Origin: Tridacna crocea
Taxonomy: Eukaryota > Mollusca > Bivalvia > Cardiida > Cardiidae
Assembly (NCBI GenBank): GCA_943736015.1
Contig: OX031062.1
Span: 25,827,462 to 25,891,461 of the forward strand
Direction of reading: 5' to 3'
Length of the DNA stretch: 64,000 nt
Numbering within the stretch: the first letter of the stretch is position 1; each line of letters begins with the position of its first letter. The notes beneath the pieces were generated by a model that worked only from the letters and a program-made list of their open reading frames with translations, was not told where the DNA came from and did not search any database. Both the position numbers and the translations under genes were made by a program. Positions 1-64,000 of this stretch are shown here, piece after piece.

Positions 1-96
1 AGGAATTGTTTATTTTTTTCTCTTTTACACTGTCACATTTTGAAGTAAATTTGGTTGTTATGTGCTTGGCTAGCCTTACTGAAAGCACAATGAAGT

Positions 97-322
97 TTAA
101 CTCTTTACCACACAAGAAAATTTTAGACCGGTCCAAACTGAAAGCATTTGCAGACCACATAATGTTGACAGAAAAATTAAAATTTGGTTTAGGAAGGGTA
201 GAAAACACTGTGGGAAAAGGAGAAAATGCTGGTTACCAGCATTTTCACCTTTTCCCACAATGTTTTCCAAAGGCTTCTTTCTCAGGGTTGTCAAAAGTAG
301 GGATTGTGTGATAATGGGTTAA
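97..322 (-). mobile_element. TTAA-flanked foldback MITE (family A), full copy
   Basis: Reference description for family A. The element is about 225 bp, flanked by TTAA, with ends TTAACYCTTTACCA...TGGTAAAGRGTTAA and a central perfect or near-perfect palindrome: GAAAACATTGTGGGAAAAGG, AGAAAATGCTGG, a 1-2 nt centre, then the complement. 'Minus' copies begin with ACAAAATTTTAGACTGGTCC near the left end. TTAA flanks suggest piggyBac-type mobilisation (inference). Degraded copies not listed separately lie near 648-775, 914-960, 2200-2320, 3204-3525, 3960-4160, 4500-4605, 6710-6930, 8165-8295, 13590-13800, 15655-15890, 18395-18530, 19790-19990, 20398-20610, 28183-28410, 29085-29375, 29690-29985, 34446-34520, 37300-37420, 38805-39145, 40125-40330, 40436-40650, 48235-48430, 54975-55200, 56890-57062, 60430-60730, 63230-63440 and 63745-63855. 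Confidence 0.85.
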
Positions 323-405
323 ACAAGACTGACAACTAATGTGTAAATAAAATTCCAGTGAGTTGAAAATTAGTTCCAAAGTAAATAGTTAGTTTTATTT
401 TAAAG

Positions 406-513
406 GTGTCATATGCTCAGATGTACCTGCAGCTCAGATCACAACTTTTCCAGCTGGCTTCAAGTGTGATGTGTGTCCAATTGGACTGCAAGGAGACGGA
501 CAGAGTTGCAATG
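406..513 (+). CDS. Exon 1 seen: C-terminal half of a thrombospondin-like EGF domain
   Basis: The acceptor follows a T-rich tract (TTTTATTTTAAAG) and the donor is ATG/gtaatt. The exon enters and leaves in phase 1. It encodes VICSD, then PAGFKCDVCPIGLQGDGQSC, which matches the C-terminal half of thrombospondin-type EGF domains (GVxCxD...F.C..CP.G..G.G..C). Four cysteines are visible, so the first two should lie in an upstream exon outside the window. Confidence 0.8.
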
Positions 514-3500
514 GTAATTTTATGTCTGTTACTTCTTATCTAATGTTAAGTACAGCAAAATTTCTTTTAACTTCGTGAGACATTTTTTTTTCTTCAGTTG
601 TTCATTTAAGGAGTGTTAGTTAGGTGTTTGAAGCCCATCTCAGCTGAAACTCTTTGGCAAACAATCCCAAGCAGTGGACCTTGGAAGAAGGTATCTGAAA
701 ACACTGTGGGAAAAGGAGAAAATGCTAGTAAACAGCATTTTCTCCTTTTCCTACTATATTTCCTCTTTTAAAGGTAAAAACTATAAGATTTGGTATCATT
801 CCACAGGGAGCCATATTTGCCATCGATTCCAAATACTGTTTTTTGTCTCAATTCCAAGAAAAGCAGGCTGATTGATATAGTACATTGTAATTGACCCCAG
901 AAATGTATGATTGTTAACTCTTTGCCACACAACAAAATTTTAGGCCCATACAGACTTTCTCATAGTCTGTGACATTGGTTATTGTGTCGTATAAAGATAG
1001 AGCAATATTGTCTCTCTTCTTTTAGATGTTGATGAATGTACAAGTTCACCCTGTTCACAGATATGCACTAACGAGGTTGGTGGGTTTACATGCTCATGTA
1101 ATAGCGGATACCTGTTAGCTAAGGACTTGACATCATGCACAGGTGAGTTACTGTGTGTCAAGTATTACTTAAATAATTTTCTATTTTCATCCATGGTCTA
1201 TTAGCCCTTTACCAAACAATCCCTGGTTTTTACAACCTTTAGGAAGAAGCCCTCTGAAAACATTGTGAAAAAGGAGAAAATACTGGTAACCAGCATTTTC
1301 TCCTTTTCCCACTTTTTCTACTTTTTTAAGTTAAGTTTCACCTTGTGAGTCGCATTTATTTTGTTGTCTGCGAATGCTTTCAATGTCGACAAGTTAAATT
1401 TTTTTTTTCGTTTAGTAAAGACTCAAAAAAGGGACTTTTGAAGAGTTCCTCTGTGGTGCAATGCTTAGCTTTTTACCAAGTGACAAAATTTTAGATTGAT
1501 TTGTTGATTATATTGTGTTTAATGCCATTTTCATCACTATTTCAGTTATATCACTTCAGCCAGTGCACCTGTCCATGCTTTCCTCGAGTCTCTTTTACCA
1601 ATACTTCACAAAATTGACTTTCCAAGCCACAGACAGCTTTCCCACATAAGCATCACTGACACAATGGTCAGCCGTGAGAGAGTCATAGTGACATATCATC
1701 AGTCCTCAGAAAAAAATTGGTTAGGTCAGGAAGCGAATCCACAACCCCCCTGTTCTCAAGTCTTCCACCCTACCACTGAGCCACTGGGGCTTGGTACAAA
1801 ATTTTAGACTGGTCCAAATTCAAATCATTTGCATGTGACAGATATGATAATATTCGAATGATGGGATTAATATCAGAGATGGTAGAAAACATTGTCAGAA
1901 AGTGGAAATACTGGTAATCCAGCATTTTCTCCTTTTCCCACAATGTTTTCTAATACCTTTTGCATCCTAGCCATTTAACTCTTTACTATACAACAAATTT
2001 TTTTATTGAACTAAGTTCTGCAGACAACAAATCAAATCTTGTTAATATGATGGTTTTAGACTTTGATAGGGTAGCAAATATTATGGGAAAAGGAGAAAAT
2101 GCTGATTACCAGCATTCTGTCCTTTTCCCACACTGTTTTCTATAAGCTTCTTTCCCAGGATCGTTAAAAGTCGGGATCATTATGTGGTGAAGAGTTTAAG
2201 TTGACACAGATGATGAGATTTGTCTTTGTAAGGGTAGAAATGGGAGAAAAGGAGAACATGCTAGTTTCCAGCATTTCTGCTTTTCCCAGTAAGTGTTCAA
2301 AAGCTTTTTCCTGTTTTGGAAAAGTTTATTTTTTAACTATTTACCAAACTACAAAATTTTTGACTTGCCCAAGTTGAAAGCATTTGCAGATACCAAAATG
2401 AATATGACTTAAAAATTGAAATTTGTCTTTGGAAGGGTAGAAAACATTGTGGGAAAAGGAGAAAATGCTTGTTACCTTCACTTTTAATTACCCTGAACTT
2501 TTTGGAAAACATTGTGGGAAAAGGAGAAAATGCTGGTTACCAGCATTTTCTCCTTTTCCCACTATGTTTTCAAAAGTCCTCTTCTTCACAGTTGTCAAAA
2601 GTCGGGATTTTTTTTGGTAAAGAGTGAATGGGTCAATGATGTTTATTTTCTGTTACATATGCATGCAGATATTGATGAATGTACAGTGGGGACAGATGAC
2701 TGCGATACAGTAGCCACATGTAATAATACAGTGGGAGGATTCACCTGTAGTTGTATGTCTGGTTACACAGACACAGGATCGGGAAAAGATGGACAATGTC
2801 AAGGTATGCCTAGCTGAATATTACACCTTCAGATGTATTTTTTTTTTAATAAACAGTGATATAAGCCCTTTAGGAGATGATAAAATTTTAGCCTCGTCCA
2901 AATTGAAAACATTTGCAGATGACAATTTCAGTGTGCCTCAGATGGTGTAATTTACCCCATAAGACATTTCTATGGTATCTCTAATTGACCCTAAATAATA
3001 ACAAGGATGAAGCCGTTTCTTATGTGTATATGACACCTTTTGATAGCATAGAAAACATTGTGACAAATGGTTACGAGCAATTTCACCTTTTGCCACAATG
3101 TTTTCCAAATGCTCCTGCAAGCAATGCGTATAAATGAGTATCTATGGAGTAAAAGGTTAAGGAGGGTATGGCAAAATTCAATTTCACCTTCTTTGCCCAT
3201 AGATTAACCCTTTACCACCCAATGCCTATTTTTAACAACCTCAAGGAAGAATCCTTTTGAAAACAAAGTGGGATTCTTCTTCAAAACAAAAGGATTCTTC
3301 TTCAGGGTTGCAAAGATCAGGATTTTATGGTAAAGATTTTTGGACTTCTCTTGTTTAAAAGCATTTTGCAGACAACAAATAGAATGCTATTCAAATGATG
3401 GAGTTTGTCTGAAAAAGGGATGAAAAGATGAAAGTCTAACCAGCAGTTTCTCCTACTACCACAGTGTTTTCAAAGGTATTCTTGTTGAGGGTTGTTAAAA

Positions 3501-6500
3501 GACAATATTGTATGGTAAAGGATTAACATGATATTGTAGATTTGCAAGACATTATTTTCAGATGTCTTTGCTGCAGTGTTGATTAACTGCCCTCAAACAA
3601 ACATAAACATTTTCATGTAATACATATAAGGTGTTATCATTGTCTTCTTTATGGAAGCACTTTGTGAGGTTGGTAAATCACCTGTAGTGACAGTTCTAAT
3701 CAAGTTTTATTGTATTTCAGATATCAATGAGTGCACAGAGCTCACAGAACCTTGTCCTTCCAACAGCACATGCCAGAATACAGCTGGTTCCTTCACATGT
3801 ACTTGTGATGCAGGGTACCAGCTGGACCCATCATCTAATACTTGCAATGGTAATAGTTCCCAAAGTGTTAATGTTGTTTTCCAGTACATTTCCTGTGAAT
3901 ATTCATACAGCAAAGTGCTTCAAGGGTTGCTTGTGTAATTAGGTTAAATCTTGGGGGTTACGTGCAAACTGTTTACTGAACTACAAAATCTTAGTGAAAT
4001 GAAAACATATGCAAAGGACAAACTTAGTGCAGCTGGAATCTTGTGATTTTCTGTTGAAAGTGTATAAAACTTTTTTGGAAAATGGGAAATGCTAGTAACC
4101 AGCATTTTCTCCTTTTCCTTTCCTATTATGTTTTCAAAAGCCTTATTTGTACTTGAAGTTTAAACATGGATTTGCCTCATGACAATTCAAAACAATCTTT
4201 TGTTGAGAAATTTGTACAAGATCAAAGTCAATTGGTTGTATGTACCAAGGTGAAGTAACAATTAATGTTTTTGAGTTAGCACTAGCAGTAATATGCTAGA
4301 GTGTTCACTTCCTGATGTCAAGGTTGAGGATTTCTTTGTTGTCACATGCAGGGTTGTTTTTTTTTTTGAATTTCTTGAAAGCATATCTATAGTGTAGATA
4401 TAGCTGTATATGTAATTTAATTCAGTTCTTGATCTGCACTGTCTGTAAAACTCATGAACTTATTACAAGTCAAGTTCAAGATGTGACTTAATGTCTTCCA
4501 GATGGTGGAAAACTTAGTGAAAAAAGGAGAAAATGCAGGTTATTAGCATTTTCTCCTATTCCCACAATGTTTTCAAAAGTTTTTTTGTTTTTTCTTCAGG
4601 ATTGTCATACTGAATTGTTTAATAAGGGTTTTTTATCTGCTTCCAGATATAGATGACTGTGCTCTTCAGGATTCATGTGAACAGCTATGTGTGGATGGTG
4701 TCAATACATTCACATGTGCTTGTGAAACAGGATTTATTGTGGACTCCTCAGATAATAGACAGTGTGTTGGTGAGTTGTGTATCATTTTGTCCAAGAAATA
4801 CATAATAGAATATTTGGTTTGACTCATTTAAGTACGCTGCTGGGTGTATTCAAACATTCAAGAAACATTGAGCAGAAAAGTGGCACTATGATTGGTGAAG
4901 AAAGTTTTGATGAGAGGAAAATCACAATTTTGAACTATTTTGAATGCATTTTATGTGGGCTTTTAGCAAGCAATTGCTTGTTTGCCACAATGTTTACAAA
5001 TGCTACGTACACCTGAGATGTAAAAAATTGAAGTAAAGATGGAAAAGTGTATGGCCCTAGGATGGTAAAGATTGAATCTTGAAAACTCACTTGAGTATGG
5101 ATACCCATTTAGTGTTGACTATATGGCTATTGTTAAGAGATTTTGATGTTTTTTTTGTACAGTCTGCAGTTTCTTAAAGTTTTGAAATATTGTATAATTG
5201 AATACTTGCCCATTACAGTAATGGCTGACTTTACAATGCTTCTGCTGATTTTTTTTTTGTAGAGGTCAAACTATTCCCTTTTGCTTCATTTTTTCAGCTA
5301 ATGTTGACTGTAACAGTACACAGCGTGCAGATTGCAGTGCAGGAAATACCACAACTTCCACATGTGCCTTAGATTCTAGAGGAAATATTATATGTCTCTG
5401 TAAAAGTGGTTATGGAAAGGGAGGGTCTGATATCTGTGTAGGTTAGTCTGCTGATTATCACTCATATTTCAATGGTACCTTTAAAAACTAGAAGCTAGCA
5501 ATAGTAAGACAAGGAAGATTCATTCAGGAACAAGGTAAAAGAAAGAGGGTCATACTAAAATTGTCTGACTTTGTTGAAAGGGTGTAAGATGGTGAAAAAT
5601 ATTTTGGCTTGAGTTAAAGTCCAGTCATGAAAACAACAAAGTATTAACAAAGTTTACAGACAATACTGAAATCACTGTTCTGTAGCTATTTTGAAATTGT
5701 ATCTTATGACCTCACAGATATTTTGAAAAAACTATGGTAATATACTAGTTTTAGTGCTAGCTTGTAGTCATATGAATGAAAAAAATAAATAAAAAGAAAT
5801 TATCATTTGAAAGCAGAAGATCTGAATACAACATCATATCAATTTGATATCTAGTATGGCAATATTGGTCTGTGTATTACCAAGAAAAATTCTACATTGC
5901 CTCATGTTTGTGCATTTAAGTCTCACAGTTGAATCTATTTGTGGCTGTTTATTCACAGATATTGATGAATGTCAGACAGGGGTGGATGCTTGTGAGGAAG
6001 CAACTTGCACCAATACAGATGGTGGTTATACCTGTACCTGTAACCAGGGTTATACATTCAAAAGTGGATCACAGCTCATCTGTGAAGGTAATTAGTATAG
6101 CAGTTTACTGCAATATGAGTCACAGAGCATTTAGAGGCACAATTACAGTTGCCCCTGCAGAGACTGCAGATCAAAGTCCAAATCAGACATACACTGTAAT
6201 CCTGTGTTAACATTGCCCAGTATTGATATACGCTGGCCAAATCAACTTTCAGGCTGTTTTCATATGACTGAATTTTAGACCCATTCATTTGAGAAAAAAA
6301 AATGCAGTTAAAATGTGGCTCAATTTATTGTAGGAAAAGTAGAAAATACTAGTTGCCTGTATTTTCTCCCTTCATCACATTTTTTCCACAACCTTTCTAA
6401 GCTGGAGTCATTTAAGCACTATATTAACATTATATTACAGACATAGATGAATGTTTATCCACACACCAGTGTGTAAGTCCTGCCACATGTGTGAACAGTC

Positions 6501-9500
6501 CTTGGAGTTATGTATGTAGCTGTCCAAATGGTTATACAAGATCTAATGATGGATTACAGTGTAACAGTAAGTAGTAATTTTACAGCAAGATTTCATGTTT
6601 TGAACTTTTTATACCTTTTCCTATCTGTTATTTACAAAAATTATCAGTGCATCTGTTTTCATTGCCAATCATCATGATTTTGACAGTTTATGTATAAATA
6701 TCTTAAAATGCTTTGATCCTATATAATACAACAAAATTTTAGACCTGTCCAAGCCCAAAACATATGTAGATGCCAAACTAAATGAGGTAAAACCTGAAGT
6801 TGTCTGTGCTAGGCTTGAGAACAATGTAGGAAAAGGAGGTTAACAATATTTTCTTTTTTCCCCACAATATTTTCAAAAGTTTTCTTTCTCTATATCGTTA
6901 AACGTTGGAATATTGTGGTAAAGAGGTAAAAAGGATATACAGATTTCTTGCATCTAAAAATTCCCATTTGATATGGTTAGTAATGCTAAATCTGTGCAAA
7001 ATACCTTTAGTGAATATAAAGGATGAATAATTCCCAAGGCAAAAAAACTCAGGTGTTTTGAATTTAAAAACCACCACTCCTTGAATACATTTTTTCAGTA
7101 ACTTTAGTAAACTTCGCTTTTCAACATTTGTCTTCTCTATAAATACCTGTAACATGGGTAGGCAGTAACTTAAAGTAACAGTGCTAGTCACATTTATTCA
7201 CATTTTATTTCATGCTTTCAGGTGGGATATCGAGAAATAGCAGTGAAAATATTTTTCGATCTTACACTGGTTCCACCAGTGAAAATACCGATTTTCACAT
7301 TCTTGTTGCCTTGGTAAATTGCGCGTACATAACAACCAGATGGGAAATATGACATCATATACCTTACATTTCTCGCGCTTGACGTAGCTATGCGGGAGGG
7401 GTACGCCACGGGGAATAACGGAAAAGAACTGTACTGGATTTTGATAAAGCTCCTCCTAAAAAGGGTTAAAAGCATGAAATAAATAGAATATTTGTATTTT
7501 TTAGTGAAAGATCGTAATTTATTTCATCTCGTGAACACCATCGGTAATATTTTCACTCGTGGCTCTGCCACTCGTGAAAATATTACCGATGGTGTCCACT
7601 CAATGAAATAAATTTCTATCTTTCACCGAAAAAAACAAATATCCTCTATCTACATGTATTTATTTGCATAGACACTGACGAATGTGCAGATCCTGCCACC
7701 AATCCATGTGACACGGAAGATGCAACATGCACAGACACTGTGGGCAGTTTTACATGTGCTTGCAATTCTGGTTTTACTGGGGATGGATTCTTATGTTCTG
7801 GTATGTTACCAAAGATTTGTTGTTATAAAATGAAGGAAGTTATGTCTATGGCTCTATGAACATTGTTGTAGAATAAAAAGATCTATTGCATATGCTCGAG
7901 AATTTATGACTAAGGCTCTATGTTCATTGTTGTAGAATAAAAAGATCTATTGCATATGCTCGAGAATTTATGACTATGATTCTGTGTTCATTGTTGTAGA
8001 ATAAAAAGATCTATTGCATATGCTCAAGAATTTATGACTATGGCTCTATGGTCATTGTTGTAGAATAAAAAGATCTATTGCATATGCTCGAGAATTTATC
8101 CTGTTTCCATATACGGGGAAAAAAATAATATGACAATTCAACTGATTAGTGTATGCTCACCCTTCATAAACTTTTACCCAACAATCCCCTACTTAAATGA
8201 TCCTGAAGAAAAAGTCTTTTGAAATTATTGTAGGAAAAGGAGAAAATGCTGGATACTAGAATTTTCTTATTTTTATACAATGTTTTCCACCCTTTCAACT
8301 TCTTTAGTCCCTATATTTGTGCTATACATATATAAGGAGTGATCAGAAAGAATGTGGACCAGTGCCAGTATCAGAATATTGTTATAAAAAGCAACTTGAA
8401 GTGTTCCTTATTGTTGAAAGTAGCCCCCTCTGAGTTCTATGCACTTATTCATTCTTGATTTGCATGAGCGAAGCACATCTGGGAGCGCGTCAGAAAATGT
8501 TACCATCAAGGACCCTTGTAGCAAGAGTTAGCTCCTCTCTGCTCTTATAGTGCATGCCACATAGAGAATCTTTCAAAACAGGAGCTAGTCAAAGGACACA
8601 CGGAGTCAGGACTAAATTATATGGAGCATTGGCAAGTGTTTCCATGTTTAGTTTTTTGCAAAGTTTCCAGTTCAAGTATGAAATTTTATACACTGAAGGA
8701 CTTTGAAAACGCAAAAATTGAAATTTATGTAATAATTCAATTTTTTGTTTATCATTTCATTTGAAAATATGCAAAATAAGAACAACTACTTGTTAACAAA
8801 CCTTGTTCTAAATTTCATCCCAAAATATTGAATAATGTAAGAGTAACAGTCTATCAAATAGCAATACCCTTACATTCAAAAGTAGTAATTAATAGCGAGT
8901 GTAACTGCCATTTGCCCCTATGCATGCAGTACATCTCCGCCTCATCGAAAGAACAAGGTTTGCTAGCACTTGCTGAGGAATGTTATTCCATTCATTGATC
9001 ATGCTCAATCGGAGACATGTCTGGAGAAAAAGACGGCCAGTCTAGCACTGGAATCCTATTTGTTGCCAGAAAATTGACAGTGAGGCGGGCACTATGAGCT
9101 GGGGCATTGTCATGTTGGTATATAAAGTTTCCTCTCCTATAATTTTGCCGTAAAAAGGGTAATGCCACAGGACGAAGAACGTTGTCAATGTAACGCATAG
9201 CATTTACATTTCCATTTAAAATAACAAGATCTGTTTTGTTAAACTGGGTTATACCAGCCCACACGTGAACACTGCTACCACCACCATGGTTACGTTTCTG
9301 AACACAGTTCTCCAAAAACCGCTGACCGCGTTCACGGTACACTCTTGTACGGCCGTCGCAATTTTGCACATTAAACTTGGATTCATCAGTAAAAAAACTG
9401 ATCTCCTCTGCCTGCAATTCCATCGTAAGTGAGCCCAAGCCCAGTTTAACCTCGCCGCCTTATGTCTGTCGGTCAAAATGCAATCTTTGTTCGGTCTGTG

Positions 9501-12500
9501 GCAACGGAGCCCAACTTCTCAAATTCTCCGCCGAACTGTACGAGCATGGATTGGGAGTCTGCAATTAAACAATTTAAAAATTTATCTAGAAATTGGGTCG
9601 TAATTTAAAGCAATTGTAATCAGATGGTTTATTACAAAGATGAAAGAACTTACCCTTGGAATCCAATTGTTTGTCTGGCACCGATGGTAGCCGGTCTGAA
9701 TGGAAATGTTTGATGCAATCGACGTAAGTTGGCGTCTTGATGGTGGGTTGTTATTTTTCGCTCACCAGGCGGGGGTCGATCTTTAACTGTCCCAGTGGCC
9801 TGGTAACGATCTCTTAGGCGAAGAATAGTTGACGGATAGCAGTTATAGTGTCTCGCGACGTCAGAAACACATACCCCGGCTTGTAGCATTCCAATTGCGC
9901 CAGATCGTTCATGTTCGGACAAACATGGCATGATTAATAAAGTAAAAGATATTATGCCAACTTGTTTTTTATACATGTAAGACTACAAGCTACATGTGGA
10001 ATGGTAAAATATTTTGCTTCAACGATTCATGGGGTATGCTACGTGCTAAACCTGGTAAAACAGCGATCACGTAGATCATGGTGGCCAGTGCCTAAAAACG
10101 CTGGTATCTAATGTAGATAAAAGCAGACAGCCGTTACCACTCAGAGTTTTTACCTATTAAAGAAGACTAAAAATATTAGTGGCGCAAAAAATAAATTTTC
10201 ATTTTTTGCATTTTCAAAGTCCTTCAGTGTAGTTTGATAAGAGTCTGACCCTGTATCTAACAAAATTCTTACTGAGGACAGATGAAAATGATATCAGCCA
10301 AAGTCATTCCTTTTTTACTGAAAAGTATTGTTGAAACTTTGACAATGAAGAAAAGCAATTTAAATACCTTCTTGAATAGAGGCTTTTTGAGTAGTGTTGA
10401 TAAAGAAACTGCAAGAATACATGGATTGATGCACTGGCAACCATTGAATGACGAAAACTGAGGAAAGTTTTACCCTTTCTCAAAACCTCTGTGTTTTAAA
10501 GATAGTGAGGGAGAAAGCTATTGAATCATTGAGGAAAGGTTTTCTATCTTCATTTGAAACATACCGTATTTAATTTATTGTATTAAGCAGTATGTCTCAA
10601 AATATTTGCTTGGTAACAAGTGAATAAGAAAAAAGATAATGATGTTCCTTTTTGTTTCCAAAACATAGATCTGAATGAATGCACACAAGCAGATCATGGA
10701 GGATGTGCACAAGGTTGTCAGAACAGCATAGGCGGATTTCAGTGTTTCTGTGGAGAGGGTTTTACACTGAATGCCGATAACAGAACCTGTGATGGTACAC
10801 ACAATTTTATAATTTTGAATCTGAACATGAAAACTATGTTGAAAAGTATTTGTTTTGTTTGCTTGTGTGATGTTTGTTTTTAATATTATTCAGTTTTATC
10901 ATAGCAGCCATTTTGCATATCCATGCTTTCCTGGTATTTCTTTTCCCAGTACTTTGCTCAATATTTTTTCCAAGCCACTGGCCACCTACACATAACCGTC
11001 CTTGAAACAAGCATCAGCAGTTAGAGGAGAATCCTGCCACTGTGACTATCATAAGTTCTCAAATAGAAATTTGCCAAGCTGAGGATTCTAACCAGAGAAC
11101 CTTAGGTCTCAACTCCTGTACATACGAACTATGTTTATTTAACTGTTTATTTGCCTTCCTATCGTTTTTTAGCTTTACTGGCTGAAGAGCTTATGTCATG
11201 GCGTGGTTTCCGTCGTCCGTCTGTCTGTCCGTCTGTCAGTCCATTAGTCTTTTTCTTGTTTACGCGATAAAGTCTTCATTTTTGGTCAGATTTTCGTTTT
11301 AACTTACACAGTTTGTTTATCTTATCAATAGCTTCAACCCTATTGATTTTGAAAAAATTCCTACAAACAGTATGGGAAAAGTAGCCATTTCAAGTTGAAA
11401 ACTTTCATTTCTTGTTTACGAGATAAAGTCTTCATTTTTGGTCAGATTTCCGTAAAACGTACTTAGTTTTTTTTATCTCATCAATAGCTTTAATCCTATC
11501 GACTTTGAAAAAAATCCGACAAACAGTATGGGAAAAGTATCCATTTCAAGTTTAAAATTTCCATTCTTGTTTACGCGATAAATTCTGTAATTTTGGTCAG
11601 ATTTCCATGAAACTTAGAGAGTGTGTTTATCTAATCAATAGCTTGAACCCGATTGATTTTGAAAAAAATTCCAACAAACAGTATGGGAAAAGTAGCCATT
11701 TCAAGTTGAAAACTTTCATTTCATGTTTACGCAATAAAGTCTTCGTTTTTGGTCAGATTTCCATGAAATTTACAAAGTTTGTTTATCTCATCAATAGCTT
11801 TAACCCTAATGATTTTGAAAAAAATCCAACAAACAGTATGGGAAAAAATAGCCATTTCAAATTGAACAATTTCATTGCTTGTTTACATGATAAAGTATTC
11901 GTGATCAGATTTTTGAGAATTTTTCAGCTTGTTTATCCCATCAATAGCTTTTTAACCCTGTTAAGTTAAGAAAAAAATTAAAAAACAGTAATGGAAAAGT
12001 AGCCATTTTTGAGTTGAAAATGTCAATTTTTGTTATCTTTTTGCCTAATGAATTCCTATGTATGCTTTATTTAAAAGCAAAATTTCTGCCAGTAGAGCAT
12101 ATTCAGGCCCTTCAGGGCCTTCTAGTTTTGCTTTGACATACATGTATTTGTCACACAAATACTACAAGTCACAACAGACAGTTTTTGAAAACTGTTGTTG
12201 AAAGAATAGCTAATTGATAAAATTAGTTGCCTCTTTTCCTCAGTATTTTCCATACAATTCACAATCAAGATTGGTGGTTGCTTAATACAAGTGGCTGCTG
12301 AACACAAATAGCTATCACAGATTTGACCATGATATTATGTCTGTGTGCCTAAAACTACATTTTGGACTTCATGTATTTACAGATGTGAATGAGTGCACAT
12401 CCAGCACAACAAACCTGTGTTTTAACAACACATTCTGTACAAATACTGTTGGAGGATTCACTTGTTCTTGTCCCTCTGGATTTGTCCTTAAAGCAGATGG

Positions 12501-15500
12501 ATATACCTGTCAATGTAAGTATGATTTTCAAACTAAAGCCGATGTTATAATATGTGTATTTGAACATTTATCAAATGCTGTTATTGTTCTTGTTGCTTGA
12601 ACACATCACCTCTTATAGAAGACCACTCTTAAATACATTTAGGCAGAATGATGTAAATAACTTTTTCTTTTGCTACAAGTTTTCACATGTATTCAGCATT
12701 GATTTGTGTTAACCCTTTACCAAACAGTCCCTGGTTTTTACGACAGTGAGATAGAAACTTTTTGAAAAGTTTATGGGAAAAGGAGAAAATGTTGGTTACC
12801 AGCATTTTCTCCTTTTCCCAAAATTTTTTCTACCCTTCTGGAAACATATTTTAATTTTTGAGTAACATTTATTTTGTTGTCTGCAAGTGCTTTGAATTTG
12901 GAACAGTCGAAAATTTTGTTGTTTGGTAAAAGGTTAATTATCAAAATTTTGCTAGTATGTTTTCATAGCAATCAGCAATAGGAAATGATATGTACTAATT
13001 AATAAAATTGGTTTAAAATCGGGGTAGTAGACCATGTTTCATTTTAGGATATCTTCCAGTATGAGCACTTTCCATCATTCTCAATGTTACTCATGAGGCT
13101 GTAAAATAGTTATGCCTCATTTTGAGTGACTGAAGAAAAATTGCTCTTCTTTTGTCAGACAATTGTTGGATGGGTCTGTTAATGGCCATGTTTGAAAACC
13201 AACTCTTGTCTATACAGCAAAAAGATACTACTTTGTATATTTTTTCACCATGAAATGAAAATAACCTTTGATGACCTAAAGGTCAAGGTCACATGTAGAT
13301 CATATTTATCAATGTCTATGTCATATTTATCAACAAGGCATTTGAGAGGAAGGCATATATTTGTTGAGGAAATATGTTACTTACCTTTTGTAGCAACTTC
13401 AGTCTGTGCTGATAATCATGGCTGTGAGTTTACCTGTGATGTTATTGATGGTCAGGACACATGTACCTGTGAAAGGGGAAATGAGCTTAATGCAGATGGA
13501 CTCACCTGTTCAGGTAAAGTGTTTGCCACATAAAAATGTGCTATATGATATGGCAGTGCAATGATTATACATTTTACTGGAAACTCAAATTTTGAGTCTT
13601 ATTCATATTGAAAGTGTTCGCAGAGTACAAAGTAAATGTGATTCATATGATGGGGTTCGTCTTTCAAAGAAAGAATATAAAGTTTTGCGGGTGAGGCAAA
13701 AATGCTTGTTGCAACATTTTTTTTTTCAAATTTTCACAGTGTTTTCTTAAGCTGACTTGACTAAGGTTGTTAGAAACATAGGAATATTTGGTAAAGAGTC
13801 TCTCCATTTCAGCCTGAATGATAAATTTTATCTTAAATCACATGATTCCTTTTCCTCTTATCTGTGCCTCATCCTCTTGTCATTACTGTTATATTTAGTT
13901 TATATGATAGAAAAATATCTCTTTCTTACTGCAAAGACTTTGAACAAGGTTCAGATGCCAGGTCCACAGTATTTGTTATTGTTTTCTATGATAGACAACA
14001 GGCATGACATAAATGGGCAAACAATTATTTTCATTGTGATTGTAAAACAAATTCTTACAGATTACATTAATCATTTAAGATAATTGCTATCTAGAAAACT
14101 TATCTGCTAGTCACCCAGTGAACAAAGTTTTGCCAAGTTCCAAAGGTTTGCCAAGCCTATCATGGAATTTTAAACTGGAACTTTGGATGATGAGAAGTTG
14201 ATGCTTTACTCCTACATCACTGCCATCCATAGTATGAATAGGAAACTGTCCAAATCAGTGTGAGAATTAAGAGGAAATTAGATGAATATTTCTTCTTTTT
14301 TTCCTGTTGTAGATATAAATGAGTGCACCACAGATGGAGCCACGCTATGTTTGTCATCAAACAATGTTATATGTAACAACCTACCAGGAAGCTATAGCTG
14401 TGTGTGTACTAATACCAGCCTGTACACACAGGTGGAAGAGGACAGATGTATAGGTTAGCTGTTTTAATACCAATTTCATAATGATCTCTTTCCAAAATGA
14501 CAGTGTTGCATCCAGGACATGCAACTGTGCAAATCTCTCTCTCTCCATACCTTCAGTTTTTCAATTTTCTTGGATGTAAACTCTTGAGGAAACAAAGATA
14601 ATACTCGCCCAACAATATAGCCTGTGTGCAATAAAATCACATTTTGACAATAGAATTACTGTAAACATTCTGATTATTCAATTCAAGCTACATGTATATA
14701 TAAATAACCCCCTTTTCTAACAATACTAATGCACAAATATAGCTTTGGAAATACCTCTTTGAATATAAGAGACCTAAACTGTTTGCCTGTTATCAATCTG
14801 CATTCTATCGAATGTTTATGGCAGATATAATGGGTATCAATTTAATAAGAATATCATCAGGTCCTGGGGTATAAATGTTATTGTGGAATGCCTGGGCTGT
14901 AATTTCAACACATGTGTTGTTAAGCAAATTTGTCAAGCTGTGTTAACTTGTAAAATTTCTATCGCGGGTTGAATTTGAAATATCCGGAAAACTATGGCAC
15001 CTATATGCATGGACTTTTTGAGGAGCAGGACATTTAGTCCATGTAAGCCATATAATGCTCATTCAAATGGAAGGAAGGCAATCTGCATCTTTTGCCGGTG
15101 AAGAGGCAGTGGCATTGTGAAGACAGAAAGACATTTGCTTCTAATTAGTTAACCTGCTACCAATCAACAAAATTTTAGAATGGTCCAGATTGAAAGCACT
15201 TGCAGACAACAAAATAAACGTAACTCAATAAAATGAAATTTGTTTCCAGCAGGGTAGAAAACATGGTGGAAGAAGGAGAAAATGCTGGTTACCAGCATTT
15301 TCTTCTTTTCCCACAATGTTTTCAAAAGACGTCTCTCCCAGGGTCGTAGAACCCAGTGATTGTTCGGTAAGAGGTTAATGTGAGTATCTTTATGGTCAGG
15401 ACTGATGTTTCTTAAAATGTTTGCTACATCAAGGTTATTGAGATATGTTTCATCGGCAGTACCCTCAAACTCACTTTCCCTCCTTTTTGATTCTGTGATG

Positions 15501-18500
15501 GGGATCTCCCTCTCTCTAAGGTCATCCTGGGTGCAACACTGAACGAGTTAAAGAAGTATCTATATTGATAGCATTTCAATGTGAATGTGAAAATGATAGA
15601 ACTTTTCTTTGAAAGGGTGGAAATCATTAAGAGTAGGGGAAAAATGCTGGTAACTGTTTGTTAAGACATGACCCATTTTTTATGACAATATTCTAGACTT
15701 GTCCACATGGACAGCATGTACAGATGAGAAAATAAATGCAGGCAGAGTGAAAAGGATTTGTCTAAGAAATGGTAGAAAATTTAGAAGAAGAGAGAATCCT
15801 GGTCACCATCATTTTTTTTCCTTTTCCCACAGTTTTTCAAAAACCCTCTGTCCCTTGGGTCCTAAAATGTCTGGATAGTTCGGTAAAGTGTTTAAAAGAT
15901 GAAGCCATTTTACTGAATCACACTTTTCAGCTTTAATCCTGATTTTTTTTTTTTATTTTTCAGGTTTTGAAACTTAACCTTAATTTTATTGCTCTTTTCA
16001 GATATAGATGAATGTTTGAATAACTCATGTCAGGCCAATGCTCAATGTCAGAATACAGTTCCGGGTTTTACATGTACATGTTTGTCAGGGTTTACTGACC
16101 TGGATGGTGTTTGCACAGGTAAACAAATTTACTCGTACTGTACTTGTATGACTTAGTGGAGTATGGTACATTGGAAAATGGTTTGGGTATAGGAAAGAAA
16201 TTTTTTAATTAGCAATTGCTTCTTTAACCACGAAATATTTTGTATTAATAAAAAGAATTTGGCCAAACCACTGTAGCTCAGTCAGTAGAGTGCAAGAAGG
16301 TGGGAAGGGGGAGTGCAAGAAGGTGGGGGGGGGGGGGGGCTCCCTGGTTTGATCTATGGTTTGGCCAATTTCTTTCTGAGGATTGATGATAGTCATTGCA
16401 ATAGGATTCATTTCTCTGTCACAGCTAACTATTGCTTCCACATTGGTTTTGTTAGAAAGCAGCCAGTGACTTGGAAAGAATATTGTACAAAGAACTGGTA
16501 TAAGAAAAACTCAAGAAAAGCACGGATAGGTGCACTGGCAGCTGCAATATAATTGAAATAATGTTGAAAACTGCCTTAAACATGTTACAATCAATCAAAC
16601 AAAAATACTTACAATATTTTTATGTGTACGGATTCTCATATTGAACAACATTAACCCTTTGCCACGCAATGATGATTTTTGACAACCCTGTGATAGAAGC
16701 TTTTTGAAAACATTGTGGGAAAAGGAGAAAATGCTGGGAACCAGCATTTTCTCCTTTTCCCTCAATGTTTCCTACTTTTCCCAAATCCAGTCTCAATTTT
16801 TCAGTCACATTTATTCTGTTGTCTGCAAATGCTTTCAATTTGGAACACTCTATAAATTTGTCATTTGGTAGAGAGTTAAAAGGCACCATATTGCCTTGAG
16901 GTTCCATACCAGTTTAAATATGTACCAAATGACAAAATTGAAAACTTGTCCAAAATGAGAGAACTTGCAGACGACAAGGCAAATGTGACTGAAAAATTGC
17001 CAATGTTCTTTGTAAAGATGTAAAACATTGTGGTTACACCCTTTTTCTTCTTATCCCTCAATGTTTTCAAAAGGCCTTTTTCCAAGAAAAGTCAGCATTG
17101 TGTGGTAAAGGGTTAAGTAAAAAACTGAAAATTTTCAGTCAGTAACAAATAAGTCCTGAATATTGCAATGTCTAGGCTGTTATACATGTAACTAAAAGAT
17201 TAAAAGATATTTGTGGTGACTATAATTTCTGAATTCTCAGTCTGTTCTTGATAGTTTTATCCTCACAAGATGTGAACCCAGTCAATTAAGGTTAAACCAT
17301 GAACACAAAAATTTACTTTACATATTGGCATGCAAACATACTAAGGAAATGGCATATATTGCAGTAAAGTGATTTTTCAGGATTATTCACCTTTCAATTC
17401 TTTAAAAGAAAAATTGAGAAGTATTTTTGATAATAATGTTGAAAAGGAGAGAATCTATTTCATGCAGGAGAAAACTTACCTGAACATCCTTGTTATACAT
17501 GTATATACATGTATTAATAATGAACATGAATTAAGGTTTGATGCTTATAAACATGTGAAAACTTTGTTGCAGAAGGAGAAATCGCTGTTTATGAGATTTC
17601 TAAGTTATTCAAAAAAGCATGTAAAGTTGTCCTCAGCTTGTTCAGAGCTCGTTCATAGTTTGCTGTTTCTTTGATAATATAGTGTGTATAATTGTGTATT
17701 ACATAATAATGATTATCATTCGAAGGAAATCATGATAAAACTACTGGACAGTGCTTTTTAAAATTCTTAAAAATGGTTTACAGCCATTTACTAAACCCAA
17801 GTTCCTGCAACCTGAGAAAGAAAGGTCTTAACCCTTTACCACACAATCCCTACTTTTGACGACCCTTAAGCCTTTAGAAAACATTGTGGGAAAAAGAGAA
17901 AATGCTGGTAACCAGCATTTTCTCCTTTTACCACAATGTTTTCTACGCTTCACAAACAAATTTCAAATTTTCAGTCACTTTTATTTTGTCATCTGCAAAT
18001 GCTTTTGATTTAGACTAAAATATTGTCGTTTGGTAATGAGTTAAGATTAATGTCTGGTAAAAAGTTAAAGATTTTTGTTTTAGATATTAATGAATGTGGA
18101 TCTGGGGCACACAACTGCCATGCAACCCTAGCAACATGTACAAACACTGATGGGGCCTACACTTGTGCTTGTAATACAGGCTACAGTGGGAATGGAATTC
18201 AATGTGAAGGTAATATCCTTTTTTGGTCATATGTCTGTCAAATATTTTTGTTGCCTTTTGCCACTCCTTGCTCCTTGTTTACCCTACCTATGATCATGTG
18301 TTATGTATAAAAAAAAATGAAGTGTTAAATATTTAATACAATTTTTGTAACTTGGTGAAAAAGATGTTAATACAAGTGGCTTATAAGGAGATTAGCCCAT
18401 TACTAAACAATCCAGTGTTTTAACTATTCAGAGGAAGGAGGCTTTCGAAAACATTGGTAAAAGAGAAAATGCTGCTTTTTCAGCATTTCTTAATGTTTTT

Positions 18501-21500
18501 AAATAAAATGTTAAGAGCCACATTTAATTTTTTAGCAGAATATATGTCCAATATGGACCAGCTTTAAATCGTGTAATGTGGTATAGACTTAAACAGAGTA
18601 GAATTCTTCTGTACCTAGGAAATGCTTGGCTATCCATGTACCTGTACAGCTTCACATATATATTAACTATCTTGCAAGAATCCAACTTTTTTATTTAGTT
18701 TGAGGTACCATTTTTTATTTGGTTTGAGGTGCCGTAGATGAAAGCAACAGCTTTTGCAATAACACAGATCAAGATTAGAATCCACAGAACATGCAGTCTG
18801 ATCTTGAAACTATACTGCTGTTTATTTAGTCATGGCTATGGGATGAAACTGGATGGATTTAGTTAAATTTCCGCCATGGAAAAAAGTCAATTCGAAACAT
18901 TTAAAAAGTGTTCTAGCAGACATATTGTAATTGTTCATATCAATTTTTTCATGTTCTAAGATTTGAATTTACTGTCAAGCAAATATCACACAGTTGTAGG
19001 TTCTGACATGCTTGCAGTTGCTTTTGGGAAAAAAAAAATTTGGCTAAAGGATAAGTAATTACTTGCTACTAGCAAGGACTGTGATTCCACAATTTTTTTT
19101 ACTATAATCAGTCAAAAAAAAAGAGGTTTGCTTTCTTTCGAAATTAATGTTCTTCTTTCTTTCAATCTCTTTACCATTTTCACCCCTTCCCACCTAACCC
19201 CACCTTTTTGAAGGCTTTATTTAACTTCCAACTGATTACTATTAAAAGCCTTGTCAAATATAAAGATGCATTTCATCAACTGCTTTTTTCTTTACATGTA
19301 TCCATTTACTGAATCCTCTATTGCACAATCTGGAGATGTATTGACCCTGACGGAGAAGGCATTTGAAAACATTTTGGGAAAAGAGAAAATGCTGGTAACC
19401 AGCATCTTCTTTTCCACGATATTTTCAGGCAGAAGACTTTCTCTTTCTTTGAAAGGATAGAAAACATTGTGGGAAAAGGAGAAATGCTGGTAATCAGCAT
19501 CATCTTCTTTTCCACTATATTTTCAGGAAGGAGACTTCGTCTTTCACGGTCGTTTTATTTATAGATTGTTTGGTAAAGGATTAAAATCATTCTAGTTGTC
19601 ACCGTGTTTCAGACATTGATGAGTGTATACAGGGTACAAGTGGCTGTGATGCTATAGGTAGCTGTGTTAACTCTGAAGGTAGCTTCACCTGTACTTGTCC
19701 CAGTGGCTATAACTTGGCTGCCAATGGAAAGAACTGTAATGGTAAGATAATTATGCTTCTAGTAAAATCTGCCACTGAGTTCTTTGACATAAATTGAAAC
19801 TCTACATGGCAGGTTGCTTACAAAAAGTTTATAAATGTTATTGAAATGAAAAGTTTTGACTCTGAAAAGGTAGAAAGCAATGAGGAAAAGGCGAAAATGC
19901 TGGTAGTCAGTATTTTCTCCTTCAACATTTTCAAAAGCTGCCTTCTTGAGGGCATTAAAAGTCAGGACCTCTTGATAAAGGGAAAACAGATTCTTTATTT
20001 TTTAATATTTTGATTGTCAGTGCACATATGCATATCCCCAATTACACTTATATACAGACTATATGATTATTACTATCAGTAATGAATTCCTATGAAATAA
20101 TGGAACCAGAAACAGAAAATCCATGTTTAAACATTGTACATTTGGGTACAGAAAGATTCTTGGCCTTAAGTATAGTGGAAAGTATGTATTTTTGACGCCT
20201 TACTATATTTACAATTTCAACATACTGAAATGGCTTTTCCTGTATATTCTTTTTGATCTTTTTTCAGATATAGATGAATGTGCACTGAATGCAACTCTCT
20301 GTTCTGATATTTGCACCAACACAGACGGTGGATTTGAATGCAGTTGTCAGTCTGGCACTTCACTGGGTGCAGACCAGAGAACTTGTACAGGTAAACTTTA
20401 ACCTTTCACCACATGATCCCAAAATTTAAACAGCCCTGACCGAGATAGCTTTAAAATGTTTGAGGGTAAAGGAGAAAACACTGATAACTCCTTTTTTCCC
20501 CACAATGCTTTCTATTTTTTTCCAGACAACTTTCCCAATTTGACTTAAGTTTTCTGTCTGTAAATGCTCTTAATGTGGACAAGTCTCAAGTTTTGTGATC
20601 TGATAAAGAATTTATTAATCTCTGTAAGTGTAATCTTTTGATTTGCCAAAAACAAATACTTATGACAGTTAATATGGAGGGAAATGACTTTTATGGATTG
20701 TATAGAAGATATGGTAGTTTATGGCAAAAAACCATTGTTCCATTCATTTCTAAAATGTTCACTTAAAGAACATTAAAAAAAAAATCAAGGCTGAGGTTGA
20801 TTATTGTCATAATTCCTTGATACACTTTTGATGATGTTTTGGTAATTGCATACATACAAAAATTCTAAAACAACAACACTGATCATGTATTCTGAATATC
20901 GGGAATCTTTTATATGAGGAGGCAACTTTGCAACTTATGATCTTATGCATTTATTAATCATAGCTTTGCAATCAAGTTTAATGTATTCTCTCAAAATACC
21001 CTCCATTTGACATTATGCATATCTTCAACCTTTAAACCGAGCTTTGGAAACATTTCCATAGTCCACATTTTTTGTATGTTGAAATTACTGACATACAGCA
21101 GATCTCAGGGCATCACATGCAGCTTAAACCAATTTTAGAGGAGGAAACAGAAAAAATAGTCACATGGTGCCAAATCTGGTGAATAGGCTGGATGGTGCGA
21201 TATTCAACATTGTCCTTTTCTGAGAAAGTCACATACAGATAGTGCTTTATGGGAGGACACATTGTCATCCTTGTAGGAAGAGGAGAAAATGCTTAAAACT
21301 GCTATTTCCTCCTTTTGCCTCCACAAGGTCATAGAACATCGGATCGGTTGGTAAAAAATTTAGACTTGGATTTTGCCTTTCAGTTAATAGCGAGTGTGAA
21401 ACTAGCTACCAGAATCAGTGTGATCAGACATGTGCCAAAACTAATGGTACAGATACATGTCTTTGTAGTGAGGGATTTGAGCTGGCATCCAACGGTTTCA

Positions 21501-24500
21501 ATTGTGATGGTAATTATCAGATTCATCTGAACCCTTAAAGCAGTAAATAAACCCTAAGGACTTTTTCAATGTAGAATAAGGCCAAGATAATTATAATTTT
21601 GTGGTTGCTATTTGTCTGTAGTGTTCCAGTAAAGAGGAAGCACAATGTAGTTCAAAGATCTGACCACTCATTTTGTTATGTTTAATCTTGAACTACATTT
21701 GCTGCAAAGGCAACCATAGTTGTGAAAGATGCTGTAAGGTTCAGCTTCATATTGTCATTATTTGATGTATCTTCCACAGATGACTTTTGAAAACATACGG
21801 TAGTTTTCTTTGAATGAGAAATATTTTGATTTAGCAGAAAATTTTTCTTGTATTCTTAAATCATCTGTTTTCTCTTTCAAAAATTTATGTTGTCAGTTGT
21901 CAATTGTATCATAGAAATGATTCTTTAACCCTTTACCACACAGTACAGACTTTTGAAGACCCTGAAAAAGATGCCCTAGAAAACAATTTTTTGGTCACTT
22001 TTATATTGTTGTCTGCAAATGCTTTTGATTTGGACCAGTCTAAAACTTTATCGTTTGGTAAAGAGTTAAGACAAGAAATTAAATGTGACTTCAAAAACTA
22101 GATTTCTTGTGGAAATGTTGGAAAACATTGTGAGGGAAAGATAATTAAATTACTGGTCACCTCAATGTATCCAGAAGCCTTCATAATTTCATTCATTAAA
22201 AAAACAATACAATACATGAACACATGTGAAGGCATTTTGTTTGAAGGAGAAATTGATTGTTACTGCATTGTCTCTTTAAAACCATTATGTTTTCAAATGT
22301 ATTCATAAGCAAACCATTCCACATAAATATCTGCACTGTTCTTTTTATAGATATAAATGAATGTTCTACATCACCACCCTGTGATTCTACCAGAGGAATC
22401 TGTAGCAACACTGTTGGAGGATTTACATGTGCTTGTTCTGATGGCTACACCCTTGGAGAAAATAATGCATGCACAGGTAATCTTAACTCTTTACAACATG
22501 AGAAAGAAGTGAACTTGCCCAAATTTAAGGCATTTGCAAACAGCAATTTTAATGCAGCTCACATAATGCAATTTTCCTTTGATAGAGTTGAAAACATTGT
22601 GGGAAAAGGAGAAAATGCTGGTAACCAGCATTTTCTCCTTTTCCCACAATGTTTTCAAAAGGCTTCTTTCCCAGGTTCGTTAAAAGTGGACAAAAGTGTG
22701 AAAAGGGTAAATTTTATGAGCTGTGCTTCATGAAGACAGTGTAAAGTGCATTTGCAAAAGGTATCAACCTAACTAATCCTTTACAGTCCTTGCAGGATGA
22801 CTTGGATCGAAACTTGCTGATGCTAAATTTTCTGCATATCAAAGGGCATATCAGTTGGCAAGTTTTAGAATTTAGATCAAAATTTGTGAAAATAGTCCCT
22901 GATATCATGTTACTGTCACCTGTGGTTTAGGGTTTATAGCTGGAACAGCACATACATGCATATACACTTATAAATTGTCAGTTCATACAAAATAAGCAAG
23001 GACTGTTGTGTGCAACATCAACAAAATTCATATATCGTGGGCCTGATGCAGAAAGGAGTCAAGTGACATTTTGACCAAAATTGAGTTAAATGCATTTTCT
23101 TGTTTGTTTTAATGGCTACTACAAACCTGCAAAAGACCAGCTCCCTAGGTAGATAAATAAAAAAATTATTGACCAATAACTAAAGGGTACAAGTGATTTT
23201 TATCCAAATCTTGCATGCAGTAAGGAGTCAAGTCCTTTACCAATTATGCAGAAGGGGGTCAAGTGGCAGATGACTCCATTTTGCACAAACGTACACCTGC
23301 AGTCTTACCAATGTTTTATGATTCATTAAGGGTACAAGTGAAGCACTACAATACCAGATATGTGAGATATGATCAGGAATATGGAAGGAATTTCTACCGT
23401 AATCAGTACTTTTGTTATCATTACTTAGACTTTGTTTACACCACCACTCTCAAGTTATGTGACTTTATTTCAGATAAGTATCTCATTTTGATCTGATTTT
23501 AGGCTGATTGTATTCCTACTTATCCCTAGCCTCTATAGCAAGAGCTATTAATTACAGATTGAGATGTTTCAGGGAAGAAATGAAAGGATAAAAGATTAAA
23601 ATTCTTTATCCTATTCAAATGGTTAAGTAAATTGTCATTCAGTGATTTCACTCTGAATATTTTACTACATGTATATAGTCATTCAGATTTTAAACAAATC
23701 ATATCGGTTATTTAAGAAAGGAATTATAATTTTGCTTACATTTTGATTTAATGAAGATGGGGGTTCTAATGGAGAAGTATGCACATTTCTTGATAATACT
23801 TGCAATCTTAATATGTTGTTTATTTGCGCCTTTAAATGACAATAAGTGTAATAATTTGAATACTAATTATAGCCTTGTGTTTCCACCCTGTAAATTACAG
23901 GCGATTGATCATGTGTCGTAAATACAGGCTTGACAAGGCACTGAGGAAAAAGTATCTCAAAAAGTAAGCTACAATTAGAAGGCAAAATGAACTAAAAGCT
24001 CTTGTCAAAAGTTACATCTTGTTAGAACCTAAACAATCAAGGAGTAAGAAGTAGAACAACCTACACTAATGAAAGAGTGTGGTCAATGACAATGATTGAC
24101 AATTGCCATATACACCTTTCTTGCAAGTTATGAACTAAGTGATGAGAATCATTGTAAATGTAATACAGCAAAGACTGAATGTTCTTGATTGATTGATGAT
24201 ATGGTGCTTTTTGCCATTTTTAACATTATTTCGGTTATATCATGAAGGCCAGTGCATGTATCCAGGCTTTCCTGGAGTTTTTTTTACCAGTACGTGGCAC
24301 AATATTCTTTTCAAGCCACTGATGCTTTTCCATACAGCCATCGTGGAAGCAAGAGTCCGCAGTGAGAGAAGATAAATTCTGTCTCAATGACTATCATCAA
24401 TCCTTTGAAGGAAATTGGCTGAACCCGGAATCAAACCAGCTACCTCCTGTTCTCAAGCCATGTTCGATACCCACTGAGCTACCAGGACTCAGCTACAAGT

Positions 24501-27500
24501 TCTTGAATCTCAAAAACAAATAATTTCTCAACAAATAACACATGTATATGCAGACTAAACCTTCCCAATTACCCAATCTCATATCGGAGGCGTCATCATA
24601 ATGTAGAAATAATCAACGGTAAAATAATCTTCAACCTGTTACTAAATGACTCTATATGTTCTTTTCAAACATGAAAGATCGGAAGTTATTACTCATCTAA
24701 TTTGTTCAAATAATTTATAATATCTATCATTCGTATATCAGGTTGTATAAATATAAGGAAAGTACCAGAAATTGTATGTCAAAACAATCATTATAGTTTC
24801 TCTGTGGCTTGAATATAGAAAATTAATCACTAACACCAATATAGACTTACAAATTGAAGGTTATATTAATTGCTCAAAATGTATTTCTTTCTGGGTCTTT
24901 TGTCCCATGGGGCAGTTATCCTAGGGTATTTTGTCTGATGGCACTTTCATCCTGAGGGGCTTTCGTCCTTCACCAAAGTGTGTATTATATGTAATCTTGT
25001 AATTATAAAGCTATGTTAGCAAGCAAAAATAGTGTTTGTGTTATTTAAGTAGCCTACTTTATCATTTAAATTTTGAATTATTTTTAAATCTAGGAGAGAG
25101 ACAAAAGTCTTACCAATCTCAATGTTTTAATACATTTGAAATGAATGTTTGCTGGATAACTTGATTTCAAAAGTCAATTTGTCATCATGTAGCTCATCTA
25201 CATCCAGAACTGGTAATGAAGAGTTTACAATGCATATACCAAGCATGGCCAAGGTCTTTTCAAAGATCTGTGACAGTTACTACTTCACGATTCATTTTTC
25301 CAGCACTAATGAACATTTTCTGACAATATTGATTTACATGAGATAGAAGCAAGTGGCTTGAAATGAGTACGGTGTTAAGGAAACTGCAGAAACTTGTACA
25401 TAAGCAGGTACACTGATTGATGCCCTATGACTAAAATTATGTCAGAAATGATTATAACTATTTACCAAACAACAAAATTTATAACTTGTACAAATTGAAA
25501 GCATTTGCAGACAACAAAATGAATGGGACATAAATATTTAAACATCACACTGGAAGTCTAGAAAACATTGTGGGAATAGGTGTAAATGCAGGCCACCAGC
25601 ATTTTCTTCTTTTCGCGCAATGTTTTCAGAAGGCCTATTCCTAAGGGTTGTTAAAACAAGAGATTAGTAAAGAGTTAGGAAAGAAAACAAAAAGATTATC
25701 CTATCAAACAAAATATTAAAAGGCAGCAGTACCAGATGAGACTATGAAAATTCAGGCATTGATTTGATTGATTTTACAGACTAATTTGGAACTCCAGCAT
25801 GTTGCTTAACTCATTACCAAATGACAAAATTTCAGACTGGTCCAAGTGACTGAGAATTTGAAATTTGTTTTGTGAAGAGTAAAAAACATTGTGGGAAAAG
25901 AAGAAAATGCAAGTTACCGGCATTTTCTCCCTTTCCCACATTGTTTTCTCAAGGCTTCTCTCTCAAGGTTGTCAAAAGTAAGGTTGTGTGATAATGGGTT
26001 AACATGAGCATCTGTTTGAGACGAGATTTACACAACTGAATTGTAGTTTTTATTAATTTTTTGACTCATTTTGTACTCATTTCTGAACACATACAATGCA
26101 CTTGACACCTTTTGGCAAAACAAAACAGAGCAAAAACGTCCGTGCAGAAAGGTGTCATGTGCAAAAATCATCAAAATACAAAAAATGCAACAACTTATTT
26201 TCAAAACACTTATGTATGAATAATCCTCATTAATATGTTTATCTTCAGCACCAAAAAGTTTTGAGGCAGAGGAGCTTTCTGATTTATACTAAAGAGTCAA
26301 ACCTTTAACCTCGTTTTTCTCAAAATGTTAAAAATGTCACTTGACTCCTTTCTGCATCAAGCCCACGATATATATTTAGACAGGGATGGTGGATATACTG
26401 CCTGGAGTGCCTGGTCTACATGCAGTGCCACTTGTGGTGTAGGGATTACAACTAGAACAAGAACATGTACAAATCCAACTGTACAGGGTAATGGGGCCCC
26501 ATGTAGTGGACCGGACACAGACACAGAGACGCAATCTTGTACCCAGGATCCTTGTCCAAGTAAGTTGTTTTTAATAAAAAGGTGTTTATATTACCATCTT
26601 AGGATTGAGTGGTTTTTTGACACATTTACATATAATTGTAACTGATCATACAGGTTCAAAACAATATTGACTCCTTCACAGACAAATATGTAACATTTAC
26701 ACTTTTAGTAACAGTAAGGAAAGAGTTAATAGGAGTGATAAGCTTTTTAGGACACAGACTTTTTGTGCATATAACAGCTTTTGAAAAAAAGAATGTGGAA
26801 AAGGGAGTAATTACTTAACCCTTTCCTAAACAATCCCTGGTTTTCACAACTCTGAAAAAGAAACCTTTTGAAAACATTGTGGGAAAAGAAGAAAATGCTG
26901 GTAACCAGCATTTTCTCCTTTTCTAACAATGTTTTCTACCACACCGGAACAAATTTCAATTTTTGACTCATGTGAATTTTGTTGTCTGCAAATGCTTTCA
27001 ATTTGGACCGTTCTAAAGATTTGTTGTTTGGTAAAGAGTTAAGAGGGCTGTTTGATAAATTTGTGGAATTTGTTGTAAAAACCATATTTCTTGGTATTTA
27101 GAGCTAACCTTTTGCCTATAATAGAATGAATGTATTGTAAATTTGATGTAAAAATTTTAAAACATTTGTAACGAAATATCTGTGTAACAGTAGGAACCTA
27201 TGTTACGCACATTGCTGGGCTTCAAATTTTTTTTTTCTGATTTCAAACATACCGTTTTGTTTGAAAGAAACATTTGAAAGAGTCTGAAAATGGCACCATT
27301 TATACAAACATGCTACCAGGAGTGTGATTTGAACCTTCAACAGTGATTGGTATAAAGTCACATTTAACATGTGGGTCTCAAAACAGAAAATGTATGAACA
27401 TTCAAGGGGATTATGTTGAAAAAGTACTCTTATCGCTTAAATTGTAATGATGTTGACGTTATTTATTCATATCTAGAGCCCAGCAATGTACGTTCACATG

Positions 27501-30500
27501 TCTTTTGTAATTGATTGTTAAAAATGTTTCTTTATATATATTTAAATGAAATATACAGGAGTTTTCAGATATAGATAAATGAATATGTATACCAAATATG
27601 GCCCCTTAGTTCCATTTATACATTAGAATTCCATGAATTTATCGAACAGCCCTCATATAAAAACAGTGTCATAATTGTGGTACCTTTTCCTACTATTTTA
27701 TCAGTACTGTTTGAAAAAAAAAACGTAAGAAAATGAGAAATTACTTATACAAACAGTAACTGTCTGAAAAATTATCAAAATTATGGAAACTTTTCTCTCT
27801 ATGTTTTACGACTGTTCAAAATAACATAATTGTCTGAAAAATTATCGTAATTATGGCACCTTTTCCCCCTTTTCCTGCTTTATTTCATTATTTTTTTAAA
27901 CGACATGATGGCGCTTAACTTTTCATTATTCATTTGTTTTCTTGCAGTAACAACTGAAGAAGTTGATAATGGAATCAATATGACATTGTCAGGATTAACG
28001 ATTTCACAGGTCTGTGATAGTTTTGCAATATCCTGTTATAATAATCCAAACTATGATTTCTATGTAAAAACACAGTGATTCTTGGTTTCAATGTAATAGG
28101 GATGGCAAACATGTTCTTTCCTATTGCATGTTTGAGAGATGTCCTATATGATGTCAGAAAAGCATAAAATGACCTCATAGATTAACCTTTTATTACATTT
28201 CACAACTGAATTTTGGAATTTTCTTTATTGAGAGCACTTGTTGAGAACAATTGAAAAGCATGGCTCATATTATGAGACTTGTGTGTAATAGGATAGAAAA
28301 CATTGAAGAAAAAGGAGACTATGCTGGATAACAGCATTTTCTCATTTTCCAACAATGTTCTCAAAACCTCAAAAGTCTTTAACCCCCAGGATTATGTGGA
28401 AAGGGGCAAGTTCACTCCATTCCTATGATTACTAGAGATAGCTCGCCTCATCTACATATCCCTGTTGAGTCTGTTGTTAATAAAATGTGAAGTGGCAAAG
28501 CTAAATATGCTTTTGAATCAAATCAAATTTTATCCTAGATATGGATTCCTATTGAGAAGTTGGTTGTATGTAATTTTTTGTCATCTACAAATGGTGCCTG
28601 TCTGGAAAAGTGTATAATTTTGATATTTGATAAAGAGTTAAAACCTTTTGTGCAAGTCGTCAGAATCTTTTCTTTCACACCTGTTTAAAAAAAGTGGATG
28701 GTTCAAATGTAGAGTAATGTAACCTGAAAAATAATGACTTTTTTAACTAGGGCTCAAATTCCATTCTTCATCTTTACTAGCTCTGGTGTCTTTAGGGTAA
28801 TGTTGCATTGTTTTAGCAGTATAAATGTTGACTGTAAAGTAACAACAATCATAGAACAAGAAATAGGGTATGATATACAGAGCAGTATTTATTGACAATG
28901 ATATGTTTTGTGTCATGTATTTTTATTATATGTGTTTCTTTATTTCAGTTCGAGTCAATAGTCTCTCAGTTTAAATCAAGTGTGGCATCAAGTATTAATG
29001 GTTATTGTAGTTTGAACCAAGCCAATGCTAGAGCTTGTTGTAATAATCAGCTGAATTACAGGTATTTGAACTTTGCCTTGTATTAACTCTACCAAACGGC
29101 ATAATTTAGGACTAGTCCAAATTGGAAGCATTTGCAGACACCAAAATTAAGGTGACTCAAAATTTGGTTTTTGTTTTGGGAACAATAGCACTGTCGGACA
29201 AGGAGAAAATGCTGATTACCACCATTTTCTCCTTTTCCCACAATGCGCTTAGAAGTCTTCTTTCTCAAGGTCATGAAAACCTGGGCCTATTTTAATTTTA
29301 TCCTTTACCTTCAACTCGTTCAAAAGCCTTGCCTATAACGGTTTTCAAAACTCAGGATTATGTGGTTAAGGATTAAAGCATATGGCTTGTAGTTGGTAAT
29401 TCCTGGTTCATAACGCTCTTTTAGGGCTGGTCTTCCTTACTTCGGCAATGCATTGCAGACCCATAGCCTTATGCTGTTGAAACCCATACAAGATATCAAA
29501 TATTGCTACTTTATGACTTTGAATAAGGCATGTCATATTCAAACAAACAAGTAGATCTGCCTGAAAAACTGTTATCAAGCTTTTATTTTGTTTTTATCTG
29601 TTCATTTTATCCCCCCTGATTTCTTAATTGTCAGTTTCAGCTGGTCATTTGAAAACATTCAGAAAGTATCTATTTGATACTACATTTAACCTATACCTAA
29701 GGGAAAGTTGGAGCTATAATTAGTGTGCCATTTGCAAATTCTTTCAAATTGGTTGAGTCTAAAATTTTGATGTTTGGAAAAGAGTGATTTAACTTTGAGA
29801 TAAAAGGCTGTTGAAAACACTGTTGGAAAATGGGAAAAATACTGGTAACTAGGAAATTTGTCTTTTCCTACAGTATTTTCTACCCTTTCAAAGACATATC
29901 CCATTATTATAGCCACGTTTCATTTGTTGTCTGTAAATGCTTTTAATTTGTGCAAATTTGAAATTTTGTAGTCTGGTAAATAGTTGTTAAACTCTTTACC
30001 ACACAATCCGACTTTTAACGAGCCCTGAGAAAGAAGCCTTTTGAAAATATTGTGGAAAAAGGAGAAAATGCTGGTAACCAGCATTTTCTCCTCTTCCCAC
30101 AATGTTTTCTACCCTTCTCAATCCAAATTTCAATTTTTCAGTCAGATTTATTTTGATTGTTGGCAAATGCTTTCAATTTGGACCAGTCTAAACTTTTCTT
30201 GTGTGGTAAAGAGTTAATTCTTTACCACCTGACAAATTTTGGACTTATCCAATTTCAAAATACCTGCAAACCACAGCAATAATTTCGCTACAGAAATGCT
30301 TCAATTCTGTGATAGGATAGAAAAAAATTATGGCAAACGGAAAAAATGCTGGTTACCAGCATTTTCTCCTTTTCTCACAGTGTTTTCAAAAGCTGTCCCT
30401 CTCAGGGTCTTTAAAAGTTTGGGTTGTTTAAGGGCTTGAAAAAAGGTTCATTCTTTATTTAAATCATTTTATTTTCAGTCCAACATCATCACTAACATTT

Positions 30501-33500
30501 ACAAGTGCAGATAATGTGCTTATATCATCTGGATATCCTACACTGAACACAGATGATACTTTACAAGTTTTGTTTGTTGTAAAGTATGACCCAACTAACA
30601 GTCTCTGTGCATCAGGGACAGCCAGACGGAGAAAGAAAAGATCATTGTTGACTGGAAATGAAGCCTTTATAACACAAGATACTTTGTTGCTGATCATACA
30701 GACACAGTAAGTTAACTGATTTCTCAAGGTGGGTAAAAAGTCTGTAAAACATTACCACTTACAGGTGAGTTTTTTATGCTCCCAGAAACATTTCGGGTGA
30801 GCATATAGTTACCACACTGTGCGTACATCCCTGTGTCGGTGCGTCCGTTTGTCCGAAGCCATTTCTCCACAACCCGTGGACCAAATTTTATGAAACTTCA
30901 TACCTGAACTCCTTGGAACAATGCACAAATACATTTTTCCCAGTTTTTCAATTTGAGACTGCATCATGGAAAAAGGGGGCTTCATGTAAAAAATTGTTTT
31001 CACTAATATCTCCTACATCAGTGCTCAAAACTTTGTGAAATTTCAAATTTTAAATTGTTGGAACATTGCCCAGATACCTCTTTCCGGATTTCTCAAGTAC
31101 AGGCTGCATTGCAAAAAATGGGGGCTTCATGTAAAAATTGTTTTCCTCTAATACCTCCGACATTAGTGCTCAAAAGTTCATGAAATTTCAAATCTAAATT
31201 CGTCGGAACATTGCCCAGATACCTTCACCTGGTTTCTCAATTTCAGGCTGCGTCACAGAAAAAGGGGGCTTCATGTAAAAAATAAAATCATATTATGATA
31301 CCTCTTTCCTGGTTTCTCAATTACAGGCTGGGCCGCAGAAAAAGGAGGCTTCATGTAAAAAAATGTTTTTCTCTAATACATGTATTGGGAATATCTCCAA
31401 GATAGTAATTGCTTTTTCACTTCAATTTTTCGGGACATTAATAGATCGTTTTATGATAAAGGAATTGAAATTTATATTAATTTCATACATTTTATGACAA
31501 GCACTTGTTCGGGGAACATAACCCATCTCTGACGGCTCTTGTTACATCTGACACTGGTTTTCATAGGCAAAGTGAAGCTTTTGTCATCACCATGTTCTTG
31601 TCTGCACCATTTTATATGCCCATAGGGTCATATTATGTTATGGCCCCAGTTGTCCATTTGTCCATTAGCAGTTTCTGGTGGACACATATCCTCCTGCAGA
31701 TTTGACTGAAGTAAGTTCAAACTTACCACAATGAATCTCTCTAATGTGTAGTTGTGCATGTGACTTTCATAATTTGGATATCTGCAGGCATTTCTAGATT
31801 TCTTATACCTCCTCAAATAAAGATTCAGTGGGAACACTGATCATGTGTGTATTATACAGGGTGTTTCATAATATCTGCCACTGTTACAAAGTTTTATATC
31901 TTTACTAAAATATATATTAAAATTCTATTTGACTAATCAAGTACGGGAAAATGTCAACGTCATAAGGTCATTTATGATGTCATTTCCTGTGGTCAGTTTT
32001 CCAAGATGGCCCCAAGTAAGGATCACTGCAAAGAAATTGTTAAAATATATTATGAAACTAAATCACCTATTACAGTGATTAGAACTATGCAGAAAAGGTA
32101 TCCAGAAGTAGGTAAACTTGATAAAAAACAGATACATAGAATTGTAAAGCGATTTGAAGTTATGGGCTCAATTGAAGATGGGAGACACAGTAATCTGGGT
32201 CGCCCCAAGTCCGTGCGGAATGAAGCAACAATTGAACAGGTTAAAGCGGTGATCACAGAAACACCAAGAAAATCTGTTAGAATGGTATTTGGAGATATTA
32301 CTAACATTGCCAGCCATTCAAGTGTTTACAGAATGCTAAAATATGATTTAAAACTGACTCCATATAAAATTTCTATTATGCAACACCTCAAACCAACAGA
32401 TATCGAAAGCAGATTGTCATTTGCAAGATGGGTTACAGAAAATGATGATATCATTGGACAGATATGGTTCTCGGATGAAGCCCACTTTTATCTAAATGCA
32501 CAAGTGAACAAGAAGAATTCCCATATTTTGGGGAACTGAAAAGCCACAATTTTATATTGAAAAACCTCTCCACTCTGAAAAGGTTACAGTGTGGGTGGCA
32601 TTAAGTGCCGAGGGCATAATTGGCCCGTTCTTTTTTTAGGATGAGGATGGAATTGTGGAGACTGTAAATCAAGACTGCTATTTAAATATTCTTAAAAACT
32701 AATTTCTACCAGCTTTGAGACGTAAGGGAATTGATGTAAATACCACATGGTTTCAGCAGGATGGTGCAACTCCTCATACAGCTAGAAATGTGATTGACTT
32801 GATACAAAGACTTTTGGTGATAACTTCATTTCATTGAAAACGGATATTGAGTGGCCACCACACTCCCCAGATTTCAGCCCACTTGAATTTTTCCAGTGGG
32901 GATACCTTAAAGACAGGGTCTATAAGCACTCCCCACAGACCACAGCTGAACTCAAAACTGCAATCAAGAGAGAAATGAAGATCATAAGCAATGAGACATG
33001 TGCAAATGTAATCCGAAATTTTCGGCACAGAGTCGACGTTGTTATTGGCCAGAATGGACGTCATTTAAAACATATTCTATAAAATTGACATTTTAAAGAA
33101 TTTTGAAACTGCGTGTATTTACAAGGGTAATACCTACATGTTACATATCAAATAAAATTTTAATCTATGTACAATAACATAGTTAAATGTAAAAACATAA
33201 TTTCTTTTTTATGTTAAAGTTTTTGATGTTTAAAATGGTGGCAGATATTATGAAACACCCTGTACCTTAAATTTATACATCTCCATTTTACTGGAATGCT
33301 TTGTTAGTCTTTGTTGCAAATCATTCTCAGGATTATAATGAATTATCAGAACTGCAAGAAGGATATTAGTTAGATCATTATTTTTTATCAGTGATTGCAA
33401 CACTTTCATTTTAATCCATTTAAACACAGAAAATAGTTGTATATTTTCCTAGTGCTGAAAACTTTTGAAGCATGTAAGAAATTGAGTAATTACTTATATA

Positions 33501-36500
33501 TATTGCTGGCAGTTTGCCTCACTTACCTACAAAGTTTTTCCATAGAATTCAGGAAAGATTTTCTTCGCTTTTGATATTCTTTCTCTCTTAGCCACATGCA
33601 GTTACAGGTAAAAGAATAATTAGCCCTTTACCCCTTAAGGCATTTCTATGGATCTCTAATTGACCCTAAATGACAGCAAGGATGAAGCCGTTTCTTATGT
33701 GTAAATGACACCTTTTAATAGCATAGAAAACATTGTGACAAAAGGTGAAATTGCTCATCACGAGCAATTTCACCTTTTGCCACAATGTTTTCCAAAGGCT
33801 CCAACAAGCAATGCGTAGAAATGAGTATCTATGGAGTAAAGGGTTAAGCCAGAAACAAAAGCAATTTATCATTTTTTCACAGTACTTTAAAAGTTGACAG
33901 TTGATCAAGATGAGGAAGGCTTTTTAAGATACACTAAGAAACAGAAAAACACAATTTGCTCCTCTATCAAAAATGCTTATTGCCCTTTGCAAAGGCATAC
34001 CCCATCATTTAACCCTTTCCCAAACGACAAGTTTTTGGACTAGACCAAATTGAAAGCATTTGCAGACGACACAATTCAACTCTTGCTGAAAAGATGATTT
34101 CTGTCTATGAAAGGGTAGAAAATATTGTGGGAAAAGGAGAAAATGCTGGTTACCAGCATTTTCTCCTTTTCCCACAATGTTTTCAAAAGGCTACTATTCC
34201 AGACCCGTAAAAAGCAGGGATTGTTTGGGAAAGGGTTAACTCTTTACTAAACGACAAAATGTTAAACTGGTCCAAATTGAAAGAACTTTCAGACAACAAA
34301 ACAAATTTTAACTCAAAAATTGGAAATTATTTCCAGTCGGATTTAAAACATTGTGGAAAAATGAGACCAGCATACCAGCATTTTCTCCTTTTCTCACAAA
34401 GTTTTCAGGGCTTTAAGAACTAGGTATTGTTTGGTAAAGGTTTAAGCCATATTTACTTTGTCCTCTGCACATGTTCTAAATATGGACGAATGTAAAGGTT
34501 TGTTGTCTGGTAAATAGTTAAAATGCCATAAATTGCTTGTACCATTGTAGGCAAAACTCCTTGGTAACCACAATTGTCAATCAAGGGGAAGTAGTTCTGG
34601 GTATAACGCTGCCCCTCACCATTGAAACTTTGTCAAGAACAAGCAATACTGGACTTACAAATTCAAATGTGAGTATCTTGAGATTTCTTACTTACTTACT
34701 TTATCATATTTTGTTTGTTGTTTACTTTAGCCTTTTGGAATTGAAAGTCATGTCAACCAACTTGAGCTTAATTGCTGGTGTTTTATTCTATTTGAAATTG
34801 TTTGCAATATATATACAGATACCTTTGTCTTGCAGTCAATGACTTTAAATTTTCAGAAGAAGACTTGCAGCTTCCCACTTTATAACATTATAGCAAAAGA
34901 AGAAATAACTTTTGAGTGGTTTCTGCTTTTGCCCCAATATCCTACATATCTCTACATGCATAGATCTGTAATTTATGTTTATTAGGCACATTTTACGTGG
35001 AAAGTGTATAGATACATGTATCTGTTTATCTAAATTTTTTTTTTCAAACTGTGGATGGCTCTGAACTCTTTATCAAACAACAAAATTTTTATACCAGTCC
35101 AAATTGAAAGCATTTGCAGAGAACAAAATAAATGTAAATCAGAAATTGAAATTCAATTTTGGGAAGGGTAGAAAACATTGTGGGAAAAGGAGAAAATGCT
35201 GGTTACCAGCTTTTTTAGCTCACCTGAGCACATAGTGCTCAGGGTGAGCTATTGTGATTGATCGTTGTCCGGCGTCCGTCCGTCCGTGAACAATTACTTA
35301 AAAATTCTTCTCCTCTGAAACCGCCCAACAGATTTCAGTGAAACTTCACAGAAATGATTCTTAGGTGATGCACTTTCAAAATACTTCAAAGATTTGAATT
35401 CCATGGAGAACTCTGGTTGCCATGGCAACAGAGAGAAAAAACTTTAAAAATCTTCTTGTCCCAAACCGTAAGGGCTAGAGCTCTCATATTTTGCATGTAG
35501 CATCATCTAGTGACCCTCTACCAAAATACTTCAAATTATGGCCCTAGTGTTGAAAATGGCCCTATGTTGTGGGTTCTTGGATTTCACATGGAGATAAAGA
35601 AGGAAATCTTTAAAAATTTTCTTGTCCCAAACCATAAAGGCTAGAGCTCTCATATATGGCATGTAGTATCATCTAGTGGCCCTCTATTAAAATACTTCAA
35701 ATAATGGTCCTAGTGTAGAAATTGGCCCTATGTTGTGGGTTCTCGGATTTCACATAGAGATAAAGAAGGAAATCTTTAAAAATCTTCTTGTCCCAAACCG
35801 TAAGGGCTAGAGCTTTCATATTTGGCATGTAGCATCATCTAGTGACCCTCTACCAAAATACTTCAAATTATGGCCCTACTTTGAAAATGGCCCTATGTTG
35901 TGGGTTCTTGGATTTCACATAGAGATAAAGAAGGAAATCTTTAAAAATCTTCTGGTCCCAAACCATAAGGGCTAGAGCTCTCATATATGGCATGTAGTAT
36001 CATCTAGTGGCCCTGTACCAAAATACTTCAAATAATGGCCCTAGTGTGGAAATTGGCCCTATGTTGTGGGTTCTCCGATTCCACATAGAGATAAAGAAGG
36101 AAATCTGTAAAAAACTTTATGTCCCAAACCTTAAGGGCTAGAGCTTTCATATTTGGCATGCAGTATCATCTAGTGGCCCTCTACCAAATAAGTTTATGAC
36201 GACCCCCCCCCCCCCCAAAAAAAAAAAAAAAAAAAAAGATTTTGGGCATATACTCCACCATGAAATGAAGTACCATTTGAAAGATCTGTTCAGGTAGGGC
36301 CAAGGTCAGTGTCACACTTGAAGGGCAAATTTTTGTAAGCTGGACGCATTGAAAGGTTGGTGCAAGACTATTGCAAGTGTAAATACATTGTTGATGTGTT
36401 TACAATAGCCATTACCCATGAACATGTCCCTGGACAACCACTGTAGTTGTTGGTGTATTTAACAACATTATAATACTAACTTGTATAGAAAGTCTTGAAT

Positions 36501-37898
36501 CGGCAAACATTCTCTACTAAGTTTGCTCAAATCAGGCAACTTTTTGCCACACACCAAAAGGCCTAGGGCTTTGTTATTATACCTTCAAAACTCTGTTCTG
36601 GAGGTATATAGGAGTCAGCTTGTTGGTCCGTCCGTCCATCCATCCATCCATCAGTCTTTCTGTAGCATTTTCTTGTCAGAGCTTGTTCTCAACAACTACA
36701 GGACAGATTTCATTCAAATTTTAGAGAGACTCGGTGCCAAGCAAGAATGTGCATATTATATTTTGGTGACGGTTCATTGAATTTTTACAAAGTCATTTTC
36801 CTTTGATGAAATTTCTTGTTCTCCCTATTTTTCAACAACTATTGGACAAATATCATTCAAACTTCTCTTAAATATTTATATAACCGGGTTTGGGTTAAGA
36901 AAGATTATCTTCTTATCTAAACCAAGAAGACCTAAAGCTTTGGCCTTGCACTTCGATATTTGGTATTTATCTTCATTGTAAATCTTTACTGCTTGGTACT
37001 CAGGTGAGCGATATAGGACCATCATGGTCCTCTTGTTTCTCTCAGGGTTGTGAAAATTTGGGATTGTGTGCTAAAGAGTCAATAGAATAGAGTAAGATTT
37101 AAAAATGTTTTCTGTTTCAGGTTGAGGATGATGATGATACACCGGGATGGGTGATTGCTGTGGCAGTCATTGGTTCTGTAGTGGCTGTTGTGATTATAGT
37201 ATTGATCATATATGTACTAGTTAAACTGTAAGTAAACAGTCTAATCTGATCTACTTTTTTACTATCATCTTTTGGCTCTGTGATTCCAAAATTATGATTT
37301 AACCCTCAACCAAACAAATGCAAGTTTCAGTAACTTCAACTGAAAAGTTTTTGTCATCAGCGAATGATTTCAATGTGGACAAGTCTAACATTGTAGTTAC
37401 TGTCATCTTGGAAAGAGTTCAACATTTTTTGTAAGGGATTTGAACAAAAGTGGTGAAGCCTATACTTAGTTTCTCTTAGTTAAGTACATTGATGTAAATT
37501 TCATACTACAGAAGCTTGCACAAAGTAAGAAATGAATTCATTAGTAAATGAAGTACTTTTCAAACAAAGACATTTATTTTAAAAGAAAGATTATGTTCTT
37601 GCCCTATTGTTGGTTGAAATGTCTCAGAATGAAACGAAGTAAACATTCTACTTTTATTTTACTATATTATGTGATTTTTTTTTTCAGAAAAAGTAATAAA
37701 GTTGAGGCTTTTAGAGAAAGTCAGGAAGATGTAGGTCAAGGGGGAAGTCAAGGTCACAGACAAGTAGGTCAGAGTAGGGGCCAAAGTCAAAGACATCAAC
37801 AGAGCAGAGGCATTGAACCAAATCTTCAACAGCAGAAACACGCTCAAGGACAGACTCACCAAATTTCTGTTGTACCAGTGGAAGAAGTAGAAATATAG
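406..37898 (+). CDS. Multi-EGF / TSP1 type I membrane protein, 5'-truncated gene (26 exons seen)
   Basis: Joined exons: 406-513, 1026-1142, 2669-2803, 3721-3849, 4647-4769, 5298-5441, 5959-6087, 6441-6566, 7672-7800, 10669-10794, 12383-12514, 13394-13513, 14313-14453, 16002-16118, 18084-18209, 19613-19741, 20268-20390, 21384-21509, 22351-22476, 26380-26559, 27948-28009, 28949-29061, 30479-30706, 34551-34668, 37121-37227, 37688-37898. All introns are GT-AG and the phases chain without a break to TAG at 37896-37898. Domains in order: thrombospondin-like EGF half, 18 six-cysteine EGF modules, TSP1, unrecognised ectodomain with a polybasic site, acidic linker, one TM helix, cytoplasmic tail. Start codon and signal peptide lie upstream of the window. 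By family knowledge such EGF/TSP1 ectodomains bind matrix or cell-surface ligands and many EGF modules here have the calcium-binding consensus; a receptor or adhesion role is inference. I do not recognise a named orthologue. Confidence 0.9.
1026..1142 (+). CDS. Exon 2: calcium-binding EGF domain
   Basis: Phase 1-1 exon of 117 bp encoding a complete six-cysteine module that starts DVDEC and has the NEVGGFTCSC segment typical of cbEGF. Acceptor TTCTTTTAG, donor ACAG/gtgag. Confidence 0.9.
1201..1425 (+). mobile_element. Family A MITE, plus orientation, slightly degraded ends
   Basis: Begins TTAGCCCTTTACCAAAC, with palindrome arms GAGAAAATACTGG / CCAGCATTTTCTC. The right end has a T-rich expansion before GTTTAGTAAAGA. 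Confidence 0.75.
1466..1498 (-). mobile_element. Family A MITE, left part interrupted by a SINE
   Basis: Left end TTTTTACCAAGTGACAAAATTTTAGATTG. The same element resumes at 1796 after the SINE insertion, repeating the last 16 bases. Confidence 0.75.
1499..1795 (-). mobile_element. tRNA-derived SINE inserted in a MITE, with 16-bp target duplication
   Basis: Read on the - strand it starts with a tRNA-like head: box A-like TGGCTCAGTGGTAGGGTGG and box B-like GGGTTGTGGATTCG, then a body shared with the other SINE copies. Flanking direct repeats ACAAAATTTTAGAYTG at 1483-1498 and 1796-1811 differ at one base. No ORF is expected. Confidence 0.8.
1796..1965 (-). mobile_element. Family A MITE, right part after SINE insertion
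   Basis: Continues the copy begun at 1466: GACTGGTCCAAATTC, then the palindrome arms and GTTTTCTAATACC. The distal TTAA end is degraded. Confidence 0.7.
1975..2199 (-). mobile_element. Family A MITE, full copy with TTAA on both sides
   Basis: 225 bp from TTAACTCTTTACTATAC to GGTGAAGAGTTTAA. The centre reads TGATTACCA, so it is slightly off a perfect palindrome. Confidence 0.82.
2333..2628 (-). mobile_element. Family A MITE with internal duplication of the left arm
   Basis: The arm GGAAAACATTGTGGGAAAAG occurs twice (about 2444 and 2507), separated by a short non-palindromic stretch; only the second is followed by the complementary arm. The left end is TTAACTATTTACC. Confidence 0.75.
2669..2803 (+). 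CDS. Exon 3: calcium-binding EGF domain
   Basis: 135-bp phase 1-1 exon. DIDEC opening, NNTVGGFTCSC core and six cysteines, with a longer loop (TDTGSGKDGQ) before the last cysteine. A foldback MITE ends about 40 bp upstream of the acceptor. Confidence 0.9.
2949..3160. mobile_element. Family B foldback MITE, degraded copy
   Basis: Ends GTAATTTACCCCATAAGAC and GGAGTAAAAGGTTAA. The centre retains ACAAATGGTTACGAGCAATTT only on one arm. Compare the intact family B copies at 33619 and 40833. Confidence 0.7.
3721..3849 (+). CDS. Exon 4: calcium-binding EGF domain
   Basis: 129-bp phase 1-1 exon, acceptor TGTATTTCAG. Encodes DINEC, then QNTAGSFTCTC, with six cysteines and the calcium-binding consensus. 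Confidence 0.9.
4647..4769 (+). CDS. Exon 5: EGF domain
   Basis: 123-bp phase 1-1 exon, acceptor CTTCCAG. Starts DIDDC and has six cysteines. The usual N-x-x-G-G segment is replaced by DGVNTFTCAC, so calcium binding is less certain. Confidence 0.88.
5298..5441 (+). CDS. Exon 6: divergent EGF-like domain
   Basis: 144-bp phase 1-1 exon, the longest of the EGF series. It opens ANVDC without the calcium-binding acidic pair, has six cysteines, and carries an NTTTSTC insert between the second and third. A non-calcium EGF module is the best reading. Confidence 0.82.
5959..6087 (+). CDS. Exon 7: calcium-binding EGF domain
   Basis: 129-bp phase 1-1 exon, acceptor TTCACAG, donor GAAG/gtaatt. DIDEC, NTDGGYTCTC and six cysteines. 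Confidence 0.9.
6441..6566 (+). CDS. Exon 8: EGF domain
   Basis: 126-bp phase 1-1 exon, acceptor TATATTACAG, donor AACA/gtaagt. DIDEC and six cysteines, but the core reads NSPWSYVCSC instead of N-x-x-G-x-F/Y. Confidence 0.87.
7203..7484. mobile_element. MITE-like element with TIR-like ends TTTATTTCATGC...GCATGAAATAAA
   Basis: Short inverted ends TATTTCATGCTTT and AAAAGCATGAAATA enclose about 250 bp of more GC-rich DNA (CTTGACGTAGCTATGCGGGA). No supported ORF. Confidence 0.55.
7499..7637. repeat. Long inverted repeat (hairpin), about 65-bp arms
   Basis: The arm CATCGGTAATATTTTCACTC is followed by GTGGCTCTGCCAC and then the complement GAGTGAAAATATTACCGATG-like arm. It continues outward with AATTTATTTCATC and its mirror, and GTGAAAGAT/ATCTTTCAC at the tips. 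Confidence 0.75.
7672..7800 (+). CDS. Exon 9: calcium-binding EGF domain
   Basis: 129-bp phase 1-1 exon, acceptor TTTGCATAG, donor TCTG/gtatg. The first codon, split across the intron, gives N: NTDEC, then DTVGSFTCAC and GFTGDGFLC. Confidence 0.88.
7838..8100. repeat. 64-bp tandem repeat, about four copies
   Basis: The unit contains GAATAAAAAGATCTATTGCA and TATGCTCGAGAATTTATG. Its CTCGAG marker recurs at 7895, 7959, 8023 (as CTCAAG) and 8087, an exact 64-bp period. Copies are nearly identical, so the expansion is recent. Confidence 0.88.
8338..8690 (-). pseudogene. Mariner-type transposase remnant (3' part)
   Basis: The - strand translation, with stops, contains LANAPYNLVLTPCVL, a decayed form of the mariner YSPDLxPCDF catalytic region, then KSREELTLATRVL and MNKCIELRGGYFQ, matching the C-terminus of mariner transposases. 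It is cut off at 8690 by a Tc1-like element; more 5' sequence may continue after 10231. Confidence 0.65.
8691..10229 (-). mobile_element. Tc1-like DNA transposon with TIRs and TA duplication
   Basis: Inverted repeats CACTGAAGGACTTTGAAAAC (8691) and the complement of CACTGAAGGACTTTGAAAAT (ending 10229) run for about 40 bp and are flanked by TA on both sides (8689-8690, 10230-10231). Inside is one transposase gene on the - strand. Length 1,539 bp, typical of the superfamily. Confidence 0.9.
8992..9931 (-). pseudogene. Tc1-like transposase, two exons, inactivated
   Basis: Exon 1 (9931-9654) starts MPCLSEHERSGAIGML and encodes the paired-type HTH (VSDVARHYNCYPSTILRLRD). The donor GG/gtaagt at 9653 and acceptor TTTAATTGCAG at 9559 bound a 95-bp intron whose phase joins GFQG to LPIHARTVRRR. 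Exon 2 then has an in-frame TGA (9521-9519, probably a decayed CGA) and a frameshift near 9430, after which FFTDESKFN, HVWAGI, YQHDNAPAHSA and WPSFSPDMSPIEH give the DDE catalytic domain. The frame ends at 8992. Not functional as it stands. Confidence 0.85.
10231..10560. other. Intron sequence right of the Tc1-like element, no gene seen
   Basis: Joins the mariner remnant broken at 8690. Weak - strand similarity to mariner (VRILLDTGS...) fades after about 100 bp and nothing else is recognisable. Confidence 0.4.
10669..10794 (+). CDS. Exon 10: calcium-binding EGF domain
   Basis: 126-bp phase 1-1 exon after an intron swollen by transposons. DLNEC, QNSIGGFQCFC, GFTLNADNRTC, with six cysteines. 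Confidence 0.9.
10878..11135 (-). mobile_element. tRNA-derived SINE, degraded
   Basis: It shares with the 24195 copy the body TTTGC(T)CAATATT...CCAAGCCACTGG...GCATCAGCAGT and the phrase CTATCATAAGTTCTCAAA. The tRNA-like head (AACCAGAGAACCTTAGGTCTC) is eroded. Confidence 0.65.
11171..12125 (+). mobile_element. Helentron-like non-autonomous element with 156-bp tandem core
   Basis: The 5' end follows a T run (AGCTTTACTGGCTGAAGAGC). The 3' end is a hairpin GGCCCTTCAGGGCC followed by TTCTAG and then TT. Sub-terminal inverted repeats CTTTACTGGCTGA and TCTGCCAGTAGAG pair. The core has five units marked by CTTGTTTACGCGATAAAG at 11255, 11411, 11566, 11722 and 11878, preceded by a TCTGTCCGTC stretch. 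Resembles bivalve 'pearl'-type/HINE elements (established class; membership is inference). Confidence 0.7.
12383..12514 (+). CDS. Exon 11: calcium-binding EGF domain
   Basis: 132-bp phase 1-1 exon, acceptor TATTTACAG, strong donor CAAT/gtaagt. DVNEC, TNTVGGFTCSC, six cysteines. Confidence 0.9.
12709..12937 (+). mobile_element. Family A MITE, full copy, plus orientation
   Basis: TTAACCCTTTACCAAACAG to GTTTGGTAAAAGGTTAA, 229 bp, central GTTGGTTACCAGC. Confidence 0.85.
13394..13513 (+). CDS. Exon 12: EGF-like domain, non-calcium
   Basis: 120-bp phase 1-1 exon after CCTTTTGTAG. Encodes STSVCADNHGC and CTCERGNELNADGLTC with six cysteines but no D-x-x-E-C opening. A second in-frame acceptor 9 bp downstream (AACTTCAG, exon from 13403) would drop three residues, so a NAGNAG-like choice is possible. 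Confidence 0.8.
14313..14453 (+). CDS. Exon 13: calcium-binding EGF domain
   Basis: 141-bp phase 1-1 exon, acceptor TTCCTGTTGTAG. DINEC, NNLPGSYSCVC, six cysteines and a long last loop (TNTSLYTQVEEDR). Confidence 0.88.
15149..15377 (-). mobile_element. Family A MITE, full copy, minus orientation
   Basis: TTAACCTGCTACCAATC to TTCGGTAAGAGGTTAA. The arms carry a GAAGAAGGAG/CTTCTTTTC mismatch. Confidence 0.82.
16002..16118 (+). CDS. Exon 14: calcium-binding EGF domain
   Basis: 117-bp phase 1-1 exon, acceptor GCTCTTTTCAG. DIDEC, QNTVPGFTCTC, six cysteines. Confidence 0.9.
16268..16580 (+). mobile_element. tRNA-derived SINE with an expanded G-rich head
   Basis: Box A-like TGTAGCTCAGTCAGTAGAGT and box B-like CTGGTTTGATCTATGG flank an inserted direct repeat AGTGCAAGAAGGTGGG and a G run of about 18. 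The body (GTGACTTGGAAAGAATATTG, AGGTGCACTGGCAGC) is the reverse complement of the - strand copies. Confidence 0.75.
16651..16879 (+). mobile_element. Family A MITE, full copy, plus orientation
   Basis: TTAACCCTTTGCCACGC to TTTGGTAGAGAGTTAA; centre CTGGGAACCAG. Confidence 0.85.
16914..17116 (-). mobile_element. Family A MITE with deleted central palindrome
   Basis: TTAA at both ends and the outer arms are intact, but the core is reduced to ACATTGTGGTTACACCC. It begins 35 bp after the previous copy in opposite orientation. Confidence 0.75.
17828..18044 (+). mobile_element. Family A MITE, full copy just upstream of exon 15
   Basis: TTAACCCTTTACCACAC to TTTGGTAATGAGTTAA. The exon 15 acceptor lies 39 bp beyond its end. 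Confidence 0.85.
18084..18209 (+). CDS. Exon 15: calcium-binding EGF domain
   Basis: 126-bp phase 1-1 exon, acceptor TTTTGTTTTAG. DINEC, TNTDGAYTCAC, GYSGNGIQC. A complete MITE ends 39 bp upstream. Confidence 0.9.
18763..18835. repeat. Inverted repeat of the GATCAGACTGC family, diverged
   Basis: ACACAGATCAAGATTAGAAT pairs imperfectly with ATGCAGTCTGATCTTG across a short loop. Better copies lie at 48713-48774 and 61014-61060. Confidence 0.5.
19318..19584 (+). mobile_element. Family A MITE with two palindromic cores
   Basis: Two cores sit in tandem (around 19365-19440 and 19460-19530), each GGGAAAAG...GCTGGTAA...CAGCAT. The right end is GTTTGGTAAAGGATTAA at 19584, 28 bp before exon 16. Confidence 0.75.
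19613..19741 (+). CDS. Exon 16: calcium-binding EGF domain
   Basis: 129-bp phase 1-1 exon, acceptor CCGTGTTTCAG. DIDEC, VNSEGSFTCTC, six cysteines. A MITE TTAA end lies 28 bp upstream. Confidence 0.9.
20268..20390 (+). CDS. Exon 17: calcium-binding EGF domain
   Basis: 123-bp phase 1-1 exon, acceptor CTTTTTTCAG. DIDEC, TNTDGGFECSC, six cysteines. A MITE begins about 8 nt after the donor. Confidence 0.9.
20975..21285 (-). pseudogene. Mariner transposase remnant in the exon 17-18 intron
   Basis: On the - strand, with stops and shifts, DNVSSHKALSVCDFL is followed by HHPAYSPDLAPCD, the mariner catalytic region, and about 50 residues on CFQSSV...ICIMSNGGYFER matches the C-terminal region. No intact frame or terminal repeats are seen. 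Confidence 0.75.
21384..21509 (+). CDS. Exon 18: EGF-like domain, non-calcium
   Basis: 126-bp phase 1-1 exon, acceptor TTGCCTTTCAG. VNSEC opening, KTNGTDTCLCSEGFEL, six cysteines, no acidic opening pair. Similar in style to exon 12. Confidence 0.85.
21925..22069 (+). mobile_element. Family A MITE deletion derivative without palindrome
   Basis: 145 bp with both TTAA ends (TTAACCCTTTACCACAC and TTTGGTAAAGAGTTAA) but the whole hairpin core is missing after GAAAACAATTTTTTGG. Confidence 0.78.
22351..22476 (+). CDS. Exon 19: calcium-binding EGF domain
   Basis: 126-bp phase 1-1 exon, acceptor CTTTTTATAG. DINEC, SNTVGGFTCAC, six cysteines. A complete MITE begins 6 nt after the donor (ACAG/gtaatcTTAACT). 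Confidence 0.9.
22483..22711 (-). mobile_element. Family A MITE starting 6 nt inside the intron after exon 19
   Basis: TTAACTCTTTACAACAT starts immediately after gtaatc of the donor. The central palindrome GAGAAAATGCTGGTAACCAG is perfect. Confidence 0.82.
24195..24494 (-). mobile_element. tRNA-derived SINE inside the 3.34-kb element
   Basis: Reverse strand head: box A-like GGTAGCTCAGTGGGTATCGA and box B-like GCTGGTTTGATTCCGGGTTC, then a body containing CAGTGGCTTGAAAAGAATAT and TGCCACGTACTGGTAAAAAA. Confidence 0.82.
25445..25678 (-). mobile_element. Family A MITE, diverged, inside the 3.34-kb element
   Basis: TATTTACCAAACAACAAAAT, AAAGCATTTGCAGACAAC and arms TGGGAATAGG / TTTTCGCGCAATG; the right end GATTAGTAAAGAGTTAGG lost its TTAA. 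Confidence 0.72.
25806..26002 (-). mobile_element. Family A MITE, nested inside the 3.34-kb TIR element
   Basis: TTAACTCATTACCAAAT to GTGATAATGGGTTAA; arms slightly diverged (GCAAGTTACCGGCATT). Confidence 0.8.
26380..26559 (+). CDS. Exon 20: thrombospondin type 1 (TSP1) repeat
   Basis: 180-bp phase 1-1 exon encoding one TSP1 repeat: GGYTAWSAWSTCSATCGVG, an RTRTC strand and a C-terminal CTQDPCP, six cysteines. WSAW is a C-mannosylation motif and CSATCG an O-fucosylation motif of the family. The acceptor at TATATTTAG (26378-26379) is the one that keeps frame; the nearby CAG at 26381-26383 does not. The terminal repeat of a 3.34-kb transposon ends only 7 bp before this exon. Confidence 0.88.
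26815..27042 (+). mobile_element. Family A MITE, full copy, abutting a TA-type MITE
   Basis: TTAACCCTTTCCTAAAC to TTTGGTAAAGAGTTAA. Its last TTAA base pairs are immediately followed by the TIR GAGGGCTGTTTGATAAATT of the next element. Confidence 0.83.
27042..27655. mobile_element. 614-bp palindromic MITE with TA target duplication
   Basis: Terminal inverted repeats GAGGGCTGTTTGATAAATT (left) and the complement of GAGGGCTGTTCGATAAATTC (right), flanked by TA. An inner inverted pair (CGCACATTGCTGGGC near 27196; GCCCAGCAATGTACG near 27478) extends the foldback. No ORF. TA flanks suggest Tc1/mariner-type mobilisation. Confidence 0.72.
27948..28009 (+). CDS. Exon 21: start of membrane-proximal ectodomain
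   Basis: 62-bp exon, acceptor TTTTCTTGCAG, donor ACAG/gtctgt; enters phase 1, leaves phase 0. Encodes ITTEEVDNGINMTLSGLTIS, a short beta-strand-like lead with an N-glycosylation site (NMT). Confidence 0.72.
28949..29061 (+). CDS. Exon 22: membrane-proximal ectodomain, helical Cys-containing part
   Basis: 113-bp exon, phase 0 to 2, acceptor TTTATTTCAG, donor ACAG/gtattt. Encodes FESIVSQFKSSVASSINGYC followed by a pair of adjacent cysteines (RACCNNQ). The pattern is reminiscent of the first helix of SEA-like modules but I cannot assign a family. Confidence 0.75.
29987..30216 (+). mobile_element. Family A MITE, full copy, sharing a TTAA with the next copy
   Basis: TTAAACTCTTTACCACAC to TGTGGTAAAGAGTTAA, 230 bp. 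Confidence 0.84.
30213..30436 (-). mobile_element. Family A MITE, head-to-tail neighbour sharing TTAA
   Basis: Begins TTAATTCTTTACCACCTG at the TTAA that ends the previous copy. The right end GGGTTGTTTAAGGGC is degraded. Confidence 0.75.
30479..30706 (+). CDS. Exon 23: membrane-proximal ectodomain with polybasic furin-type site
   Basis: 228-bp exon, phase 2 to 2, acceptor TTATTTTCAG, donor CACA/gtaagt. Encodes a strand-rich segment (DDTLQVLFVVKYDP), one cysteine, then ARRRKKRSLL, which fits the R-x-K/R-R furin consensus with S at P1'. Cleavage would split the ectodomain from a membrane-anchored stub; this is inference. Confidence 0.8.
30776..31541 (+). mobile_element. Helentron-like element with about 145-bp repeats (ATGCTCCC type)
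   Basis: The 5' end after a T run is ATGCTCCCAGAAACATTTCG, with GGGTGAGCAT forming a hairpin. GCGTCCGTTTGTCCG follows. Core units are marked by GGGGGCTTCATGTAAAAA at ~30976, 31121, 31265 and a short one at ~31345. The 3' end is GGGGAACATAACCC...GGCTCTTG then TT, with TATGCTCCC/GGGGAACATA as sub-terminal inverted repeats. Confidence 0.66.
31857..33262 (+). mobile_element. IS630/Tc1/mariner-superfamily transposon with TIRs and TA duplication
   Basis: Inverted ends CAGGGTGTTTCATAATATCT (31857) and the complement of the same (ending 33262), 26 bp or more, flanked by TA at 31855-31856 and 33263-33264. 1,406 bp with one + strand transposase. The near-perfect TIRs indicate a fairly young insertion. 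Confidence 0.9.
32006..33082 (+). pseudogene. IS630/Tc1/mariner-type transposase, frameshifted
   Basis: The first frame (32006-32539) encodes an N-terminal HTH region (IVKIYYETKSPITVIRTMQK) and the first catalytic Asp block WFSDEAHFYLN. An extra T in a T run near 32526 shifts the frame and ends it. Downstream, in other frames, are VTVWVALSAEGIIGP, FQQDGATPHTAR and WPPHSPDFSPLEFFQWGYLK, the second and third catalytic blocks, ending RHLKHIL at 33082. An in-frame TAA near 32700 and a further shift near 32815 also break it. Confidence 0.85.
33619..33847. mobile_element. Family B foldback MITE
   Basis: The outer arms differ from family A (CATTTCTATGGATCTCTAA; GTAGAAATGAGTATCTATGG) but the core has the same layout: GAAAACATTGTGACAAAAGG, TGAAATTGCT, centre, then the complement. 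Ends TAGCCCTTTACCCC and GGAGTAAAGGGTTAA. Confidence 0.82.
34009..34239 (-). mobile_element. Family A MITE, full copy with perfect palindrome
   Basis: TTAACCCTTTCCCAAAC to TTTGGGAAAGGGTTAA. It closely resembles the copy at 45751-45979 (shared CCAGACC and TTGGGAAAGG variants), so the two are recent relatives. Confidence 0.85.
34236..34445 (-). mobile_element. Family A MITE sharing TTAA with the preceding copy
   Basis: TTAACTCTTTACTAAAC to TTTGGTAAAGGTTTAA. Arms are diverged (GGAAAAATGAGACCAGC). Confidence 0.78.
34551..34668 (+). CDS. Exon 24: end of membrane-proximal ectodomain
   Basis: 118-bp exon, phase 2 to 0, acceptor ACCATTGTAG, donor AAAT/gtgagt. Encodes NSLVTTIVNQGEVVLGITLP and a Ser/Thr-rich linker. 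Hydrophobic alternation suggests beta strands. Confidence 0.78.
35058..35216 (-). mobile_element. Family A MITE, left part, broken by a Helentron-like insertion
   Basis: GAACTCTTTATCAAACAAC, GTCCAAATTGAAAGC, then the left palindrome arm up to GGTTACCAGC. The complementary arm is missing; the distal end resumes at 37036 (TTCTCTCAGGGTTGTGAAAA...). Confidence 0.75.
35217..37035 (+). mobile_element. Helentron-like element with 166-bp tandem core, nested in a MITE
   Basis: The 5' end after a T run is AGCTCACCTGAGCAC with GGTGAGCT forming a hairpin, then GTCCGGCGTCCGTCCGTCC. Five 166-bp units are marked by CCCAAACCGTAAGGGCTAGA at about 35460, 35626, 35792, 35957 and 36123. The 3' end is CTCAGGTGAGCGATATAGG, hairpin GGACCATCATGGTCC, then TCTTG and TT. 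Sub-terminal inverted repeats GCTCACCTGAG/CTCAGGTGAGC match. A C13/A19 run sits at ~36204-36238 and a second element's 5' end is nested at ~36577. Confidence 0.72.
36577..36680 (+). mobile_element. 5' end fragment of another Helentron-like family, nested
   Basis: TTATACCTTCAAAACTCTG with GGAGGTATATAGG forming a hairpin, then TTGGTCCGTCCGTCCATCC. The layout (hairpin then CCGTCC repeats) mirrors the starts at 30776 and 35217, so a related element has been partly captured here. Confidence 0.5.
37121..37227 (+). CDS. Exon 25: acidic linker and transmembrane helix
   Basis: 107-bp exon, phase 0 to 2, acceptor TCTGTTTCAG, donor AACT/gtaagt. Encodes VEDDDDTPG followed by about 25 hydrophobic residues (VIAVAVIGSVVAVVIIVLII...) and a Lys, as in a type I stop-transfer segment. 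Confidence 0.88.
37688..37898 (+). CDS. Exon 26: cytoplasmic tail and stop codon
   Basis: Final coding exon, acceptor TTTTTTTTTCAG, stop TAG at 37896-37898. The tail of about 70 residues is rich in Gln, Gly, Ser and His and ends VEEVEI. The V-x-I C-terminus would suit a class II PDZ ligand, which is inference only. No kinase, ITAM or SH2-type motif is seen. Confidence 0.85.
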
Positions 37899-37927
37899 AA
37901 AACTTTTGGTGGGCAATGTTTATGTGC

Positions 37928-37933
37928 AATAAA
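37928..37933 (+). terminator. Polyadenylation signal AATAAA of the EGF/TSP1 gene
   Basis: Canonical hexamer 30 bp after the stop codon, followed by a GT-rich stretch (ATATGTGTACTTGTGATATAT) as expected downstream. It would give a very short 3' UTR, so further hexamers downstream may also be used. Confidence 0.6.
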
Positions 37934-39413
37934 TATGTGTACTTGTGATATATATGTTGATCCTCTGGTACAAAGTTGAAGTTATCCAGTTCACCAGTTT
38001 ATGTTTGTTTAACTCATTACCAGATGATATAACTTTATCTTTGTGGAAGTGTATGATTAACATGAAGTAAGATTTAATACATAAAAACATTGTCACAAGG
38101 AGAAATTACTGTGGTAGGTGAAAGCACTGATAAAGTACATGTACAGTCAAGCATGTCATAACCAGCCAATGGCACAAACAGCACTGTCATCTGAAGGCAA
38201 GTTTAACATGGAAGAAGTGGCTACTTCTACAGGTTTGATTGTTTATAATTTCCAGTGGATACTTTACTGTGAAAATATAGTTTGGTGCCTTCTTGATTGA
38301 ATGCTGTCCTTTTGCTTTATTCTGAATTTTATAAAACTATGTGATATGTTATATTTTATATTGTTAATAATTTATCAATAACATTTTATTGAATTCTATT
38401 CTACACTTTAATACACAAAATGTCTTAAACAGAAGAAAATTGTGTGACTACTTTTAAGACAAAGCCTTAATCTTATGAAGTAATACCTTTGTAAAATAGC
38501 TTGAAAATTTTGGGAGATTCTGTTTTAAACAAGCTGAGCTGTTCAGAATCCATTATGTAAACATGGAGTACTTCCAATTCACTCGTCAGTAATTGCATGA
38601 ATTAAAAAAATAAAAAAGACTGTAGGAAGGCGTTCCATTTCTAATTGTTCATATACAATTCTTTTTAGAATGCCCATTCGCTTTTGTTGAGTCTAAATTA
38701 TCTACTATATATACTTACAGGCATATACCATTATCATTTCTAACAAATTCGCAATATAGTGACATTGAAACATACTTTTTTTGAACACTTTTCTAAAGTC
38801 CTTAGCTTTGACTGCTCTAAGGAAAAAGGCTTCTCAAAACATTGTTTGAACAGGAGAAAATGCTTGTAATAATTATGTCAAGATACTGGTATACTGGTAA
38901 TGTAATAATGTACTGGTATTGGTAACCAGCATTTTCTCCTTTCACACAGTTCTACCATTCAAAAGACAAATCTTATCATGACATTTGAAAGGTGATCAAA
39001 TGATGACAGTTGTCCTTGATAGGATAAAAAACATTGTGTCAATACGAAAAAATGCATTTTCTCCTTTTCCTACAATGTTTTCAAAAGGCTTCTTCTTCAA
39101 GGTCTTTAAAAGTAGGGATTGTATGGTGAAGGATCAAGTATGTGTACTATTATAACATTTACTTCTCTGTTTATCTTTACTTCTTCTGATTATAAATGCG
39201 GTCATATTTCATAAGATATGCATGTATATAGATAGGTAAAAGATTCCGTCCTTTATTCATTTTCAGGTACATGTATTATCATAGACTTATCCTATGTCTT
39301 TCATGCTTGCATATTTTTTCTCCTCTTCATCCATAGTTTTTATATATTTCTGATTTACCATGGGATGTTCAGAATAAACTATTAAAGCATGCCTGAATGT
39401 AAGATAGATTGCA

Positions 39414-39636
39414 TTAACTCATTACCAAACGACAAAATTTTAGGCTTGTCAAAATTGAAAGCATTTGCAGACGACAAAATAAAAGTGACTGAAAATTAAA
39501 AATTTGCTTTGTAGAAAACATTGTGGGAAAAGGAGAAAATGCTGGTTACCAGCATTTTTTTCCTTTTCCCACAATGTTTTCTAAAGGCTTCTTTTCTCAG
39601 GGGCGTCAAAAGTAGGGATTGTGTGGTAATGGGTTG
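39414..39636 (-). mobile_element. Family A MITE, nearly full copy
   Basis: TTAACTCATTACCAAAC to TGTGGTAATGGGTTGA; centre GCTGGTTACCAGC. Confidence 0.82.
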
Positions 39637-40832
39637 AAAATAGAAAACTCAAGTACAAGATCTGTATTTCCTACTTATTTAACCTGATCCTTACCTTTAT
39701 GCTGAATATATAAGTATGTATATAAATAGAATTCAGAATGTTATTTGGGAAGTAATATAGACATAGGAAGGTACAGGTAAGCAATTCTTTTTGTGCATAT
39801 TGTACAGAATATTTCTGCGACCATTCAGGACAAAAACAAAGGCAGCCCTGACTGATGCCAAGGATAGAAATAGGAATTAACTTATATAAATGATATTGAC
39901 CTTGGTCAGGTTAAATAAAGGAAGTAATACTAAGAATCAGACAGTAAAAGTCAAAATACACAGAGTATGCTGGCTTACCCTGATATGTAATATTTTCCTT
40001 AGCTTGCTAACCATAATTTTTTTGTAGCAGTTTATGGAATAAAATTTATTTTTGTGCCTTACACTGACGAGAAATTTTCAGAACTTGGCCAGAGTTTTCT
40101 ATGATCTTTGTTTTTTCTTAATGCTTTATCAGACAACAGAATTTTAACTGTTCCATTTTAAAAGCACTTGTGAACAGCAAGACAAATGTAGCTCAATAGA
40201 TTACAGAAGAAAACATGTGTGGTATGATATGAAAACGCTGGTTACCAATATTTTCTCCTGTTTTCCACAATGTTTTCCAAAGGCCTCCCGTTTAGGTTGT
40301 CAAAATGGGATAATTTAGTAAAGTGTTGCTGTATGAAATAAATTTTATTTGTTGGACTGAAGTGTGTAAAGTAAACTTGAGCTGTTTAGACTGAATTGTC
40401 ACATGAAGTAGTCAACATACATAAGCCTTCACCAAAAGACAGAAGTCAAGATTTGTCAATTTTGAGAGCAATTTCGGCCTACAAAGTAAATGTGATTCAG
40501 TATATAGGAATTTGGCTGTCAAGATACAGAGAGCATTTTGGGTAAGAATGACAATGCTGCTTACCAGCATTTCTGCCTTTACCACCATTCAAAGCATTCC
40601 GCTACAGGTTCATAAATGCATGGGATTATTTTGTAAAACATTTATCATTTACTGTATTGTGTGAAGAAATTTCACATGTACTTGTGTTTGCTACAAAATG
40701 ATAGCAGTTGCATGGTTCTCAAGTGACTTACACTTCAAATCTACTTTATTTAGGGAATTACCACTACAATAAACAATTTCAGACACCATTCCTTGGCACT
40801 GTTTAACTACATGTATTAGGCATTTGTTTTGT

Positions 40833-41061
40833 TTAACCCTTTACTCCATAGATACTTATTTCTACGCATTGCTTGTAGGAGCCTTTGGAAAACATTGTGG
40901 CAAAAGGTGAAATTGCTTGTGACGAGCAATTTCACCTTTTGCCACAATATTTTCTATGCTACCAAAAGGTGTCATATACACATAAGAAACAGCTTCATCC
41001 TTGCTGTTATTTAGTGGCAATTAGGGATACCATAGAAATGTCTTATGGGGTAAAGAGTTAA
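40833..41061. mobile_element. Family B foldback MITE with TTAA on both sides
   Basis: 229 bp from TTAACCCTTTACTCC to GGGGTAAAGAGTTAA. Core AACATTGTGGCAAAAGGTGA, AATTGCTTGTGACGAGCAATT, then TCACCTTTTGCCACAATATT. Opposite orientation to the 33619 copy. Confidence 0.84.
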
Positions 41062-41159
41062 CACTTACAGTGCTGAATTAACATAATGGACAGTTTCAAA
41101 TATGAAAAATATCCCAAATAACAGATTTTCATTGTTATGGCCAGAGCGTATAATAAAGT

Positions 41160-41235
41160 GCAATAGAGTGTATGTTCAAGATCAGACTTCACTTTCTGTA
41201 CAGTCTGATCTAGATCTACACTATCCAAAAAAATC
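41160..41235. repeat. Inverted repeat of the GATCAGACTGC family
   Basis: GATCAGACTTCACTTTCTGT pairs with ACAGTCTGATCTAGATCTAC across a short loop; diverged copy. Confidence 0.5.
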
Positions 41236-41251
41236 AATATAAATCAGGTCC

Positions 41252-41434
41252 AAGCCTTTAGAAAACATTGTGGGAAAGGGAGAAAATGCTGGTAACCAGC
41301 ATTTTCTCCCTTTCCCACAATGTTTTCTACCCTACCCAAAGTTAATTTTAGATTTTCAGTCAATTTTATTTTGTCGCCTGCAAATGCTTTCCATTTGGAC
41401 AAGCCTAAAATTTTGTTGTATGGTAAAGAGTTAA
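41252..41434 (+). mobile_element. Family A MITE, left-truncated, with matched arm changes
   Basis: The left end is missing. The core reads GTGGGAAAGGGAGAAAATGC and on the other arm GCATTTTCTCCCTTTCCCAC, i.e. an A-to-G change is mirrored on both arms. Right end ATGGTAAAGAGTTAA. Confidence 0.8.
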
Positions 41435-42261
41435 TGCTTTATCAGACAACAGAAATTTAGACTATTCCATTTTAAAAGTACTTGTGAACAGCACTTGTGA
41501 ACAGCAACACAGATGTGCTTAATGTGTTAACTACATGTATTAGGCTTTTGTTTTTGCACATAACCCAATACATCTTTTTCTTAATATGCAATTTATTGAT
41601 GTTGCAAGCAATGACACATATTTTTATGTTTCCATATTTCAAGAAAGATACTTTCTTTATCTTCAAATGTAAAGTAAATTCAAAGTATTTTCTACATGTC
41701 TTTGGTACTTCTTCAATGCACATCTTTTGTTTGACACTGCTGTAATGTAAATAAAGAGAGGTATGTGTTGTGCAGCAAAATCTCATCATTTGGGCCTTAG
41801 TTTCAATAGATTAGCCAATGAGTGCTCAGTGTGTGATCTGTACATTTCACATATACAGCATTGACTTCCCTTATGATCTCTGTGGGATAGACAAAACCTT
41901 GTGGGTTTGTCTATTTGATATTCATATACTCTCTGACGATTGTGTTTGAATCAGCTAGACAACCTCACCTTTGTCTTTCCAACATTTTTTTTTTAACTCT
42001 GCGCTAAAAAGAAAAATATAGAAACTGATCAATATTGAAAGAGTATTAAAAGTGACAAATTATAACTGGCTGAAATAGTTCGGTTCTTTTCTAGAAATAG
42101 ATGAATTAATTTGTTCATAAAGAACAATATATTTCGCTTTATGTTTTCAAAAGTCATGACACTCAGGGTTGTTCAAACTAGGCATTCTGTGTAAAGGGTC
42201 AAGGTTGTTTCAATAAAATGTGAAAAAAAAAAACCCCACACACACAGGAGTAGTTTTTTTT

Positions 42262-44724
42262 AGCTCACCTGAGCACAAAGTGCTCATGGTGAGCTATTGT
42301 GATCGTGCTGTGTCCGGCGTCCGTCATCCGTCGTCCGTCGTCAACTTTTTACCTTGTGTACGCTCTACAGGCCACAGTTTTGGTCGGATACTCATGAAAG
42401 TTGGTCAGGATGTTTGTCTTGATGAAATCTCGGATAAGTTCGAAAATGGGTATGTGGGGTCAAAAACTAGGTCACTAGGTCAAATCTTAGAAAAACCTTG
42501 TGTACGCTCTAAGAGGCCACATTTTGAGTCAGATACTCATGAAAGTTGGTCAGGATGTTTGTCTCGATGATATCTCGGACGAGTTTGAAAGTGGGTCATG
42601 TGGGGTCAAAAACAAGGTCACTAGGTCAAATCTTAGAAAAACCTTGTGTACGCTCTAGAGGCCGCATTTTGAGTCGGATACTCATGAAAGTTGGTCAGGA
42701 TGTTTGTCTCGATGATATCTCAGACGAGTTCGAAAATGGGTCACGTGGGGTCAAAAACTAGGTCACTAGGTCAAATCTTAGAAAAACCTTGTGTACGCTC
42801 TAGAGGCCGCATTTTCAGTCGGATACTCATGAAAGTTGGTCAGGATGTTTGTCTGGATGATAGCTCGGACGAGTTCGAAAATGGGTCACGTGGGGTCAAA
42901 AACTAGGTCACCAGGTCAAATCTTAGAAAAACCTTGTGTACGCTCTAGAGGCCGCATTTTCAGTCGGATACTCATGAAAGCTGGTCAGGATGTTTGTCTG
43001 GATGATATCTCGGACGAGTTCGAAAGTGGGTCACGTGGGGTCAAAAACTAGGTCACCAGGTCAAATCTTAGAAAAACCTTGTGTACGCTCTAGAGGCCGC
43101 CTTTTCAGTCGGATACTCATGAAAGTTGGTCAGGATGTTTGTCTGGATGATATCTCGGACGAGTTCGAAAATGGGTCATGTGGGGTCAAAAACTAGGTCA
43201 CCAGGTCAAATCTTAGAAAAACCTTGTGTACGCTCTAGAGGCCACATTTTCAGTTGGATACTCATGTAAGTTGGTCAGGATGTTTGTCTGGATGATATCT
43301 CGGACGAGTTTGAAAGTGGGTCACGTGGGGTCAAAAACTAGGTCACTAGGTCAAATCTTAGAAAAACCTTTTGTACTCTCTAGAGACCACATTTTCAGTC
43401 GGATACTCATTAAAAATGGTCAGGATGTTTGTCTCGATGATATCTCGGACGAGGTTGAAAGTGGGTCACATGGGGTCAAAAACTAGGTCACCAGGTCAAA
43501 TCTTAGAAAAACCTTTTGTACGCTGTAGAGGCCACATTTTCAGTCTGATACTCATGAAAGTTGGTCAGGATGTTTGTCTGGATGATATCTCGGACGAGTT
43601 CGAAAATGGGTCACGTGGGGTCAAAAACTAGGTCACCAGGTCGAATCTTAGAAAAACCTTTTGTACGCTCTAGAGGCCACATTTTTAGTCGGATACTCAT
43701 GAAAGTTGGTCAGGATGTTTGTCTGGATGATATCTCGGATGAGTTTGAAAATGGGTCACGTGGGGTCAAAAACTAGGTCACTAGGTCAAATCTTAGAAAA
43801 ACCTTTTGTACGCTCTAGAGGCCACATTTTCAGTTGGATACTCATGAAAGTTGGTCAGGATGTTTGCCTGGATGATATCTCAGACAAGAACGAAAATAGG
43901 TCATGTGGGGTCAAAAACTAGGTCACTAGGTCAAATGTTAGAAAAACCTTTTGTAGGCTCTAGAGGCCACATTTTCAGTCCAAAACTCTTGTAAGTTGGT
44001 CAGAATGTTTGTCTTGATGATATCTCAGACAGGTTTGAAAATGGGTCATTGGGGGTTAAAAACTAGGTCACCAGGTCAAATCTTAGAAAAACCTTGTATA
44101 TGCTCTGGATGCCACATTTTAAGTCCAACACTCTTGAAAATTAGTCAGAATGTTTGCCTTTATAATATCGTGGATGAGTTTGAAAATGGGTCATGTTGGG
44201 TCAAAAACTGGGTCAATAGGTCAAATGTTATAAACACCTTTTGTATGCTCTGGAGGACACATTTTCAGTCTGATACTCCTAAAACTTGTTCATAATATTT
44301 GTCCTGGTGATACCTTGAATGAGTTTGAAAATGGGTCATGTGGAGTCAAAAACTAGGTCAATGGGTCAAATATTAGAAAAACCTTGTGTACACTCCAGAG
44401 GCTACATTTTCTGCCTGATACTCTTCAGACTTGGTCAGAATGTTTGTTTTGATGATGTCTCAAAAGAGTTTGATAATGGGTATTTGTCGGGTCCAAAACT
44501 AGGTCACTTGATGAAATCTTAGAAAAACCTTTTGTACACTGTAGAGGCCACATTTTCAGTCCAATACTCATGAAACTTGGCCAGAATGTTTGTCTTATTG
44601 ATATCTCAAAAGTGTTTGATGATGGGTAATGTCTGATAAAAAACTAGGTCACTGGGAAACTAGATGGTGCATGTTTGGTCAATAAACTCAGGTGAGCGAT
44701 TTCAGGGCCATCATGGCCCTCTTG
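42262..44724 (+). mobile_element. Helentron-like element carrying 16 copies of a 145-bp repeat
   Basis: The 5' end after a T run is AGCTCACCTGAGCACAAAGT, then GTGTCCGGCGTCCGTCATCC. The 3' end is CTCAGGTGAGCGATTTCAG, hairpin GGGCCATCATGGCCC, TCTTG and TT. Sub-terminal inverted repeats GCTCACCTGAG/CTCAGGTGAGC pair. No helicase or replication-initiator coding sequence is present, so it is non-autonomous. Confidence 0.75.
42350..44645 (+). repeat. 145-bp tandem array, about 16 units
   Basis: The marker TGGTCAGGATGTTTGTCT recurs every 145 bp from about 42400 to 44575. Units from 42546 to 43850 are over 90% alike by eye and the outer ones, especially after 43996, are more diverged. Because 145 is one more than a multiple of three, each unit opens a 71-86-codon frame ending at the TAG in AAACTAGGTCAC; these frames are spurious. 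Confidence 0.9.
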
Positions 44725-44883
44725 TTTACATTTTTTTTCCATCTTATATGATTTATTTATGAGTCCGATATTTTTTTGTGTTTTGTAAGGTTTTCTTATT
44801 TAAGTCATTAAATTGTTGCATTTACAAAAGAAGTTGCTGCAGACAATTTCGAAGATACATGGATGATCAGCGAGACTTTAGAT

Positions 44884-45111
44884 TTAACCCTTCACCACAC
44901 AATCCCGACTTTTAATGACCCCGAAAAAGAAAGCTTTTGTCAACATTGTGGAAAAAGGAGAAAATGCTGGTAACCAGCATTCTCTCCTTTTCCACCAATG
45001 TTTCCTTCCCATTCTAAAGCAAAGTTCAGCATTTGATCTACATGTCTTGTGGTCTGCAAATGTGTTTAAATTTGAACTAGTCTAAAATATTGCTGTGCTG
45101 TAAAGGGTTAA
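44884..45111 (+). mobile_element. Family A MITE, full copy
   Basis: TTAACCCTTCACCACAC to GCTGTAAAGGGTTAA; mismatched centre CATTCTCTCC. Confidence 0.82.
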
Positions 45112-45750
45112 TTCGCGAGAATTGCGAAAAGTAGCCAAAGGCTGCTTGTTACGAACAGTTTCTCTTTTTTTATTTTCAAAAAACAAATTCGTCACCAAGA
45201 GGTGATAATCTAACTGTCTGACATATCAATAGACTGTGAAACTCACATAGATACATATCAAAAGTTGTTTATGTGTACAAAATGTTTGTCTATATTGAAT
45301 GTTGCTATTTGTAAAGTTACTATTAATATATTTTGTTTCCTATTAAAACAGTGTTATCAAACACTTTGCTTTGGTCTTCTTTTGTCTGCTATGTGGAAAT
45401 TATATACCCGTTATCACGGTGTGTAGTTTTCGACCAAGGCTGTCTGTCAGAATTTCTTGCAAATGCAAATCTTCTCCCTGCACTTGTCTGAAATACTTGT
45501 GAAACACAGCAAACAAAAGCAGAGAGAAACTGATTATCGCATGTCTGGAGAACAGATGAGATTTATAAAGTGAGCGCGCCGGTGTAATGCAGAGATATGA
45601 CCCCCATTACAAAATGACCCACGGTCATTTCCCGACGTAGAGGAATGACGCATGGGTCAAATGAGCCATGCTCTGGCAAAAGAGGGCTTATGTATCTCTG
45701 TGATGCATGGTAACATGTGAGCAATCACATATTCAGGATTCATAATAGCC

Positions 45751-45979
45751 TTAACTCTTTTCCAAACGACAAACATTTGGACTAGACCAAATTGAAAGCA
45801 TTAGCATACGACAATTCAACTCTTGCTGAAAAGATTATTTCTGTCTATGATAGGGTAGAAAACATTGTGGGAAAAAGAGAAAATGCTGATTACCAGAATT
45901 TTCTCCTTTTCCCACAATGTTTTCAAAGGGCTACTATTCCAGACCTGTAAAATCCAGGGATTGTTTGGGAAAGGATTAA
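45751..45979 (-). mobile_element. Family A MITE, full copy
   Basis: TTAACTCTTTTCCAAAC to TTTGGGAAAGGATTAA. Arms differ at GATTACCAGAATT. Confidence 0.82.
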
Positions 45980-46138
45980 TTTCTAATAACCAACTTAGTC
46001 ATTTAGTAAACTTGGACTCGTATAATACGGAAAATTGACCAAAAGCTAAAAGTTTCGGCCCAAGTAACCCTGCGCAGGCTGTCCTGGTTGATACTTTTGC
46101 AGCTTCGTTTTCATAGAGCACTACCCAAATGCTTCAGT

Positions 46139-46430
46139 CAATCATAAGTTATGTTACTTTCATATTGACAAAATTCTGAAAAAATAAGACAAAGAATGTT
46201 CTTCATAATGGTTGGTGATTACAGACCTTTATGATCCGTATTCGCCAACCATTCATAAGAACATTCTCAGTCTTTTTCTCCAAGTTTGTCCAAACTTGAA
46301 AGTAACACAACTTCTGATTGGCTAAACCAAATGGTTTAGCCAATCAAAAGTTGTGTTTCTTTCCTAGTTAGAAAATTATGGAGAATAATACTATGAATGT
46401 TCTTTAGAATGGTTGGTGAATACAACTGAT
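46139..46430. mobile_element. Foldback element with three related arms
   Basis: GAATGTTCTTCATAATGGTT at ~46195 pairs with AACCATTCATAAGAACATTC at ~46248, and GATTGGCTAAACC at ~46316 pairs with GGTTTAGCCAATC at ~46331. A third GAATGTTCTTTAGAATGGTT lies at ~46397. It looks like a foldback MITE with a partial duplication. Confidence 0.68.
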
Positions 46431-46754
46431 TTTGCTATATAATCTGATATACTGTTTGGAGTGACAAAAATAAACATACAAGGAAAAAGTAATCTAACTG
46501 ATTGCTTGACTTTTAGCAAACTTTTCACAGCCATGTCTCAAGGGCTCTGGACTCTTAACCCTTGGAATTTAGACAAAGACAAGCTTGCCTTTTGCAGATG
46601 GTGTAGATCAAGATCAGACTGCATTTTGTGTAATCCTGTGTAATCTGATCTTTGATATCCATTGTGTTTTTGAAATACTCTCGCAAAACACTATTGAAGC
46701 TGCAGTGCTTTGATCTGCTTGAAAATCATTTATGAAAACATCCCATTTTATTTA

Positions 46755-47000
46755 TACAGTGCAATCATGGAAAACTAAAGGTTGCTAGTTTGGTTCCTGG
46801 GTCAGGGTGAAGTTTTTCGGAAGTTTCTTAAAATGTCATTGCGAAATGTTTAGATCTTACCAAAGTCCTGCACATGGTTTCGGCACCTTGTATCAGAAAT
46901 CGGACAGTGGTTTCCAATAAACGTATGGTCAGCAGATGAAGAAACAGTAGGAAAGCAGGTATAGGTGCACTTCATGCCAAGACGTTGTCAAAAAGCTGAA
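46755..47000 (+). mobile_element. tRNA-derived SINE, diverged
   Basis: Box B-like GGTTGCTAGTTTGGTTCCTG, then the SINE body in plus sense (GTCAGCAGATGAAG, AGGTATAGGTGCACTTCA, GTTGAAAACGG), matching the 16268 copy at low identity. A further scrap (AGAAAGCGGCCAGTCGCTTG) lies at ~47650. Confidence 0.55.
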
Positions 47001-47449
47001 TTCTGTTGAAAACGGTGTAAAACGTCAAAGGGACTTTTTTTCACAAATATAATCCTATTTGACATTTTACTTCAAGTACCTTTTTTTAATGTTGCGTGTT
47101 GCAAAGTTTTTGCTAAAAAAATCCTTGACTTCAAGCAAATTTATCGCATCACCACAAAAGGGGCCAGAAACTTTAACTGTTCATTTCTGCTATTTTAAAT
47201 CTATTTTTGTGCTCCAAAAGCTTTTCACGACTTCTGCAATTCCAATTAAGTTTTCATACCTTCAAATAAAGGTATTTGTGTGCTGTGCACCAACAAATTA
47301 AAGATTTTGTACATGGTATATGCTAAAATGCTGCAAAAGCTTTTGTTCCAAATAGCAGGATTTCAGATTAAACTTTTGCAGCATCACAAAATGGGGTTTT
47401 TCTTGTTATGCACTTGCTCTTTATGCCTAGTACCTTTGCCATGTTGAGA

Positions 47450-47635
47450 AAATTCTCTCTATCTCCCATTTCTTCTGTCTCTCTCATTTTTCTTTCTCTC
47501 CGTTTTCACCTATCTCTCTCTTCTTTCTCTTTTCTCCCCTTTTTTCTTCTCTGTCCTTGCTCTCTTAACTTTCTTCCCCTCTTCTTTCTCTTTTCTCCCC
47601 TTTTTCTTCTCTCTCCTTTCTCTTAACTTTCTTTA
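47450..47635. repeat. Pyrimidine-rich low-complexity tract
   Basis: TCTCTCTTCTTTCTCTTTTC occurs twice about 70 bp apart (~47515 and ~47580) within an almost pure C/T strand. The Phe/Ser/Leu-rich frame across it is a composition artefact. Confidence 0.85.
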
Positions 47636-47800
47636 TAATTATAATGTGAGAAAGCGGCCAGTCGCTTGGATGCAATGTTGCTTGCAATACTCAACAATAA
47701 ACAAATGGATAGGACTGGACTCTGAAGGATGAAACACAATCTAAAAATAAGCTCGCAATACGCGGGTAGTGACGTTCGGAAATTTGTATTAAAAAAATGG

Positions 47801-48035
47801 TGTCGTCTCGGATCAGCCTGCGCAGTCCGTGAAGGCTAATTCGAAACGACAGTTTCCGTGTAATTTTCTGTTTTGTGCAGGTCTACTGAAGAACACAATC
47901 TATTGTAATCGTAAAGTGGCATCTCGGATTAGCCTGCGCAGACTATACAGGCTGATCTGAGACAACACTTTGCACAAATGTCAAAATGTCCCTCTTCGTG
48001 TGATGCAGCCCATATAAAGCTGAGAACAGCACTTA
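47801..48035. repeat. GCCTGCGCAG foldback repeat common in bivalve-like genomes
   Basis: TCGTCTCGGATCAGCCTGCG and, further on, ATCTCGGATTAGCCTGCGCA and CAGGCTGATCTGAGACAAC form direct and inverted arms. From memory this type of repeat is abundant in bivalve genomes; that is knowledge, not something I could search. Confidence 0.6.
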
Positions 48036-48712
48036 ACATCAGGCAAACACATTAAAACGTCATTTTCTCATCTTTGAAAAATAAAGGGTAAAAATGTATT
48101 TGAAGGAAAAAAAGCAGAACAACATTTATTAATACGTGGGAATTATATACAAATAGTCGTAAATAGGTCATGAGCTCGTGAATCGAATACATGCACGTAT
48201 TGAAAAATGACGACTTTTCAAATATCCTTTAATCTTTTACAAAACCTCTTTTAACAATCCTTGGATGAAAGGCTTTAAAGACATTTTGGAAAAAGAGATA
48301 ATACTGGTTACCAGCATTTTCAGCTCTTTCTGCCTTTTCATTGATACATGATATCAGTCGAACAACATTTACTTTGTTGTCTATCAAATTCTTTCAGTCC
48401 AGAGGAATAAGAAATATCGTTATCTGGTAGCCTTACGTCGTTGGCTAATGACCATGAATTAAGATCATATACAATGATGTGTTTGAAAACATTAGGACAC
48501 ATGAGGAGGTAAAATCCTGTCTAGCATGCACCTTTTCTCCTTTTCTAAAATTTTGGTCAAAAGTTCAACGCTTCAACAGTTAGGCGAAAGCAGAAGCTTT
48601 TAAGGATGCTGCAGATTAATCCTTATCTTGCTAAATAAATAAACAGAATTTTTCAATTCATTATTTCAAACCCTAACATTGCTATTTCAAAGTATTGTTT
48701 TGGTTCTCATCA

Positions 48713-48774
48713 GACAGTGTAGATCCAAGATCAGACTGCATGCTCCATGCAGTCTGATCTTGATCTACACTGTT
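48713..48774. repeat. Palindrome of the GATCAGACTGC family, near-perfect
   Basis: Arm CAGTGTAGATCCAAGATCAG followed by ACTGCATG, then CATGCAGT and CTGATCTTGATCTACACTG. Related copies at 41160, 46600, 57470 and 61014 make this a dispersed foldback repeat. Confidence 0.75.
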
Positions 48775-49225
48775 TGCTAAAGGTCACTGAGTTAGGTTTA
48801 GCAGCCTTTGGGTTAAAATTAGACTACAGAGAACAGCTGCTTGTCTTGCTAGACTTACAAGACACAAAATCTTTTGAATCTTAGTCAATTGTACTCTCAG
48901 CAGTCGAGAAAGGTCAAGTTGATATGTCTGGTGCTGAAGGAGTTGCAGTTCATCAGAGTAAAAAGTTCAATTCTCGCAGACACTGACTGATTGAAAATTA
49001 CAAAAAAAAAAAATTATCAACATTCTAGAATAACAAAGAAACAAGTTTTTTTTTTAAACCGATTATAACAAAATAGATAGAAGCACAAAGAATACTGCCA
49101 AGGGAGAACTTGTAGCAGCAGTTTGTACATCAGTCTTAGGAGCAATCAGAAGTGTTGCCCTACTCTTTTCTCAAGACAGGTTCTAGCAAATGCTAAGAAT
49201 AAGTACGTGCTAAAACAATGAAAGC

Positions 49226-52093
49226 CTATTTTGGTGAGTTCGGGTTTTTAAATAATTTGTTTTCTCCATCGACGGACTCAATCTGAATAGATGGTACATC
49301 TTTAAGAGGAACTGGTCCGTTCCGAGAGCTTGTCTGTGGTGCTTCTACTGATCTCATAATGAAACTGTTAATTTCATGGTCTTCGACGTTAGAGACAGCG
49401 TATCCATTTTGTCTGCGAGACCTCCTGTACCATAAATAAACAAGAATAACGATACATGCTACAGATAACGTGCTTATACAGGCAACAGTAATATAATAAC
49501 TGTTATCTGATGGCTTTGTTTCTTCGAAACCATACGAAGTTTCAGCCACTCCAGTCTCTATGCTTTTCGCCAGTTTGTCATTTGAACTAGTTATAGTATT
49601 ATACTGTTCATCTGTAAATCCGTTGATATGACCTTTTGTTGTAAACGTACCTGACTGACTGTTTGAATGAGTTGAGATGTCAGATATTCCATAAACAGGT
49701 GAGGGCGTCACTGTAGATGATAAAGGAGATTTTGATGATGGCGATGAAGATGATGTTGATGGTGGCTGTGGTGTGGCTGGTGATACTGTTGAGGATGATG
49801 ATACTGGAGGTGATGACGGTGAAGTTGATGACAATCTGGACTCTGATTGTAGGGTTGTCAGGGACAATCTGAATGAAAAAGACTCTGAAGCTGATGATAG
49901 CGACAGTTCTGGTGGTGACGATATTTTTGACTGTGACTGTAGGGAAGTCGATGCCAACGTGGAAGATGATGACACTAGTGTCGACAGTGTTGAACGTGAT
50001 GTTGAAGTTGGTGGTATAAGTGTATGTAGGTTAGCCTGTGTCAACATGGAAGCCGGTGAAACTTGTGATGAATGTGCTGATGAAAACAAAAATTTGGACC
50101 TTGACTGTTTTGTAGTCCGTAATGATACTGAAGACAGCAATGATGACGATTGAAATGGTTGTGCTGGTGATGATGACATTAGTGTTGATGACTTTTTTAA
50201 GGTTGTTGATGATGAAATAGACGATGACATAGGTGGTGATGGTGATGATAGTGATGACGCCAATAACGATGACTGACGTTGCTTGGTGGTAGGCACGGAT
50301 TGCAGGGATGACTTTTCTTGTTGTGTTGACATTGATAGATATCCTGAAATTAATTCAGATGATCTCAATGATGATGAATGATTATCCGATGGTGTAGAAA
50401 GCGTAATTGGTGCTGACGATGACTTTACATAGAGTGTTGGTGTTGACGTGGATGATTTCGTTGATGATGTCGACTGAAGTGTTGATGGGAAACATTGTAT
50501 GGAGTAAATGAATGTCTCCACTGGGATTTGCTGATTAGACATCTTACAGTATCCAAGTATCTGTGCACCAGTTAGAATTTCAATATGTTCCCTGGAAACA
50601 CATTCACATGACAGATTGTTAAAACTCAAATCAAGAATTCTTAATGCCATTGATACAGATTTCAATACATTTGTCATTGACATAAGCTGATTATTAGAAA
50701 TATTTAAAATGCGTAAAGATTCCAAATACCTAAATGTATTCAGTTTGATTTGGTCAATTTTATTTGAGCTCAAGTCCAGCACCTCCAGTCTGACATTCTG
50801 GCGGAACAATATATCAGGCAGAAAACTGATATTATTATCACGAAGATTCAGAATCTGTAGTTTATATAAAGAACTAAAAGCTTCGCCATCTATTGAGCGG
50901 ATTACATTGGAGTGTAAGTCCAGTGTCTTGAGCTTTGATAGTCCATAAAATGTATTCTTATTGACATGTTTCAGAAAATTTCTACCTAATCCAATATACT
51001 TAATTGTTGACTGAATAGGCCTGAAAGAAATGGGTTCAAGAGTTTGAAGTAGATTTTCCTCCATCTTTATTACTATCAATGATTTTAATCCAATAAGGTC
51101 TTCATTCCTTATTGATTTTAATCCAACATTTGCAATATTCAGTATTTTAACGTTCCACAAATCATTAAACCACCCATCTGGTATTTTCGAAATTGCACAT
51201 TCAGATAGATCCAAATATTCTAATTGTAACTGTCCTCTAAATAAGCTGGATGGCAAGTCCTCAGCGCCATGTAATTCCAAAATCAATAACTTATTGAGAT
51301 CCTCAAATAGTTTACGTGGTAAACCAAGGATACCTGTCATACAAATTTGGCTCAATGCTGGAGATGAACGAAAGAGTGTGTTTGGAATGGAGTGCAAATT
51401 GGTTGCTATCAATTTGAACATTTTGAGCGCTTTACAAACCTCAAGAAGAGATTCTTTAATGATAGGAAGCGACTTTGTAATAAAAGTTAATCTGGTCAAT
51501 GAAGATGACATCGGGTGAAAAATGTCCTCAGGAACCTCAAATGCATTTCTGATGTCAATAGTCAATGTCTCAACCTGACTAAGATTCTTGAACAGCTCTC
51601 TTGGCAGCCTGGCTTGATGCAGTATAACTGAAAGTTCCCGAAGAGACGGTATGACAGACAATGCTTTTTGATGAAAGAATCGAGACTCTAAATTCGAGAT
51701 GGTTCTTATATCCTGTAAACCTGCTAGGGAATTTTCATTAATATGATCTACTATATTATCACTGAAGTCAATTTTCCGCGTAATGTTACATCCCCTAAAC
51801 TTGTTCGACGATAATGATGTTAGATAATTCCCAGTCAAATCTACTTCTATGAAACTGTAATTACACAAACTGTGTAGATTCTCTGGCGCAAGCCGGTTGC
51901 CAGAAAAATTCAGAAATTGTGTTGAAGTTGGCAAATCATCCGGAACTGCCACTAATTGTCTATGAGCACAGTCAGCAAGAGTCATGTTGTGCCTATCTCT
52001 GGTGCATATACAAGGACCACAGTCGGCACACAGAACAATGCCAATACAATTCAAAATCCACAAAAGTTGCAAAATTGGAGCTCCTCGGTCCAT
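49226..52093 (-). CDS. Leucine-rich-repeat type I membrane protein with mucin-like stalk (955 aa)
   Basis: One uninterrupted frame. Residues 1-25 form a signal peptide (MDRGAPILQLLWILNCIGIV...). A cysteine-rich LRR N-cap (CGPCICTRD...C) follows, then about 16-18 LRRs to residue ~490, with clear LDLSxNxI repeats in the second half and divergent ones in the first. An LRR C-cap (CECVSREHIEILT...YC...QC) ends near 534. Residues ~536-860 are a Ser/Thr/Pro-rich stalk likely to be heavily O-glycosylated. A TM helix (~866-889) precedes RRSRR and a 66-residue tail. Start choice: a frame open 53 codons further upstream is disfavoured because TTTTCATTTCAG ending at 52135 is a good acceptor and MDRG gives a clean signal peptide. 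The architecture resembles slit/LRRC/Toll-like adhesion proteins, but no TIR or Ig domain is present. Ligand unknown. Confidence 0.88.
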   Translation of the reverse strand: MDRGAPILQLLWILNCIGIVLCADCGPCICTRDRHNMTLADCAHRQLVAVPDDLPTSTQFLNFSGNRLAPENLHSLCNYSFIEVDLTGNYLTSLSSNKFRGCNITRKIDFSDNIVDHINENSLAGLQDIRTISNLESRFFHQKALSVIPSLRELSVILHQARLPRELFKNLSQVETLTIDIRNAFEVPEDIFHPMSSSLTRLTFITKSLPIIKESLLEVCKALKMFKLIATNLHSIPNTLFRSSPALSQICMTGILGLPRKLFEDLNKLLILELHGAEDLPSSLFRGQLQLEYLDLSECAISKIPDGWFNDLWNVKILNIANVGLKSIRNEDLIGLKSLIVIKMEENLLQTLEPISFRPIQSTIKYIGLGRNFLKHVNKNTFYGLSKLKTLDLHSNVIRSIDGEAFSSLYKLQILNLRDNNISFLPDILFRQNVRLEVLDLSSNKIDQIKLNTFRYLESLRILNISNNQLMSMTNVLKSVSMALRILDLSFNNLSCECVSREHIEILTGAQILGYCKMSNQQIPVETFIYSIQCFPSTLQSTSSTKSSTSTPTLYVKSSSAPITLSTPSDNHSSSLRSSELISGYLSMSTQQEKSSLQSVPTTKQRQSSLLASSLSSPSPPMSSSISSSTTLKKSSTLMSSSPAQPFQSSSLLSSVSLRTTKQSRSKFLFSSAHSSQVSPASMLTQANLHTLIPPTSTSRSTLSTLVSSSSTLASTSLQSQSKISSPPELSLSSASESFSFRLSLTTLQSESRLSSTSPSSPPVSSSSTVSPATPQPPSTSSSSPSSKSPLSSTVTPSPVYGISDISTHSNSQSGTFTTKGHINGFTDEQYNTITSSNDKLAKSIETGVAETSYGFEETKPSDNSYYITVACISTLSVACIVILVYLWYRRSRRQNGYAVSNVEDHEINSFIMRSVEAPQTSSRNGPVPLKDVPSIQIESVDGENKLFKNPNSPK
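49690..50490 (-). repeat. Low-complexity coding repeat: Ser/Thr stalk of the LRR protein
   Basis: The + strand is dominated by GATGATGATG-type triplets, which on the - strand read as TCA/TCC/ACA codons for Ser and Thr. The frame stays open over about 800 bp, so this is coding low complexity. The antisense run of acidic codons between 49773 and 50153 is its shadow. Confidence 0.8.
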
Positions 52094-52128
52094 GATCAAT
52101 GTCTGTGTGCAGTGAAAACTGGAGATTA

Positions 52129-52148
52129 GGCAAACTGAAATGAAAATA
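52129..52148 (-). promoter_or_regulatory. Probable 3' splice site in the 5' UTR of the LRR gene
   Basis: On the - strand the sequence GTATTTTCATTTCAG ends at 52135 and would start an exon at 52134, 41 bp before the chosen ATG. It implies an upstream non-coding exon, which I cannot locate. Confidence 0.45.
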
Positions 52149-52310
52149 CAAAAGCAGCAATCAGGCTTGAAAAGAGTTCTGTAATTAAGTTTACATCTAC
52201 AAATCCCATATAACAAGCACATATAATAAATTATGTCAATGTGGCCTGACATTCACTCTTAATCAGACCTTTTCATGTTTTATTGCTTATTTCGACACTT
52301 TTTTTCCAAT

Positions 52311-52648
52311 TTAAGGTAGTACCATTCTAATGGACAACTGCTATTTCCACTAAAATATTATCCTAAAAAAGTTGCTATGATTGAAAATGAGCATCATTGT
52401 ACTACTTTGATCACGCCATTTTTTCCTTCATAGAATTATCATTTATAAATCAAGGGCCACTCTATTGTCGTTAAAAAGGGAGATAATAATTACCTCCCTT
52501 TTCAGAAAACTAACAAAAATATCAACAAATAACTTCAAGATGGACATCAAAGGAATTTCTGGTCGGTTACAAATGTGCATCAATATTGCATCAGTATCCT
52601 TATTTATCCCATGTTGCACTAGAAAGCGTTAGGATGGTAATACCTTAA
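52311..52648. mobile_element. 338-bp MITE, second TTAA-flanked family
   Basis: TTAA at both ends with inverted tips GGTAGTACCATTCTAATGG and the complement of GGTATTACCATCCTAACGC. The interior includes the near-palindrome GGGAGATAATAATTACCTCC. An inverted relative is at 62409-62752. Confidence 0.75.
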
Positions 52649-53425
52649 CTACTGTAGATCTACCATAAAAAAAAAAACAGATTACAGTAGCGATTATTGA
52701 AAAAAAATGTTTGCAATGGATATGATAAACAAGTAATGCAAAGAATAGGTTTCGACCTGCACAAGAAACCGGATATTAAACAACTCGTTTACTGATTAAG
52801 ATATATGTAAGTAGAGAAGTGATCTCAACCTAAGCCTTGAAACCATATCTTTCCGATGGCAAAGGCATTTCGATTTACATATATCTTTCTCAAGAATTAC
52901 CTGTTTTTTAATAAGTTTTAAAGGAAATTTTCGAACAGCAGTTGATATGATCAGTGTAACTAACCGCTCGACAAAAATGAAAACGTTTTACGATTCAGAT
53001 GACCGGTCCTACTAAAACACGCCGTACCAGAAAAATACGCCGTACCATACTAGTCGTTTTACGATTCTGATATTTTTTATGCTGGTCTTTCAGCAAAACT
53101 TTTCGATAAAATAAGCCAGGCACAGGCATTACGTAGCTTGCATATGGGTAAGTACGGAAAAAGAAGTTACTAGATCTACTCTGGTTTGCTCTGATATTGA
53201 AATAAAATCTCAAGTGTTTCCTCGTGATAGATCTATCTAAGACTAAGGAGAAAGTCCGACTCGATCGCTGAAGTTTTAAGAAAGGGCTTTATTTAAAGGT
53301 AGGAAGCAGCTACTGCAACAGAATAGAAAATAAACAGTGGAATATATCGCATATATTTATAAATCGCACACATATATATAAAAAGAGGGCTATGGTGGCC
53401 TTGTATGGCTCTACTTGTTTTTCAA

Positions 53426-53720
53426 CAAGAGCACCGCATGCGGGTGCCAATATTCGACAGCAGCTGCTTGATTTTTAGTGAAAATTCAAAGTTAAAAAAG
53501 CGGCATAACTGCACCAATAGTTACCTGCACATATAGAATTTGTTTGCATGTTAGTAGTTAACGATCTGTCCAAGCTTGAAGTAAATATCTTTCGTAATAA
53601 AAGAAATATTGTGAAGTGTCAGTGTTAGCAGAAATACTACACAGACGACAACAAAGATGGCGTTAGGGCTATGACAATACCTGGGCGTTTTCTCGAAACT
53701 CAGCTGTGCTATTTAAAAAT
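53426..53720 (-). mobile_element. Helentron-like 3' end, minus orientation
   Basis: Read on the - strand, the sequence ends GGCACCCGCATGCGGTGCTC then TTG and TT: a hairpin plus CTCTTG terminus like those at 31541, 37035 and 44724. The 5' boundary is not clear. Immediately left, AGGGCTATGGTGGCC...CTACTTG/TTTT looks like a + strand terminus of the same kind. Confidence 0.5.
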
Positions 53721-54092
53721 GTTATATGCACTTCATCGACATTGACAGAGACAAATCATAGTCTGTTAGGCATCAACCTTACAGAGTAAATAGTGCCCCC
53801 CCCCCCCCCCCCCCCCCGAAAAAAAGGCATGTATTTTTTCACACGCAAAGCTCATGTCAATGAATATTCATGTATGGCGGTCTAATAAAGAATCATAATT
53901 AATATCAAATATCAATGAACTGGAACAGAGATTGCATTGACAAGAAAATTTCTGATAGAAACCTTAATTTAAGTTGGATATCCCACTCATTTGAGCAAAA
54001 CGATTAAAATAAAAAAAATCACACTTTCTGAGAGCTGTACATTTTCTTTAAAAAAAAATATATAAAAAATACCCAACACCAATCATGTAGCA

Positions 54093-54157
54093 TTTGGTTC
54101 AGTCTGATAATAAAGGGTGGTAAATGGTTCAGTCTGATAATAAAGGGTGGTAAATGG
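54093..54157. repeat. 30-bp tandem duplication
   Basis: TGGTTCAGTCTGATAATAAA is repeated exactly 30 bp apart with GGGTGGTAAA; about two copies. Confidence 0.85.
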
Positions 54158-55202
54158 TAACAAACTATATATACTTAACAGGAGTTATATAATATACCTT
54201 GATAAGTAGATAAATTTAAGTCATATTGACTCCATGTTCTACCAGAAGATATTTAAAGGTTCCTTTATTTTAAAACACCTTTGTAAAACCCACTATCCCT
54301 AGGGGTATATAGGCCTATAGATCTAACAAGGTCTACTAGATGACGCTACATTAAAAATTTGGTAAACCTAGTCCTTATGCTAAGGAACCAGAAAAAATCT
54401 TTTAGATTTCTGTTAGTAAGCCAATCTGAACCTCCAGGGTGGGACCATTTGCTAGAGGTCTACCATATTAAGCTGCATGCAAAATGTAGTTGTCCTAGGC
54501 ATACAATTAGGATCAAAAGATTTTTTATTGTGTTATTTGTATATTTGTCATATACAGGTCATTCTTACAGTTAGTAATCAGAAGATCTAACTGTGAGTGC
54601 TTTTAACTCCATACACTTTACTTTGTCCATACACTTTACTTTGATGTTTTACTGTATATAAACTAGCTAGGGCTTTTGCACCCAACAGTACTCTACTTAT
54701 AACTCATTACATATACTCGATAAAATACAAAATTTATATGAAGATGGAGGCCTATCTACACTTACGGTCTCAAATCAGTAGCGTCTGAATGTACAAAGGT
54801 TTTTTCATGGTGACCTAGTTATAGATATGTAATCAAGATGTACTTGTAACACCCTCATTATGGATGCCAGTTTTTGTTGTGATGTTACTGCACTACTGCT
54901 GAAAACAGTGATTTACACCATTTAAATAAAGAAAGACTCAAACTTTAGGAATAGTACTGTTACAGTATTTTTGATATAGTTACCTCTTTATCAACTGACA
55001 GTGTTTTAATAGACAAGTCTAGTTTAAAAGCACTGACAGACAAAAACTTGTAAAATTAAGACTCAAGTGATAGAATTTGTCTATGAAAGGACAGCAAATA
55101 TTTTTGGAAACAGTGAAAATGCTGCTAATCAGCATTTTCTCCTGTTCCCTAGATGCTTTCTTTATCAGAATCATTAAATACCCAGATTGTCTAGTTGTAG
55201 TG

Positions 55203-55431
55203 TTTACCCTTTACCACACAACAAAATTTTAGCCTTGCCCAAATTGAAAGCATTTGCAGACAACAATTTCAATGTGTCTCAAATGGTTCAAGTTTTCTTT
55301 GATAGGTTAGAAAACATTGTGGGAAAAGGATAAAAAGCTGTTAACCAGCATTTTCTCCTTTTCCCACAACGTTTTAAAAAGGCTTCTTTATTAAAGTCGT
55401 TAAAAGTCGGCATTGTGTAGTAAAGGATTAA
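55203..55431 (-). mobile_element. Family A MITE, full length
   Basis: TTTACCCTTTACCACAC to TGTAGTAAAGGATTAA; centre AGCTGTTAACCAGC. Confidence 0.8.
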
Positions 55432-55946
55432 AAGTGTGTACCTTTTCTATTTTCAGGTCATAAGATTAGTAATATGTTGACCATTTATGAAGAGAGTTGT
55501 CATGATCAACAACAGACATGTAATTTTTTCCAGGAACAGTAAAATATATGAAGTATTTAAAAAAATTGATGTCAACAGGTGAGAAGCCATGTTCCGTTCC
55601 AACATCCTGGTAAAATCCATGTATTAGGATATTCAATGCTATTTCAGGGAACAATATAAGAGAAGGTAACTACTTTCTTTTTTTACAGTTAGATCTATGT
55701 CAACTCTGGAAATATTCAAACCAAAATGCTATGAAAATGCAAAATGCTTGGCAGTTACCTTATTTTAGCTGTCTTAGTACTTGCCACAGTGTTCTTTCCA
55801 TCCCTCGATTCAAACCTTGTTATCCCTTATTTCAATTCATGGGTTAATTTTTTACAAAACCACATAGTTTCATACTTGACTAAATTGAAATTACGTAGAC
55901 AACAACTTTGATGTTGCTCAGAGGATGATTTCTATCTGTGAAATGA

Positions 55947-56168
55947 TTAATCTTTTACCAAACAATCCATGATTTTAGACATAAAAAGGCTTTTGAAAAC
56001 ATTGTAGGATAAGGAGAAAATGCTTGTAATCAGCATTTTCTCCTTTTCCCACAATGTTTTCTACCTTGATGATAAGAAATTTCAAGGGTTTAGCTACATT
56101 TATTTTGTTGTCTGCAAGTGCTTTCAGTTTGGACCAGTATAAAGTTTTGTTGTTTGTGAAACAGTTAA
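55947..56168 (+). mobile_element. Family A MITE, full copy
   Basis: TTAATCTTTTACCAAAC to TTTGTGAAACAGTTAA; core GGAGAAAATGCTTGTAATCA. Confidence 0.8.
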
Positions 56169-56406
56169 AAAAATTGTGGGATCAGGAAAAGCTGCTGGTA
56201 ACCAGTATTTTCTTCTTTTCCTACTGCTTTCAAAAACTTTTTCTGTCAGGGTCATTAACACTCAGGATTTTGTGACAAAGGGCTACCAGCATATCAATGT
56301 TTGTGGCAAAGAGAGACAGTGATAGTTACAAGCTATGCTTGTTTCGTCATAACTGTGTTGGTCATCTGTTGCAAAACACCAAAAGCCACCAACAGGAGGA
56401 CATGTG

Positions 56407-56633
56407 TAAACCCTTCACCAAATCAATCCCTGGTTTTTACAACTCGGGGGAAGAATCCTTCTAAGAGCATTGTGGAAAATGGAGAAATGCTGGTATGTAT
56501 TATTCTGCTTTTCCAAGAATGATTTCTACTCTTCTAAAGTCAAGTTTTAATTTTTGAGTCATGTTTATTTTGTCATCTGCAAATGCTGTCATTTTAAACA
56601 AGTCTAACATATTGTTGTTTGGTAAATAATTAA
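56407..56633 (+). mobile_element. Family A MITE, diverged, sharing TTAA with next copy
   Basis: GTAAACCCTTCACCAAATC to TTTGGTAAATAATTAA. The right arm is reduced. Confidence 0.72.
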
Positions 56634-56879
56634 GTCTTTACCAGATTGCAAAATTTTAACCCTATACAAAGCAACTAAAATTATTCTTATCCAAATTGAA
56701 AGCATTTGCAGAGGACAACTTATATGTAACTCAAAACATAAAATTTGTTTATGATGGGTTAGAAACAGTGTGGGAAGAGGTGAAATGCTGGTTACCAGCA
56801 GTTCTCCTTTTCCCACAGTTTCCTAAAGCTGTCTTTGTCAGGAAGATGGAAAAGTCATCATTGTACTGTAAAGGGTTAA
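56630..56879 (-). mobile_element. Family A MITE in inverted orientation to its neighbour
   Basis: TTAAGTCTTTACCAGAT to CTGTAAAGGGTTAA, with an insertion of about 20 bp after the left end (CCTATACAAAGCAACTAAAA). Confidence 0.76.
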
Positions 56880-57140
56880 GCTCATTCAAACTAAAACATT
56901 ATTTGCAGACTACTAACTAAATTTTACTTACTGATAAATAAAAGGACGGAACACATTGTGCTAAACAGAGAAAATGCTAGTTACCAGCATTTTCTCACAA
57001 TGTTTTAAGAGCTTTCTTTCTCTGGGTTGTTATGAATTGAGGTTGTTTGGCAAATGGTTATGCAAGACAGGCGTTGAGTACAATTTGGTATGGCAGTTGG
57101 CAAAACGTAAGTCTACTATACTCTTTTGTTTTGTTTGAAA

Positions 57141-57304
57141 TGAGTTTAACGCCATTTTATGAACTTGGGTCATATCATAGCAGTCGGTGCACCTACGCAT
57201 AATTATATTTCTGGCATTCTCACTTCAGTACCTACACAACTTTCTTTTCCAAGTTACTGAATGGTTTTTTCAGTCCTCACAGCTGAGAGGCCAAAAATCA
57301 CCAA
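57141..57304 (-). mobile_element. tRNA-derived SINE, 5'-truncated body
   Basis: It shares GTTTAACGCCATTTT, GGTGCACCTACGCATAATT and CTTTTCCAAGTTACTGAATG with the other SINE copies. The tRNA-like head is missing. Confidence 0.6.
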
Positions 57305-57469
57305 AACAAAAAAGTTAGCCACCAGGTATCCTTGACACTTTAGCCAAAATATACTGGGAAATACAGTGCCAAATAAACCCTGGGGGGACTTTCAATCTAG
57401 ATATAAGGCTGATATGGTTGCAATTTCAATTAAGTTCTTTTTTTTTTCACAATTTCTCAGGAAAGCAGA

Positions 57470-57535
57470 CAGCATAGATCAAAGATCAAACTGCATGTTT
57501 TTTTGCACTTTGATCTTGATCTAAAGTGGTTGAAA
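57470..57535. repeat. Inverted repeat of the GATCAGACTGC family, diverged
   Basis: AGCATAGATCAAAGATCAAA and GCACTTTGATCTTGATCTAA pair imperfectly around ACTGCATGTTTTTTT. Confidence 0.5.
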
Positions 57536-57584
57536 TGGTAATTGTAGTGTTGTGAAAGGTGCAAGTACAAAACACCAAACACAA

Positions 57585-58712
57585 CAGGAGGGCCAAGACA
57601 GCCCTTAAGTTGTTTACCTAAGCCTTCTGACCCTACATGGACCATTTCTAATCTCTTCTGTGATAACAAACATTCTAACAAACTTTCATAAGTATATGAC
57701 AAGAAAGGTGGCCCCCCAGAGTGTAAACAAGCTTTTTTCTTGGATTTGTCCTACTTTTCTATTTAATATTAGCCATTTTCAAACTGATAGCAGATTTCAT
57801 CAAGATCAACATTCTAACCAACATGATGAGATTTGGACTTAAAATGTGGTTTCAAAAATGCAAAGAAACGTGATTTATCACTGTGACCTACTCTTTGACC
57901 TGATGTGATCCATTTTCAAACTTACCAAAGACATTATCAAGAGAAACATTCTGACCAACTATTTGAGATTTGGATTGGAAATGTGGCCTCAAGAGTGTAA
58001 ACAAGGTTTTTTAAAGTTTTGTCCTAATGACCTACTTTTTTTTAAAAACATGACCCATTTTCAAACATATCCAAAACATCAAGATGAACTTTCATAATAA
58101 TTAGACTAATTATGGTAAGGTTTTTCATAAAGATTTCATGCACTGGCCTTAAAGGTTTCATGTACTGGCCTTAAAGATTTCATGTGCTGGCCTTGTTTTT
58201 AGATCTGATGTGACCAATTGTTTCCTCATACAAGATACTATCAAGACAAACACTCTGCATAATTTTCGTAAGTTTTAAACTGAAAAAGTGGCCTCTAGGA
58301 TGTACACAAGGTTTTTCAAAAATTTCGTCTTGTGACCTACTTTTTTAGCCAACATGACCTATTTTTCAACTTCTAGATATCACCAAAGCAAACATTCTGA
58401 CCTGCTTTTTTACCCACATGGCCTATTTCTGAACTTGTAACTTACCAAGACTGAAATTCTGACTAATCTTCATGAGTATTGGACTCAACAGAGTGTAAAT
58501 ATGACTTTTCAAAAGATTTGATCTGGCGACCTTGTTTATCACTTGATGTGATTCATTGCACATAGTCCAAGGTCCAAGCCAAACATTCTGACTAAGTTTC
58601 ACAAGTATTGAACTGTGGCCTCTACAGCAAAGACAAGGTAAAGTTAGCAAAGCAAGACAGACAGTGTGTGATCATAAAAGCTCATCTTGAGCCCTTCATG
58701 CTCAAGTGAGCT
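57585..58712 (-). mobile_element. Helentron-like element, inverted and diverged relative of the 145-bp-repeat element
   Basis: On the - strand it starts AGCTCACTTGAGC and ends with the hairpin GGGCTGTCTTGGCCC then TCCTG/TT. Its interior repeats GAGGCCAC, GTTGGTCAGAATGTTTGTC-like and AAATGGGTCA-like motifs are the decayed 145-bp units of 42350-44645 in reverse. Clearly older than that element. Confidence 0.65.
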
Positions 58713-60069
58713 TACAACTCAACCTTTTTGACAGCTGAAAATTCATTCCACTGAAACTATGAAAGGTTTTTGCTAGATTAAACAAGTGAATGCTATATCT
58801 TTAGGATTAGATAGTATATTCTGTGCAGCCTGGCCTTTATCTATGCCATCTGCAAAGGCTTTTGTATTGCTTTTAGCATTGGAAGGATGAAAATATAAGA
58901 AAAATTCGAATTTTCATTTTTACATAGTTATTTTACTGAAAAATACATCACATAATAGAGGCTGCTACAATTAAGACAGTACAAAATATGAGAATTTTTT
59001 AAAGGAAAAAAAGAAATGGTGAACAAATAACAGAAAGTACACAGATGGAAATTTGAAAAGTAGGATTTAATAAATCTTGTAAGGAATGATTTACATAAAG
59101 AAATACAGAAAACTAAGTGGCAATAATACCCAATAATTTGGAAATTTAGTTTCTTTTCCTCTATGAAGCCTCGGCTAATACTACAACACTTATTTTTGGA
59201 AAACATTCTACAAAGGAAAACGGTATTTTGAAATACTTGAATAATGTTATAAGCTCTTTCCCCTTACAAGAGAACATCAGGGAGAAAAATTAAGCACCTA
59301 GCAATATGTAGGAGTTTGAGAGACAGAAAAAGGCAAAAATTGATAGTTGGAAAGTCCATTCTCTACATCAGTAAATCATTCCAACCATTAGACAGCATGA
59401 ATAAATTACTCAAATTCAGTCGAGGCAAAGAACCCAAGTGATGCATCTTTTATAAAAGATGTAAACCCCCCCCCTTAAAAAAACGCGCTATATGGGCCAA
59501 AGTAGACCCAGGTTCACAAGGCAAGCTCCATGTAGCCTCATCTTGTTTTCAACTTTCAAAAAAGAGCAATGAGCAGTACCGGTAAGTTGTATTTGGCTAC
59601 CTATGGCTTAAAAGTGGGCATGTAAGGATTAAAATACAATATACTGTAAAAAGTGCTTGATTGCAACTTGTTGCTACAGGTGGTACAAGGCATAAATTGA
59701 AACTATGGCCATTATACTCTGAGAGTAAATTGTTCTATGGTGATCAAATACTCTAGAAAAAAAGTCTTACAGCTAATTGTTTATAAAAAGACTTAAAAGG
59801 AGCTTCTTTTTCTGACAGCATTCTAACATTCATTAGTACAACATGTGCAAATATTTAACATGATCTGTGGAACCCAAGTCCCATTCATTTGTAGGATAAA
59901 TTCCTTAGGCTATTCTCTTGTTCATTCTGAATTCTGAGACCAACCACCTGATTGGGCAAGATAGAGCACCTTCAACAATCAGATAGCTTGTACATGAAAT
60001 CAGAATCAACAATGTATAAAATGGTTAGTGAGGGCTGCCCCTAATCTCATACATAGTGAGGTTACAGAA

Positions 60070-60298
60070 TTAACCCTCTACCAAACAATAAAATTTTAGA
60101 CTGGTCTAAATTGCAAGCACTTGCAGACGACAAGATAAACCCAACTGAAAGATTGAATATTGTTTCCAGCAGGGTAGAAAACACTGTGGGAAAAGGAGAA
60201 AATGCTGGTTACCAGCATTTTCTCCTTTTCCCACAATGTTTTCAAAAGACTTCTATTTTAAGGTTGTAAAGACCAGGGATTGTTTGGTAAAGGGTTAA
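60070..60298 (-). mobile_element. Family A MITE, full copy with perfect palindrome
   Basis: 229 bp, TTAACCCTCTACCAAAC to TTTGGTAAAGGGTTAA. Confidence 0.85.
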
Positions 60299-60825
60299 GG
60301 TGATTTTGATTTTGTGCCAATTTGTGTGAAATGTTGATGTGAACCCATGATAATCCATCAAACTACAGCATTCCTAAAACACTGTTTGCAATGTGAGTAA
60401 ATTCTAGTACAACAATATTACATGCATTGAGCCTTTACCACACAACTCCGACTTTTATCCACACTGAGAGAAGCTTTTTAAAACATTTTGGGAAATGGAG
60501 AAAATCCTGATAAACAGCTTTTTTCTGTTTTTCCCGTAATGTTTTCTACCCTATAGATAGAAATTGACATTTTAGCAACGTTCAATTTGTTGTCCACCAA
60601 TTCTTTCAATTTGTTTCAGTTCACAATTTTTGTAATTAAATGCTTGTTACCAGCATTTTCTCCTTTTCCCACAATGTTTTCTAAAGGCTTCTTTCTCAGG
60701 GTCATCAAGAGTAGGGATTGTGAGCTAAATACTATTTCTAGGAAATGCCTCTTATTTTTATTGTCCAAGCATAGATTTCAAAAGCTGTATGAGATGACTG
60801 TGGTCATGGTTTGGTGTGTTTGTAA

Positions 60826-60990
60826 GTGTTTCACACTATTTTCAACATTTTGTCAGTTACATCACTGCTACTAGTGCACCTAACAAAGCTTTCCTATAAT
60901 TTCTTCTATCATTACTTTGCACAATATTCTTTCCAAGCCACTGGCTGCTTTTCCAAATAACCATTGTTGAACAATGACAAGCTCATGGTT
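60826..60990 (-). mobile_element. tRNA-derived SINE, truncated body
   Basis: CACTATTTTCAACATTTTGT, CAATATTCTTTCCAAGCCAC and TGGCTGCTTTTCCAAATAAC match the body of the other SINE copies; no head. Confidence 0.62.
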
Positions 60991-61013
60991 TAGTATTTGG
61001 TAGCAGACAATAG

Positions 61014-61060
61014 AGATCCAAGATCAGACTGCTTGGTGTGAGCAGTCTGATCTTGATGAA
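61014..61060. repeat. Palindrome of the GATCAGACTGC family
   Basis: AGATCCAAGATCAGACTGCT, loop TGGTGTG, then AGCAGTCTGATCTTGAT. Confidence 0.72.
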
Positions 61061-61234
61061 ACCATCCTGTATAGCCACTAAATGTTCTTTGGAGGGGAAG
61101 GAGTTAATTCATATATTCTTTCATTGTGCCAAGAAAGATTATTGTGGATCATTATTTTCTAAAAGACTAAGACCGAGTGTGTTTTCTGTGATTCATTTAT
61201 CTATAAGGGCTAAATGGTTTTATTCATACTTTAC

Positions 61235-61445
61235 TTAACTCTTTACCACACAATCTTGACTTTTAGCGACGCTGAGAAAAAAAGACTTTAAAAACACTGT
61301 AGAGAGAGGACAAAATGCTGGTAACCAGCGTTTTCCCCTTTTCCCACAATGCTTTATACCCTACCAAGCACAAATTTTATTGTGTGATCTGCAAATGCTT
61401 TCAATTTGAAGTAATCAAAAATTTTGATGTTTGATAAAGAGTTAA
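61235..61445 (+). mobile_element. Family A MITE, full copy
   Basis: TTAACTCTTTACCACAC to TTTGATAAAGAGTTAA. Arms carry GGACAAAATGC / GCGTTTTCCCC mismatches. Confidence 0.82.
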
Positions 61446-61936
61446 TTACATAAACCCGATTCTTACATACAAATCTGGATGACCTAATGTCAGAAAACCT
61501 AGCAATACTAAAATAGGATGAGTACCAGTACTAAGAGAAAAAAAAAGAAACACAAAATAGAAAAAATGACAAGAGTTTGGCCATACAATACAAAGTCACT
61601 AAACCACAAAAATGATAAATGGAAACGAAGCTTTTAATTTTTCAACGAATACCAAATCAAAATCAGTTTTTTTCAAGTCAAATGTACTTCGTAGATTTTT
61701 TCTACCACCAAGTCATCTTTTCATAACAGCAAGTTCTTCAAGCTAGCTTTATTCGCCTGTGAGAAGTTATCAATTCTATTCACATTTTCTAGAAAAGCTT
61801 TTTCATTGGCTAGCATACATCTCCTCGGCCAATCTGAACTTCGCTTAACATCTACCAGCAAAATTTTGCAGCAGACAACTTTTTCAACCTTATCTACATA
61901 AATGGAACACTATTAGACCACTTTAAACTCTCAAGA

Positions 61937-62127
61937 CAACCCTTTACCACACAATCCAAAAGCCTTTTGAAAAAATTGTGGGAAAAGAAGAAAATGCTGG
62001 TAACCAGCATTTTCTTCTGCTCCCACAATATTTTCTACTCAATCTTAAACAGAAATCATTACATTAAAATCATGTGCAAATGCTTCAAATTTGGACAAGT
62101 CCAAAACTGGTGTTTACTAAAGGGTTG
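61937..62127 (+). mobile_element. Family A MITE, ends degraded
   Basis: CAACCCTTTACCACACAATCC to TTTACTAAAGGGTTGA, with the segment between the left end and the hairpin deleted. Confidence 0.77.
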
Positions 62128-62408
62128 AAGGTGTCTCTAGGTGATAAAGAATAAATATTACTGTCTCCAAATTGACAGAACAAAAACATCTAAAAAGCTA
62201 CATACAAACAAGGAAATCTTAATTTTCTATGTAGTCTACTAATAGGCAGCTTTTGGCCTGTTTCAGTGGAAGAGCAATCCTTTAAGCCTTTTAATTTTGG
62301 CTTCTCTAAAACACTTAATGACAATGAGAAGACTAATTATATGTACTCACTCTGTAAGATAGTTTTGAAATATATCTTTTATATAATTGACTTTCCTCAG
62401 ATTTAAAA

Positions 62409-62752
62409 CAGTAGACCCCTAATACCTCTAGTGCTGCATTGCATAAAGTTTTCTAGATAGTTGATAAATACAGATTTATACAGGTAGAATACTTTTGCAC
62501 ATTTTTAACTGACCAGAAATTTCTTTATGGCTATCTTGAAATTATTTGTTGATACTTTTGTTAGTTTCTAGAAAAGGGAGGTAATTACTATCTCTCTTTG
62601 TAATGAAAATATAGCGGTTTTAAATTTATAAATGATAATTCTAGAAATTACAAAAAGGGAAAAGTGGCTTGGTTAAAGCAGTATAATAACACTCTTTTTT
62701 AATCATATTATTGTGGGAATAGCTGTTTTCTATTAGGGGTCTACTAAACTCA
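62409..62752. mobile_element. MITE related to 52311-52648, inverted and with different tips
   Basis: Inverted tips AGTAGACCCCTAATA and TATTAGGGGTCTACT flanked by AAAC on both sides. The interior shares with the 52311 element (in reverse) GAAATTATTTGTTGAT, AAAAGGGAGGTAATTA and TTTATAAATGATAATTCT. Confidence 0.68.
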
Positions 62753-62995
62753 AACAGTTTCAACCTGCTATCAGTTTCACTGAAAGAACAAAGAAATTTC
62801 GTGTCCTAAAAATTGGACTTGTTTTACTTTTCTGTTTGTCTCAGATACAGCTAAAAAAATGACATAAAAAAAGTAAGAAAGACATAAAAATTTGAAGACA
62901 TTCCCATTAACCTCTGTCAGGTACAAGGAAAAAGATAAGGATCATATAAAAGTTAAATTCTCAAGCACAAGCATGAAAACTTATCTTACAGACAC

Positions 62996-63219
62996 TTAAC
63001 TCATTACTGAACGACAAAATTTTAGACTGGTCCAAATTGAAAGCATTTGCAGATGACAAAAGTGACTGAAAATTTGAAATTTGTATCAAAGAGGCGAGAA
63101 AACATTGTGGGAAAAGGAGAAAGTGCTGGTTACCAGCATTTTCTTCTTTTCCCACAATGTTTTCAAAAAGCTTCTTTCTCAGGGTTGTCTAAGTTTGGCA
63201 TAATGTGGTAAACAGTTAA
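62996..63219 (-). mobile_element. Family A MITE, full copy
   Basis: TTAACTCATTACTGAAC to TGTGGTAAACAGTTAA. Confidence 0.83.
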
Positions 63220-63516
63220 TGTATATTGCTTAACTCTCATATCTTTACCACATAACAAACTTTACGAATTTTCTGAATTCAAAGCAGGGGACAAATCAGT
63301 TGTATATCAAATAATGGGTATTGTCTGAAAAGATATGAAACATGGTGGGAAAGAAATATTTCCTCCTTTTACAATTATACTTTTACCTAGTCTTTACCCT
63401 AAGGGTCATACAAACATGAAATTGTGTAGTAATGGGTAAACAAAACAGCAGAATGTGAGACTTGTTCTTATCTATAGCATTTACATGAAATTTCGCTGAA
63501 ATGAGCAGACAGGGAT

Positions 63517-63743
63517 TTAACTTTTTACCAAATGACACTACTTTAGACTGTTCTAAATTGACAGCATTGCAAATAACAAATAAATGTGTCTAAAAAATAG
63601 AAACTTAAATTTGTGAAGGGTAGAAAACATTGTGGACAAAGGAGAAAGGGTGGTTACTAGTATTTCCTCCTTTCCTCACAATGTTGTCAAAAAGCTTCTT
63701 TCTTAGGGCTGGTAAGAATCAAGATTGTGTAGTATAGAGTTAA
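63517..63743 (-). mobile_element. Family A MITE, full length, diverged core
   Basis: TTAACTTTTTACCAAAT to TGTAGTATAGAGTTAA; centre GGTGGTTACTAGT. Confidence 0.8.
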
Positions 63744-64000
63744 CAGGTTGGAATACTTTGTAGGTATAGAAGTACTTTCTCCTTTTCTCTTATGTTTTTA
63801 AAAGCCCTCTACCTCGGTTGTTTAAACTCTAAAATGTGTGGTAAAGGACTAGGTTTTTTTTTTCAATTACCTGATTTAAAAAAAAAAAACAAGGTCAGCT
63901 AAGATATTCATTTCATTCTGCAGTTTAATATAACAGGAAGAACTTTGCCTATTGTTGGAATCTCTCTACAAATCTTGAATTTGCAATGAAATCAATCTTT

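Follow-up and report, generated by a model that had tools for sequence, protein, structure and literature searches.

A DNA transposon ending 12 nt upstream of a TSP1 exon in Tridacna crocea and its possible effect on exon inclusion

The SOS splicing of Zhao et al. 2026 is reportedly triggered by pairing of terminal inverted repeats (TIRs). For exon 3 of RABL5, two inverted Alus within one intron, the nearer of them 24 nt from the exon, are described as making the exon alternative (Lev-Maor et al. 2008, PMC2533698). In the available portion of that report, a larger distance between the two Alus raised skipping, and Alu pairing was also found to present an enhancer; simple masking is thus not the whole mechanism at RABL5 (PMC2533698). 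Here we describe a locus of the bivalve Tridacna crocea that resembles the RABL5 Alu pair in having inverted repeats in one intron with the nearer one only tens of nt from the exon, an arrangement that at RABL5, as far as the available part of the source relates, went with a shift from constitutive to alternative use (PMC2533698). The window analysed is a stretch of 64,000 nt, and the genome searched for related sequences comprised 1.05 Gb in 31 contigs.

The host gene and its TSP1 exon

The window carries part of a forward-strand gene that, upstream of the window, holds a long Thr/Ser-rich stretch together with AMOP-like and VWD-like stretches, named by eye. Seventeen EGF-type exons were recognised in the window by motif, two of these being confirmed by Pfam, and a likely membrane-spanning segment was placed by eye at about 37103-37228, where Pfam gave no match. 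The gene product reads as a mucin-like membrane protein. The gene has one TSP1 exon in the window, encoding the whole domain (positions 2-49 of the 49 in the TSP_1 profile); its only match in the genome at the sensitivity of our search was itself, and a paralogous empty site was not found. The exons that concern us are the following:

22351-22476, forward strand: preceding EGF exon (EGF_CA, E = 3.6e-11; phase 1-1; donor GTAATC at 22477)
26380-26562, forward strand: TSP1 exon (TSP_1, E = 1.5e-14; 183 nt; phase 1-1; donor GTAAGT at 26563)
27948-28009, forward strand: next exon (acceptor TTTTCTTGCAG; putative end at 28009, set by the GT at 28010)

The intron before the TSP1 exon measures 567 nt in its native form and 3,903 nt with the inserted element. 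From the exon at 22351-22476 into that at 27948, the reading frame is kept whether the TSP1 exon is included, extended by six codons or skipped, and this may be why the insertion was tolerated. An earlier note on this DNA had held that skipping would cause no frameshift, and the phase of 1 at both ends of the exon, with the frame kept into 27948, bears this out.

Elsewhere in the window, near-identical open frames starting every 145 nt between 42217 and 44626 form a tandem repeat of about 145 nt, and 49229-52252 on the reverse strand is one uninterrupted open frame of 1,008 aa whose product looks by eye like a leucine-rich-repeat protein that also has a Ser/Thr-rich stretch and a membrane segment.

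Anatomy, relatives and age of the element

The element and its flanking duplications, delimited by comparison with its relatives, are arranged as follows:

23032-23035, no strand: left copy of the target duplication, ATAT (identical 4-bp flanks are found in 23 of 26 two-ended copies)
23036-26367, no strand: transposon copy, 3,332 bp, its ends set by 35 other copies
23036-23077, forward strand: left TIR, an inverted repeat predicted to pair as RNA with the right TIR of this intron
26326-26367, forward strand: right TIR, an inverted repeat reading outward into the TSP1 exon
26368-26371, no strand: right copy of the target duplication, ATAT, from the 4-bp flank comparison among copies

The inverted arms at 23030-23077 and 26326-26373 are 48 nt long and 94% complementary, and the TIR core was matched four times in the window at three or fewer mismatches (twice exactly), against 0.01 matches expected from shuffles. 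With its terminal inverted repeats, a target duplication of fixed length (4 bp) and dispersed copies that have common ends, the element has the marks of a cut-and-paste DNA transposon. The longest stop-to-stop frame lying wholly inside it is 90 aa, and no transposase was evident by eye in a 7.1-kb relative (L052). Subterminal partial copies of the TIR motif occur inside the element in both orientations (23214-23265 and 26097-26163) and are possibly further transposase-binding sites.

Other mobile or repeated sequences were seen in the window. Broken Tc1/mariner-type transposase-like frames lie on the forward strand in introns of the same gene at 31937-32536 and 32703-33079 (DUF4817 helix-turn-helix, E = 2.5e-8; the rest by eye), and a 155-aa open frame on the reverse strand at 8995-9459 resembles by eye the C-terminal part of a Tc1-type transposase. 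The window also contains numerous occurrences, among them 22588-22658, 25559-25627, 25880-25948 and 26868-26936, of a palindrome about 67 nt long (GAAAACATTGTGGGAAAAG... with its reverse complement); it is part of a longer dispersed repeat and is found in the flanks of several copies of the element.

A genome search with positions 26200-26420 gave at least 40 scored matches (92 candidates), and all but one of the 39 matches outside the window stop between 26366 and 26382. The exact 37-nt outward end has 52 occurrences in the genome, the same letters reversed having none. For 36 copies compared with their flanks (the window copy and 35 others), both ends were present in the fetched stretch in 26, the window copy included, and in 23 of these the two 4-bp flanks are identical; as a control, the left flank of one copy was set against the right flank of another, and 117 of 650 such pairings agreed, a level of 18% that arises because the targets are A/T-rich. 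Five of the first 20 copies (L009-L013) are colinear with the window copy over the whole 3.3 kb, at 97.2-99.6% identity in aligned columns, the remaining 15 giving piecewise matches of about 73-100% and belonging mostly to a related subfamily. By eye, L010 and L024 lie in a common dispersed host sequence and each shows the empty site of the other. In all, two pairs of copies, L013/L040 and L010/L024, occupy by eye what seem to be shared dispersed targets (ACTG and AAAT/ATTT sites). Among the open frames beside 62 element ends of the 35 copies, none was obviously a known exon by eye.

Based on these copies, the right end of the element lies at 26367, and 26368-26371 is target duplication, resembling the TIR because ATAT is self-complementary. 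The earlier note had drawn the element from 23031 to 26372; its right boundary was rejected, the other copies ending at 26367, and moves by 5 bp. The gap between TIR and TSP1 exon, which it had put at 7 bp, becomes 12 nt, made up of 4 nt of duplication and 8 native nt.

Compared with its five closest sisters, the window copy has eight private substitutions in 3,332 bp (0.24%), an upper bound for change after insertion because some of them may be older. None of these falls in the right TIR, whose last 45 bases are identical in 27 of the 35 other copies and differ at one position each in the other eight. The earlier note had offered a choice between native signals that were replaced and the replacement tolerated, and a TIR that was co-opted. 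The geometry upholds the placing of the TIR where the native signals stood, if the exon is spliced at 26380, but co-option was rejected, since the right TIR has no private change and has the family sequence found in those 27 copies; the low acceptor score and the youth of the copy also speak against it. No element sequence that had been changed or kept for splicing was found, nothing in the TIR appears to be tuned for splicing, and nothing suggests adaptation. On the ground of youth alone, the insertion could still be polymorphic.

Splice signals and competing readings of the insertion

From the right TIR to the exon, the positions that bear on splicing are these:

26339-26345, forward strand: branch-like ACTTGAC, without statistical distinction; its A at 26344 stands 36 nt upstream of the exon
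26346-26358, forward strand: pyrimidine-rich TCCTTTCTGCATC of the right TIR, from reading the sequence
26360-26361, forward strand: AG inside the right TIR, 18 nt upstream of the acceptor AG; score -2.4
26372-26379, forward strand: native acceptor remnant ATATTTAG, the sole native bases between the duplication and the exon

The acceptor AG of TTTAG, at 26378-26379, is outside the element. Because only 12 nt part the element from the exon, the range of the branch site and pyrimidine tract falls within the transposon. In this the earlier note was right: the pyrimidine stretch that it quoted (26343-26358) is inside the TIR with TTTAG beyond, and, given splicing at 26379/26380, the branch point that it assigned to the transposon must fall within the right TIR when at an ordinary distance. 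Its further claim that splicing of the exon depends on mobile DNA agrees with this geometry, on the sole condition that this allele does use the exon.

Our best reading, which we regard as evenly poised between right and wrong, is a young accidental insertion that leaves the acceptor weaker and the TSP1 exon optional. A DNA transposon that lacks a long reading frame recently inserted here and left 8 native nt including the acceptor AG, steps to which the anatomy, target duplication and youth of the copy attest. It follows from the geometry that the branch site and pyrimidine tract native to this AG were parted from it, with the right TIR now in their place. Read outward, the TIR happens to offer a branch-like site and a short pyrimidine tract, and the exon may still be recognised, if poorly. 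The weakening is predicted from a lower acceptor score, a competing earlier AG and pairing with the left TIR some 3.25 kb upstream in the intron, and in animals that carry this allele the TSP1 exon would then probably be skipped part of the time, without loss of frame.

Acceptors were scored with a profile of 72 EGF_CA exon acceptors of this genome, every training site being EGF_CA. From 150 listed exons, 80 were picked, a choice that passed over those of the window and kept a single member of a tandem array. Sequence was obtained for 60 of these, of which two were dropped with AG absent at the expected place. The 58 fetched sites and 16 from the same gene gave 74, less two near-duplicates. 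The same-gene set holds 16 of the 17 EGF-type acceptors, the open frame at 10617 being dropped with AG absent at the expected place, and real sites were scored with each left out in turn. Fourteen EGF_CA matches on contig C6:61425020-61519516, with equal or near-equal scores at a spacing of about 7.1-7.3 kb, form a recent tandem array.

With the element, TTTAG scored 3.6 (five of the 72 real acceptors are lower), and the rebuilt empty site scored 5.9 (11 of 72 lower). The 16-site same-gene profile gave 3.2 with the element versus 8.2 for the empty site, on a scale where real sites ran from -9.8 to 19.6. The U content at -25 to -4 is 0.27 with the element, a value below which none of the 72 real acceptors falls, while one of 72 falls below the empty site. 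On these scores the native acceptor would already have been rather weak, and the insertion would have weakened the part near the exon further; with the empty site already weak, use of the exon may have been alternative even without the element. The branch-site score of the TIR site carried no information, being equalled or exceeded in 1,198 of 2,000 random windows.

Both TIRs lie in one intron and are predicted to be able to pair in the pre-mRNA, the RNA duplex being predicted at -72.9 kcal/mol versus a mean of -12.4 and a minimum of -26.6 kcal/mol for 300 random pairs of the same length from the same stretch. In the minimum-energy fold of 23001-26420, positions 26331-26359, with the branch-like site and the tract, are fully paired with the left TIR, as are 26361-26373; 26360 and 26374-26376 are unpaired, and 26377-26381, where the acceptor AG lies, are bound to exon positions 26414-26418. 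Both the duplex and the fold are predictions for naked RNA. This TIR-TIR complementarity and the AG inside the TIR are points additional to the earlier note.

For our best reading stand the fall in acceptor score from 5.9 to 3.6, the low U content, the TIR duplex, the RABL5 precedent and a frame that is kept in all outcomes. Against it stand a simple tract score that favours the TIR stretch (16, versus 7 for the empty site; random positions have a median of 10 and a 90th percentile of 22), an empty site that was already weak, a profile built from EGF_CA exons only, the seven of 72 real acceptors that have an AG within 18 nt upstream, a duplex predicted for naked RNA, and the finding that masking is not the whole mechanism at RABL5. 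We also put forward, tentatively and as a model with considerably less confidence, a self-masking acceptor, in which one TIR would supply the branch site and tract and the other would pair with it and hide them, so that pairing would set the inclusion of the TSP1 exon with all outcomes in frame. The TIRs read alike outward from both ends, so any copy beside an exon could mask itself in this way in either orientation.

The tract scores of 16 and 7 also suit a rather doubtful alternative, namely that the TIR is an adequate replacement whose branch-like site and tract equal the native ones, with the exon always included at TTTAG. The T at -3 is normal, being found in 18 of the 72 real acceptors, and the score of 3.6 exceeds that of 92.6% of the other AGs in the window; however, only five real acceptors out of 72 have a lower score, a U content this small is seen in none of them, and the predicted pairing between TIRs also counts against full replacement.

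The opposite outcome, in which the acceptor is abolished and transcripts of this allele never contain the TSP1 exon but stay in frame, we consider unlikely. The low acceptor score, the burial of the signals in the predicted fold and the survival of the frame would all be consistent with it, but real sites span the score of this one (those five being lower), and the donor GTAAGT and the domain are intact, although youth alone would explain both.

Use of the TIR AG at 26360-26361 would add 18 nt that keep the frame and contain no stop codon. Together with the final G of the preceding exon they read GCC CAC GAT ATA TAT TTA, or AHDIYL, before DRDGGY; the added residues would be encoded by transposon, target duplication and native acceptor. 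This AG is the first past the tract and stands 17 nt after the branch-like A, its preceding pyrimidine content is above that of 58 of the 72 real sites, and, according to the available part of one report, a new AG is chosen when its distance downstream of the branch point exceeds about 8-12 nt (PMC7969005). Its use is nonetheless highly improbable, with an A at -3 as in only one of 72 real sites and a score of -2.4 that is below all 72. The seven of 72 real acceptors that tolerate an AG within 18 nt also mean that the TIR AG does not rule out TTTAG. Least probable is a misplacement of the element through assembly error or a collapsed repeat, which the single haplotype of one individual and the repeated family might invite, but which the matching 4-bp duplication, the complete element with both ends and the eight substitutions absent from five sisters argue against.

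Significance and comparison with known systems

Transposons near splice sites are common, and an element end 12 nt from an exon with a partner TIR offers a clean natural test of control by TIR pairing. Should the insertion still be polymorphic, single animals would allow a comparison of the filled allele with the empty one. The locus is also a warning that an exon which looks intact in an assembly may be skipped in that allele. No description of this arrangement was found in the open-licence literature, as judged by title or the opening of the abstract.

For RABL5, the available part of the source describes retroelements, Alus with imperfect pairing over about 280 nt and a branch site between the nearer Alu and the exon (PMC2533698), unlike the locus here, at which pairing involves the TIR itself, within which both the branch site and the pyrimidine tract would lie. 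Introners are similar in that DNA-transposon ends and target duplications serve as splice sites, with 4-bp target duplications and TIRs in some introner families, but in the portion of that paper available they make a new intron inside an exon (PMC9860276), whereas here an existing intron was enlarged and only its 3' signals were replaced; without the element, a 567-nt intron with GT and AG remains, and no new intron in coding sequence has arisen. As with transposed elements that add or remove branch-point competitors in OGDH intron 4a, an insertion near splice signals would alter exon choice; the elements tested there, according to the part of the report at hand, are MIRs acting on a mutually exclusive exon pair, and TIR pairing has no place in that part (PMC7969005). 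SOS splicing likewise concerns DNA transposons in animal transcripts, but as the available part of a review has it, elements are excised there from mRNA by non-spliceosomal cleavage and RTCB ligation (PMC13247085), whereas the element here is intronic and would leave with the intron. The kind of event is therefore known, and the unusual part is a replaced acceptor with a near-perfect RNA partner in the same intron.
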